From: Lineus longissimus
Lineage: Eukaryota; Nemertea; Pilidiophora; Heteronemertea; Lineidae
Direction: 5' to 3'
Assembly (NCBI RefSeq): GCF_910592395.1
Contig: NC_088308.1
Location: 5,845,001 to 5,909,000 of the forward strand
Length of the DNA stretch: 64,000 nt
The notes beneath the pieces were generated by a model. It saw only the letters and a list, made by a program, of their open reading frames with translations, was not told the DNA's origin and did not search any database. The translations under genes were made by a program, and so were the position numbers. Below, in pieces: positions 1-64,000 of this stretch. The first letter of the stretch is position 1; each line of letters opens with the position of its first letter.

Positions 1-2264
1 AGCCCAGATGTATACAATGACCTCTGGGGCAACTTGGTTTCTGTCTATCGCAGTATCAGAGGCTAAAGTTATTCCTGTTTTCCTCTGTAGAGGAAGTTTG
101 ATATGTTACTCTAAAAAAAGGTGATGATTTGAGTGAGAAATCACTGCCAAAGCCAGGCTCTCTGAAAACTTGCTCACTTGCTCTCCTTGCATCTGAGGCT
201 AAAGGTCCTTCTGTTTCCCTCTCTGTAGCTGAAGCTTCATATGTTGGTAAAAAAACAGGTGATGCTTTGAATGAGAAATTACTGCCAAGCAGAGAGGCTC
301 TTCATCACCTTGCTCTGTTCACGAGTGCATTGACATGTGTTGTGGTGCAGCTGTCCTCACCTTTTCTTGCATTAGTCCACTTGCTTTGGTTTACTTACAA
401 TAGTATAGGTACAAATGTACATGTACAGATCATAGAAAAAACGCTTTGTAGTAAAAATTCTCCTGTATTCTCAGTTGTACCCTTAACACCATTTACAGTT
501 TTACCCAAAACCCAACTTGAACTTGAAGTTGATTAAACACTTGGCTATGATAGTTCAAAGTGCAGACTTCTGATCCTGCACAGGCAAGGTAGATTGTTGT
601 TGATAATCTTTCTAGATTCATCAGACTTTCACTGTAGGTGTAATCCTGTCTGATACAGCTTGCTTCAGGCAACAACAACTGCAGTAGGCTGATCATTGAT
701 GGATTGATCAATTGGATTAGATCACCTAGGCAATACGAGTCTGTAGCCTTGGTATTGTCTCACCTACATACAGGTTTGATACTTAAGATTTTGTTGCCAT
801 GGCCATCCTTGCGCTTCTGTCTGTATCTTGCGTTTTAGTAAAGTAGTCGAAATAAGGGAGTTCAATAAGTAGTGAGCAACCACACATATGCTATTGTCAT
901 TTCTTTTCAAAGATTTTATGAGAAAAAAGTTACATGGTTAATAGGTCCAACTAATGGCCCATGCTTGTGCTATATCAGGATCAGGAAATTTGCTTTTGCA
1001 CCCAGTAAGCCTCTCTTGGTTTGCATTGCAGACAACAGAACTAGACAATAAACAAACCGTAGGTGATGTCAGGCCTAACCATAGAAAATTGCTCATCTTC
1101 CTTCCTGTTCACCATAAAACATATTTACATTCTGTGCCTGCAATGTTGGACATGTTGGAGTCGCTCCAACTTTCATTTCGTTGCCAACATTATGCATATT
1201 ATTGGCTTAGCATGCAGTTACCCATCAATCTATCATATTGTCCGGTTTCATAGTAAAAGTTGTGGTCTCTAGTTGAGAAGCAACAATCATTGCTTCAAAG
1301 CTTTCGGGCTACAAATTGCAAGTCAGTTGGTCGTTGAATTGCAGGTCTGTAAAACGTTTTGCGTCAGCCTCTGATAGCCATGAATAAATTTTCTCAGAAC
1401 TAGGAGTTATCTGGAGGCCAGTCATCTTCCTGCTTGAGAGCTCAAACCTCTTACATTCTGGTCGACACAGTTGATAATTTCCCAAGGGGTGATTGAATTT
1501 GTTGAACTGAACATGTGCATACATGTACGTAGTTCACTTGGTTTATGCATGTAGTAGTTCCAGGTATATCCTCTCAGCTATAGCCCGTTCCCGCCAAGCT
1601 ATTTACAGTATGCCAGTCCTCATTGCTGAACAATAGGTCCTCTGATGAAACACTCTAAACAAAACATGAGTTACCATGGCTACGTACACATCTGCACAGA
1701 TCAAATAACTTATGACAAAAGTGTAAAATATGTTTTTTTCATACCGATATGCGACACTGGGATGTGCTCTAGAATTCAGCTTTTCTGAATGTTTGCTCCA
1801 TATTGATTATGTATGGGGTATGAATGGAGTATGTTGATATAAAGGTGTCGGGGTTCCCGCTGAGCCTACACATTGCATGGAGCCAACTCGCATAGTCACA
1901 TTGATTGTGACAGAATAAATAAATAATGTCGAAATTCCAGATATGATATTTTTATCATGTTCATAATCGGGAATTATCTGACAATGTGTTTGGCTGTGTC
2001 AGGACATGTTGACCTGTAATACAAAGCCGTTAGCCAATGTGCCAATATCACAATTTAGAATCAATAACCTGGCTCATGTCTGGAAATGATTTCAGGAATT
2101 GGCTTATGATAGAAAAGTGTGTTCAGTCCTTTTAATATATTGATATTTGTATTGATAAACCTCTACTGGGGAACAAGAGAGCTTATATTCTTAGAATGAT
2201 ATACCGGTAACAAATAATTCCTAATGATCTTTTCTTAATTGTATTCCCTTCTTTCTCATTACAG
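1..2264. other. Sequence upstream of first visible prominin exon, no supported gene
   Basis: No exon with convincing splice sites and a recognisable protein match was found. The missing prominin 5' exons (signal peptide and N-terminal ectodomain) should lie here or outside the window; an exon joining to 2265 would have to end in phase 1. The only structure I see is an imperfect tandem duplication near the left end. Confidence 0.6.
55..320. repeat. Imperfect tandem duplication, about 137-bp unit
   Basis: The text around 59-160 (GAGGCTAAAG, then a CTCTGTAG, then GATGATTTGAGTGAGAAATC and ACTGCCAA) recurs at 195-295 with about 136-138 bp offset and scattered substitutions. An open frame (129-536) runs through it, but its product resembles nothing I know and has no clear splice context. 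Confidence 0.6.
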
Positions 2265-4000
2265 TTTTTGGGAATGGTACTGGTACAGTTGATCTTTTTG
2301 CGGTGTTAACGACTGCCGAGACAGAATGGTCAAAAGTAAGTCGTAAAAGTTTTAGAGTGGTCTGTTGCTATGATTTTGAGATTGATCCTCCTAACTTTAA
2401 AGGACTTGTTGCAGCAGGAACTGCTGGTGAATCAAGGATATTGTTCGTTTTTCACTGGCGTTTTTGAGTATTGTAACTCGCCACAAAGCCTGTGTGATGT
2501 GAGATGCCACTGAGTTTTTGGATTAGATCCGCAAGAACCTGAAAGCAACTTTATGTAATCTTCATCATGAATACCAAGGATATCAAGAACCAATTCAGGA
2601 CCATCCCTTAAGGAAACAACAGTAAAAATAGCAACCTTATTGTAATTTCAACAATAAACATACAAAATTAGAACAGGTATTTGAAAGGAATCTATTTTGG
2701 ATAAGGTACCATGTACCAATTTCTCGTTCCTTCATATTCAAATAGTTGTTTAAGAAATGATGGCTTCACTTCAATAGAGAAGTTTGACAGTGTCCTCACT
2801 CCCACTGCTACACTGGCCAAAGTCTCCATCCATGAATCTATAATGGGCCATGGTTGGTCCATGGATGGACCTATGATACAAACCGCTCCCATCAACCTTG
2901 TTGTATTTTGGAATTTGTTTCCAGTTGACTCAAAAAAGTGATTTTATTTTCTGTCCTCTCTTGCAGTATGTAATGCACTACTTGGGCTTCTTGATATGCT
3001 TTGCACTGGGCATAATCTTCATCATTGTGATGCCCATTGTGGGCCTGTGTTTCTGCTGCTGTCGTCTCTGTGGCAGATGTGGGGCGCGGCCAAACCCAAT
3101 GGATAGCAAACACGCCAAATGTAAAAGAGTGACGTTTGGGACGTTTTTATTCATCGTCACAACCTTTATGCTGTAAGTATGATTGGATTCATCAAAGGCT
3201 CGATGTTTCCATAAACATTGTGGTAGGGACTGCAAATGTCAACGTTTCTTGGCATAAAAGATTCCTGGGGAGTAATTAAGGTTGATTGAAAGTTTACCCA
3301 TTCTACAGACCTTTGTTTCAAATTTCCTCTGCCAGTATGGGCCCTATGTGCATAGAATTAATGGTGGACTGTACTGTTAATACTCATGTAATTCTAATAA
3401 CTCTGGCACACAGTAATTGATGAGGGAGTAATTTCAACTTTCTATTAGTTGTATTTACGAAGATAACATGATTGTTTGGATTCAATATAAACTCATTGAA
3501 CATATTAACCTGATCACGCTAATAATGTGGTTTACTCTGCTACTGGATGGAATGGTATTTAACCTGTCTAGCTCGCTCATGCTCAATTATTATAAAAGAT
3601 CTCTGGCTGTTTTGGAAAAAAAGAAGAAAATGTGTCATGACATACGTCCCATCAGAATGTGCCCACCGACAGTTTTCAAACAAGTGGATGTGAAAATATT
3701 GCTTACCCCCCCCCCCCCCCCGAGCTGAAATAGGTCCTGATATTGAGAGGACTATAGGAGTATAGTATTGACACCCTGTTTTTTCCCAGTTTCCCAAACA
3801 CATGAAATCTGGCCCACCTATAGCACTTCCTGTCTTCTCCCTTTAATCTCTCTATTTTCACTTCCAGTGCTGCCACTGTCTGTGCTTTTGTCACCAATGA
3901 TCTCATACACAAGCAGGCATCAGATGATGACAACGGTTTTGTGGGGTCCGTCAGTAGTAACATCGAGGGGGTGGAGCAATACGTCTCAAACACTGCAACG
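2265..4000 (+). CDS. PROM1: Prominin exons: TM1, Cys-rich cytoplasmic loop, TM2
   Basis: Exons 2265-2335, 2967-3172 and 3868-4000. The first ends in a short ectodomain stretch with an NGT sequon. The second encodes TM1 (GFLICFALGIIFIIVMPIVG) followed at once by the cysteine cluster CFCCCRLCGRCG, the family's most recognisable signature, and then TM2 (TFGTFLFIVTTFML), which continues across a phase-2 intron as AATVCAFVTND. Acceptors (TTACAG, CTTGCAG, CTTCCAG) and donors (GTAAGT, GTAAGT, GTAAGT) are strong. The cytoplasmic loop is rich in basic residues after the Cys cluster. Confidence 0.93.
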
Positions 4001-7000
4001 GTAAGTTGGCCTGGATTATCAGCAGACGGTGTCAGGTCATGTAACTTTAGAGTTACCTGCCAGAACTCAGCTGAACTGCACAAACAAAATCAAAGATCAA
4101 ATTGATTTAAAATATGGTACGTTTCGACCCAATTGAGCAGTCAAGGATCAGAAATTTCTTAGAAGTCTGATAAATCGGATACATCCTTTGAGGGGATGAT
4201 ATGACTCATTGATGGAAATCAAAACTAACTGCTAGTTTCAGAATTTCATCTTCTTTGATTTTAGGAATTAAAAACAACGGTGCTGAATAAATTCGATGAA
4301 ACGAAAGCGAAAATAATCGCCGACGTGAAATGTAAGTATAGAAACAGACATTGAAAATATCCAAGAATAATGACAGAATAATGACAAAACCGAGGACATT
4401 TTATGAGGCTGCATGATGTTGTAAGAAGAACACTCTCAGTATGATTATCAGAAGTTCAATGAAGTCATGAGTCTTCGGAAGATTCATGTGTTGAAACCAA
4501 AAATACGGTTTCGACACGGAAGTGATCACACCGAAGAGGAGATTTTGATGGAGCTTTCTTGAACATGATGCCATCTTTTAGTAACAATTTCAACTGTTTT
4601 TTTCCAGCTATATCAACGAAAGTCCAAAACGATATCGGACAACTCACAAATGCTGGACCATTACTAGACAATGCTACTAAGCTTGCAGAAGGTAAAGGTT
4701 TTGAATACAAAATAAGATGATTTTGTTAATGATGATTACTATGGAAAAGTTGTTTTTATGATGGGTTCATATCATTTTTCATATACTGAATAAATTGGGT
4801 GAAAAAACCATGAGGATTATAGTTTATTTGGTATTTTTTTGCTTGACTGTACAATCAAACCTTTGAAAGCATAGCTGTAGTGGAATTCTGCCAAGAATTA
4901 TTAGATGTTATATCATTGGTGGTGACATAGTCCAGCTTTTTGTGTATCGACCAATCAGAGAGCTGCTTACATGCTCAGTTTCCTTTCAGATGTAACAACC
5001 CTCAGGAAAGGTTTAGAGGTGACGCGGGATTTGACAAGTAAGCTCATAACGGATGCCAAAACCCTCGAGACTCAGCTCGGTAATGTCCGTACAGACGTGA
5101 AAGGTGCACTCGGCGCCTGCTCAACTAGTTTGTGTAACACTGTGTCAACTGAGACGGATAAACTCAAGGTCAACATCGAATTCACCAAGGTATGCCTTGC
5201 ATCTATAAACTGAAGTGCCTATTACTTGTTGCAGAACATCACAGGGTTCCCGAAAAAAAAGAAATGGGTAGTAATCTATTAGAATTGATTCTTTTAGCTG
5301 TCTTGTCCATGTGAGTTTTCATTTAGTGTCTGTTTTGTAGATAAAAACATAGGGTTGTCCAAAGTCGACGACATGGATAACAAGAAAAATGACTTATACA
5401 TGCAAAATCAATTTCACTGTCCCTTACTAATTTCCCTTACGATTTTTGTTGCATCGTGTAATTTTCGTCTACTTTATGTTTCATACCGTTCCTTTGTTAT
5501 CACTGTATTCCAGGTTAACCAGACGGTGAGTTTAAAATAGGAGAACATTCTAACCTCACAATCCTCCTTCCGTCACAACCATATTTGTCTTTAACAGTTC
5601 ATTGGACAGAATTGCCCCCTTTGGCCATTCCAACCATTCCAAATTAACGTAGAAACTTCGTATCTGGGATAATTCAAATTATTCTGGGCATGGTGGTTCA
5701 TAACTAATTTTGTCACTGATGTTGGCGTTAACTTGACGTTATCTCCTTCAGTGAAGCCCTTAGACTTAAGGTCTAGTTAACTGAAACATTAGTGGCAAAA
5801 CTTGTTTTTGAACAATTGGGCCCTGGCTGTACAATTCAGGTCTGTTGAAATGGTGTGCAGGTTTTCTCCTCTGTTGACTCCTACTTGCTCCATCGGACGT
5901 ATTTTACATAGGCCTAGGGTTGATATATAATTCTTGTATATATGCAAATGCTGCATCTGGTACTAACAAGTCCTTCAAGAGGATTTCCCTAATGGGATAA
6001 TCAGCTCAATTGCCTGTACTCTACTTCCACAGATGTAAGACCAGTTGATTAATTACTAAGAAATGAAAACTAAGGTCAAGCCAGAACATGATGTCATAAC
6101 CATCAGCAAAAACATCTTACTTCACTTTAAACAAAAACTTACCTTCTCTTTGAAGTAATATGTTTTTGGTGCGAATTGGTACGTTTTTGACAGTGGGCAA
6201 CTTTAAAAGTTTCGCCAACCCATAGTCTATTCAAATTGAACTTGTTGAAAGGCATTGAAATGCCATGTGCATTAAACTGGGCTTTAATTGAATATTCAAA
6301 ACCGGTCTTAGATAGGTGAAACTAGAGGACGTGCTTGACAAGCATTGGCTGAAGTCTCTGCAGGTATATGCAGGCCATTGGTGGCAGTTTGTTATAGCAT
6401 GTTGCTTTTCTGTTCCGATAATTTCAGTTGTTCAATGGTGAGGGGGGGGGGTAGTGTTTCAACAGAACTTCTTCTGCTACCTTATAATGTGATAGGGCTC
6501 CTATTTGGACGTATCTAATCACGTGTTTAAGAACTAGACCTAAACAGGGTCGTGCATGACTATGAATGCTGTTGTAAATCCATTGGAGATCTTCAGTATG
6601 TGTTGTATACATTTGTGATAGAACCACTCATGTTGCCTCTTGTTTTTTTCGTCACCTGGCTCATGATATCATGCCAGTTCTTCCTTATGTCTCAACAATG
6701 ACTTGATTTGTAAGGAAAATCTTGATTTACAGTGATATGTTTGCCAGCAATGATATGTACATTGTGATAATATGAGCGTTAGCGTCACATAGGATGGACA
6801 TATCTCGTTCACGGAGTAGATTCTATGAGCACTTGTGTCTGAGCACAACCTCCTCAGTGTGAATCTCCTAGGCCACAAGTTCTTGTCACATGATGTGAAC
6901 ATGCATGCAGATAGATATCTAGGAATTAAATCACGATTATTTCATTATGGTGGAAGGTATGATGCATCAGTTTTCACTCGAGGAGTATTTCTGAGACAAC

Positions 7001-10000
7001 TTTTCCTTGTACAGTACAGTAACAACTAATCTTGCGAGGGGCTTGGTGGTGGCGCTATTTCCCTACTAACGTAACTTGTGCTTTCATGGTGTAAAAAACT
7101 GCTTGAAATGCCTCGATCTGCCTTATGCTGAAAATAATCCCCCTCTCTCCCAGCACTCCTATCAACGGTGATTCTCCTGTATCACAAGCAGTGGGAACTT
7201 TTCTGTGTGTCATTCTAACAACTGAAAGATCATTTTGTAGTTGATTAACAAAATCCATCACCCAAGTTAAACAGATCTCCCTTTCTTACATAAAAACAAT
7301 TTTATGAGACTTGATAGAAAATTTATTCATCTGGCCTGGGCACAATCGGCAGGCGGGGAATCCTTCGTCAGCATGGAGATCTGATAAGCTGGGGTGATTA
7401 TCATTGGTTGTTCAGGAGCAGGCGTGAATTTGCTGCAGGTCAAAGTCGCACTGGCGGATATTGCAACATTGGTAATTTGTCTTGAGGGTTGTAATAGTGA
7501 CCTGATGACCGCATTAGAGCAAATTCATTTTGGATTTTGCGGCATACAAGTGTCAATTTCATTCACCTGATGCATACAACACACACGTGTGACACAAAAT
7601 TAGGGACCGATCAGCACCTGTGTGGCATGCATCCTGTGTTAAAATTTCAATGAAAGCACTTCTTTGCAGATTTGTATAGATGATAATCATCTCGTGGTCA
7701 ACACAGAGTTTAGAAAATTTCGATGAAACAGCACAATCGCATTGATGGATCCCAAGCCAAACTGTTCATTTGTGTCTAGTAACAAACTGCTGATCATACT
7801 GTACTCATCGTCATCTGTCCACTTTGTTTTAAGGTGTGATTTATATCTCAGTGTTTCCCTCTGTTTTTTTAGCTGGCCAACGTTGATGGAGTTATCCAGA
7901 AGTTAAAGGATATTGAGGGCAAAAATATCACAGCAGAGATAAATAAGGTAAGTTTAATTTGTACCGTTTAGGAAAAATCAAGTTTGAGAGAGATTCGCCA
8001 GCGGAAAAAACAACGACGATGTCAGACGACATATACTTGTAGGTACCTACATAAATACCCTATTTCGACAGCGCTCATTTCAAGCAGGTGCTTGCTCACA
8101 GTGCTTTCCATATGGTGCTATTACGTGGAACAGTGATGGCCATATGCAGATAGTGCGTTAAAATATAGGTCAAGATAAATTTCCCTCTGTTGCGTAAAAA
8201 TGAAATCACTCGGCATATGAAATCTTTGTTGTCCCGAGATGATGTCGGTTATATATATTTCAGGGCAAAGCAGACTACAATGAAATTTCTGCCAACATTT
8301 CAAAGAGCGTCCAGTCGTACATTAATCGTAAGTGTTTTGAAGTTGGAAATTTTATTCGAACACCACTGACTGCAGTCTTGATTCAAAGTCCTCAACCTTG
8401 ATCATACAAAGTAAATAAAAGCTCTGTTTCCCAGAGACCAAGCTAAACATATGGACACTTTAAAATTGACTTGAGTTTGGGACACCCTGTATTCACTGGT
8501 GTTAAATTTCTATGAAGAAGGCACCAATTCAATTGAATGGGGCAGCTGTGGCTGAGAAATCATTTGCCTGTGACTATTATCAAGTGGACAGTCATTGTTT
8601 ATGAGGATGTGAAAAATGACTTGCATAGGATTTGTGCTAGAATTACAATGTAGATTAGGTGTTGTCACTGACCCCAAATTTCCTAAGTGTACAAAAATAA
8701 ATAAGACGCAGAAAATTTTAGAAGGGAGCATAGTTTACTGTTTACGATACACTCTGTTTACTGTAGTTCATTGGCATTCACTCTACCGCTGCAATGAGTT
8801 CTTTTGTACACCATGATGCCACTTCCCATTGTGTCACACTATAGCAGCAGTGCTGCCATCTAGAATTTGTTTTTGTTTAGGTCATAAATTGCAAATACCT
8901 GCATATAAACTAAAACTAAGTGATAAAATGCTAATATCTTTTAACTAAAATGTTGTTTCAGTGACAATATACAATGTGTCGAAAGAACTAATCTTAACGT
9001 CATTCCATTTGGTAGTTTAAGCTGCAAAAATCTGTGTGAATCTAAATTTCCTTGACCAAGTATTGAGTGGTACTAAAATTGTACTAGTGATCAATGGTGC
9101 CTTCATCTTCATAGGCGCATAGCCTAGGCCTACAATACATGGCACTCGGGTCAATTCCCGAGTGGTCTTTATTTATGTCACCTCACAGATTGTTCGCAAT
9201 TTGTTGGGGTTAAATTGAAAGGAAAAAGATAGATGAGAATTTTGAAGCAAAATGTGATGATGATAAAGGAATTCATAGAATTCCCCTTTGGATGCCACTT
9301 ACCAAAATGAAGTGGCTGAAGACATTGTGTACGCCCCCGCCCCCCCCCCCCCATTGTGTCACACTATAGCAGCAGTGCTGCCATCTAGAATTAGTTTTTG
9401 TTTAGGTCATGAATTGCAAATACCTGCATATAAACTAAAACTAAGTGATAAAATGCTAATATCTTTTTACTAAAATGTTCTTTTAGTGACAATATACAAT
9501 GTGTCGAAAGAACGAATCTTAACGTCATTCCATTTGGTAGTTTAAGCTGCAAAAATCTGTGTGAATCTAAATTTTCTTGACCAAGTATTGAATGGTACTA
9601 AAATTGTACTATTGATTAATGATGCCTTCATCTTCATAGGCGCATAGCCTAGGCCTACAATACATGGCACTCGGGTCAATTCCCGAGTGGTCTTTATTTA
9701 TGTCACCTCACAGATTGTTCGCAATTTGTTGGGGTAAAATTGAAACCAAAAAGATAGACGAGAATTTTGAAGCAGTTGTATAGAGAAACTCCTCTGACAC
9801 AGATATTGTATTCAGGTAATTCAGCTTGAATGAAATTGTGAAAATGGGTTCATTTGCATTTGCATTTCAGAGTCTGAAACAGCCATCAATGACATTAAGG
9901 GGAATATAGAGCAGCAGCTGACCAAAATGAGTGATATGTTGTCGGACATGACAAAACAGTTGGAGACTGCCAGACAGACAGTCGAGAAGTTTAAACCCGA

Positions 10001-13000
10001 GGTCAAGAAATATGGCGACTATGTGTAAGTGAAGTAATCGTTTACTAGAAACTTAATTACACCCAGATACAAAGAAAATGGTGACGTAAACTTCACTGTA
10101 TATTCGCTTCTAATGGGTTTATAGTATACGAGGCTGTTTATAACTTGACCCAAAATCACCTTAATAATCAATTTACCTTGGAGCCATGACTCACAGAACT
10201 AAGGCCAAGGCTGTGGCACCCAAGGTCTTAAACGACTTTGTTCATGTTGCCTAGGCAAAAAGGTTGATACTTCATTGGGAGGATAGCAATGCCAGGGATT
10301 GGTAAGTGTAACTGCATATTTGTAAGTTTCACTGCAACGTCTAACGAAAATAATCATTTCTACTTCAGGATGTACGGTGGTATTGCCCTGAGCTGCATCC
10401 TACTCCTGGTCGTCCTCCTGAACTTCCTTGGGCTGATGTTCGGAGCATGCGGTGAGAGACCTTACGAGGATGCACGGGCCTGCAACAAGGGGGTGGGCGC
10501 TGACTTCCTGATGGCGTGAGTATCAATAGCGTTGTTGTGTTCTATTCCTTTTTTGCAGTTAAACAATTCTTGAGCAAATCCTCGAGACACTGTAAGAAGG
10601 GGGTAGATATTAATTTTTGGGGTCTAGAATCCCGACTAAGGGCCTTCCTGATAAAACTTGCCAAATGCGTATTGTACATCACGAGGTGTAGAACTGGTTT
10701 GTCTTGAGACTACTCCCTAGAAAGGGGTCTGATCTGCTCCCTGGAAAGGGGTCCTGAAGCTTTGACAATGTCCTGTGGTGTCCACCCCTGACCTTTTCGA
10801 AGTGGCAGAACAAAAGTTTCTGGCATTTTCGAGGTAGGGATGCCTTCCAAACTTAAGGTATGAGCATGGGCCTTTACCCTTTGATAGAGTTTGTGCCCGG
10901 GGCCTCTGGGGAAACCTGTTGTTGTGACAGTTCTTGCAAAGCACATGGTCAGTATAAAACACTCATTATAAAATTTGACCTGTATGATTTCAGTGGGGTT
11001 GGATTCACATTCCTTTTCTGTTGGCTCCTGATGCTGATGACCATGATCCTGTTCATTATTGGCGGACCTGTGGAGACCGAGGTCTGTCGGCACTTGGTTG
11101 ATCCAATCAACAGTTCGCAGATTGAGGTGAGTAAATTTGCCGAGATGAACAGAAAGGTAGTTATGTACAATGCCGAACCAACAACACTTTGAGAAGAAAT
11201 TGAGATGAGAGTTTAAATTCGTATCCAGTATTAGATAGGAGTTACATGTGCCATTGTGACTTTTTTTCAACGAAACCAACCAGCTTATCAAAAGGCTCAA
11301 TGATTTTCTCCATGTTTGCAGCAAATTGATGAGTTCTTGAACCTTGGCCAGTACATTTTCCCGGGAAAGAATACCGAGTTGAGCGTGCAGGAAGTCCTAA
11401 AGTGAGTTCTGCCAAGTTTACATTTGTAAACTTTTTACCCAATCCATCCTCAGGCTGACCCCCCCCACAAATTCACCCAGCTCACATTAACCCATTAAAT
11501 TAACTGAAGTAGACAATAGACCAGTCATTCGATGTCTTAGTTTGTCCAATTGATTTTTGTTTGCATTCGTATCTGCACATCTTATAACAGGAAGAGCATC
11601 CACTATTGGAAGGCACCAAAAATATTCTTATCAATATTACTTCTCTGAGGTCATTTCTAAAAGGGTGTTAAGTGATTGCAGAAAAAGAAGTATTGATATG
11701 CTGTAGTGTGTGTTGTGACACGATTGTTTGGTAATGTTTCAGGAAATGCAGTGAAGATGCTGCCATTTACAGCGCCCTCAAGTTGAAGAATTTGTTGGAC
11801 GTCAGCAAGATCATCGACGATGCTGTAAGTCAGTTATTCATTGAATCCACTGGACACCTGTCGATTTTTTTGCCCGCTAGAAAATGCTATAGTGCATTGC
11901 TTTGTACATATATGTGTACGTCAAATTTCTCCTGGGTCACCGTGAAAAACAGACATCCAAGATGGCAGACGGCTGGTAATTTCTATTAATACTACATTAA
12001 ACTTGAGTGTATTCTGGTTAAGGGTGACTTGGATCCGAAGCAGTTGTGGGTTTGAACCAAGGTCTGGTCATCACTTTTTTATTTGTCCCCCCTGCAGATT
12101 GAGCACAGTTGAGTGAGACGTACTCGAGGTATGGAAAAACAGATTAATATAAAAACCTGCGATTATTTGACTGTAGATACTATGCAGTCATATAGGGGAG
12201 TGTCCCATGCGATTTTTGGCATAACTTGATGTGGTTAACACCACTATCATCATTTCTCATCTTTAAGTTCCAATTTCCTTTTCCAGATGAAAACAGTAGA
12301 CCAAGAAGTTGATAAAATCGCAGCACAAATTAAGAACGTGAAGATTGATAACATAGTGTTGCTTCCGCCGGATGCCGATAAACTGCTCACCGATGTAGTC
12401 AACTCAGATTATAGTACCATCAACTTCCAGGACTCCTTGGATGAAGTAAGTTGGCTATAGTGTGGTTAGAGATGTACCTAATTGTACCATATTCATTATT
12501 TAGTGATTGATCAGAATACAATGTCTCATGATATACTGACTGGGGAGCACGGTGGCACAATGGTTGAGCATCGGCCCTCTGATCAGGAGGTCCTCGGTTG
12601 CGATACCCAGCCAGTGCCACTACCTTCAACAGGCCTGAAATGTCCTTGCGTGCGCTAGATTGTGGCTGTCCTTGGTTCTCCAAAAAGGGTTCTGGATAGG
12701 CTGGGTAAAAATGGGTGCGATTGTAAAGCCCTTGTGAGTGCAAGATTATGTCCTTGTGTGAGCTAGATTGTGACTGCCCTTGGTTCTCCCAGAAGGTTTC
12801 TGGATAGGCTGTGTTATAATGTGTGCAATTGTAAAATGCTTTGAAACCGTAGATGGTACAGTGAAAAGGGCTATATATAAACTCACTATTATCATTATCA
12901 TCATTGACTGTTCTTCTATCCAAAAAGATTGCTTTCGTCATTTTGACTTAACCTATACTATTTATTTTTCAGCTTAAGAAGCAGCTCCTTAGTATTTCAC

Positions 13001-16000
13001 TTTCTACCTACATCACAGCGCTTGAAGGAGTAAAAGGTGAACCAGGGGTAAGCATGTTTACCAATACTGTAGAAATCGTTAGGCGAGTGAAAGTTTGAAT
13101 CGTAGATGTATCTACAGGCAATATGTAATATTGCAGGAAACGTTAACTTAAGATGATTTAAACTGCTCTGCCATACAGAGTGCTTTGTACAATTGAAGCG
13201 TTACAGTCTCTGTTATAGTGGCCAGTAGAACTTCTCTATAGAGGACACCCTCGGGGAACCACAAATGATATTTGTAAAGGAGAGGTGTCCTGATTTGAGA
13301 TGACAAATTGAGTGGAAACGATTAATTCAGGATTAAACGCAGTGTAATGAGAGATAGGGTGTCCAGCTAACAGATGTGTCTGCTAAGGAATGTTCCACTT
13401 TATTTTTCCTGAGGTACGTTGTAATGAAAATATAGCATGCCATGTTCTGAAACTCTTTCAAGTTTGACACATACCTGACCTATTTTTGTCGTTTATAAAA
13501 CTTCCAGGTGGACCAAGCTAAGATACAGACCAGCATCACCACCCTCAATGATCTGAGCAAGGATTCAGGACTTATCAAGACGATGAACACAGATATTGTA
13601 AGTATGCTTTCCTGTGGATACGAAATGATAAAAATAATGCTCTTCGCAGAACACCTGCATTTATTTGCTTCGGATGGGCCGTTGTTGAAGTCTAGGGCAG
13701 ACATATATTCCTTGCTCTTATCATATCCCGAGACTTGATATTCCTGAAGTGTCCATTCTGTATCAATGATATTTACCAAAAGGGTCAAGGCATGTACTAG
13801 GTTTCTAATCATTGCCTCTTTTTCTTCAGGATGCCCTCAAAAAACAGATGACCGACCTCTCATCGGCAAACATTCAGGTGAGGTGCTCTCTCTGCTCATT
13901 TAACATTTTAACCCTTTAAGGACCAATAGATTATGAATCATCGCACGCTGACGGTTCCTAATTTCATATCATACCAGAAAAATTTGACTGTAATTTGAAT
14001 TTTTTAAGCCCTTGAATTGATCTAAAGTTAGTATTTTGAGATCTTTCCTCTGATTACCTGAAATCATCTTGTTTTGCAAAACCTTTCCAAAGATATGAAA
14101 ACTTGCTGTAATTTTCAACCAACCTGCTTTGGGTCATTAATAATCCTTTGTTTATTTTCAGACCAGTGCAGGCGATCTGAAAACCGGATTAGAAAATGCG
14201 CAATTGAATATAAATACTAATTTCGGCACACTCATCGCGAAGGTAAGATGTTGAAAATCTGTTGTTTGCATGAGCTATACTCGAGAACTTCTGACGAACT
14301 ACAGTGGAACCCCGGTAACACGACCACTCATGGGACCGTGGTCGGAGTGGTCGTGTTACCGGGGTGGTCGTGTTAGCGGGGTTGGGAATCCCCAGACGAA
14401 ATACATGATTATTTTTCCCGCCAAAATTGCCGACTGCATGGCGTGTGTACGCTGTACTACCATAGCAACGCTGCCTGATTGAGATGATGCACGCTCCAAA
14501 GTTTTGTTATCATGCCTCGCAAGAACAGTTCGTCGATAAAATTACATGTTACATTCTCAGAATGAGTTAGAAAAGGTAATTTTGTAACTCATTTTATCCA
14601 CAAAGTTTCATTATCTGCCCGACGTGACGCATTTGCGGGCAATTTGGTGAATCATCCTCCATGTACCCGACTGTTTGTGACGATTGAAGTAAACTTGTCG
14701 TATGATTCCACGTGAATGATGAGTTGAGTAATGCTACAGTTTTAATCAAATCTATTTTCAGTCAAAATATTTAAAGAAATATAAAATGATACTGTCGTAA
14801 ATCAACCAAGTTCTCCATATCATAAAACATTCAAACGTCTCGCAAGCTTGTTATTGTCATAAGTGTGGTCTTCAAACTACCCGCCGTTTTTTTAAGTTCA
14901 TATGCAAATCACGCAAATCACATGATTTTGCTGCTGCTGAGTGCGCATGTCTGGTACTGAACTGGCTCAGTAATGAAAACAAACCATGAAAACGTTAGAA
15001 AAGGAAAGTTTATTTATTCATTTACACTTATACAATTGATCATACCTGCAAAATCACATTGTATTTTTTGTTTTCATATGTATTCCCATGGCCATTGTCC
15101 CCGTCTTAACAAAGCTTGGCAGCGAGGTGCTAATTACTATGCCGCGGTCGCGACCGATTACGGCAATTAGGCCTGGTGGTCGGGTTAGCGGGGTTGATTT
15201 TCAGTTTGGGACCGGCCAAGCCAGTGGTCGCGGTCGGGGTACCGGGGTGGTCGTCTTAGCGGGGGTCTCTTAATGGTAATTAGAGAGGAAACCATTCGGG
15301 ACCGGAGAATCGTGGTCGCGTTAGCGGGGTGGTCGCGTTACCGGGATGGTCGCCAACCGGGGTTCCACTGTAATGTAAATTGTGAAATATTTGATAGAAG
15401 AGCAGGATTTGTGACCATGCTACTCCAAGCCCTATATATGAGAAACTGATCAGATGCAAGAACCTTGGTGGTCAAGATGTATGCCGTCTAGAGTTAATCA
15501 GAACTGACCTTCAGTGAAAAAGACTCCCGGTTCTGACATAACTTAAATGCATCTCACCACGTTGGACGAAACCTTGATTTCAGTATTCTAGAACAAAATC
15601 GCCCCCCTCCCCTCCCACATGCTCACAGCATTGCCAGATATTGGAGAATAATACAATATAAATAAATCAAGCAACTGGTTGAGGTACCCTTTGAGCATTC
15701 TTAGACCAGGCTCGATTCGAGTTTTTCACGAAAACATCATTTTGCAATTTAATGGCTTCCTATTTTGCATTTGTTTTCATGATTCCCTATTTCTTTCCAG
15801 GCTGCCAATTCAACTGCAGTTTCCATAAAGCAGAATGCCAGGGTGCTAGGAAACCAACTTGTTTATGAGGTGAGCTACCGTTTCAAAATTGTGAGGTGAA
15901 ATACTAGTCAAATGTGTGAACTGAGTTAGAGTGTCGTGTGTGGGCATAGAATAATTTCTGTGGTGAGGCAATTTTCCTGAGGGTTTTATGGGCATTATCT

Positions 16001-19000
16001 CGGCCTTGAGAAGCTGTGACAGAGCTAGCTGTCTAGTCAGCATAAAAGTGCCCACTCATGCCCGGGTGGACTAATCCTATAGAAATGTGGGACAATGCAG
16101 GCTGGGCTTCAGGCACTTCTCATAGGCCGTCCGTGACTGCAAAAAAAGGCCTCCCTAAAAAAATTATTTGATATTTTCAAATCTTCTCTTCTCTCATTCC
16201 AGTTGGAGAATAATATAGGCAAATGTAAACCGTTATATGATTCATTGATGGGACTCATCAACACCACATGCAAGAAAACACTCAACCCACTCGTAAGTAC
16301 ACATAGAATCCAAGTTATATCCTGGTTACAGACAATCCGAGTCCTTTGGGGCTAGTTAGAATTGCGGGGTGAAAGGATTAGAGGGTTGAAAGATGCTCGT
16401 TTCGCCCCTCAATTTTCATCAGCCACAACGAATTCCTGCGAGTCAATTCTGTTATTTCCTGTGGCATGTAACGGGTGTATTAACTTGAATCACCGCACTT
16501 GCATCACCTGTTGAAAAATAACACTCTTCTATATTAGATATCAGTTCTCACTCTCAGATGTCAACTTATTTCTCCTTCACCCGTAAATATCTCGCCCTGA
16601 TATTCCAATGTTTGCATTTCATTTCAGAATGGATTCTGGTTTGCATTTGGCTGGTGTTTATTCTTCTTCATTCCAAGTCTGATATTCAGCGTCAAGTTGG
16701 CGGGTTTATATCGCAAGACAGAAAAATACTCCGCTAAAGAGTTTGATGACGCGTAAGTAAAGAAACACTTAAATTTAACTTGCTCCTGTTCTCAACAGGG
16801 TAGACATGGACGATAGAAGCACTGCTCGTGTTTGCTTATGTTTGTTTAACATTTGTCTTATCCCCAAGTGCACCCGGAGAAATGTCACCCATCCCACCGA
16901 ATTGGGCAGAAAGTCAGGCCTAGTATTGAGTAATCACCGACAATATAAAATCATGTCAGTTTCGGTCCACTTCAGATTAAAAGAAAGTAAGGTTCGTTAA
17001 ACATTGTCAATTTGGCAACGATTTAATTCAAAATACATCCAACAACTCTCATGAAGCATGTCAAACGGAAAAATGTGTTGTCTTAAAGACCTTGATGTTG
17101 TTAAAAGCTTGCGATTTCCTCCGAACATAATTACAAATATCAATGGCACGGCAGACGATGGGAATAGTCTCAAAATAAAGCTTGATGCTCAACTGAATGT
17201 CATAATATCATAATTGTTATCGGATTTAACGTTGCACTGATGAGCTCAGTTGATTGAACATTTGATTTTGAATCATATCAATTTTGGTGTGAAAGTTTAT
17301 GAGCAATTTTTAGCTTACATGTGCAAGCTTATAACAAATATATTTGAGTATTGGTATGGATACTATGGTAGTTGCTTCCTTCGGTGAACTAGTGGTTCAC
17401 CATATTTCTAATTTGTTTGAATGAGGGAAAATCCCGGTACGGCAGAGCCAGAGGATATTTGGCCCCACCTATTGGTCACATTGGAATAACTCCTCCGCTT
17501 TCATTCCTTAGAGTCGATGACCGCTCCCCTTGTCATCATTTCCAAGCTGAAGACCCTGGTCCTCTCGCAAAAAGAAGGAGTTGGTCTAAATTGACCAGAC
17601 GGCACGAGAAAAATGACCATCGAAAAAAAGATGTCGTTAGAAAGCTGTCCAGGTAGCATTTGAATATGTTCGTGCCTTCCGCAAACCCTTTGAATATAAT
17701 TTAACATGCTAAAAGCTAATTTTTTTTTCAAAAAAGATGCTCTATGTGGCTAAAATAGTATAATAATATCAATCCTAGATACCGGTATGTTTTTATGACG
17801 TAATGGCAGACTGATGATGGTGAAGACATCGTGCCTAAACAGAGCTTGTCAATTTTTACCTTGGCTGGTGAGCTTGTGATGTCTGGAGGGATCATATAGT
17901 TTAGCAGCTGTCATGAGCGATACAAGTTCTAATGTCACTGATGTCTCTCCCGATGTGAGTCCAACATTGCATCGTCAAAACGTACAGCACCAGCCACTAT
18001 TGACATACTCTCACCTGATGATGAAAGCTTCTAACTGCTTGAATCATTTCTAGTATTAATGGTTTATTAAAAAAGTACAAATTAAGTTAACGACGCTGGT
18101 TTTGTGGCAGCAAACACATAGATGTTTCATTTCATATGCTCATTCAAGAGGACACAAGAACATTTATCGATTTGCTGCTTTGTTCCCATTCAAAAGTCAA
18201 ATGCTACATCATGATTGTATGAACAGAACCAGTCCTTGTAAAAACCATGCCTACCCAAAAATAAGACCGTAATAACTAAAGTCCAGATGTTCGGCGATAA
18301 GTCATCTAACCTCTCTCACCTAAGCCTCGTCCTATTGCCCTTCCTGTTCCATGAATACACAAAAGTCTAAGATCACCAAATCTTGATGTCAATAAATAAA
18401 TAGGACAATAGGTTGTGTTATTAGGAGAAAAGTATGTGTTATTGATTTTTCTCATCTACTTGCTTAAGTCACATTATCGTTAGTGTTGATATGATTTTAT
18501 GACTTGTGTCAACTTATTCTGTACCATTCTCATGTGAGCCAAGCTTAAGATTTGTTGTTACAAGAAAGTATCTCATAACATGTCTCGAGTGAATGAAACA
18601 TTCCTCTGTTATCAAAATGCACACAGGAAATTTTTAGGTAAAAGTGCTGAGAATCCTTCTGTCGTCTTGTGCGCTGTCTTTGCCATCTCATTCTTTGACT
18701 TTAATCAAGTTGAATGAATGTTCATTTTGTCTTTGCAGTGATGCTAATAATTACCACGGTATCTACCCTGGAGATAACATTCCACTCAATGAGTAAGTAG
18801 TAAATCCCCCCCCCCCCCAAAAAAAACAATCATCAAATGCCTGTAAAACGATCAACTTTTGCTTCTCGAAGTGACTAACTTTTCGCTGGTGTTGGCATGG
18901 GGTTCTTTTCCTGGATTGTTGTGCTGGTGAAACATTTTGAGGTGTGAGTTTTAAATTTGTTGGAGTCATCCGTACAGTTTCTGACCAGTTGTTCTATGGT

Positions 19001-22000
19001 GTTCTATGTCCAACTGTGTTCGAATGCCACTGTCTCGGTGCCCATGTGGTATAGTAACTTGTCCGACAGTCACCTCGTACTGGGTAAAAAATCAGGAAAT
19101 TTGGTCTGACTTATTGGAGTATTGAACTACTGCCTTCAGGCAATGAAGTCCCTCATTGAAAGGTCATGCCAGATCTGTCTTTGAAGCGTTATTTGGTACA
19201 AATTTGTCGCCAGTATGTAAGCAATCTAAGAGAACTCAATACTAAGGAAGATCAACAGTCAAACTTGCATTTTTCATTTAAGTTTGTCTAGAATTGGAAT
19301 CCCTGGGTACTGTATTTCAGTTATTAACCTTTATTCATATTGATAAATAATTATGCGTATTGTGCGTCCATATTTCATGAACTTTTCAATTAGTTTTTAA
19401 TGACATTTTCCGCAAATTGCTTCTTATAGTTCTCAATTCTTCACTGGATGCATGATCAAATCGAATTTGGTTTTGTTTGATGAAAATATTCTTTTTATCA
19501 AACAAACAAAAAGTTGGAAGATTTCTGAAAATAGTATTGTAATAATCAAATTGGATTGCATATAAAAATCCTGAAACTTTACATCAAGTGAAGATTAAGA
19601 ATCAGAATTCTCGCTGTATCATGTGTACATATACATACTAACATTTTAACTTTCCATCCTCTCACTTTCCAATCTGCATAATACCGTACACCACATGTTT
19701 CAACAAGTATTTTCCTGCGATTGCGGTTTCTCACGAAATATTGGAACAAATTCCCTCGAGGGAGAACTTATTTCTTGATAGTCTCCTTGATATGCTTGCT
19801 CTCAGAAGGTTCTCACCTATTCCAGGGACCGTCAGTGCAGGATGATCAATGCTTGTTACATGGGTGTATGGCACAGGGCCATCTGTCATGTATCTGGCAA
19901 ATACTATACTAAGACACCACAACCCCCAGGTTGTGAAAAACCGTTGTCAGATTCAGCTTACTAAGAAATCTTCATTCATTTATTCATTCGATGTGAATTT
20001 GATCCTCTCTCCCCTCGTTTATAAGTACTTTACAGATGGCCCTGATTCAACATGAACATCATCATAACAATACCAGCCATGTCATTACCATTATACCTGT
20101 AGCTTCGCCGGTCTTCTCAAGCATACTCTGTCTTAGTGAAGACACCCCTGTCTCAGTGAAGGACCTCTGCCTCAGTGAAGACACGTCTACACGTTGCTGT
20201 GTCACTCTGCATGCCTTACACTTTGCAGTCATGGCTACTAGTAGTACAGTGAAACCTCCCTAAGCGGACACCTCTCTATTAAGGACAACGTCTCTATCAG
20301 GGACACAAGTTTTGGTCACAAATTGATTGTATCCATTCAATTTGACCACTCTAATCAGGACATCTACTAGGGATAGCAATTGTCAGTCTTGAGGGTGTCT
20401 TCAATGGAGAGGTGCTACTGTTTTGAAAAGAACAAAAAAACAAGATATTAGTTTGTAACGATCCATGGCTGCTTGTAAAGACACTACATTACTCCTCACA
20501 TCATATCTCCTCACTAACAAAGGTTACTAATGCTACGAATCTTCGCCTATTAGTCGGTTTCCTCCGCCACACAGCTGATGCCATCTATTGTGGAGAACCA
20601 GTACCGGGTTGTTACTAATCAAATTGCAGTTTTGTGAAAAAGGCATTCACCTACCGGTTGACACTGTGTCTACTCCATCTCCTCTACCCAGGATGACGAG
20701 GAATTAACTTTGGGGCGTCATCATTTGTTGGAAGTCCTGCCTAAGGTCGTGAAACATTAAATGACTTTCCTTGGCCACGTTGTCAGTCTCTTTATCGGTT
20801 GTTGTAATAGTCTCCAATATCATTCACTAGTAGTCTTCCTGAGATATTTGACATTACACACCATCGGATTAACATCGCTATGACTTTTAAGCATTTGCAC
20901 AACACCACATTTTAGGGACTGGTCTGTAGCGTGATTTCAGATGCATTCTGGTGGAGAGCTAAGGCCTCTTAGATGTAGAACTTGGTTCAGGAAACTAACT
21001 TGTGGATCGTATGCCTGAAATGCATCTGAAATTTGCTTTAGACATGGTAGAGTGCATTTATGCATGTCGCGTGTGCTGAGACAGATGTAATCACTGACAA
21101 GTACTGTAGACCCTGTTATCTTTCTCACATAAACGTGATAATTTGGGATGATAAGCTTGGTGATGGCTTATGAAAAGCTTTCCATTGCTTCCAGTTTGTG
21201 TAGATTTGATAAAGTATTTTGGCAGAAATGTCATATTTCTAAAAATGAAGAAAATCAGTCTGAGACGAAGGTAAAAAAATCTTGACTTTTTGGCTCCGGG
21301 CTGTGGAAAGAACAGGGTTTACCATCACAGTAGGCATAATCACTAGTTCTGTGTTTGTCCACTAGGTGTCAGCACTGAGCATCCCATCTCATTTAACTCT
21401 ATCTCATCTAGGGACATGTTAGGCTATCGCATCAAAGGCAAAAAACTCAAATTTCCACGCTTCCCTCTGAGTGAAGACACGAGACATTTGATAATTGAGG
21501 ACATGCTTCAGTTTGTTAATCCTGCTGAAAGGTATTTTGTCACTCAGATGTTTGTAAAATGCAAGATGTTGGGCCTCTGAAATGTGCACACGACAATTTC
21601 ATCGATGTGGGTGGTAATTGCAGATAGCAGTTGGCTGTTTCCAGCTGAAAGTATTTTGTGTCAATTTTCCTCTTTTCAGATGAGCACCTTTTTGCATGGG
21701 CAAATTCTGTTGGGTTACACTGTTGATTGGGTCGTCAGAGCTGACAAAATGTTGACAACCTATAATTAGACAGCCATTTTCCCCGAAAAAGAAAAACACC
21801 ACTATGAGCGCTGATCTGGAAAGAAGTAAAATATGTTTTTCTTGCCAAATTTGAATGGAAGAGAAATCAGAATGCAATACTGAGAAAGCTAGGCTTTGGA
21901 GTCTTTTTCACTGTTTCTAAATAATGTTGTCATGACAAACAGCAAGCATGTCTTGCCTCAATGAACTACATGCACCTTGTGAAAAACATAATTTGACTTT

Positions 22001-25000
22001 AATCTAAGCCATCATCTTGACAAAAATGATGGGATGTCTTTCGATAACATATCTGCAATTGTCACCCCGGCCACAATCTTTGTATCACAGGCTCATTTCG
22101 TGCCCTTGTCATGCATTCTGTTGTTTGAGCTTTAGTTTTCACTGTATGCTGAGTTGTACCCATTTTTTCCCGCCTACTAAGTATGTACTGTGTCGACCCA
22201 TTTAAGCCAGTTAAGGCAGGTCTTTTACACATACACATAAAATAGGTGTTTTGTACAGGCGCCTCTCAGCTGGTTTAAATGCGTTGATACAGTATGTGCA
22301 CAATATATATGAGCATGTGTTTCCTTAAAGTACTTGGGGTACCACCACTGAAGATTAGAGGTGATATAATGATGTTCATTATAGGCCTGGTATTTTAAGG
22401 AGAGCACATTTTGTCCTTTAAAGGGGGACTTTAGGCAGGGGCTAGTGAGTCAAATTGAAAGTCTTTAGCTGACTAGTGTGCCAAGTTAGGGGCAAGGGTA
22501 GTGTTTGGTTCAGTGATGGTTATAACACAAGCACGAATAGTTACCATTTACTGTGAGATAAGAGAGACCCCTATTGGTCACTTCATGTAACCTACCTAAA
22601 TCCTACCCATAGTCTCCCTTTAAGCACAATGCACAGCAACTCAATTGAAGGCGAGTGTTGGAGCGACAAAAAATCGTGATTGCTGATTGCTCAAGAAGAG
22701 TCAACTAGCTTCTCAGACAAAGGACTTTTCTATTGTTCGAATTGTCTCCATTTTTTGTCGTCAAGGCCTGTCCCTCATGTCACTCATGTCATTCATAGTC
22801 CTTCATCAGTCATTTGCTGGGCTAGTTCTATCTTGCCCGATGCTATTTTTCTCAACTGGTACATGGTATTTTGTTCATTTCCATATCAGGCCAGACACTT
22901 ACACGTACTCTGCCCACATCCCAGCTAGAGTGTTGCAGTAAGTCGACTGCTGGTGCCATGTCTTTGGTGTCTGTCAATAGTGTTGTTCATATCACTTTAG
23001 GGGGTTTTTGTATTTTAGTGATATACCCAAATGAGGTTAAGAGATAGTTGAAACGAAAAGACAACTGAAATAGAAGAAATGTTAAACTCATTCGGTCTAA
23101 AGTTGTTCATAGGTTGTCTGCTCATGGTTTGAGTGTTTTCAGTCGTAATGTTGAAATGGATGGACTTGCCACGCGAGCTCCCAATCACACCTATGCAGTG
23201 ATGTGCAAAGCCTGTTTTAGTTCAATCCTCAATCCAGCATCAAATGGAAGATTTCCCCAGTCACTCGAGACATTGTTGGGACCCGGGTAGGGTAACATTC
23301 TGCGACTCTGACATTCTTCTTGAGGTTGATTTTTGATTAAGGGCTTAGGTTGTTTGGGAAATAATTGGGTGCACCGTAAACCTGTATTACATGGGAACCT
23401 CTTCTGTTTGGTACTTTTGGCTGTAATCATCGAATATGGCTATAAATGGGGACTATGCATGATTTGTCGAAGAACGAGTTGTTGTCATCCAATTGTCATT
23501 ATGATATTCTCCACAAGTTATCCAATCAATTTCTTTAGAACCTTTCATCAAACTTTGGCTATAAGTATCTTTTGTGATATTTACAAATCTCCGATGACTG
23601 ATCAGTTTTGCCATTCAGCTTAAACACTTAAACTTGAAACTTTAGTTAGTATACTAATATGCACTAATAACATACTAACATTTAAATTTCTCCCTCATCT
23701 ATTTATATGATTGATTCAATCTGAACTGTTTTTTTGTTTCCTCAGTCTGCACAAAAGTTTGGCCTGCTCAATGAAATCTGGTGAATTATAGTTGAATTCA
23801 ACCCTACTGTACTTTCAAGCCCTTGATTATGATATGAAACACATGAATAAATGTGCCAAAAGAGAGGAATTATTCAATTCTATTTAACTATATATTTTAT
23901 TACTAATATCCAATTTGATCATTTCAAGACCACCTGGGTCACCTAAATCCCTCTGACCACTGTATATTTTGATTAATTAGATTGATAGATTAACCTAGGC
24001 ACTGTACATATCCTTGTGATGAATCTATTAATCTGATGTGTGTTGTCCCTTCACTGATTGGTATATGCATGCCTCACTGACACCCGACCCCCCCCCCCAT
24101 TAAAACCCTTTTGGTGCCAAAGTCCCATCTCTCCAACGTGCACTTTAGATCGGAGGTCTGCCAAAATTACGTTTCTTCTACTTTTTTAATAGTTGATGAA
24201 ATATCCCTCCATGTTGTAAGACAGGATATTTCAATGTTCTTCGGTCAATGCCAAATCGTAACCTATGCACAAAGCTATTCCAAATCGTTGTATCTCCGTA
24301 ATTCTGTATTTACAAGTCCCAAGTATACAAATAAGGTGATTTTCACGTCAATTACTGTTTCTAGTTCCTTCCCTTTATCCCTGTTATTGCAGTGTGTTAA
24401 TTTGAATTAAGCTGCTATTCTTAACTGCCAAACTCCATTTGATTGATGATAATTTAGTCAGAGAGTAGCCCATTGTTTATCTCAAAGTTCTCTAATCCAC
24501 TTCCCTAGTTCATTAAACACTTTGTTTTGCAGCCTAGACTGGTGTTCTCTTCATAAACCCAAACCTCATTCCTATGTTCTAGGTCGAAACAAAAAGACAA
24601 ATCTTATGGTGGCGTTGTTTAGTCCGAAAGGAATAGAACTAAGATGCCATGTGGTAAATTACAAAATGTTCGCATAGGGGATTAGTGGTACCCTGTAGGT
24701 TCATGGTTGAAGCTATGCGCTCCCCTGTGGCTCCGCAGCAAATCTTTTGCCAAGAACATTTGAATTTGCTTTAGTATTTTGTCATTCGGAGGAAGCTCCT
24801 TTGGGTTAACTTTTCCTGTCCCCCTCTATAGACCATCCTCAGACAACATACAATTTATTTATTTCCATAGCCTTCATCAACCCAGCCCGTTTTAGTAATT
24901 TCCTTATATCTAAGCAATGATGCCATTGGGAGATTATTATCTGGACTACGAATAAAGAATCTGAAACCCCTTACATCTGTGATTATATTTGGCAAATCAA

Positions 25001-28000
25001 AAAATACATCATATCCTTTTTGTCATTTGGAAATTGATGATGATTTGATGTGCAAGAATGAAGTATGACATGCTTTTTAACCATTTAGGAGTCGGCCATA
25101 TTGTCGCTATAGTAACGGTAACTATATGATGCAAGTTTTGTATGCACTGAAGGCAGCCTGTAATGTGCATGACACTTTCTGGGGGTCGAATTAGCGTGTT
25201 GAAATGGCTAATGTCGTTCTGCTTCTGCTACATGAATTGTCCAAGACGGCAGATGACTGTAGCTTAGTCATATTGTTTGTTCCTCTATCAGTTTAAATAG
25301 GATTGGGTGTGTTCAGGCTATGAATGGGTGTTGGTTAGAGTGCTGGGCCCTGTCTGTTATGTGCTCCAACTGATTAAATATTGCTTTGGCTCTGTAGTTT
25401 GGCATCAAATTCATGGTGTGGTGGATTGGTCTGCAGACTCTTAGTCCAGATAGTAATCCCCTCTGGTGGCAGGTTTTAGAACTAGAATTAGTAGTGGAAT
25501 GATCCTGTTGGTTGGTAAACCCATTGCCTGACTTTGTTCTATCATACTTTTCTTTGCATGCTTTGTACAGAATGAGGAACAACCCCAAACACTATCGCGA
25601 TGGTCGTGGCTTACAGAATACCGGTTATGAAAGAGATAGTAACGGCCCAGGCCGTAGTGATCAGAGAAATGCTAACCCTGCTCATAATCCTGACTATAAT
25701 CCTGACCACAGAGGTGGGTACGGTGATGGGGGGTCTTCGCGGGCAGGCCAAGGATATCCTGATGATTATCATCCACATTCTGGGCCACCCGCTTATTCGG
25801 CACCCTCTCCGCCACATTGGCAAAAGTAAGTTTATTTAACAGACTAACACACCTGACAGCATTTGCAACTGTAACACATGTGTTGCCATCATTACATATT
25901 TGTTGCTATGGTTTTAAGTTACCATGGCTATGTTGCTCTGTAACACACTGGTTACCATGGCTATTTTGTTCTGTAACACACTGGTTAGCATGACCATGTT
26001 GCTATGTAACCCTCAGGTTACCATGGGTATGTTGCTATGTATCACGCTGGGTACCATTGCTATGTTGCTATGTAACACACTGGTTACCATGGTAATGTTG
26101 CCATGCAACACTGGTTACCATGGCTATGCACATGTTGCTTTGTGACCATTCACTCATCACCGAGTTGATGTCAAACATTGCCACACACTGGTGTTTGAGT
26201 GCGATTCAGTGGCTACCATTGTCACATATATGTTCTATGGCGACACATTAGCTGCCTTAACCTATTGTCATGGAAACTCACTTGTCAGAAATCTATCGGG
26301 GACCAAGTTTATTGTCGCTTTTTGGGAAGAAATTAGGTAATTTGCGGACAAAATCCACGAATGATATTTTTATGCTTTGTGTCCTTACTTCATGTTAATT
26401 CAACATCTTTTAGTTATTTTGTTTTCTTAAACAGTTATTTATTGCTTCAGTTTGTGATAATTTCTGACAAGTAGCCTGACTCCCACTGCCTTCTTTTAGC
26501 CACATTGTGAACTAAAAGGTAGCGCTGGGACTCTAACCTGCACAAACACTTTCATCGTTCAGTTATCTCATGTCATTTTGCTCTTACTCAGTGGGAAGTC
26601 AAATTGGTTTTAAAAAATATATGTACAACATTAATTTCCTTTCTTTTGAAACGCCTCTAGGTTCTTTATAAAGTACTAATATGGATGCTCAGTTTATTTC
26701 AGTTTCTCAATTCCTTTCTTTCGCACTTCTTTCGCACACCAAATAATGTAGGAGTGCAGTTGTACTTAGAGATGTTTGGCTATTTTTCCTTCGTTCTTCA
26801 GATATCCTAGTTTAGTAGCAGTATTTGTGGTCTCCTTCTTCCTCATCCTGAATTGATTGATATTTGTGTCATTTGATACTAATCATTCCAGACATCATGC
26901 TCTTTGCAATAGTATCATTCTTTCAACCACCTCTAGTTTGGGAAGGGTGTTCATCGATGCCGAGTGCATTGGTGACACCTGATCAAACCTTGCGAGCGCC
27001 TCACCGATACATCAGTTATAATTGCTTCAACAACAACCTCGATACATATGTAGTGTTTCTTCATAACCAGAGAACCTCTTCATGTTCCAAGTTTCTCCAC
27101 ACATACTCAGTTCCGACAGGGAGAGGGGTTGGGGTGGGTTGCATTCTCCATGGCATTCAACCGTACTCGTATCACTGTCTCTGTCTCCGTACATCCTAGT
27201 CTCCGCCGTGTCTACATCCCTTATCCTCCTACAGCAGAGTGTATTTCAGGCCTTGGATCAGACCTAAAATGCACTCACACAGATTGTATTCAGGAGCGAT
27301 GTAGGAGGATGGTTCTCTTGTGATGTTCAAAAGATGTTTTATCTCACTCTGCGAATCCCCCATTCGCCTCTGTCTCATGTCTAACCTTTGAAGTTTGTCT
27401 CCATTATTTCCTTACACATTTCTTCTGCGTTTCATCAACTTTTTCCAAAGATTTTCTATTTTTTGCATGTTTTAAGATTAATATTTCTAAGCAGTTACAT
27501 TGCTGTAACAGTTACATTGCCAGTAGATGGTGACTGGCGGTCTCGTCACATACTGGTACCTCAGTGCTTTTCTTTCACTGAAGCTCCTGTGAAATTCTTA
27601 ACCAAGGTGTACCATTACTGTGAAATTCACAATTTAGGTGTACCATGACTGTGAAATTCACAACAAAATGTACCATGACTGTACAATTCACAATCAGGGT
27701 GTACCATGACTACAATTTACATCCAGTAAATCAATTAAATGCACTACGTGTATATGCATGATATTACTTCTGAGCAGTACTTCATCCCCTATCTCTGACA
27801 CTTCTATTCTTTACATACTAATAACCGACCCCTTTCATCTTGGAACAGAGTGACGAGGGGTGACCCAATGCCACCGGAAGCTGGTTACACCAACCAAATG
27901 TGTAAAGCCTAAATGTATAAAACCTTATGTTTAAGTCTGGTAAGTGGTGCCCCTGGTGGTGAGAAGCAAACTTACTGGTAAATGAGACCCAGCTTAAACC

Positions 28001-31000
28001 CCCTGTCATCCTGGTTCAAAGGTCACTGTAAACACCCTGCCCCCTGGTTCTAAGGTCACTGTAAACACCCTTCCCCTGGTTCTAAGGTCACTGTAAACAC
28101 CCTGTCCCCTGGTTCTAAGGTCACTATAAACACCCCGTCCCCTGGTTCTAAGGTCACTATAAACACCCTGTCCCCTGGTTCTAAGGTCACTGTAAACACC
28201 CTGTCCCCTGGTTCTAAGGTCACTGTAAACACCCTGCCCCCTGGTTCAAAGGTCACCGTAAACACCCTGTCCCCTGGTTCTAAGGTCACTGTAAACACCC
28301 TGCCCCCTGGTTCAAAGGTCACTGTAAACACCCTGTCCCCTGGTTCTAAGGTCACTGTAAACACCCTGCCCCCTGGTTCTAAGGTCACCCAAGCTTCACT
28401 GCGACATCTAGCTTCGGGCCGGCCCTACACATGCTTTCATTCTGTCCAGAGCCAATAGCATTCCGCGAAGATGACGTCACTGCAGCTGCTGCCCTCTATT
28501 TCCCCATCGCTGAATTACAGGCAATGTCGGACAAACATGCGGTTTCGTAATGGATTCAGGCTTTCTAACTAGGGCAGTTAGATTCAATCTGGCACATGTC
28601 CGAGTGTTGGAAATACTACATAATTGTTCTGAATATTTCTCTCTCTGACTCTATGGTATCATTCATGCTAAAAACAATGCAGGGTCAGAGATAATTGACT
28701 TTGAAATAAGCTCAAATGCGTAGAAATAGGTGTCGATGGCCGACTGTCACGTGACTAAAACGTCATCAATATCTTATGCAAATGACCTTGTGACCTATAA
28801 ATAGTAACTTCGCAAGATGCTATTATGAAATTCAAGTTATTTCATCATATTTTGCTGTGTCATCTGGAATGCTCCTGTTGCCTTGTCCTCTGCCCTCGTG
28901 GTCATTTCTTGCGCCCTACCAAAATAAACCATCAAACTCCTCTTTCAAATACAGTTCTTTCCTATACACATATCTAACTAACTCTTCTTGCCTCCATCTG
29001 TTTATTTCAGATCGGCCAACATCAGGGATAATTTGAGAAAATATCAGAAAAATCCTCACTTCCCGCCAAATGCTGTCAAACCTGATAACCGTGTCACCCA
29101 TCCAACTGCCTCATATCAGGCTTGGGACTAGTTGTAGTGATCACTTTCTATTGTTAGGTAATAGTAGTATTTGTATGCAAATGTGGCCCGCTGTGGTCAG
29201 GCATATATCCTTCAAATGTTTTCTCAAACTATCCTGCTGTTGTGTACCAACACACCGGTAACATAATCACATCTTTTGCCATTTGGATTGGACCGAATTC
29301 CACTTCCTCAATTTTGAAGGGTCCTCAGTCCCTCCCCAGTCCATACTCAAGTCCTGGAAACACCCGTGATATTTTCAGTCCCCGTGTTCAAGGTGGTGTA
29401 AGCTTTTCACAGTAATGTACCAATGTACTGTGCCCTCACAGTCGGTTTTGAGTAAAAGGAGCAGTTCTGTATTGGACCTCGACTTGTTGGTAGAGCTACA
29501 AATGCCTAGTTCATGAACCTGCAATTAGATGGCACTGAATATCCATTGGAGAAAAGCAGCCCAAAGGTTGAGCTTGAAAGCATGAAGCTTTATCAGGGCA
29601 TTACAGTATGAAAAAATGTTTGGAGTCAGTTTTATTTTTGCATGTAATTCGTCAATTTAATGCTCATGATAACATAAACGAGAGGGCCCAATAAAGTCAG
29701 GAATAATTCTCGTCTCTCACTACCCTCCGGCGCCATCTAGTGACAGGTTTCTTCACTAAAAAAACCGCTATGTAGCTCTACCAAATGGCCACAGCCAGAA
29801 GGCAATTGCTGCCGCCTTTGAAGTTAGGTGGCCAGATTACCAAGTCTACAGTGACACCCTCTGCAATGAAGGACTCAGCTTGGGATTTGTCCTTACCTCA
29901 TTCCTGACCAAAAGCTTTGGCGTGTGCCTGTGTTTTTGGTTGGTGGAGTATTTCTCTGTATCATACTAATACAATTCTCGCACTATCTTCCACAGTGATT
30001 CTCAATTTATTCCCTGTGAGTTTGTTTTGTCTTCTGATAAAAAACAGTGTTACATATCATTTGCTGCTGCAGTTCAGTGGTGTACATGTATTTTGCTTAA
30101 CCTCTAAGACTTCCCACTTTGTGTGTTGTGCCATGCTCTTCACCCAAACCAGTGCCAAGTTTGGTATACAGTTCTATTCAGAAGTAAATTCAATCAGATA
30201 TTTCTGTCAAGCCTTGGTCTGTTTTGGGTAAGAACAGTAGACATAATGAAACAAATTTTGAGCTCCTCTCAACTTTGTAATTCATCAAGAGACATAACAT
30301 TTAAAACTCCAGTAAATTATGAGATGATCTTAACCAGTCTTTCAATATAATCACTGGCAGACGTCATTTAGTTTTTCACACGATAATCTTTCACGTACTC
30401 GTAATTTGCTTTCTTTGGCAAGAAGCAGAAAATATTTGAAATGTCAGTAGTTTAGTGATGAGTTGGACATTTATCGAGTTGAGAGGAGCTAATGTTCATT
30501 TCAGTGCATTGGGCTAATTGATGTTGTAGTCCTTGTTTTCAGTGTGTACATTTACTTGGCTTATCTGCTGAATGAAGAGTTCATCTGAGCAACGGTAGTT
30601 TCAGCCCATGCTCCGACCGATTTACAGAATAGCCTCAACTAAACTACATACAGAGTGTACCACAAATTACTTAAAGGCAAAATAAAATGCTTTCAATTCA
30701 GCGAGTGACCGTCAATAACATTTTGAATGACATGTAGCTTATGATTTAAAACTTTTTGGGATATGTGATAATTGTTAACGGAAATGAAGGTAAAAAACTT
30801 AAAAGTGACATTTGTTGTTTCACAGAGAATGCCGTCTGTGATGTCACTTCTGTCTTTTTGGCTATTTGTGACTTGCTCTACCAAAACTAGGCGCTTGTCG
30901 CATCTGAACTCGATAGGTTGATACGGACTTGTTCATTTCCCTATTGTAGACCTTTTGTGAAATCTATTACAAACTGATTTGGTCACATTTCACAAAAGGT

Positions 31001-34000
31001 CTACAATAGGGAAATGAACAACAAGTCCGTATCAACCTGTCAAGTTCAGATGCGACAAGCGCCTAGTTTTGGTAGAGCGGGTCACATTTACTCTAATGCT
31101 ATTTGTTGGATAAAACATACATATTTGTCATCATAACTTTCCAGCGGGTGTTTTTTATTATCTTATGCTGGAGGGGATCTTAATATTCGGTTTTATTTGC
31201 GCTTTAAACAGTCTGTTGCAACAGAGACAGGATTCAATGCACTGAAATCTGAAGCATGGAGAAACGCACAAGGATCTGCAGAGAAAACCAATTGAAGACA
31301 ATGGAAATGTCCAGGAAAATATGTGCAGACGAGATGCAGAAGTCAAAGGAGGGCATTGCTTAACTGGCTTTCTCTGCCTTTTCTGCTTCAAATTTGTAAA
31401 GCGCTTTAATGTCCTACATTATAAAGTGCTCTATATCATTAAGTTTAGAAAAAGTCAATTTGCCTTCAGAAGAAATGATCTTATTCTCTGCTTTAAAAAT
31501 TCGTCTTCTTGAGCAATTCGTTAGTGGAGATAACTACACCGTCCAGGAGGTTTTTCTCTGCGAGAAAGATTGTGGCTGATTATGAAACTAAACAGAAGTT
31601 ATGTGATGCGATTTCTTGTCGAAAGGAAAATATCGTCCTGTCTTGTATTTCATTTCGATCCTTGTGCGTCTGAGTGCCCGATAGACCTTAGCTATGTTAA
31701 CTACCACATTTAGTTTTGTATTAACATAGCTAGGGAGCTTGGGTGACATGTTCTAATAATCTCTATTGTCTTTTCTTTTGCTGATATTTATCAATTGCAT
31801 TGTTTTCTCACAAAAATGGGTGCAAATATTGGTCGAGATTAAGTTTCTTTATTTCAAATTTACTTCATGGCCTCATCTCTGATACGTTTGGCCACCTTGC
31901 CATCAGCTTTATTTTGGTTAAAGGTTTTGAAAAAATGTCGCCACTGGTCATCTCCGTTGGTCATTGGCTGATCAAAGTATTAATGTAAAAGGGAAGTGCA
32001 AGATTCTTTCAGTTCTTTATCATAAAGAATGTCTAATTCTAGACCTCCTTTAATCTAATCCATGCCATCAGCATCCTACATCTAAGAAGGCAGGAGAAAT
32101 TCCGGCGACGGTCGACGGTTCATTTGTGGCACTTGCCTGGCATGGTCAACCAGGTTGGCCAGACGGACAATACGTGGCCAAAACATAAACTTCCCAATTC
32201 CCAAATAGACGCGCCGTTATGGATTGAAAAACCTTTCGCAGAGGTATTCATTGGTACTATTAATAAGCAAGGGATTCTCTATGAATGCATACAATGCACA
32301 GCCGATACTGTATTTGCACTCATCATTTTGATTTTTAGGTTAGGATGAGATGTTTTTTGATAGCAGGCCAGACGAAAAGTGAATCATTGAATTGAGTTTA
32401 AAATTACCCTGTTCCTGTGGATGATTTGAAAGAGAAATTTTCTTTTTGATTTAGTTGATAAAAATGGTGTGCCTGCTCACCCATTAAGCTATATAACCTG
32501 AGCCTGCTAACAACAAATGCTGTAAACGGCTAAAGAATTGCGTCTTTTATTTTTGCGATATGCTAAATATTCAGAAAACTTTGGAGGATTTCAAAGTTCT
32601 TTCAGTTTTCTATTCAAAAAGTATCCTTTTGCGATTCTTATTGTCGCAAAGCTCTGTTATTCGCAAATATGCAGAAAGAAAACACACGCAAAAAAAGAGC
32701 CATTTACAGTATCTTGCCTTCTTGAATTTTTGCCTTTTTCTTGCCTTGGCTATGAAATTTTGATATTCTAAATACTATTGATGGTGTTCGTTTTCAATTT
32801 TTTTATTTTGTATGTTTTAGAAATTTGTGGCATGTACGTGATTGATGGCGTGTTTTAGTAAAAAAGACAAAGTTTGTCGACTGTCTGAGAGTTATTGGTT
32901 GTCATGGGTTAAATTGGTTTAAATGGATGGTTATCATAGGCCAACTGAAAAATTTCAGGCGGATGTGCCTTTGATTTTAACTCGTTGTCTCTGATAACCA
33001 CGAAAATGTATGCATTGATTGTTAATTATCAAGTAACTTTCCTTGATTTTTATTAATACTTAAAAAAAATAATCAAGTAAGCTCACAACCACTCTTTGTA
33101 TTTGTATTGACCACTACTTCCGTTGCCCTGGCGACACTTTATCACCTTTGTTGCCATGGTTGAGCATTAGCACTTTGGTTACCATGGCAACACAATAACA
33201 CTCGTGACACTATGTCAAAGTGGTTGCCATTAGGTGGCCCCGTGGCACTTTAGTTGCCATGGTGACACAATAACACTTGGTTGCCGTGGTGACACCAAAA
33301 TGGTTTTGTTTCCATGATTTTCTTCAGACACTTTGGTTGCCAAGATGACAACGCCTTTGTTGTCATGGTGACACATGGGTTGTCATGGTGACACATGGGT
33401 TGTCATGTTGAGACAGTATCACACTGGTTACAGATTTGAACATTTGAACACATGTTGGTTTGAGCATGAACACATCTGTCCTCTCTGTTGTATTCTATTG
33501 TCTAGACAATATTACAATGCTCTCACACAAACAGAAGCAGTTACACCAAGTTATTACCATGGTGACGCTTATATACTGGTTTACCCAGTCTACTCTGCTT
33601 CGAATTAACTACATTTTCTCAAGTTATCAGAGAAATTGACAAGGCCTCGGTGTGTGCCTTTGCTTTAAAAGCCTATGAAAAGCTAATGTTCTGCTGCTCT
33701 GCCTTTATGTCATTTTCATGATGCAATGCTCGAGCCTAAAGTGATGCATTGAAAACACACATCCTGAGTAGCTTGACAACATTCCAAGAGATTGCATCGT
33801 GAAACTCATGTATATAATTACTATACTTTGTTTCCCTTCTTGATGCTTGGTTTAAAATGCACGAGTTGCAACTAATACTTTACTAATATCAGAATTCGGT
33901 TGGGATGGCATAAGCCATCTCCCAGTCGATTTCTTCTTGTAAAATAAAAAAAATATTGGCGAGTCCCAAAAGTGTTCAGTCCAAAAAGGAGAGGGGGCAT

Positions 34001-34495
34001 TTGTACTCGGTTTGAAACTGCATTTAACCTTGTGTAGATAATACTACTATCGTTTGATATCAATCTAATTTGTTTCTACATACGAGCTGAAGAAACAAAT
34101 GTCTTTCAAAATGAGTAATGTAAAAAACTTTGATAATTGAGTTGGTCGCTATGTTTTAAAAACATGTCTGACATTACATGATAACTATTCAGAGGCACAA
34201 ACGTGTGAATCGTTATATATTCTCAAATTAATAGCGCATCTTCACTGTAATTATGTTGCACAAATATTGTACTGTGAGAGTTTTCATTTTGACAGTAACA
34301 TGTAGAACAACACTCCGATACATTTCGTTCTGTGTACATTGTATCAAGAATTAATAAAGACTAGTCTTTATCCATTCTTGATTGTATACATGTATTTGAT
34401 GATGTGAAAACTTTTTTCTTTGCCTAATTCTTAATTTTCCTTTTGTATGTTTCAGTAACCGGTACTATGGACACGGGGGAGGGAATGGATACTGA
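2265..34495 (+). CDS. PROM1: Prominin (CD133 family) five-TM membrane glycoprotein, 5' partial, multi-exon
   Basis: Prominins are cholesterol-binding pentaspan glycoproteins of microvilli, cilia and other plasma-membrane protrusions. Core exons by eye: 2265-2335, 2967-3172, 3868-4000, 4265-4331, 4608-4691, 4990-5189, 5514-5525, 7873-7947, 8264-8327, 9871-10024, 10369-10515, 10994-11126, 11322-11401, 11743-11824, 12287-12445, 12973-13047, 13508-13597, 13830-13877, 14162-14242, 15801-15869, 16203-16292, 16628-16752. All have AG/GT boundaries and matching phases, giving about 748 codons. The order TM1, Cys-rich cytoplasmic loop, TM2, large loop, TM3, TM4, large loop, TM5, tail is the prominin architecture. 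Tail exons are listed separately. The signal peptide exon is not visible, so the model is 5' partial. It is probably co-orthologous to the vertebrate PROM genes; the symbol is used in that sense. Confidence 0.93.
4265..10024 (+). CDS. PROM1: Prominin exons: first large extracellular loop
   Basis: Exons 4265-4331, 4608-4691, 4990-5189, 5514-5525, 7873-7947, 8264-8327 and 9871-10024 encode about 220 residues of mostly helical, heptad-like sequence without hydrophobic segments, as in the first prominin ectodomain loop. A Cys pair lies in 4990-5189 (GACSTSLCNTV), in the position of a conserved Cys pair in vertebrate prominin. NIT and NIS sequons occur in the exons at 7873 and 8264, and an NQT sequon in the microexon. 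The last exon ends just before TM3 with a basic, charged stretch. Confidence 0.9.
5514..5525 (+). CDS. PROM1: Prominin 12-nt microexon (V-N-Q-T)
   Basis: A 12-base segment sits between a good acceptor (CTGTATTCCAG) and a strong donor (GTGAGT). It reads Val-Asn-Gln-Thr. The preceding exon ends and the following exon starts in phase 0, so including or skipping it keeps the frame. If included it adds an N-glycosylation sequon to extracellular loop 1. Its existence is inferred from splice sites and frame only. Confidence 0.6.
8828..9780. repeat. Tandem segmental duplication of about 430 bp, offset about 525 bp
   Basis: The block starting CCATTGTGTCACACTATAGC at about 8828 recurs at about 9351 with few differences, running through CACTCGGGTCAATTCCCGAGTG (a perfect short hairpin) to the CAATTTGTTGGGGT end near 9735. 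The copies are separated by about 90 bp containing a poly-C tract (about 9338-9351). Both lie in the intron before exon 9871. Divergence is only a few percent, so the event is recent. Confidence 0.88.
10369..11126 (+). CDS. PROM1: Prominin exons: TM3, second cytoplasmic loop, TM4
   Basis: Exon 10369-10515 encodes TM3 (GIALSCILLLVVLLNFLGLM), then a short loop with FGACGERPYED and ACNKGVGADFLM. Exon 10994-11126 encodes TM4 (GVGFTFLFCWLLMLMTMILF) and the start of extracellular loop 2 with a Cys after VETEV, as in vertebrate prominins. The GLLCGVCG-like and GVGxxFLFCW motifs are the strongest family matches in the gene. Both introns are phase 2 at the exon starts. Confidence 0.94.
11322..16292 (+). 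CDS. PROM1: Prominin exons: second large extracellular loop
   Basis: Ten short exons (11322-11401, 11743-11824, 12287-12445, 12973-13047, 13508-13597, 13830-13877, 14162-14242, 15801-15869, 16203-16292, and the start of 16628) encode about 255 helical residues. From exon 12287 on, junctions are phase 0, so several exons (48, 69, 75, 81, 90, 90 bp) could be skipped in frame. Sequons include NST in 15801-15869 and NTT in 16203-16292. The KCKPLYDSL and TTCKK cysteines near the end match the Cys pair that precedes TM5 in the family. Confidence 0.9.
12541..12905 (+). mobile_element. tRNA-derived SINE with internally duplicated body
   Basis: It opens with GGGGAGCACGGTGGCACAATGG, an A-box-like start, and about 50 bp later has a B-box-like GGTTGCGATACCC, the layout of a tRNA-derived pol III promoter. 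The body segment with GCTAGATTGTG, CCTTGGTTCTCC and TCTGGATAGGCTG occurs twice (about 12640-12720 and 12750-12830). The 3' end reads GGGCTATATATAAACTC and runs into ATTATC repeats, a common SINE tail. It lies in the prominin intron between exons 12445 and 12973. Confidence 0.8.
13223..13398. mobile_element. MITE-like element, CAGTAGAACTTC family
   Basis: It begins CAGTAGAACTTCTCTATAGAG and ends near GAATGTTCCACT. Inside are several GAGGTGTCC / GGACACC units in both orientations. The same motif vocabulary (CAGTGAAACCTC, GGACACCTC) occurs in the element at 20247-20420, so both probably belong to one non-autonomous DNA transposon family. No transposase is present. Confidence 0.55.
14300..15372. 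mobile_element. TA-flanked MITE, about 1.07 kb, with GGTCGTGTTAGCGGGG subterminal repeats
   Basis: The left end is TA then CAGTGGAACCCCGGT; the right end is ACCGGGGTTCCACTG then TA, a near-perfect terminal inverted repeat with a TA target-site duplication as in Tc1/mariner and pogo-type elements. Just inside both ends are several copies of GGTCGTGTTA(C/G)CGGGG in direct and inverted form. The interior (about 14400-15150) has no transposase-like frame. It sits in the prominin intron between 14242 and 15801. Confidence 0.82.
16628..16752 (+). CDS. PROM1: Prominin exon: TM5 and start of cytoplasmic tail
   Basis: It encodes NGFWFAFGWCLFFFIPSLIF and the juxtamembrane stretch SVKLAGLYRKTEKYSAKEFD, matching the LNLFWFG and FAVKLAKYYRR region of vertebrate prominin-1. 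It ends in phase 2 (donor GTAAGT). Every downstream exon I can find has a phase-2 start, so this exon can be joined to any of them. Confidence 0.95.
17512..17652 (+). CDS. Candidate prominin tail cassette exon, 47 codons, basic
   Basis: A pyrimidine-rich stretch ending CATTCCTTAG precedes an open segment that starts and ends in phase 2 (141 bp, donor GTAGCA). It would join TM5 exon 16628-16752 to 18739-18792 without changing frame. The product is basic (AKRRSWSKLTRRHEKNDH). The donor is weaker than in neighbouring exons and there is no family match, so this is a splice-logic prediction only. Confidence 0.4.
18739..18792 (+). CDS. PROM1: Prominin cytoplasmic tail exon, 18 codons
   Basis: Acceptor TTTGCAG and donor GTAAGT flank a 54-bp phase 2-2 exon reading DANNYHGIYPGDNIPLNE. 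It continues directly from the EFDDA end of the TM5 exon. Tyrosine-containing tails are typical of prominins, where cytoplasmic Tyr residues can be phosphorylated; that role is inferred here. Confidence 0.8.
20247..20420. mobile_element. MITE-like element, CAGTGAAACCTCC family
   Basis: It starts TACAGTGAAACCTCCCTAAG and ends GAGAGGTGCTACTG. The two ends are an imperfect inverted repeat, and GGACACCTC / GAGGGTGTC motifs recur inside. It is related in motif content to 13223-13398. Only the left flank has the TA expected for a target-site duplication. Confidence 0.6.
21412..21531 (+). CDS. PROM1: Prominin cytoplasmic tail exon, 40 codons
   Basis: A 120-bp phase 2-2 exon (acceptor CATCTAG, donor GTATTT) encodes EDMLGYRIKGKKLKFPRFPL and then SEDTRHLIIEDMLQFVNPAE. 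It is open throughout, charged and soluble, and keeps frame with the exons on either side. The acceptor's pyrimidine tract is moderate. I know no counterpart in vertebrate prominin. Confidence 0.62.
22890..22937 (+). CDS. PROM1: Prominin cytoplasmic tail exon, 16 codons
   Basis: A 48-bp phase 2-2 exon (acceptor ATATCAG, donor GTAAGT) reads PDTYTYSAHIPARVL. Frame is kept from exon 21412 and into exon 25571. It contains two closely spaced tyrosines. Confidence 0.62.
23746..23791 (+). CDS. Candidate alternative terminal exon of prominin
   Basis: A long pyrimidine tract (TGTTTTTTTGTTTCCTCAG) precedes a phase-2 start that reads LHKSLACSMKSGEL and then a stop at 23789-23791. An AATAAA lies 55 bp after the stop (23846-23851), the right arrangement for a short 3' terminal exon. 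No homology supports it. Confidence 0.35.
25571..25825 (+). CDS. PROM1: Prominin tail exon, 85 codons, Gly/Tyr/Asn/Pro-rich
   Basis: A 255-bp phase 2-2 exon (acceptor TTTGTACAG, donor GTAAGT) encodes a low-complexity hydrophilic tail: MRNNPKHYRDGRGLQNTGYE, then repeats of NPDYNPDH and GGYGDGG, then HPHSGPPAYSAPSPPHWQ. It resembles a disordered cytoplasmic tail rich in Tyr and Pro. It joins in frame to either the terminal exon at 29011 or the one at 34456. Confidence 0.75.
25905..26160. repeat. 33-bp minisatellite, about eight degenerate copies (GGTTACCATGG core)
   Basis: Units of about 33 bp contain GGTTACCATGGCTATGTTGC and TCTGTAACACACT. Because 33 is a multiple of three, a spurious frame repeating MLLCNTLVTMA stays open (25924-26145). 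The GTTACCATGG core matches one half of an RFX X-box. It lies just downstream of prominin exon 25571-25825. Confidence 0.85.
27200..27323 (+). CDS. Candidate alternative terminal exon of prominin
   Basis: Acceptor context CTGTCTCCGTACATCCTAG is followed by a phase-2-compatible frame (LRRVYIPYPPTAECISGLGS and on to a stop ending at 27323). The frame is Cys-rich near its end (KCTHTDCIQERC). No polyadenylation signal is evident close by, and there is no homology. Low confidence. Confidence 0.25.
27595..27715. repeat. Minisatellite, about 34-bp unit, about four copies
   Basis: Four units carry GTGTACCATGACTGTGAAATTCACAA with small changes. Each unit contains the partial palindrome GTGAAATTCAC. 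Confidence 0.8.
28010..28390. repeat. 33-bp minisatellite with an AGGTCA in every unit, about 11.5 copies
   Basis: The unit is CCCTGTCCCCTGGTTCTAAGG followed by TCACTGTAAACA. Copies are nearly identical; two main variants carry TTCTAAGGTCA or TTCAAAGGTCA. The minus strand keeps an open 11-residue repeat (VTLEPGDRVFT) because the period divides by three. I treat that frame as an artefact of the period. Confidence 0.95.
29011..29131 (+). CDS. PROM1: Prominin terminal exon A (tail ends YQAWD)
   Basis: A strong acceptor (CTGTTTATTTCAG) opens a phase-2 frame reading SANIRDNLRKYQKNPHFPPN, AVKPDNRVTHPTASYQAWD and a stop at 29129-29131. An AATAAA occurs downstream near 29690. The composition (Asn, Pro, Tyr, basic) matches exon 25571-25825, from which it continues in frame. 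Confidence 0.65.
30867..31086. mobile_element. Foldback (near-perfect palindromic) element, about 220 bp
   Basis: The left arm (about 30867-30963, containing GCTCTACCAAAACTAGGCGC) pairs with the right arm (about 30987-31086, containing GCGCCTAGTTTTGGTAGAGC) over about 95 bp with only a few mismatches and a 2-3 nt indel. A 23-nt loop separates them. This is a foldback-type MITE or an inverted duplication. No clear target-site duplication was identified. Confidence 0.88.
33130..33420. repeat. Degenerate tandem array with X-box-like GTTGCCATGGTGAC units
   Basis: About ten units of 25-35 bp share GGTTGCCATGGTGACAC or GGTTGTCATGGTGACAC. One copy, GGTTACCATGGCAACAC near 33178, contains a full palindromic RFX-type X-box (GTTACCATGGCAAC). 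The motif resembles the separate array at 25905-26160. Confidence 0.8.
34456..34495 (+). CDS. PROM1: Prominin terminal exon B (phase-2 frame, ends GGGNGY)
   Basis: Acceptor TTTGTATGTTTCAG. In the phase required by all upstream tail exons it reads NRYYGHGGGNGY and stops at 34493-34495. That Gly/Tyr-rich end suits exon 25571-25825. A second frame in the same exon is open to 34595 (see findings). The following sequence is probably 3' UTR; AATAAA occurs near 35463, 35617 and 36183. Confidence 0.6.
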
Positions 34496-34595
34496 GCTGC
34501 CATACGCCACACCTGCCCGGCGCCCGTACATGCCCGGGGAGCAAGCATCTCGTGATCACACGCCATATGGGTTTTCTTACGGACCGTATTTATAG

Positions 34596-37500
34596 GCCTT
34601 GATTCTTTTAACAATTTGAACATTTACACAATTATTTTACAAGTAACAATGTGGGGAAGATCTCTGTTGGCTGAGCTAGCCATAGGAAGCGCTGTGTCCA
34701 TAAACTCTGTCACCAGTATATGTCCAGAACACTTTGACCGTACATGTATGATGCTGAAAAGTTCGTCACCATAATTTGTCAATAAGTCCTGAGCCGTATC
34801 GGCCAATTAGAAAACTAGGTGACCTTGTGATAGGACTTGGGGGTTGTTCGGAGCCATATTCTTCAACTTGGAGGATTGGAAGCCACCGTGAGACGTAACC
34901 TGGAGGTCGCACGGAGGAACTGATTCGAGATGCAAATCTAGATATTCTCGAGACCTGAAATGAACATAGCATCCAAATTTCATGCAGATGCCCAAAATTG
35001 TACTTGGTTCGATTATCAAATTTCCGGTAGCATGATTTCAATGCATAGGTTTTCTGGTCAATCATTGTGTTACGATTTGTACCCTGCTTGAATGTGGCAG
35101 ACGACAGGGGCAATAATTCCTTTTGGTTTGATAGAGGGCGCCCTCAGTTGCTTCAAGACCAGCTACCATACTTTTATGCTATTGTTCTATAGGACTTCCG
35201 GCATTAAGTCAAGGGCATCCTAAGACTTTTATAACCCTATGAAAGTAGAAGTCATCGACTGATCACGAATTTGCTCAGTATTTTTGTAGATTCATTTTCA
35301 TATACATGTTCATTTTATGATCCAATGATGTCTTATTTATCTGCGTACATAATTTATTGTTCTGTAATCAGTCATGCACATCAACGAATGTACGAGTCTA
35401 AATCGCCCCGCAAACAATCAAGTTTCATTGCAGCAACTTGCAATAATTATTATTGCGATAAGAAATAAACATTCCAAGTCTGACAGTAAAACTGGTCTGC
35501 TTGGTTTGACATCTATCCCAGCATACAGTGATGATCAGGTTTTCACAGCAGGCACCTGCAGTGACTTATGCAGACAGGCTATTTTTATTGCATGCGATAA
35601 TTATTGCACGTCATTGCAATAAATGACTCATTTGTTGGACGCTTATTGTGTGCACCGGACGACCTGAAATAGTGTAGTTTGTTTCGAATCTTGATCAGTT
35701 TTGAAAATTTCACATGCAGAAACCTGTCGATTCGTTTATAAGTTACCTGTACAAGAGGCAGTAGCAGAGACAACTCGCCCATTATTATTTATCTTTGTTG
35801 TTATTAAATCGCCGCACAGTAGATAGTCCGATTCATGAAACACAGATATTGTTAACTTGGTTTGATTGTCTGATACAGGTTGGCGCAATTGCTGTACATT
35901 TTGCTTTCGGCACAAATAGATGTAAAAAATATTGTTTGCTTCTCGACTTGGCTTTTGTGAAATGGAACTTTTAATGGAAATTGAACTGCCTAAGCTTCTA
36001 CATTGTATACTCAATAATGCAGGGTTTGGTTAGGGAATGAACCTTAGGTCCATAATCATTTACTATGGATAGCACAACTAGCGTCGGGATTTTGTCCCCC
36101 AGGATAGAATCATCATCACCATCATCATCATTAGTTTTGGCTTGGTGGGCCAGACTTTAGCCTTGGGGCGGTAATGGTCGAATAAATAATATGGTAAATG
36201 ATGTGTGGCATTCTGACTGTTGTGGTGAAGAACATTGTATACAACCAAAAGGTGTAAACAATCACTTGAAACTCTTTGGATACTCATTTGTCTACTAATC
36301 TTATGACTCCTAACTCGATTGTGTTCTTGATCTGCTTTTCATTTTCAAGGATAGCTGGCTTGGCTAAATGATGCTATTGCTGAGTAAAGATGGTATCAGA
36401 GCATCAGTTTGTTGTGAAATAGATATATGAGTTTAGTTTTCACACTTTAACAAGTTTGTACTTGTTGTGTGCAGCCCATGGCTTAAATTATCAAATATAT
36501 CAAAAATAGTGGAGACACTTGTGTGGCTGGTTCAATTGATAAACATGAGGACCTATGGAATTATCTTGTGTCTAATATGGAGCCTTGTCTTGGATGTTTT
36601 TAAAAAAAATGGCTGTTTTAGTTTCTTTTAGGCTCGGTGTTTAAGTCTATAGGGTGGTTGGTGAAATCCTGGAAGTCCTGTTGCAGATCTCTATTGGTCT
36701 GTTCCTCCCATCCAGTCCCACCTGGGTGCTACATCATTTTGTCTATCTGACTCAGTGACCGCACAGAAAAAAGCGTTGTTGACCAACTGTCTATAGACTT
36801 GACTCTGTGTTTCTAGAGTATAAACGATTGTAAACATAGTAGATATGGTGCTATGTGTATGTATGTGTGTTTGGAAAGTCACCGTGTGCATGACTGTTGT
36901 AAATCACGCCAATTTTATAAAGTTGTGGAATCCTCAAGTACGGCACACTCTGGCGACTAAAGTGAGAGCGATTGAGTGATGGAGAGTCTCGTTCGTCTGT
37001 GTGATGCTCGACTCTTCTGATTTGTGACACATCCGATCACATCTTTTTGTCTTTCCAACTTGCCCTTGATTTAGTTGCTTGTGTGAACCGAACTTAAGTC
37101 TGTCAGACAAATGACTGGATGCTTTTGTATTCAAAGATCTAATGTGTTGTTGACTTTTGTACAGAATTCATTACATTGTAAATATAATGACGATTATTGC
37201 ACAGATTCATTTGATTGTTTTAAGTCTTTGAGACACAGCTTTTCCCTTATCCTGATTCGACCTGGTCGGTTGTGGAATACCAAAAGATTTTATCATTAGA
37301 TTCAAATTCATTGGCTTTAGATCCATCTACTAGTACATGTATATTGAATAACAGATTTTAATTTAGGGAAGGTTGAGATCAGATCTGTGTTCGAAATATT
37401 TGTGATGGCAATTTTTTGTAAACAATGTGCCTGTAAACCCCATTATTTTCTTGTGCCTTTTATTTCTATGCTTCTTCTGTGAAGGGTTAATGGTTTTCGA

Positions 37501-38757
37501 ACCATCCATTCGTTCCCATTCTGGGAGTTGGGGCTTAAAGGCACACTGCCTCTGAAAGAATTCGTAAATTTTCAAATCATGTACAAACCGAGGAGAGAAA
37601 AATATCCACGGCGTCATGAACAGTCATCAAACTATACGCTATACTTACTTTGTTGTATTGGATTGTCTGAATTGCACATCTGGTATGTTGATGTCTACTT
37701 TATAATCATGATTGGGTCAATATTTACACAGCTTCATATGTAGTAGGATTTTGAAACTTGGTTGTCCAGGGCCTTGGATGTAATGGGGTTCACAGCGGCA
37801 GTAAGAAGTACGCTTTATATCCTGATAATGTGAAATATCCTGAAATTGTTGGTCGATATTGTGATTGTGGTTTTGCCCTTTTTGCGCATAGATGTTGAAA
37901 ATTGATAATTTTATTAGGATCTTTGTTTAAATCGATGGTAACTTTTTAAGACAATTTTTATTGCATTACTAAGATAACAATGATACTAGCTATTTGCCTT
38001 CAAGGATTCTAGGTACTTCATATTGTATAGAATATTGTGATCTTTCATGTTAAAACTAACCAGTTTATTGAGCAACTGACCGAGTCGCTAAGTATCGACG
38101 GAGGTGTACAGTCCAAGTCACAATTGACATCCTTCCTGCTTCACATCAGTTATGCGCAGCATACTGGCGAGTTGCACGCCAATGACGCACCAGTGACCCG
38201 CTTATCCCTCTGTTTCGCGTGTATTACGGTGACCTATATAGGATTTACCCGCGACCTACTCGCTATTGGTGTGTCAATTACGCGAATTTAAAGGGATGTC
38301 AATTGTGAATTGGACTGCCCAGGTCAACACTATTAGGGAGCATCTCAATGTATGAAATTGATGAGGGTTTAGGAAAAAGAAGCTTACTAAATAATGAGGA
38401 TACTGGTTCTGCATAGCATGGACCATGTCAAAACCAAAATAGGACTTTCCTTCAAAAACTGGTCAGGGTCCATTGTTCAAAACATAGTAGCTATAACTTG
38501 GCGTTAATTCTAACTGAAGGAAATAACACAGAGTTGTAGTTAACGCCAAGTTTGTGACATAACTTGTTTCGAACAATCTGGCCCAGGACACCTAATTAAA
38601 AAGCATCTTCAAGGTCAAGTTGTCAATACTTCTGGTGAAATTACTATATCTATTTTGCATATGATTTGTACTTTGACTTGTGAATATGAAAATTGTCTGA
38701 ATAAATGATAGTTCTTATGATAAACAAACATCTTGTTCTGTACTGGACTGAGAAAAA
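34596..38757 (+). other. Probable prominin 3' UTR, then intergenic sequence
   Basis: No coding exon was recognised. Several AATAAA hexamers on the plus strand (about 35463, 35617, 36183, 38699) could end prominin transcripts. A short ATC microsatellite lies at about 36108-36132. The remainder is AT-rich, unique-looking sequence. Confidence 0.5.
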
Positions 38758-38758
38758 A

Positions 38759-39430
38759 GATTCTGTTGAGCCACACTATAAGTCGGGAAGTTCCAGCATG
38801 GATTGAAGCTGATGATCGACTTCATCAGAGTAAGTGTAGCCCCTTGTGCAGTGCCTGTCACCAGATTCAAGTGATAGATTCTGCTGAGCCACACTACAAG
38901 TCTGGAAGTTCCAGCATGGATTGAAGCTGTTGATAGACTTCATCAGAGTAAGTGTAGCCCCTTGTGCACTGCCTGTCACCAGATCCAAGTGATAGATTCT
39001 GCTGAGCCACACTACAAGTCGGGAAGTTCCAGCATGGATTGAAGCTGATGATCGACTTCATCAGAGTAAGTGTAGCCCCTTGTGCAGTGCCTGTCACCAG
39101 ATTCAAGTGATAGATTCTGCTGAACCACACTACAAGTCGGGAAGTTCCAGCATGGATTGAAGCTGATGATCGACTTCATCAGAGTAAGTGTAGCCCCTTG
39201 TGCAGTGCCTGTCACCAGATTCAAGTGATAGATTCTGCTGAACCACACTACAAGTCGGGAAGTTCCAGCATGGATTGAAGCTGATGATCGACTTCATCAG
39301 AGCAAGTGTAGCCCCTTGTGCAGTGCCTGTCACCAGATTCAAGTGATAGATTCTGTTGAGCCACACTACAAGTCGGGAAGTTCCAGCATGGATTGAAGCT
39401 GATGATAGACTTCATCAGAGTAAGCGTGTT
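38759..39430. repeat. 118-bp tandem satellite, about 5.6 copies
   Basis: Copies begin near 38759, 38877, 38995, 39113, 39231 and 39349 (the last partial). The unit contains GCCACACTACAAGTCGGGAA, GACTTCATCAGAGTAAGTG and CACCAGATTCAAGTGATAGA. Copies differ by only a few bases, so the array is young or homogenised. The period is not a multiple of three, so overlapping short frames in it are not coding. Confidence 0.96.
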
Positions 39431-39449
39431 CCCCTAGTGCACTGCCTAT

Positions 39450-42260
39450 GAAGCTTTTCCATGAGGCATGCAGTTACCATTAGGTATTGGAGACTGAGCT
39501 AGGATGGAACAACGGATCTCCACCAGCTGGTTATCTGATCATCTTGGTTATCTGATAATGCTGGTGGTCAAAGACCACTGAAAATGGTACCTCAGACAGC
39601 AACGGGACCCTCTGCCTCTCGGAGCTAAGGTGGACCATCATCTATACATCAGTCTCTGGTACCAGTAAAACCACAAAGGGTCATGTACTGGGCATGAGAG
39701 ACCCAGGAGAGACGATGGAACAACCAACCTCTACCAGCTGGTTATCTGATCAAGTTTGTAATTGGCATGACCCAAATATCAAGGTTCTCAAATAGTATGT
39801 TACTATTGGGCATTGGAGACCTTAGATGAGACGATGGCACAACAACCTCTGCCAGCTGGTTATCTGGTCATGCCGGTCGTCAGAGCAGGGAGTTGAAATA
39901 GACAACTCCCTGTATTGCAACTCCCTGGTCGGAGGCACGACTGTGAATGGCCAGAATGGCTTTTTCATGGTGTCCTCCTCTAAGATTGTGACTGTCCTTA
40001 GGTTAAATCTGATTGAGACAGTTACCATCACATGGTTAGGGGCAAGTTATTGGGGGAAAGACCCAAAAATATTCCATAGCATTCAACCTTTTGTGTTGTA
40101 CCCTATCCCCAGTCAATGGTAGGTATGGAGTACAAGCCTGTTCCTTCAGTATTTGATGAGACATGCCACAGATAGATGGTCAGGAGTGCATCCTTGATGG
40201 CCTTTTGGAGCAGTATATTTCAGTCCATTTCGTCAACGTGGTCGTCTCTTCCCAAAGCATTCCATACGTGTGCTCTAGACCATCTGTAGTGTGTAATGGT
40301 AACTGTCTTAATTAGACTGAATCTAAGGACAGTCACAACATTAGAGGAGACACGATGAAAAGCCATTCCTAGTCCGGCATGACCACCAGCTGGCAGATGT
40401 TGATGTTCCATTGTCCGTCTTTTCTATAGTGGTAACTTATTATTGGTTTTAGTTTATGCCAACAATAACTGCCGAACTGGAAAAACATCCTTATCCTTTC
40501 TTGGGTGGGATGAAGTACAGGTCGAATGCCTTAGGAAGATTTTTGTGTCTCTCTGGAGAACTAGCTCCAGGCCATCTGGCGTGTATCGTCCAATACTGGA
40601 GGGACAGGGTCGTACACCATCTCTAGCCTTATTGGGGGTAGATATCACAAAAGGTCGAATGGATTTGGAATAGGCGACCAGGATGACGAAATGGACTGCA
40701 CCAGGTGTCTATCAAGAACGTGCTCCTGACCATCTGTGGCATTTCTTGTCCAAAACTGAAGGGACAAGGTTGTACTCCATACCTACTATTGCTTTGGTTT
40801 GGATGGGATACAATACAAAAGTTCGAATGCCATGGAATATTTTAGTGTATTTCCCTCAAGAACGTGCCCCAGACCATCTGTGGCATGTAATGGTAGCTGT
40901 CTCGGTCAAACCGAATCTAAGGACAGTCACAACCTTAGAGGTGACACCATGAAAAGCCAATCTTGTCATTCACAGTTGTGCCTCCGATGACTGGCGTGAC
41001 CAGATGGCAGAGGGTGTTGTTCCATCGTCTCCTCTGTAGTCTCCAATGCCCGGAGGTAGCTGTCTCAATCAGACTGTATCTAAGGACATTCACAACATTT
41101 ATAGGAGACACCAAGAAAAGCCATTTTTCTAATTTACAGTTGTACTTCTGATGATCGGTGTGTTCAGATTATCAGCTGGCAGAGGTTGTTGTGGGATGGG
41201 CTACGACCTTGTTACTTCAGTATCGGACGAGACATGCCACAGATGGTCAGGAGCTCGTTCTCAAGAGAAGACACAGACATATTCCTATGGCATTTGACTG
41301 AATACTGTTCATTGTTTCGAGGAGAACTCTTCATGACATGGAGACAACGTCACAATCTATCTCTGTCTGAACACTTGAGTAGGCTATACTGTCTTCCTTG
41401 CGATATTCGGAATATCTCAGAAAATGATCTGTACTGCGGCAAGGGCCATACATTGAGATATTGTCAGAATCGATCTCCTTCGCACAACTGCTTTACATAA
41501 AAAAGGGGGTATACAAAAAGGGTCTTTGAGGACGGCCTGATATTGAGACATTGTCACAACTTGTCTCTATTGCACCGGCGAGACACTTCAGTCTGACTAC
41601 ATTTTAAGTATAGTCCACATGGGAAGCTCTGCTGGTTGTGACTTGCAGTTAGTGGGTGTTCCTTGTCTCCTGCCTGTTGAGTTTGTGCCATTTCTATGTC
41701 TCTTTATGAAAAATCTATGGGTGTTCTTGAAGACAAGGCTTGATGGTGATCAGGTATTGGGTTCGATATCTTGCCATCCATGGCGAATTGAGTGACATTA
41801 TCTTTTGGGAGGAAATGAAACGGCCGTAAATATGGCTGAGGAGCTCAACTGCCCAGAGCCTTTAGAGCTACATTACCAATGCTGGGGAGAGTGTTGGCCA
41901 ATCATTACTGCGACAAGAGACTTTTTGCAGCTTGACTTCCAATACTGACGAGTGTGTTGGCCAATCATCACAATGGAACAACCCACTCTGCCAGCTGGTT
42001 ATCTGGTCATGCCAGTTGCCGGAGGCACTGACAGATCGGGTGATATGAATAAAGGCTAGCAAATGCTTTTACTTCAATTTTGTACAGAAAGGCCAAGTGT
42101 AAATGTACATGGAGTTTTAGATAAAAGCATCTACTACTCTTTATTCATATCACCCAATGGCTTGTCATGGCGTCTCCTCCAGGGTTGTGACCATAACATG
42201 CCATAGATGGTCAGGGGCACAAGTAGAATGCCTTGCTGGCACGACATGGCACTGATCAAA
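39450..42260. repeat. Cluster of an unclassified dispersed repeat in both orientations
   Basis: A unit with ends like GAGACGATGGAACAACC and CCAGCTGGTTATCTGGTCAT and a core like GTGACTGTCCTTAGGTT recurs. Forward copies lie near 39480, 39710, 39822-40060 and 41965-42200; reverse-complement copies near 40215-40400, 40860-41040 and 41030-41130. There is no terminal structure or protein frame that assigns it to a known class. The partial unit CAGACCATCTGTGGCAT is also scattered through it. Confidence 0.7.
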
Positions 42261-42941
42261 ATTATGTTTCATATACACATGTCACCTTTTCTTTGACATG
42301 TGGAGGTTGTGCCATCAACGTTACAGGCACGTAGAAGTGCCTTAATGTATTGCTATGTCACAACACGCTACATACATGTAACAAATTCACAGACAAAGAA
42401 ATGTTCACCATAATAGCATTCTTTATTTAAATACAAAATGCACAGTTGGCATAACCAGATACATTACCCACATTTATGCCCATGTCATCTGACAGAAAAG
42501 CACATTGAAAACGAGGACAGATTGTGCCAAATTAATTTTCAAACAGTCACATGAGAACACTGTTGTCGGGACACCAAGAACCCAAGAAAATTTGATATCT
42601 ATCTGTCTCGGTGAGATACATTGTGACGGACAAACATCGGTCAAGATTCCAAACTTCCCTGCAAGGAAAATGGACACATTCCCTCTCACGTTCAAATGTA
42701 ATCTCACTATCATAACCAGTACAAAAACTCCCCATGTCTGATAGCAATAGTCAACAGGCTTAAGTTTCAAATTTTATTTCTGTCCAGACAGTTTTTTGAG
42801 ATCTTCTCCGTGTCAATTCATTTCACCCAATTAATCCCCGAATGATTAATTAACCTTTCTTTAAAAGCAAATAATTGATGATGATGTCATACTGGAATAG
42901 AATAGTCTCCTTTTTTATTTATCCTTTTTAATTTGCAGAGC

Positions 42942-42958
42942 TTTATTCAACATTTATT
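42942..42958 (-). terminator. Candidate polyadenylation signals for PSMD12
   Basis: Read on the minus strand, AATAAA occurs at 42942-42947 and 42953-42958, about 400 bp after the PSMD12 stop codon. Further copies at 42914-42919, 42773-42778 and 42422-42427 are alternatives. Which one is used cannot be told from sequence. Confidence 0.4.
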
Positions 42959-43354
42959 AAGCAACATGAACCAAAATACTGTTTCAGCTAAACCGATCAG
43001 CAGTACACGACACCCTGCTTTTTTCAATTTTCTCTAACGGCCCTCCCTTTCTTCATCACTGCACCCCTTTTAAAGCAGGGCTGCACCTTCCTTTTTCAGA
43101 CGGTGCCCTTTTCTGCCCTGCCTTTTCAGATTTTTAGCTGAAACACTGCAATGGACCACATTTCAGTTACTCCCAGGATCATAATACATCCCTGTTTAAA
43201 GCTTGTTGATCAACCAATGCAGAAGATTTTGTGAATAAAATGTTGGAACAAACTCAATGAATGCAAAATTCCCCAATATGTTTTTCTTCAGAAAGGATGA
43301 CACTTAGTTCAGGGGAAAAGTCAATTTAACCAACAGTCCTACACTTCTTAATGT

Positions 43355-46300
43355 TCAACTTAATTTATGCACCATCTCCTCCTTCGTGATGAGATGAGTC
43401 GTCTTGTTAACGAGGTCCATCAAAGAATTGATATTAAACGACCATTCGTTTAACATGTCGTTAGGATCCTTGGCTTGTGAGAAACTAACAATGCCGTCCA
43501 AGCGGTCGATCTTGGCTTCCACAGTTTTATTCACGACCAGATTTGACAAGAATTCTTCGGTTTCCTGAAAACGCGAATGCAGGAAGGTCAGTTTACAAAA
43601 TGTGATTCAAAAAGAAAGGCCAACTGTTTTGCATCAGGTTTGTTTGTCCTCATCTGCAGTGATTTAGAATATCAACCCCATTCTTCAGTAAATTTTTTTA
43701 CAAATATTTAAGACAGATATTTCCAGAGAAAAGTACTACTTACAGCTTGTGATAGCTCCAGCAAATCAGCCATTCTCTTCATGTATATTTTAGTGTAATA
43801 CTTGGCCATTACACGGATGTTGTGTTCAACAACGCGGATCTTCAGATCGGCCCACCTCTTCTTCCCCTCCTCTGTGTTCATGCTGAAGACTCCAGTCGGT
43901 GGACTACCGGTGGAGCCGGTCTTCAGCTCTGCTTCATACGTCTGACAAATGTCCTTCCACCTCATTATCTCAAAGGTTGTGAAGCATTCTAAGAGTTTTC
44001 TGAAATAGATGAAGATAGCTCAGATGAGGAAGTCTTGTCAACATGGATTGGTCTGTACCCAGAGCCTTTTCAAACTAAGGAAGTAAAGTCTGCTGGGCTA
44101 TTGCATGGGCCACTGAACGACTCATACAGGCCAGGGCTTATCCCAGTTCCAGTAGCATTAGTCAACTTAGGAATATCATTCTCCCTGGATAGGATGCTAT
44201 TCCATCGCAGGTTACTCCCAAGGCAAGGCTGGTAACCATTCACACTCCTTGGTGGAGAGAAGAAAGTTTTAAGTCCCTTGCCAAAGGACACACCAACCCA
44301 CGAAAAGTTTCAATTTTTAACAGACGTCATTCGCTGTTAACAAAATTCACCACGGAAGTGTCTCAACTTACTTATACGGTTCAATTTCTTCCAACAGTTT
44401 CTCTTCCTTGAGTCTGTGGGTGAGATCCGCCTGGTCGTTATCGAAGGGAGCCAATATCAGGTAGAGTACTGAACACTTCAGCGCCTGTGACACATAAACA
44501 GAACGTTCTAGACTAAAACATATCAGAGACACGAGGGCCAGAGGCATCCACAAACTTTAAGTTAATTTCAGAAAGTTTACATTGTATTTCTTAGTTCTTA
44601 GTTTATCTACATTGGCAGAGTCCCAACTAGTCATACATATACTACTCAATTATTCTTCACCAACAGACAGTCAATATGTCTTCCCCTTTTGCCGAATGGC
44701 TAACCGTACACTCTCACGCATTAATTTTTGCCTCCTTACCTCATGCATTTTTGCCTTGTCCTCCTTGATACAGGGTGTATCAAAAACAGCTCGGTAGTGC
44801 TTGCATATTGACAGGTAGGAGCTCTCATGTGCACCAAGCTCAATCATAAGCTGGTAATACTTTAACTTCAGATCCTGAAAGAGATGCGAAATGACATTAG
44901 AACTACACATTTCCTATGTTTGCTGGTACTAACTTTTGTGTACTTTAATCCCCTTTCATCAATAGAGGCTTTGTATAATTTATTCCCCTTCCTATGAATG
45001 TTATCTGTCAATAGAGGCAAGGCCATGTGGGCAACTTACTACCAGATCTCCCAAGTTCTGTTTTGCAATTTCTTAGGCGGGGAAAATGAACCTTCACATT
45101 TCCTGTTTATAAGTCCAGTGCAGATCAGTAAACTAGACGCAGCCTGATACACATGTGGACAAAAGTGTCTGCAATTTGGTTCCATTCAGAAACTCGCGAA
45201 TGACTTGATGATGCATCAGTTGCTTTGATACCGACTGAGGCGTGGTAAGGGCATTGTTCAACTGTACGAAGTTCACTTTAAGGTCAATGGTCTCGGAATA
45301 ATATACTGACCTGTGTTTTGTCTTCATCAAAGTACTTGGTGGCAATTTTCTTGCTGATGATCTGCGTCCTGATGTAATCTTTCTTGGCCAGACACAGTCT
45401 CATCTGCTCCAGGATAAACTCCACCTTTTCTTTCTTCTCCATGGAACCAAACGTCTCAACCTGGAGTTCTTGTAAGACGTTAGCCGCCTCCGTCACATCT
45501 CCCTGGTCTTCCTTAATCTTGGCTAGCTTCATCGTCAGGCGTGCTCGCTCGATCTCCACATAGATCTGAAGATATGAAATAAATATTCAAGTCACTACGG
45601 CAAAAACAAAGTAAGCAAAAAAATTTCGGAAGTTTGCATCTTCGAAACTGCACATTCTGAAGTAGCAGGGTATTTCAAAGCACATTGTAACGGATGAAAA
45701 TTTCAATTCAATTTGATCTCTCTCATCTCTATAAATCTCAGGCTCATGGGCGTTTTTAACCACCTAGTTATGATGGACCATTTGTACAGTCCAGTGCATC
45801 ATTGCGCTCACTATGGGCTTCTGCAATGCAGTGGCGTAACAAAAGGCATTGCATCAGGTATAGCGTCGCAAAGATGCAGTAGTGGGCTATCGTTTACTCA
45901 TAGTGTAAAAAATGTGTTGTAGCGAAGTTGAGATATTCTTTAGTATATCCAATTACCTTTCCAGCGGTGACAGTTATGAGTGTATCGATGAGCTTGAGCT
46001 TCGTCTCAAGGTCAGGTGTCTGCTCAACATAACTGTAAGCCTCCTGTACCATCTTCGTCACAGCCTGAAACAAAATTTAAGCAGATTTTGAAGTCTATTT
46101 CACAGATGAAGGACTGGGGAGAAACCATAGCAAGGAACAGGGACTGGCGAAAACATTCGAGGCCATCATTATCACATTTTACACATACATTACTAATTCA
46201 AAATTCCTCCATTTATAGTGACACACCTGTTGTAAGTGTATTTTACCACCTTTTTATGTCATGCCCATTGAGTCATGGTCGTCCAGCAGCCTGTGGAAAA

Positions 46301-47238
46301 GGTGATAACGAAATGGCCGCAGGTATTACGGAACTCCCGGGTCCTTGGCTTTTGTACGAAATCAATAAATAGAAGGGAGTCTGGAACACGTGCTGAGGAT
46401 GTACCTGTTTCAGTTGTCCTCTCCTCTTGGTCAGCAGTACGATGTTGTCATTCAGAGCCGTCCAATTCTTTTGTTCAAAACACATCTTTACGACAGCAAC
46501 GAGGATGCGCGCAGTGGAATGCATATCAGATGCCTGTAATGGGATCAATCAGAATATTCATTTTAGAAGACTCTAGCAACAGGGTACATAACAGAAGATT
46601 ATATTGAGAATTCCTGAGAGTTGAGACCAACATTTCTCAACCGTCATGTCCGCAGTGGTACTCTTTTTGTACCAAACTTGTCACAGTAAGGTCTACACTA
46701 GAGCTTTGGATAAAAAGTGCCTGTTGCACTATTGTTGCAGCCTTCATCGAAATAGACTTACAGTTCTTGTTTGCTTCTCAAGCGACAATAGAATCTCCAA
46801 TGCTTCATTCAGACTTCCCTCCTGAAGAAAAAATGTTACAATATTATAAAAGTAAACGAAAGTAGGCTACCGTAAACAAATGGGGTTGGCTAGGCAAAGC
46901 TAAGTGCTCATCAGAAATCAGTGGAACATACAACAGCAATCGTGTAGAGGAGTTTATAATCCCAATACTTATTGGTTTGGAAAACAATTTGTACATAGAA
47001 CAATGCACATGATGATGCGTACAAAATGCACAGCGTGACTTGCAGAACTGAGATTCCGGGGTTCGGTATGAATTTGTGAGAAAAGTACACGTCTGCCAAC
47101 CTTGATTTTTACCACATATATTCCCTATATTTTAAGCCTTACTTTGGACATTTTTTCACAGAGAGGAAGCTTTTCATCGACTGTGGAACTGTAGTCCACT
47201 TCCATCGTTTGGAGCTTTCCTTCGCTAGGGTCCGCCAT
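43355..47238 (-). CDS. PSMD12: 26S proteasome non-ATPase regulatory subunit 12 (Rpn5)
   Basis: PSMD12/Rpn5 is a scaffold subunit of the 19S proteasome lid. Exons in transcript order: 47238-47143, 46821-46762, 46533-46405, 46064-45957, 45565-45311, 44874-44740, 44484-44372, 43999-43744, 43564-43355. They join in frame to 453 residues; the human protein is 456. Signatures include [14 protein letters not shown] near the N-terminus, [79 protein letters not shown], and the C-terminal PCI domain ending [13 protein letters not shown]. The start is the first ATG (ATGGCGGAC), aligned with the human start. All nine exons appear intact. Confidence 0.98.
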
Positions 47239-47572
47239 GTTGCCGCTTTGATGTTTAGTGTACAAATCTTTCGTCAGAGGGCGCGGGATATTAGTCCGAC
47301 AGATTGTCTTCGAAGACAGTGCCGTGGTTCTGGCCATGGTTGTGCCTTTTCGTCTTTCGGCACCGCAGGATGTTTCTTTGTGATCGGGTCAAATCCGATT
47401 ATGATGGTTACAGACAGTCGGCCCATCAGTGGCACTTCATAGTTCTGAAGCTATATGATGTCGTATATAGTGACAATGTTTGTTTCTTTTGAGGAGGTGC
47501 GTGATGATAGGTTGTACCCATATATTTTAAAGACTTATAAGAATTGGAATCTTCAGAAAGGCCCTGTATGTC

Positions 47573-47721
47573 TTTATTGATCTTTCAAAAAAGACAAGCT
47601 CAAGATTTCCTGAATAAGAAGTGAATTAATTCGAATTGCTTGTCTGCCTTAGCTCTTGTGAACTCTCAAATAAAACAAGAACATGCAGCATTGAAATATA
47701 TATAGCTTAAAACAATTTATT
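47573..47721 (-). terminator. Candidate polyadenylation signals for the small two-TM gene
   Basis: Minus-strand AATAAA occurs at 47716-47721 and 47573-47578, about 250-400 bp beyond the stop at 47973. Both lie before the start of the PSMD12 gene. Confidence 0.4.
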
Positions 47722-47972
47722 TTGCGGTTTCTTGCCTTATTTGGGCTCTACCTAGCTAACGAACGTGAATCCAGGTTAAAAAAAATCTCGAACACTTTGC
47801 TCTCCATTTTATGGTCAAAGAAGAAAATCACGTCATATAATCATCGTTGTACTGCATTATGAATGTACTGCATCATGAATGCAGTACAGCCAACAGGAGC
47901 ATTCTGACCCAGGCTCTCTCGTAATTTACCGAACATGTCCACATTTACATAGACCTTGAAAACCAGTGATGT

Positions 47973-48518
47973 TTAATGATCCATCGGCATCGCCAGTCCT
48001 TTGACAATGACAGGTTGTGCGTCCCCCTGTTCCTCGCTGTGTCCCCGGACCAGTCCATGGTGAGACGACAAGATAGGCCAACTGATGGTCGGTCTCGATG
48101 GATCCCCTGGGAGCTCGATCTTCAACATCGAATGCTGTGGCGAGTCCGACCCCATGTTGGTGTAAGCACGGAATGTTTTCTTGAGAACCAAAAACACGAC
48201 GAGCTCTCCGATTCCCACAACGACGAAGACAATTCCTGCGGAGAAGACAATCGGGTCAAAACTTTCCGTATTCGAGGCAAAGACTGCAATGACTATGGCG
48301 ATACCCACCACCATGAATATGAAACCGAGTACGATGTGCGCTGTGATGAGTTTCCGAGTGACCATCTTGATTTTGAACGTGTAGTCTTTCAATGGCCAGA
48401 GGCGGATCCCATCCGCCGTCCGTGATCGGCGGAGCAAACCTTGCCCAACGCAACAAAGAGGAACGTCACGAGACGTCACTGCCTCGTGACTGGTTTTCGC
48501 GCACATGGTGACGCACAT
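47973..48518 (-). CDS. Small two-transmembrane protein, unrecognised, intronless
   Basis: A 181-residue frame with no intron. Two hydrophobic segments, about residues 60-81 (GFIFMVVGIAIVIAVF) and 89-112 (GIVFVVVGIGELVVFL), are joined by a short loop, ASNTESFDP. The N-terminal 50 residues are basic and Cys-containing. The C-terminal 65 residues are hydrophilic with Ser, Pro and His, suggesting a hairpin membrane protein with both ends cytoplasmic. A second in-frame Met at residue 52, just before TM1, is an alternative start giving 130 residues. It lies between PSMD12 (same strand) and CATSPER3 (divergent). I do not recognise the family. The length, hydrophobic pattern and TATA-like box upstream argue that it is real. 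Confidence 0.65.
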   Translation of the reverse strand: MCVTMCAKTSHEAVTSRDVPLCCVGQGLLRRSRTADGIRLWPLKDYTFKIKMVTRKLITAHIVLGFIFMVVGIAIVIAVFASNTESFDPIVFSAGIVFVVVGIGELVVFLVLKKTFRAYTNMGSDSPQHSMLKIELPGDPSRPTISWPILSSHHGLVRGHSEEQGDAQPVIVKGLAMPMDH

Positions 48519-48565
48519 GGTCCTTGTCTATTTCTTGGCGCGAATCAGGCCCACCAGTTTATGGC

Positions 48566-48574
48566 CATAAATAG
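48566..48574 (-). promoter_or_regulatory. TATA-like box upstream of the small two-TM gene
   Basis: On the minus strand CTATTTATG lies about 50 bp before the ATG at 48518. That spacing allows a short 5' UTR of about 20 bases and supports the first ATG as the start. Inferred from position only. Confidence 0.4.
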
Positions 48575-50894
48575 GGTCACCAGTAAGCTTACACAGGAGT
48601 CCATCAAAAGTTTTAATAGTAAGTAACTTTTTTCTGAGAGACAAAATGGAGAGTAGGAATTGCCACTTTCCAATTCCCACGGGACGAAGGGTGGTCCACG
48701 ACTATTTTTCTCCTGTGTTTATTTAGATTTAAAGAAAAAAGGATCGGTGCCTCGATTTTAGATCCTTTGACAAAACAAAATATGCTCAGTGGTCCTTTTT
48801 TACAGGATACCACCAACACCCAATCCAGGAAACATTTGGGGGTCAGATTCGCCCCAGGGAGGAATAATCCGACGCAAAAAGAGATGTAGCGACGCCAAAC
48901 TACTCTCTGGAGGATGTGAATGACACCGCAGATCTGTTTTTCGTAATTTCACCGCATTTATTCGCCCGTTTGCCCGAAGAAGAGGAAGCTGTATTCCAAA
49001 CCATCACTGCACTTCCTTACAAGTTGTGCCGCATAATTGGAGTCGTTAAGTCATTGCGATGGCACAGCGTCCCCGAGAATCAATCAAGGTATTTCACGGC
49101 CCCCTGCGTCTCTACATTGTCCTTGCGTCCGGACGATTGTCTTCGGGTTGGCGGTGACCTATAAAGCTACCACAGGAGATAATCATGACGTAATGTTCGG
49201 CGGTAAATGTAGCAGTTGTGCTGATCCTTGATGCAACCAAATGATTCGCCTCGGGTGATACTTCTGTCGCAGCCAGCCGAGGCTGGGAGTTTTGGCCTTA
49301 TCATTCCGTATTTGGGGTTGTGTCTTCTCTGCAAGTCTACAGACGATGCCGGAAGTAGGAGAATACTAGAATGGTGTCCTTTCTCCGAAATACAAGTATT
49401 ATGAAAATGAACACGAACGCGTTTCGGTGATGTTTGGTAGTCTTATTCATTCCAAATCGGTCGTTTGAGGACAAAGTCACAACCAGATTGCATGACCATG
49501 CGTGTTTACAGTGCAGATAATTCGATAAACAGGTACATGTATTATATTCTACTGGTTCAACTGGACAAGTTTATGGAGATGACAGAGTCGGACGTGAGGG
49601 AGAGAATTGCATTCGAACGCCGCCTCTGCTTTAAGAGTGTAATTTAGAAGTAGTGCTTTTACTGTATGAGATCCCAGCCTTATTGAAGTTTCAAGGGTTG
49701 AAAGAGATTCAGACGTGATTTTAAGAATAGGTCAACTATGATTTCTGCAATGTGACCAAGACTATGGACGAAATCAGGTTGTGTCTGAACACAGTGTCGT
49801 TTGAGAACTTCAAAGCGCTGGCAAACGGGCTCTTTGTCTCAACAAATAGGTGTCGTGTTCAGCACTGATGCAGTTTGGCCCTTTTCTTAGCAATCTAAGA
49901 CACGTTTAGTCCTGGACGTTTGTACATAACCTGTCGGTGATGAGAATGGCCTGCGGACTGTTAGAGCACCACTGCACGGTTAGGGAGATATCGGGTCCTA
50001 ATGACAGCATGGCGTGAGGGCGGAAGCTCGTGTGCACTGACCACATGAATAATCGTCTGGTCACACCTATAATTTGGCGGGGGACCCGGTTTGTAATTTT
50101 CGGATTTGTTGCGTAGCATCAGTCACTGAATCAACGAATAAACAAAGAAGACACAATCAGCCATGTTTATCACTCGCCGCACAAAGAAGGCGAGGAAATT
50201 GTTCTGGCAGACGATACACACGAAGCGACGAAGCGCATGTCGGAATTAGAGACTCTGTAGTGTTTAGTGGGGCGGAATATTTGAGAGTCGACAGAAAATG
50301 AAATTACACCACCACAATGGAAGGATTTGTTCAAAAATTACCCAAGGCTATCAAATTCGTTTGATCTTTTTATGAAATCGTTATAGACACAGAGCGCAGA
50401 CCAGTGCATTTCGTCATCCTGATGCCGGACAGGACGAGACCGGTCCACTGCGTCAGTCCTGAGTGTAACTCAGTATGTGCAAAACTGACTTCTTTGCTTC
50501 AGAATCAAATACTATTTTCATAATCTCTAAAATAAAAAAAGTGTCCTTGTTTTATGACGAAACCACTGGCAACGTTTTCACGCCATGACGTCTGAGGTGA
50601 CGTAAATTATAGAACGTCTCCGTCCCAGATGACGTGATTTTGCGTCATTCAAGGCGAAACGCGCGCAAGATATCATGTGTCACTGTCATTGTCGTCAAAG
50701 CTGAAAAAGGCGACGAAGCCTGAACTGAACATTGCTGAACGGACTCAAAATTTTCGGTTTTATCTTCTCGATTCGTTCTTTAGATGTTGTGAATTTATCA
50801 TTACTCATGTGATGTTAGGCGTCCTGATTTGAAGTGATAGTTGGTGTATCCTTGCGATTGCGGGCACCGACCGCCCACGCACCAAAAAGTAAAC
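48575..50894. other. Divergent intergenic region between small two-TM gene and CATSPER3
   Basis: About 2.3 kb between two divergently transcribed genes. Short open frames exist (for example 48916-49164), but none has splice or homology support. The right end holds the CRE-like cluster and presumably the CATSPER3 promoter. Confidence 0.6.
50586..50647 (+). promoter_or_regulatory. Cluster of four CRE-like TGACGT motifs upstream of CATSPER3
   Basis: TGACGTCT (50586), TGACGTAA (50598), TGACGTGA (50630) and TGCGTCA (50641, reverse TGACGCA) fall within 62 bp, about 250-310 bp before the CATSPER3 ATG. CREB/CREM/ATF-type bZIP factors bind such sites, and CREM is a spermatid regulator in mammals. Function here is inferred. 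Confidence 0.45.
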
Positions 50895-51672
50895 ATGGAA
50901 TTACAGGACCAACCGAATTTAAGGGTGTCTGACCCCGCTGAAGCCAAATCAGCCATCATCAAGTTCAATCTCAATGATGAACCTGAAAGAAAAGATGGTG
51001 TCGATGACGAGCAGACGGATGAGAGTACCGGGAAGGCGAAGAGTACTCGATTGGACGCTCAATTCCATACTTTCATACGGAATATGACTGAAACGTCCCT
51101 CTTCAATGTCTTCATCATGACCGCGATTGTCCTGAATGCGTTTGCGATGGCTTTGGAGACAGACATTTCCTTGTCCGAGTTGGTTGGCCCTGATTTTTTC
51201 TCAGTGCTTGACCAGATATTCTTGGCCATCTACACCGTTGAATTCATCATGAAGATCTACGCCGAGCCTAAAGAATACTGGCGAAGTTTCTATAATTTGT
51301 TTGACTTTTTTGTTCTTGTCATGTCGTATGTCCAAGAATTTATGGTTATCATCGACCCAACTGGACAGCAGAATTTTGGTGGATTGCGGATCCTGCGAGC
51401 TCTGAGATCACTGAGGACGCTGAAAACCATCTCATTCATCCGAGGACTTCAGGTGTGTACTGTATAGCCAAACTCCCGCCGTTTTCGATTTTTGCTTCGG
51501 ACACTTATGCACTTATGTCGTAGTAACGTTGGTCGTCCGTATTGTTGCGCCAGTTGGGACAAAGACGACACTGCGACAGGAGCCAGCTCAGTTACAATAC
51601 ATTATTGGAACGAATCATTTCTTTGTTGCTCCCTTATCTTCTCCTTCTTCTTCCGTCTTCATCATCATCCCC

Positions 51673-51754
<82 letters not shown>

Positions 51755-54339
51755 TCATCGTCGTCATCATCAACTTCTTCTTATCTTCTTCTCCTTCAGG
51801 TCTTGGTCGTCGCCCTGATGGACACCATCCGGAAATCAGTGCTCAACATCGTTTCTCTCTTGCTGCTCATGATGCTACTCTTTGCCATCATGGGTTACTA
51901 CCTTTTCACCTACGATATCGAGATAAACAGCGAACAGGACCAAATTAATGCGGATCTGGTGTACGAGAATTGGGGAAATCTTGGGGCAGCCATGTTGACA
52001 CTATTTACTTTGGTCACAGTAAGTGTCCTCCCATAGCCAGTTTTCCGCCTTGAAGGCAGAGGGTGCATCTTATAATATAGGATATGAACTTTAGTCTTCA
52101 GATCTAGTATTGAGTGAAACATCAAGAGTGTCAAATGATCGAAACCCAATGTTGAATCGGCTGAAACTGAGTTCCAAAACACACTGCTTTAAAAAAGGAG
52201 CCTACTCCTGCCGTTGGTCAAATCATCATTCTCACATGCCTGGCTTCGTTTGAAATTAGATGAGAAGTAATGGTGTGGTACGAGAAAATAATATGGATAT
52301 GTCAAAATATGCACGAAAATGGGGAATATGTATTGGTAGGCGTCTCGAATAATGTGAATGAAAATAAGTTTCTCCGCAGATATATGAAATTATACTCTTC
52401 CCGCGTAACAGGTAGAGGGTTGGACCAAGCTGCAGGCAAGACTGGACGCATATGGTTTTGAATACAGCCGTCTCTACACTGTTCTCTTCATCGTCATCGG
52501 TCACTTCATCTTCACTAACGTCTTCATCGGCGTCATCATCATGAACATCAGTGATGCGACAGAAAACTTTAAGGTAATGTATGACTACACTCCTGAGGCA
52601 CTGGTTTCGGTTACACGCATAGTAATTACCAGGGCTGTAAAAAACGCGCTGCAGGAGAAGTATCCAAGCTATGTAATGTTATAGGACACGTCATGTCGTG
52701 GTGATTCTGGTTGTGACAATACAGAAAAGTGGCGCCGGGGCATATTTTAGTCATATATTATCGTTATCTACAGAAGAATCTGAGACCTCTGGTGGTGGAA
52801 AGGCAAACTAGCCAGCAACACTTTCGTGGAGACATAAGGTCCCTTTAGCAGTTGTGCCTAGTGGTCAGAAGAATAACATTTTGATAATCTCCACTATGAT
52901 CTCGCCCGAAAAATAAGATATCGCTTCATATCTTATTGGAACTTCCGCTTTTTAACAGAAATCTCAAATGAATGAGCGCCAAGCAGCGCTCCAGAACAAG
53001 AAAGATTTTACACTCCAGAGGCAGCACAAGTACGTCTCGCAGATGATGGAGAGACAGGTATGGTGAATTGATATGAGCTAGCTTTAAGAAAATGGAAAAA
53101 TGCTCAAGCAATACACATCTCTTTGGAAAAATGTTCAAGCAATACAACTCTCCGTAACAAAACTTGTAACTCTCTATCTCACTCTCAGCTAAATTATGTT
53201 CTCCACCGAATCTTTTGACACTCATATTTTGATATCTTTCAGAAACATGGGAAATATTTGAATTTTCAAGAAATGGTAAAAGAATTCGGGTTGGCGCTCA
53301 GCCACGATGATTACGTCATGATGGCAGACTTGTGTAACAATCTCCTCTGGATGGAGATGTTTATGACGTCACTGGATCACATGGATAACACCATGTACAG
53401 GTAAACGCAAAAAAAATTGTCACAGGGAAGACTGCAATTGGCTACATACATGTAGGTCTTTTCATCGAATCTATAATTATCAGCTGTCAAAAAGTTATTT
53501 TGTAGTCTACGAGCCTAATAATGACTAATAATCTGTCGCCTTGAATAGCCGTAGTCGTAAATTCTAGGAAATTCTTGCCTATACAATCGTAGGCCTACGC
53601 CAAGTCCGGCACAATGTATCTGAGAAGACAGTAGTATCACGGATGCAGAGAGCCGCCTCAGTCCATCCGCGGCAGATTCAGTTCAGACGAAATCCAAAAG
53701 GTGTCTCTGTGCTATGATATAGATTGGATCTATAAAATTCCCAGAAACAGTAACCAGAATGTATAGAAATGAAACTGCAGAAAATATTTGTGGTCTTTGT
53801 GACCAGGTTTGTGTAAGAGACGAACTTCATTATTTTATTACGTGTCCGTATTTCCGTCACATGCGAGTAAGGTTGTTTCCAAACTTAAAAGAATTACCTC
53901 AGGTTTTTTATCATGAATTTTTCCATCGCATTATGACTAAATGTTCCCGGGTAAACTTAGACAATATTCATAGTTTTTGTAAAGAATTCATCAGCTTGGT
54001 CCACCATATGTAAATGTTAAATCATGTAACCTCTTATACCCGAAAGGGTTTTTTGGAGAGAAATAAATTATGTTATGTTATGTTATGTTATGTTATGTTA
54101 TGCCATGAAAGCCACGCGTCATTCAGGACGATCTGTTTTTTCTTTTCATTTCGATATATTTCTTTGATACACAATATGAGTTGTTTTAAAGAATTTGAGT
54201 ATAGCGTTAGTTACATCTTTTTCGGAATTATGTCCACTTCAGGTGTCAGCAGCTCCATTTTGAGATCGCCCATGTTCTATCAAGCGCCATGGAGAATAAA
54301 TACAGGCAACGCTATGGGACTGCCGATATCGAAAAGTGA
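50895..54339 (+). CDS. CATSPER3: Cation channel sperm-associated protein 3
   Basis: CatSper3 is one of four pore subunits of the sperm flagellar, alkalinisation-activated Ca2+ channel. Exons: 50895-51452, 51800-52018, 52412-52573, 52959-53057, 53243-53400, 54243-54339; all AG/GT, joining to 430 residues (human about 400). S1 is near residues 68-86, S2 104-122, S3 133-152. S4 (RILRALRSLRTLK) carries Arg/Lys at three-residue spacing. S5 is near 195-222. The pore reads TLFTLVTVEGWTKLQ, S6 about 283-305, followed by a charged, Gln/Glu/Lys-rich helix (NERQAALQNKKDFTLQRQH). The start is the ATG after an upstream in-frame TTG, which is not used. The tail motifs (FxEMVKEF, QQLHFEIAHVLSSAME) match CatSper3 better than the other CatSpers. 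Confidence 0.93.
51660..51775. repeat. GTC/CGT microsatellite in CATSPER3 intron 1
   Basis: GTGGTC hexamers grade into a pure CGT run and then CATCGT. It lies between exon 1 (ends 51452) and exon 2 (starts 51800). The repeat is open in three forward frames and so makes artefactual poly-Ser, poly-Val or poly-Arg proteins. It is intronic. Confidence 0.95.
53640..54103 (+). mobile_element. 5'-truncated non-LTR retrotransposon (LINE) remnant with (TTATG)n tail
   Basis: A frame at about 53723-54013 encodes a Cys/His pattern, CGLCDQVCVRDELHYFITC, then YFRHMRVRLFP and a helical end reading SFCKEFISLVHHM before a stop. This resembles the C-terminal end of LINE ORF2 proteins. About 50 bp later the sequence ends in seven TTATG units (54067-54102), a typical LINE 3' tail. 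It lies in the last intron of CATSPER3, in the sense orientation. Confidence 0.72.
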
Positions 54340-57300
54340 GTTGATGAGCTAGGCAGGGAAAAGTCAGAGACGGGGGACTTTCCACGGACAGCTTTGAAAG
54401 GTTTTGGGTGACCACCGAGGATTTCCAGCGGGATCCGTGTGACCAGTGAACGTACCGCGTCTTTCGTAGCTGATGTCCTTGTCAGTGAGCTCAGATAGTC
54501 CGCCTTCAGAATGGTCTCCGTGCATTTCAAGATCGGTGGATTTCGTTTGCGATTTCAAAAGAGAAACTGAAGTATTACTTGTCAACACGCGTTTGTACTC
54601 AAAGTGCATCGGTTGTCTTTGATATAAGTTTCGAGCGGGAAAGAGCATAATACCTTGTAATTTTCCATGACGGTCAAGTAATTTAAAGACCGCGATCGCA
54701 CCCACCGTCTGAATTCCGCCGCAAAAGTTCTATATTGGTCAACGTCTGCAGACTCATTCTGTTCAAACTGTCTTTATTGATTTAATTAATTAGCAGAACA
54801 AGCCGTCCTCTGTCTACACGGCCAATCTCCGTGACGCGTGTTGGACAACCGTCTTCAAAATGGCGCCACGTGTCCGATAGGGTACGCATAAGGACTTCCT
54901 CTAGATCTTATCACCGTCACCACAGCCTAAATATAACAATATTACATCGTTCTGATTTATACTTAATACATCAATCAATTGTTGGCAAATCAGAGAAATT
55001 CAAACTTTTTGTTCGTTTCGCTCATAAGAATGTTGGTTTATCCAGAAACGGATGACTTACGGGAATCGGTATTGTCCGTCGCGCCAACATCACGGGCGGT
55101 GATGGTGCTTGGCGGACCAATACCGTTTAATCCCCGCCACTATCAGGCGCACTTCGGGGTGGCCGCGGATTTACTCACCCCGGCAACATGACCAGCCATC
55201 CGAATGACAATCGTACAATCTAGAAAAATAGAATCGGTGCATTCTGACGTCACTAACGTCACCACATTGTCTCCCATTACGTCCCCTAATCCGAAATCCT
55301 CTACCCCCGTTAGAACGCGTGGAATAGATTATCCTCTTAAAGTCAGATGAAGTCAACCCCTGGTGATCCCTTCTGGTATCCTACCAATTTGGACCCGTGA
55401 CTTACCGAGGATGAGCCACAGGGAGTCGAGACATTTGGCCTTGTTTACGTCCATTATCCTCTTCGATCCGGGTCATCGGTTTGGAACAAGCCAGCTTTAA
55501 AAGGCATTCCGAAGACTCTGGAGGTGTTTACATGGAAACAGTTCCCAAATAACCAATATAATGGTGATCTGTATTCTTCATCAAGATCATTGACAAAAGC
55601 CGAACTTGGCAATTGCTACCCAACCGGAGGTATTAGGTTGTCGCAATAAAAACAATACTGCATTGCAAAAAAGGTTAGAATTGCCAAACATAGCTTGTAA
55701 CCTTTTTGGCACCCCAGCCGTTGGCACCAGCAAGCTGGCCCTGAAACCGATCAAGAATATTGCAACTTGTAAGCTGTACTATTATATTGCAATATGCTGG
55801 TGATTGAGAATGTTGGTCACCAGAAATCGACTGAGCAAGTTGACAATTCGGCCATAACTGTCAGTTTCTGCCGGGAGTCAAATGCCTTTCTTGTCTCAGC
55901 AAATATCACTCGCAACACACTGCCAAATTTAGACCATTGGCACCTTATCGAAATTCTTACGACCGTTAATTTTATAGCAACATTAGATGGTTACAAATTT
56001 TCTCCATTGTGTGAGATGGGTTTAATCTAGTCAAGTGGTCATACCTACTGTCTTCCTAAACGATGTCATAAAGATTTGACCAGATCTGACAAAGGGCTGG
56101 CATTTGTGACATCCGTGGCTTAGAGACCAGTGTTTGGCTAAGGCATCCAGTTAGTTGCATTTAAACCAAGGTATGGCCATTCACCACAGGTAATACCATC
56201 TCAAGCACAATGATGATGATAATTATAGCGTTTAATGGAGAATATTATCATCTTGGCTAGTTATCTCCTCTCCATAGATCACGGCGTTGTCAGAAATAGC
56301 CTACGCCCATTATCGCCTCCTCCTCCAAGGAATTTAAACATCTCTAAATATCATCTGGTGCAGGTGCGAGGCGATGTTGCGGCAGGGGGCTTGACTGGTT
56401 ATGGTCGTTTCAGTCACCTATCCCAGGGCGAGATCCGGGCGAAAGAGGCTGACACCCGGCAAAATATAAAACGGAGGGAGTATAGAACCCAGGAGTAGAC
56501 CGAGAAAAAGGCCGGGTTACCTGTTTACCCTTCCACTGCAAGTGCATGGCACACACTTGAATGGCTGGGATAGTTTATCGTATTGATATAGCTCACTGTG
56601 ATTTAGAAGGAAACTTGGGTTTTGGATTTAGGTAACCAGGACAAAAATGCACCAATTCGCCTCCATGTGCCTGCTCATGCAGCAACAGACTAAATGCTGA
56701 CCACTAATAACGATTTCCGCAAGTGTTGTGAGGTGGTTTTGGACATGTCTAGGAAATTCTACAGTTACGTCGTATCATCTCTTGAAAATGAAATAAGTGA
56801 TGGTAGAATTAGTTTCTCCACGACGATTAGAGCGCATCCGAGAAACATTGACCACTTTTTTTATTCGTCCTTCCACTTTACCTATAAGCAAACTTGGACA
56901 CATGGCATTGTTTGGACTGCGCCGTGACGCCGGTGGCTGCGGCTCGATATGTCAACAATGGGCGGCCGCCTGCAGACGACCACGACACTTCCGATGATGG
57001 ATATTTGGCCAAGGCAACATGAGGTCGATCAAACACTGGAGGAAGAATGCAGGGGTGAAATTATGGAAAAATGACACTTTGATAAGTTTTAGTCAAGGTG
57101 CTAGACGCGGCACCTATATAAAAGAAATTAATATTTTTTTGTTGTTTTTTTTGTCCTTTTGCTTATTGAATTTCACGTGGCGCTTATCTTTGAGTTGTTC
57201 TATCTTTTCTGTAAGATGGTATTTACATTTATTTTCTACTTGAGACACTTTTATGATGCTGTCATAAAACATATTTTCTCGTAAAGTACAACGTAAGTGT

Positions 57301-60300
57301 TTGGCCGAAGATGCAAATATTTTGGGGGCAACATAAAAATGCACTTATCGCTGTAAGTCAAATACCTAATTCACATAAGACAAATGTTCCCGCAAAACAG
57401 TTGCTCCTAAACCGGACATGACCTTAAAACATCTATTAACATTTTGACCATGATTCCAACTGCTCCTCAGGGATAATTTTGAGTTCATGAGTTGCCTCCT
57501 AGGTGGCAGGCCTGAAGGAACCAGGTTTGGCCAACTAGGAGTGAAATTATGAACTAAAATAGCTGTCGCCAGCATTGCTGCTGATAGACTAATTGCAGAA
57601 AACTCTGTCCAAATATATGATTCGGGCTCTTCGAATATCATCAATTTTGTTTGCGGTCATTTCATCTCCGCGCCAATGTTTTGCTTTTGACTAATTGGCG
57701 TTGTGATCAGTTGGTTTTAAACATGGGTTACGTGGTCCTCCCGTTGTCCGTAGAGTACGCTAACCCATCATCGGGTTTTAAACGCGGTAAGCCCGTTGTC
57801 GCAGTATGCTAACCGGTCAGAAAACTAGACAGAGACAAGACGAATGTCCGATGCTTAACCTCTTCTGGCTTAATGGGGTGTCATCATTATACAGAGTGGA
57901 TAAAAATTGGGGTGTCGAACTTATAAAGGACAACCACGCCGCCAGCCATCTGTAGCGTCTGCTTACAAGGGGTAAGCGTGAAAGGTCACTGGCCCCAATT
58001 AGGATGCAAAAACTACCCTTATCTATTTAATGATAAAAAGAAGCTTTTGGGATAAGGTCAACTGGTCGCGTCATTAGGGTTGGAAAAAGATCATTGAGAG
58101 TCACGTGTTTCGCGGACGCTAAACAAACGCACCGTCTCACCATTGTTCGCTGGTGTCCATTTGGATAAAACCCGAATTGTCTCAGGCCGGGATCGTGCCA
58201 AAACAACCCCTCATCACTAAACTCATTATCACGACCTTGTCAACTCCTTGGTGCAGCTATCCATCACATCTTTCACGAGGGTGACAAAATTAGCGCCCTG
58301 TCCGGAAAATTTCGTGCAGTTCACTCAAACGCAGGTACTCGGGACTTCCGGTAAAAAGATAGGTGTCAGTTTTCACACTGTCGCATTGTCATAACGTTTA
58401 AAGCCATTATTTTTGGACCACAGATCATTATTTCCGTTATCTGTAAACTAGCTCCCTGTATTCGGAACCACGTCTGGGTGACTTTGCGATATCTCGACGA
58501 GTCTTGAGGACACTGGTGTCGGTGTCTGTCCACATGGCGCACGTGTCCATGTTTAATCGAATGTCAACAGAAGGCCAAAGGTCACCTGCAAAATCGATTT
58601 CGCGGTATCGGAATACGACTCTTGATTTGTACTACATTGGTACAACATTTGAAGAGGAATCTTATCCTAATAAAGTCCAATCTGGCGCAATTTATTAATG
58701 GAAGAAAACATGGACGACAAAGATGAAATTGATGTATGATTGAGATTGTTTTCAAGGCGGTAGATCATTCGTTCTCTCTTCAAATCATGTCAGATTGATG
58801 GACCGATATAAAAAAGTGCTTTTGTGACAGGGGTTGGATATGTGTGTTACCTCTAAATGTTAGAAATGATTCCTCCATAGATGAAAGCGGCATTGCTTAA
58901 GGATGATGTACATGTATGTTTCAAATTATCTCAGATCCGTGTTCACGCCCTTATAGTATATACTATTGGTACTATTCAACCTTTTCCGCGGCAGTACTTT
59001 TAGTCATCTGCACCTTTACCTTGAATGATACAACATCCAAACGTCGTTTTGCTCTGAGAAGCTTATCTCAACTTGATGATAACTTCTAACAAGTTTAATA
59101 AATGCTGTTTGATGGTCGTGAAATATTTTTCAGTTATTTCAGAGTTTTATTGTTGGCTCTCACAATCATAAATCGATTTGCCCAGCAGCAGCAAACAAAG
59201 AATTTATCAAACTCAACAAGTTTGACAATCTGACAAGTGTTTTATAGAGGAAATGAATGATCAGCAGTGTGCAAGCAAAGGACAATGCAACCTTTAACAT
59301 GTTTAAGAAAATGTAGAACGGAAGGACTTGAAAATTGCTTGGATATTTGTGATAGTCCACGCCACCTGACATTGCCCTCAAAGGGGTCTGCTTACAAGAC
59401 CAGCTTTTCGACGTCATGAAGTTCTTAATTAATTTCCTCAACAAATAATGCTGTTCTTTTCTTAAGGTTTTGAAAAATGCCCTCCCTTGTACTTGGTTCA
59501 AAAGTTCAAAGGATAAACTACGCGTTTTATGGAGTAGTAACGATTAAGGATAGGCAATAATGGTAATATACATTGCTCCGTGTGAATGGTAACTTGCCAA
59601 GCATAAAGAACCAAGGATTGGTATTTGTTTTAATCAGGCAAGTGGCCCATTTGAGGATTAAAGCTCCAATTTATGTCACTATCAGTAAATCACAACGGCA
59701 AATTAGATGTATTATGACTATATCGTATTTCATGTCCAACCGCTGTTTGTTACCCGATGTTTCTCCCTCTTATACACTGTTTTGTCGCAGCCTCCCCATT
59801 TCTTTGTGGCCGTCTTCCTAATGCACGGAGTCAACACAAAAGCTGTCCTGCCCATGGGGTCCAATCTACGCGGACGGGTCACAGCGAACTGCAGCTATTG
59901 TTTAACTGTGCCCCTCAGAGGTACACGTGTGCCCAGCAAGGACCCACCCTCTGCGGCAAAAGTGCATTCAATTGCTTCAGAACCCCCGCAGCCCTCCGCC
60001 AAATCATCTGCGACGTTGATCCTCCGCGCTAATTCCTGTAATGAATTCAGTGACGGTGTCCCCTGTACCAAAAGCTTACTTCTAGTGTTGTGTCTCCCAC
60101 TCTCCATACCCCAGAGTTCCCCTTCCAGCAACAACAACCCCTGCACTCACTTTAAATTACACAGAGGCGAGCTGCATAGAAAACGTCTCGGGTAAATTAG
60201 CGATAAAATAAAGTCCCTCTCATAATTAGCGACGAAATAACTCGTGCTATGGTGAATGTTTAATGAATCGCGAGAGGGTGTAGGCAGATCGTCAAGATTG

Positions 60301-63300
60301 AGATTGTTCTGATGGCAATTTACATAACTGTTGTCTAATATCGTGAAACAATCATTTATTTTATCCGCTAATTGGTCCATAGCTTGAGGTGATGTTGGTG
60401 TTCGGACGAACGCCTGTGACGTGTTGGAAACGGCAGACGGCAGTGCTCTTGAAAAGCAAGAATCCTATGCTACTTTATGGAAGGATGACTGTTGAAGTTG
60501 TACGCGTGCATCTTCACTGTTCTTTCAGGTCAAGAGTATATGTAAATGTGGTCTGGTGGTTACGAACCTACATGTATTGATTGAAGAAAATTTGGGAAGT
60601 GTAGGTCACGGGCTGTCTCCAATGTTTGCGGCGATTCCCACGACGACATGAACAAAATATCAAAAATCCAATATGGCCGCCATCAGGCAGCCATCTTCAA
60701 TTTGGTTTCTGAAGTAGGAAATGGCTTTTCGTTCACTCTGCTGTTCATTGTAGTGCAGTTTATGTATCTACCAGTTTCTGTTCAGGGAGTTTACAAAAAG
60801 ATATTTGATCTAAATTTGGAAAGTCTTTACCTTATTGATATAAGCAGCAGTGTACAACCGGTACACTGCTGAAACTAGAATTGAAATATCAGATGCTCAC
60901 GGGTGCTTCTCGTTGGGTAGTCAGATGGATGCACCCAAAGATATTGTCCCCGCCAGTGTCACAGGTCGCCAGTCTTGTCCCACACCACCCGGCCTATGAC
61001 CATATCGCCCGGGGCGCCGAAGCTGCGAGTCGCCTGGGGGCGCAATTCGATGGTATTGCTCCACAAAAATAAAATCCTCCCAGACTATTTATTAATTTGC
61101 TGGCACGCGTATGACCGCGAGCTAAGTTCTGAAACGCCCTGGGCAGAAGATCCCGATAAACGCGCAACATTTGGAGGCCTCTTGACCGTAATAGGCACAA
61201 AACCCATAAAGCCAACATAAAATGCAACACATATTGCTTTTCTGTCAAAAGTCTATTTAAGAGACACGACGTGCGAAACATTAATTGCTTTTAAATCGAA
61301 ATATGAATACTTTGTTTCGCCTGCAGTGTGTCAGAGACCAAGCCTTACGGTCATTACGTACCGCCCCCGGGCGTGATGGAAAAATGGCATCTTTGTCCAG
61401 GCGCTCTGGGAAGCGTAGATCTCCTCAAAATGTACTTAGTATTTCCTTATGGCGACACATGTCTCTTCAAAATAACCCCACGATATCTTTCTATCATTGT
61501 TAAATCAATCAAAATTATTTGCATTGGATGTTTTATCCATTGCAGTTGACATTGTAATGTCGAAGTCAATTCATAGATTTTTTGCTGCAAAATAACAGGT
61601 TTGAATTGTTTGTCTCTGTTGGAAGTTTGGAAGTCATTCCAGCAGCAGTAGGTTCCATGTTGAAGTTTTTGTGAATAGTCGAAATATTGGGAAGATTGTC
61701 TTTTAGAATGCATTGAAAGAAACCTGGTGGGCGTGCAGGGGGCAAGGATGTTTTCTTAAACTGATCGTTGTTCACGAATTGCCCATGGAAATATATCGGG
61801 ATGAAGGAGTTATCTACGTGAAATGGTGTCACTTTGGTGAAGATGTAGTTTGTATGCCGAATCCTCCAACAGATGGTATTTCTTGGAGCACGAACATCCT
61901 CGTTACAAATACACTTCTCTGTGATACTCACCGAAAAGAATAGAAATGTGGACCACAGGTTATCATAAACAGACAACTGAAAATCACCATGAAATTAAAG
62001 AAGCCAAAAGTATTATGGCGACTTGTATTTCATTCCTTATTTTAAAGCAATTATAATTTGAGCAAAGCCACCATTTGTGGACCTCCTGCGGCGCTGCCAA
62101 AAAGCAGCCCGCGATTCTCGGGGTGAAATTGGAATGTAACAGTACACTTAATTAGTCCAACTTTTTGTGAAAATAGCTCACGTGGAGACAATCAAAAGTT
62201 GAAGACATTATCTGCCGTTAGACTTTTGTTCCTTTTATGTATGAAGATGTTTTGAGTAATGGTGCGAGCACCTGCATGGTTTGGCTGGCTGATTCGGCGG
62301 CAAATGGAACCAACTTCTGTTCTTAAACGAGCTTCAAATTACTCCATTAATGGAGAAGATCAGACTTTAGTAGCCCTTGGAATAAACCTGGATTAAAAGG
62401 CCGCAGTGACGCGGATTGTCCCCCCAAATACCGCGTTGTCTTCCGATAAAGTTTAAGAGAAGATCCCGGGGAGATGTCCCGGGGCCATCAAAGGTACCGT
62501 ACGATTGACTCCGGGCTGTCGTAATGACCTTAGGCGGTGCCGACCAAAATAATATACAACTGTGAGGCTGAAGGTAGACTTCGGCGCTGCTGAAGGCAAA
62601 CTGATCATTGTGGCTTACCCCCGGGTGGTGGCCGCCGGCTACGCTGCATTCAACCCTATCCAGCCACTTACTCGAATCTCCGGTGGACGCCACCAAAATA
62701 CCAGTGGCAGATTGGCGATAGAGGAATTTTGGGAATTTTCGCAGTTGGAGCCAGGACGATTTGGTCATGTCCCGTTGGCCGCCTGAAGCTCACCGAGCTG
62801 GCAGAGAAAGGGACACTCTGGCGGGCTGAGAGCGGTTTAAAGAAATCAGAGTCGATAGCCTGAGGGCATTAGTGACTGTCACCCCGAGGACCAGCAAGGT
62901 ATTTTCATTAAGATGTAACCGCTTTGCCGATGACCGTTACGTAAAATTAGACCACTTTTCCCCCAGAGATTGTGTGTAGTACCAGTACTGAACGAAAAAG
63001 ATCCGATGCTTTAATGTATGGTGATTAACTTACAACAAAGAACATAATCTGAAATGTCAAATCATGCAGGTATGGGGATAGATTTATAGCCAAACTGCCA
63101 CAGATTATCTCATCCGCTCCCCCCCCCAAGAACCTTCACGAGAAATTTTTGGAAGTAACGTACATCGGCATCTCATCTATACATGCTTCCCGAAATTGGT
63201 GGCTTGCATTGGAACTAACTTTTTCCCCCTTGTCCGTCATTAAAGGCATTCTAGTGTGTTGATCAACCATGACTATCTCCTTTGTCCCTCCACCATAAAG

Positions 63301-64000
63301 CCTAGTTTCCCCTTATGACATCACTATTTCGGACACTCAGCGCCCCATTTCTGGAAAGGTGTATACAACATGGCCGACAAAAAACAAAATGGCTGCCAAC
63401 AATTCTCAGTGCAGGTAGCTTTTGCTGTATCTATGCGATGAAAGGGAGTAGATGGATCAAACTTTATACATCTACAAATCGACCTACAAATCGGGTCAAT
63501 GATGCAGTGTCATGAACCGTCGATCGTTGTATGTGCATGCAATTGTTGATAAAAGTAGCGTGCTCCAGCAGGCATGGCAGGCGGAGACTGGGAGGAAATG
63601 TCATCGCGTCCTAATTGCGTGATCGCCAATTTGAGGAGTCCCATAACACTTACAGAATTTTGATAAGAACCCATCATATTCATTCAGATATGGCTATCTC
63701 CTTCACAGAAATAGCTCAAACCTGAATATAGAATGGTCACTTGAGTAATAACGCCGCAGGGTGCGTTATCAAATGTGTGGAAGGGTTATTTCCGTGAATT
63801 AAATCCTGGCGACGTTTGTAATGTAACTTTATTCCCGAGTAGTGTCGCATCCTGCACGCGAAACGTTGATTGCCATGAATCGAGAACTTTAGAAAACCTT
63901 CGCTCGGTGGAGATGTGACTGGCAGAAGCAATGTCAATTCGATTTCAGTGGCATGTTCATTGATAATTCACTTGACAGGTTATCAGGAAAAATAGAAGTC
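54340..64000. other. Gene-poor region after CATSPER3
   Basis: No frame has recognisable homology or a convincing chain of exons. Short frames such as 61566-61976 (minus) and 59707-60195 (plus) lack splice context. Several stretches are CpG-containing and rich in transcription-factor-like motifs (for example 58095-58150 and 60190-60235). They could be regulatory DNA of a gene beyond the window or exons of a gene I do not recognise. No obvious tandem repeats were seen here. Confidence 0.55.

What the first reader, a model, noticed from the sequence alone, without database searches (positions are those of the whole stretch)
16628..34595. Modular prominin cytoplasmic tail: serial phase 2-2 exons and several terminal exons
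After TM5 every tail exon I found (18739-18792, 21412-21531, 22890-22937, 25571-25825, and candidate 17512-17652) starts and ends in phase 2 and has a length divisible by three. Terminal exons at 29011 and 34456, and candidates at 23746 and 27200, also accept phase 2. Any subset can therefore be joined without a frameshift. Vertebrate PROM1 is known to vary its C-terminal tail by splicing; this arrangement would allow a much larger combinatorial set over about 18 kb. The phases are seen directly; the use of alternatives is inference.
Basis: partly seen in the sequence, partly recalled or inferred. Interest (0 to 1): 0.75.

Follow-up and report, generated by a model that had tools for sequence, protein, structure and literature searches.

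The report
Prominin tail built from swappable exons
In what is most likely the bootlace worm, the inner tail of the membrane protein prominin is encoded by small exons that could be kept or left out without breaking the message; alternative tails of this kind are already known from vertebrates, and here one exon carries a short motif that may dock a ubiquitin ligase.

Summary
The window is, by my inference, Lineus longissimus chromosome 1. The gene is a true prominin (PF05478, 6e-154), and my exon model reproduces residues 93-971 of the public model protein "prominin-1-A-like isoform X6" exactly. The phase claim holds: the four listed tail exons are 2-2, 44 of 44 junction codons are not stops, and 32 of 32 cassette/terminal combinations stay open. 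X6 uses 18739, 22890, 25571 and terminal 34456 and skips 21412. Candidates 17512, 23746, 27200 and 29011 cannot be told from chance by their splice sites.

New here: three further prominin genes on contig C6 have the same layout in my models: 14 of 14 tail introns in four genes are phase 2, against 4 of 21 upstream in this gene. Vertebrate PROM1 tails show it too (Table 1, PMC3047580). So the array is probably ancestral; alternative tails are already known for PROM1. A "much larger" repertoire is not shown. Exon 25571 carries a PPxY motif present in 8 of 10 mollusc tails here, suggesting (inferred) a splicing-controlled link to NEDD4-type ligases.

The parts
16628..16752 (+). TM5 exon, phase 0 in, phase 2 out (..FDD GC|)
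   Evidence: exact match to P0001
18739..18792 (+). tail cassette 1 (2-2, 54 nt), DANNYHGIYPGDNIPLN; carries the [DE]-x-I-P-[LM] module at the place of vertebrate exon 26b (VETIPMKN)
   Evidence: in isoform X6
21412..21531 (+). candidate cassette (2-2, 120 nt), weak splice sites, skipped in X6
22890..22937 (+). tail cassette (2-2, 48 nt), PDTYTYSAHIPARVL; strong sites
   Evidence: in X6
25571..25825 (+). tail cassette (2-2, 255 nt) with a PPxY motif (PPAY); weak acceptor, strong donor
   Evidence: in X6
29011..29131 (+). candidate terminal exon (phase 2 in, 39 codons then stop), not in X6
   Evidence: no independent support
34456..34495 (+). terminal exon, coding part in phase 2 (completes N, then NRYYGHGGGNGY and stop), used by X6; its open phase-1 frame to 34595 cannot be reached from a phase-2 donor
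27849..27912 (+). a further phase-2 terminal frame that I noted (VTRGDPMPPEAGYTNQMCKA, stop); very weak acceptor (-4.7)
   Evidence: unsupported
12287..16292 (+). seven consecutive 0-0 exons of the second large extracellular loop: control for runs of symmetric exons

Best explanation
This is the cytoplasmic C-terminal splicing region of a L. longissimus prominin gene. SHOWN: after TM5 the four introns of X6 are phase 2, and the four listed cassettes and two terminal exons can be joined in any order-preserving subset without a frameshift; the same layout appears in my models of three paralogs. SHOWN FROM PRINT: vertebrate PROM1 has alternative tails, ten types demonstrated or predicted; that its junction is phase 2 I infer from the printed sequences. 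INFERRED: the array is ancestral; it grew by gain of exons inside one ancient phase-2 intron, which tolerates 2-2 exons (recalled: Patthy's exon-phase rule); weak-site exons such as 21412 are regulated cassettes. INFERRED: each cassette swaps a short motif on a presumably disordered tail (disorder not tested): a conserved IP(L/M) module (18739), a PPxY ligand for WW-domain proteins such as NEDD4-family ligases (25571), and different last residues. Tail choice would set ubiquitination/ESCRT sorting and adaptor binding while the membrane-bending body stays constant.
For: Exact match of 879 residues to isoform X6, which skips 21412. In four genes (A by X6; B, C, D by my models) 14 of 14 tail introns are phase 2 and 10 of 10 internal tail exons are 2-2, against 4 of 21 introns in phase 2 among the 22 upstream exons of A. 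Cassettes of B and C are alike pairwise: 21, 1 and 1 of 5000 shuffles reach the observed scores. Strong open 2-2 pseudo-exons: 0 in 59.5 kb of background (0-0: 2; 1-1: 0), 2 in each of the B and C tails. Vertebrates: in Table 1 of PMC3047580 YDD becomes YDE in the tail with exon 24 alone, so exon 24 ends GA| (phase 2), and exons 26a, 26b, 27, 28 and F27' each follow it. Seven Acipenser ruthenus isoforms show four different joins. IP(L/M) module in 10 of 13 lophotrochozoan tails (0.36 expected from shuffles), PPxY in 9 of 13 (1.00 expected). Isoform numbers fall with length in 31 of 31 within-species pairs, ties allowed, 21 of them from Acipenser (names and lengths, tallied), and 971 aa is the longest form from the four cassettes with terminal 34456 and without 21412, so X1-X5 probably need 21412, 29011 or an unlisted exon. 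Print: ubiquitination of tail lysine K848 links human prominin-1 to TSG101 and exosome release (PMC11776279, passages).
Against: Only one isoform sequence could be read, and it is a database gene model; no RNA evidence was at hand. 21412 and 29011 have no direct support. Symmetric phases also occur upstream (seven 0-0 exons), and insertion into one phase-2 intron would give the pattern without alternative use. The B, C and D tail models are mine, not annotated; entry phases follow from the exon before, and my scan of B and C looked only for 2-2 exons, so the 10 of 10 is partly by construction. Some of their sites are weak (B middle-exon donor -0.3, B terminal acceptor 3.8, C middle-exon donor 3.5, D terminal acceptor 4.4). 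No PPxY or IP(L/M) match in the B, C or D tails. Deleting the tail did not disturb the microvillar location of mouse prominin-1 (PMC11776279, passage). My confidence went from 0.75 to 0.70 on writing down the selection.
Confidence: 0.7

Rival explanations
1. Neutral exon gain: all exons were added inside one ancient phase-2 intron, so they must be 2-2, but the tail is spliced constitutively (mostly the X6 form).
For: The tail cassettes of A, B/C and D look unrelated to one another by eye, and all are 2-2; seven 0-0 exons upstream are equally symmetric.
Against: The public record is numbered X6 and stands for 22 cluster members; 21412 is skipped in it; vertebrate relatives use the same arrangement alternatively.
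Confidence: 0.2
2. Part of the array is not exonic: 21412, 17512, 23746, 27200, 27849 and possibly 29011 are chance open frames with splice-like ends, and the real tail has only three cassettes and one terminal exon.
For: 67 open 2-2 pseudo-exons at the stringency of 17512, and 44 acceptors of 5.0 or more, four of them at least as good and as open as 29011; none of these exons is in X6. The coding score does not single them out, but it also fails for the real exon 25571.
Against: Isoform numbering by length suggests forms as long as or longer than X6. At middle stringency the plus strand of the tail has more open 2-2 pseudo-exons (27) than its minus strand (5) or 19.5 kb of control (13), so some unlisted exons may exist.
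Confidence: 0.4
3. A far larger combinatorial tail repertoire than in vertebrates.
For: All 32 cassette/terminal combinations tested are open; cluster of 22 member sequences.
Against: Vertebrate clusters are comparable (33, 16); three of the extra exons cannot be told from chance; what the 22 members are could not be read.
Confidence: 0.12

Closest known systems
Vertebrate PROM1/CD133 C-terminal splicing (types A-J; exons 24, 25, 26a, 26b, 27, 28, F27'; PMC3047580, section read)
   Same: Phase-2 exit (my inference from the printed tails) of the exon before the tail cassettes; cassettes and several terminal exons joined in different subsets; first cassette with a [DE]-x-[IV]-P-[LM] module.
   Different: The Lineus cassettes are mostly longer, the listed ones are all 2-2 (vertebrate exon 25 shifts the frame), most show no likeness in sequence, and one carries PPxY.
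Mollusc and insect prominin tails (Haliotis, Aplysia, Littorina, Patella, Tribolium and others)
   Same: In most, an IP(L/M) module followed by a PPxY motif.
   Different: Their exon structure could not be seen here; I saw no match to the other cassettes.
PPxY motifs bound by WW domains of NEDD4-family ligases (PMC8509885, start of abstract in a search listing only)
   Same: PPAY in exon 25571.
   Different: Binding is untested. No title among the 15 of 722 papers listed for prominin/WW domain/PPxY or the 10 of 68 listed for prominin with Nedd4 and ubiquitin names such a link; the unlisted papers were not looked at.

Membership tests
Prominin family (PF05478) | profile match over the body | tested here: met
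   6e-154, 514.6 bits against a cut-off of 34.3, profile positions 78-799
Prominin family (PF05478) | five transmembrane segments with two large extracellular loops | not tested
   No topology prediction was run; the segments are inferred from the profile match and by eye
PROM1-type C-terminal splicing region | last transmembrane/juxtamembrane exon exits in phase 2 | tested here: met
   4 of 4 genes: A, B, C and D
PROM1-type C-terminal splicing region | symmetric tail cassettes | tested here: met
   10 of 10 internal tail exons 2-2 in four genes, 21412 not counted; for B and C the scan sought only 2-2 exons
PROM1-type C-terminal splicing region | first cassette with an IP(L/M) module | tested here: met
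   18739 in gene A; no match in the B, C or D tails
PROM1-type C-terminal splicing region | cassettes and terminal exons used alternatively in transcripts | tested here: inconclusive
   X6 skips 21412; cluster of 22 sequences; no other isoform could be read
PROM1-type C-terminal splicing region | tissue- or stage-regulated choice | not testable with these tools
   No expression data
PPxY / NEDD4 substrate | PPxY motif | tested here: met
   PPAY in exon 25571; 9 of 13 lophotrochozoan tails, this one included. In P0001 alone 16% of shuffles also give PPxY
PPxY / NEDD4 substrate | binding and ubiquitination | not testable with these tools
   Needs a bench assay

The most novel reading that the evidence does not exclude
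The prominin tail of early bilaterians was already a phase-2 splicing array with two modules, IP(L/M) and PPxY. Splicing in or out of the PPxY exon switches prominin between a stable protrusion protein and a NEDD4/ESCRT cargo for vesicle release. Vertebrate exon F27' (SAPPRx; SAPPSY in Embiotoca, P0064) is the worn remnant of the PPxY module.
Probability: 0.22. Interest if true: 0.6.

Novelty: new member of a known kind. Interest (0 to 1): 0.4.

Why it matters
It suggests that modular, frame-safe tails are not a vertebrate invention: the same phase rule appears in four prominin genes of a ribbon worm (three by my models) and in PROM1. It also points to a PPxY motif on a separate exon, which would give a direct test of how tail splicing could control ubiquitination and vesicle release of prominin.

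Tried and rejected
Coding-potential score: it fails for the confirmed exon 25571 (all 2000 null stretches score higher), so it was not used to judge tail exons. Solved-structure search: only two weak apolipoprotein A-IV matches. RBFOX-like GCATG sites: density in the tail region near that of the window (1.19 against 1.00 per kb), not used. Homology of the 12-nt microexon 5514-5525 to the vertebrate mini-exon A10': the insertions lie about 60 alignment columns apart, rejected. The long open phase-1 frame of exon 34456: it cannot be reached from a 2-2 chain and X6 uses phase 2, rejected as the tail. A composite tail search returned five proteins, P0001 and four others; I saw no sign in their tails of 21412, 17512, 27849 or 29011, but the tool prints no alignment. 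Papers with prominin and nemertea: 0 in the held library. Copy number of tail exons in the own genome: not answered. The strict splice thresholds were chosen with the exon scores already known.
Full report
WHAT IT IS. The window is stretch 5845001-5909000 of contig C1 in a 391,118,348-base assembly. The published L. longissimus assembly is 391 Mb with a chromosome 1 of 29.45 Mb (PMC8593623, passages); that the window is this species is my inference. My model of 22 upstream exons plus tail exons gives a prominin (PF05478, 6e-154). With the X6 tail its 879 residues equal the end of P0001, "prominin-1-A-like isoform X6 [Lineus longissimus]", letter for letter. Residues 1-92 lie outside the window at C1:5831442-5831717.

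THE PHASES. The 21 introns between the 22 upstream exons in the window are 14 in phase 0, 3 in phase 1 and 4 in phase 2. 44 of 44 possible junction codons are not stops, and all 32 subsets of four cassettes with terminal exon 29011 or 34456 read through to one stop. But seven consecutive 0-0 exons precede TM5, so frame-safe runs are common in this gene and do not by themselves show alternative use.

WHICH EXONS ARE REAL. X6 contains 18739, 22890, 25571 and 34456 (phase 2) and lacks 21412, 17512, 23746, 27200, 27849 and 29011. A splice-site matrix built from the 22 upstream exons picks out, among open 2-2 stretches of 30-330 nt, only 18739 and 22890 at strict thresholds (2, against 0 on the minus strand and 0 in 19.5 kb of control); the thresholds were set knowing the scores. 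At middle thresholds the tail has 27, its minus strand 5 and the control 13, so unlisted exons may exist. 25571 has a weak acceptor (-0.5) and 21412 is weak at both ends (0.5, 2.7). 17512 (67 pseudo-exons at its stringency, 41 in control), 27200 (acceptor -2.1) and 23746 and 29011 (two of 44 acceptors of 5.0 or more; four others are at least as good and as open as 29011) cannot be told from chance.

HOW MANY ISOFORMS. P0001 stands for a cluster of 22 member sequences. I could not read the others, and the tool does not say whether all are isoforms of this gene. In nine other species, isoform number and length run in opposite order in 31 of 31 pairs, ties allowed (tallied; 21 of the pairs are from Acipenser ruthenus; the Pan troglodytes PROM2 rows bear other names and were left out). 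If that holds here, X1-X5 are at least as long as X6 (971 aa). That is the longest form from the four cassettes with terminal 34456 and without 21412, so 21412, 29011 or an unlisted exon is probably used. This is inference. Vertebrate clusters of 33 (Ranitomeya) and 16 (Ambystoma) show that 22 is not exceptional; clusters may hold several species.

PARALOGS. The same genome has further prominin matches on C6. I modelled the TM5 and tail exons of three genes (L010, L012, L016). In each, the TM5 exon exits in phase 2. Internal tail exons are 36, 48 and 36 nt (B), 27, 60 and 30 nt (C) and 75 nt (D), all 2-2, and the terminal exons are entered in phase 2. In one search my first coordinates for C and D were off by one or two bases and gave wrong phases; one search has the corrected ones. 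Two limits: entry phases follow from the exon before, and the scan sought only 2-2 exons, so the count is partly by construction. Some sites are weak (B middle-exon donor -0.3, B terminal acceptor 3.8, C middle-exon donor 3.5, D terminal acceptor 4.4). B and C cassettes resemble each other in order (21, 1 and 1 of 5000 shuffles reach the scores), which supports them as real exons. With gene A counted by X6, 14 of 14 tail introns are phase 2. Background of 59.5 kb holds 0 strong open 2-2 pseudo-exons, 2 of 0-0 and 0 of 1-1; the B and C tails hold 2 of 2-2 each.

VERTEBRATES. Table 1 of PMC3047580 (section read) lists ten PROM1 tails, A to J, demonstrated or predicted. From it I infer that exon 24 ends GA| (the last D becomes E in the tail with exon 24 alone), that is phase 2, and that exons 26a, 26b, 27, 28 and F27' all accept it, while exon 25 is said there to shift the frame. 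Among the proteins collected here, seven Acipenser isoforms show four different joins of these modules. In human retina, skipping of exons 24 and 25 (that paper's numbering) changes with development (PMC11445533, passages). The kind of system is therefore known; this is an invertebrate member.

MODULES. Tails were cut out of an 81-protein alignment, rows with little or no tail (P0025, P0081) kept in the counts. A [DE]-x-[IVLMFY]-P-[LM] module is present in 10 of 13 lophotrochozoan tails (0.36 expected from shuffles), 4 of 4 non-dipteran insect (0.14), 2 of 2 amphioxus (0.07), 19 of 44 vertebrate or vertebrate-like (1.03), 0 of 2 unnamed (0.08) and 0 of 16 dipteran (0.84). In Lineus it sits on the first cassette, as in vertebrate exon 26b. 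PPxY is present in 9 of 13 lophotrochozoan (1.00 expected; 8 of the 10 molluscs), 4 of 4 non-dipteran insect (0.72), 2 of 2 unnamed (0.13), 0 of 2 amphioxus (0.09), 1 of 44 vertebrate or vertebrate-like (0.37) and 0 of 16 dipteran tails (0.29). These rows are related to one another and not independent, they include the query's own protein, and for P0001 alone 16% of shuffles also give PPxY. Neither motif occurs in the B, C or D tails.

MECHANISM. Most likely the tail is assembled from cassettes that carry short linear motifs. Weak sites (21412; the acceptor of 25571) are where regulation could act. In human prominin-1 a ubiquitinated tail lysine recruits TSG101 and promotes exosome release (PMC11776279, passages). 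A PPxY exon would be a natural recruiter of a WW-domain ubiquitin ligase. That step is inferred, and nothing here tests binding. The array itself probably arose because exons gained inside one phase-2 intron keep the frame only if they are 2-2.

VERDICT. Observation partly confirmed; interpretation partly supported; new member of a known kind. The added value is the phase-2 rule in four prominin genes of one invertebrate genome and the PPxY cassette.

Noticed in passing
window 5514-5525: A 12-nt microexon (VNQT, 0-0) that X6 includes; it adds an N-x-T sequon to an extracellular loop, lies at a gap in 17 of the 18 other prominins shown (of 80; Tribolium has its own insert there) and is not at the place of the vertebrate mini-exon A10'.
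   Followed up: partly
window 30078-30227: An unlisted open 2-2 stretch with better splice scores (acceptor 8.1, donor 5.3) than 21412; not in X6.
   Followed up: no
L009-L012 (C6:782299 to about 814300) and L015-L016 (C6:226121 onward): Three further prominin genes in the same genome, two of them in tandem.
   Followed up: partly
L016:3149 onward: Paralog D has, in my model, a tail of more than 400 residues, nearly all in one terminal exon, with repeats of the form PRRSISDVISTWF.
   Followed up: no
L010:2141-2480 and L012:2576-2902: Paralog B ends in QEKW and C in QERY, reminiscent of the vertebrate tail ends MEQW and LENW; in C the stop codon spans the last splice junction.
   Followed up: no
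window 34456-34595: The terminal exon is also open for 45 codons in phase 1, beyond the stop used in phase 2.
   Followed up: partly
window 27995-28388 and 25918-26128: 33-bp minisatellites in tail introns: 11.9 copies at 93% matches and 6.5 copies at 81%.
   Followed up: no
window 14300-15380: Repeat-rich insert in an intron with GGTCGTGTTACCGGGG-type direct repeats and, by eye, CAGTGGAACC...GGTTCCACTG ends; looks like a pogo-type DNA transposon (recalled likeness; one search lists no inverted repeat).
   Followed up: no
window 8825-9124 and 9350-9649: A 300-bp direct duplication, 96% alike, in an intron.
   Followed up: no
window 43708-45586 (-) and 50841-52684 (+): Neighbouring genes: a PSMD12-like proteasome subunit on the minus strand and an ion channel (Ion_trans) on the plus strand.
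   Followed up: no
P0005 (Nucella lapillus): A gastropod protein model goes from DFDD straight to a different sequence without the IP(L/M) module, as if that cassette were skipped; the model also carries PF01391 and PF00386 (collagen and C1q, names recalled), so it may be a fusion.
   Followed up: no
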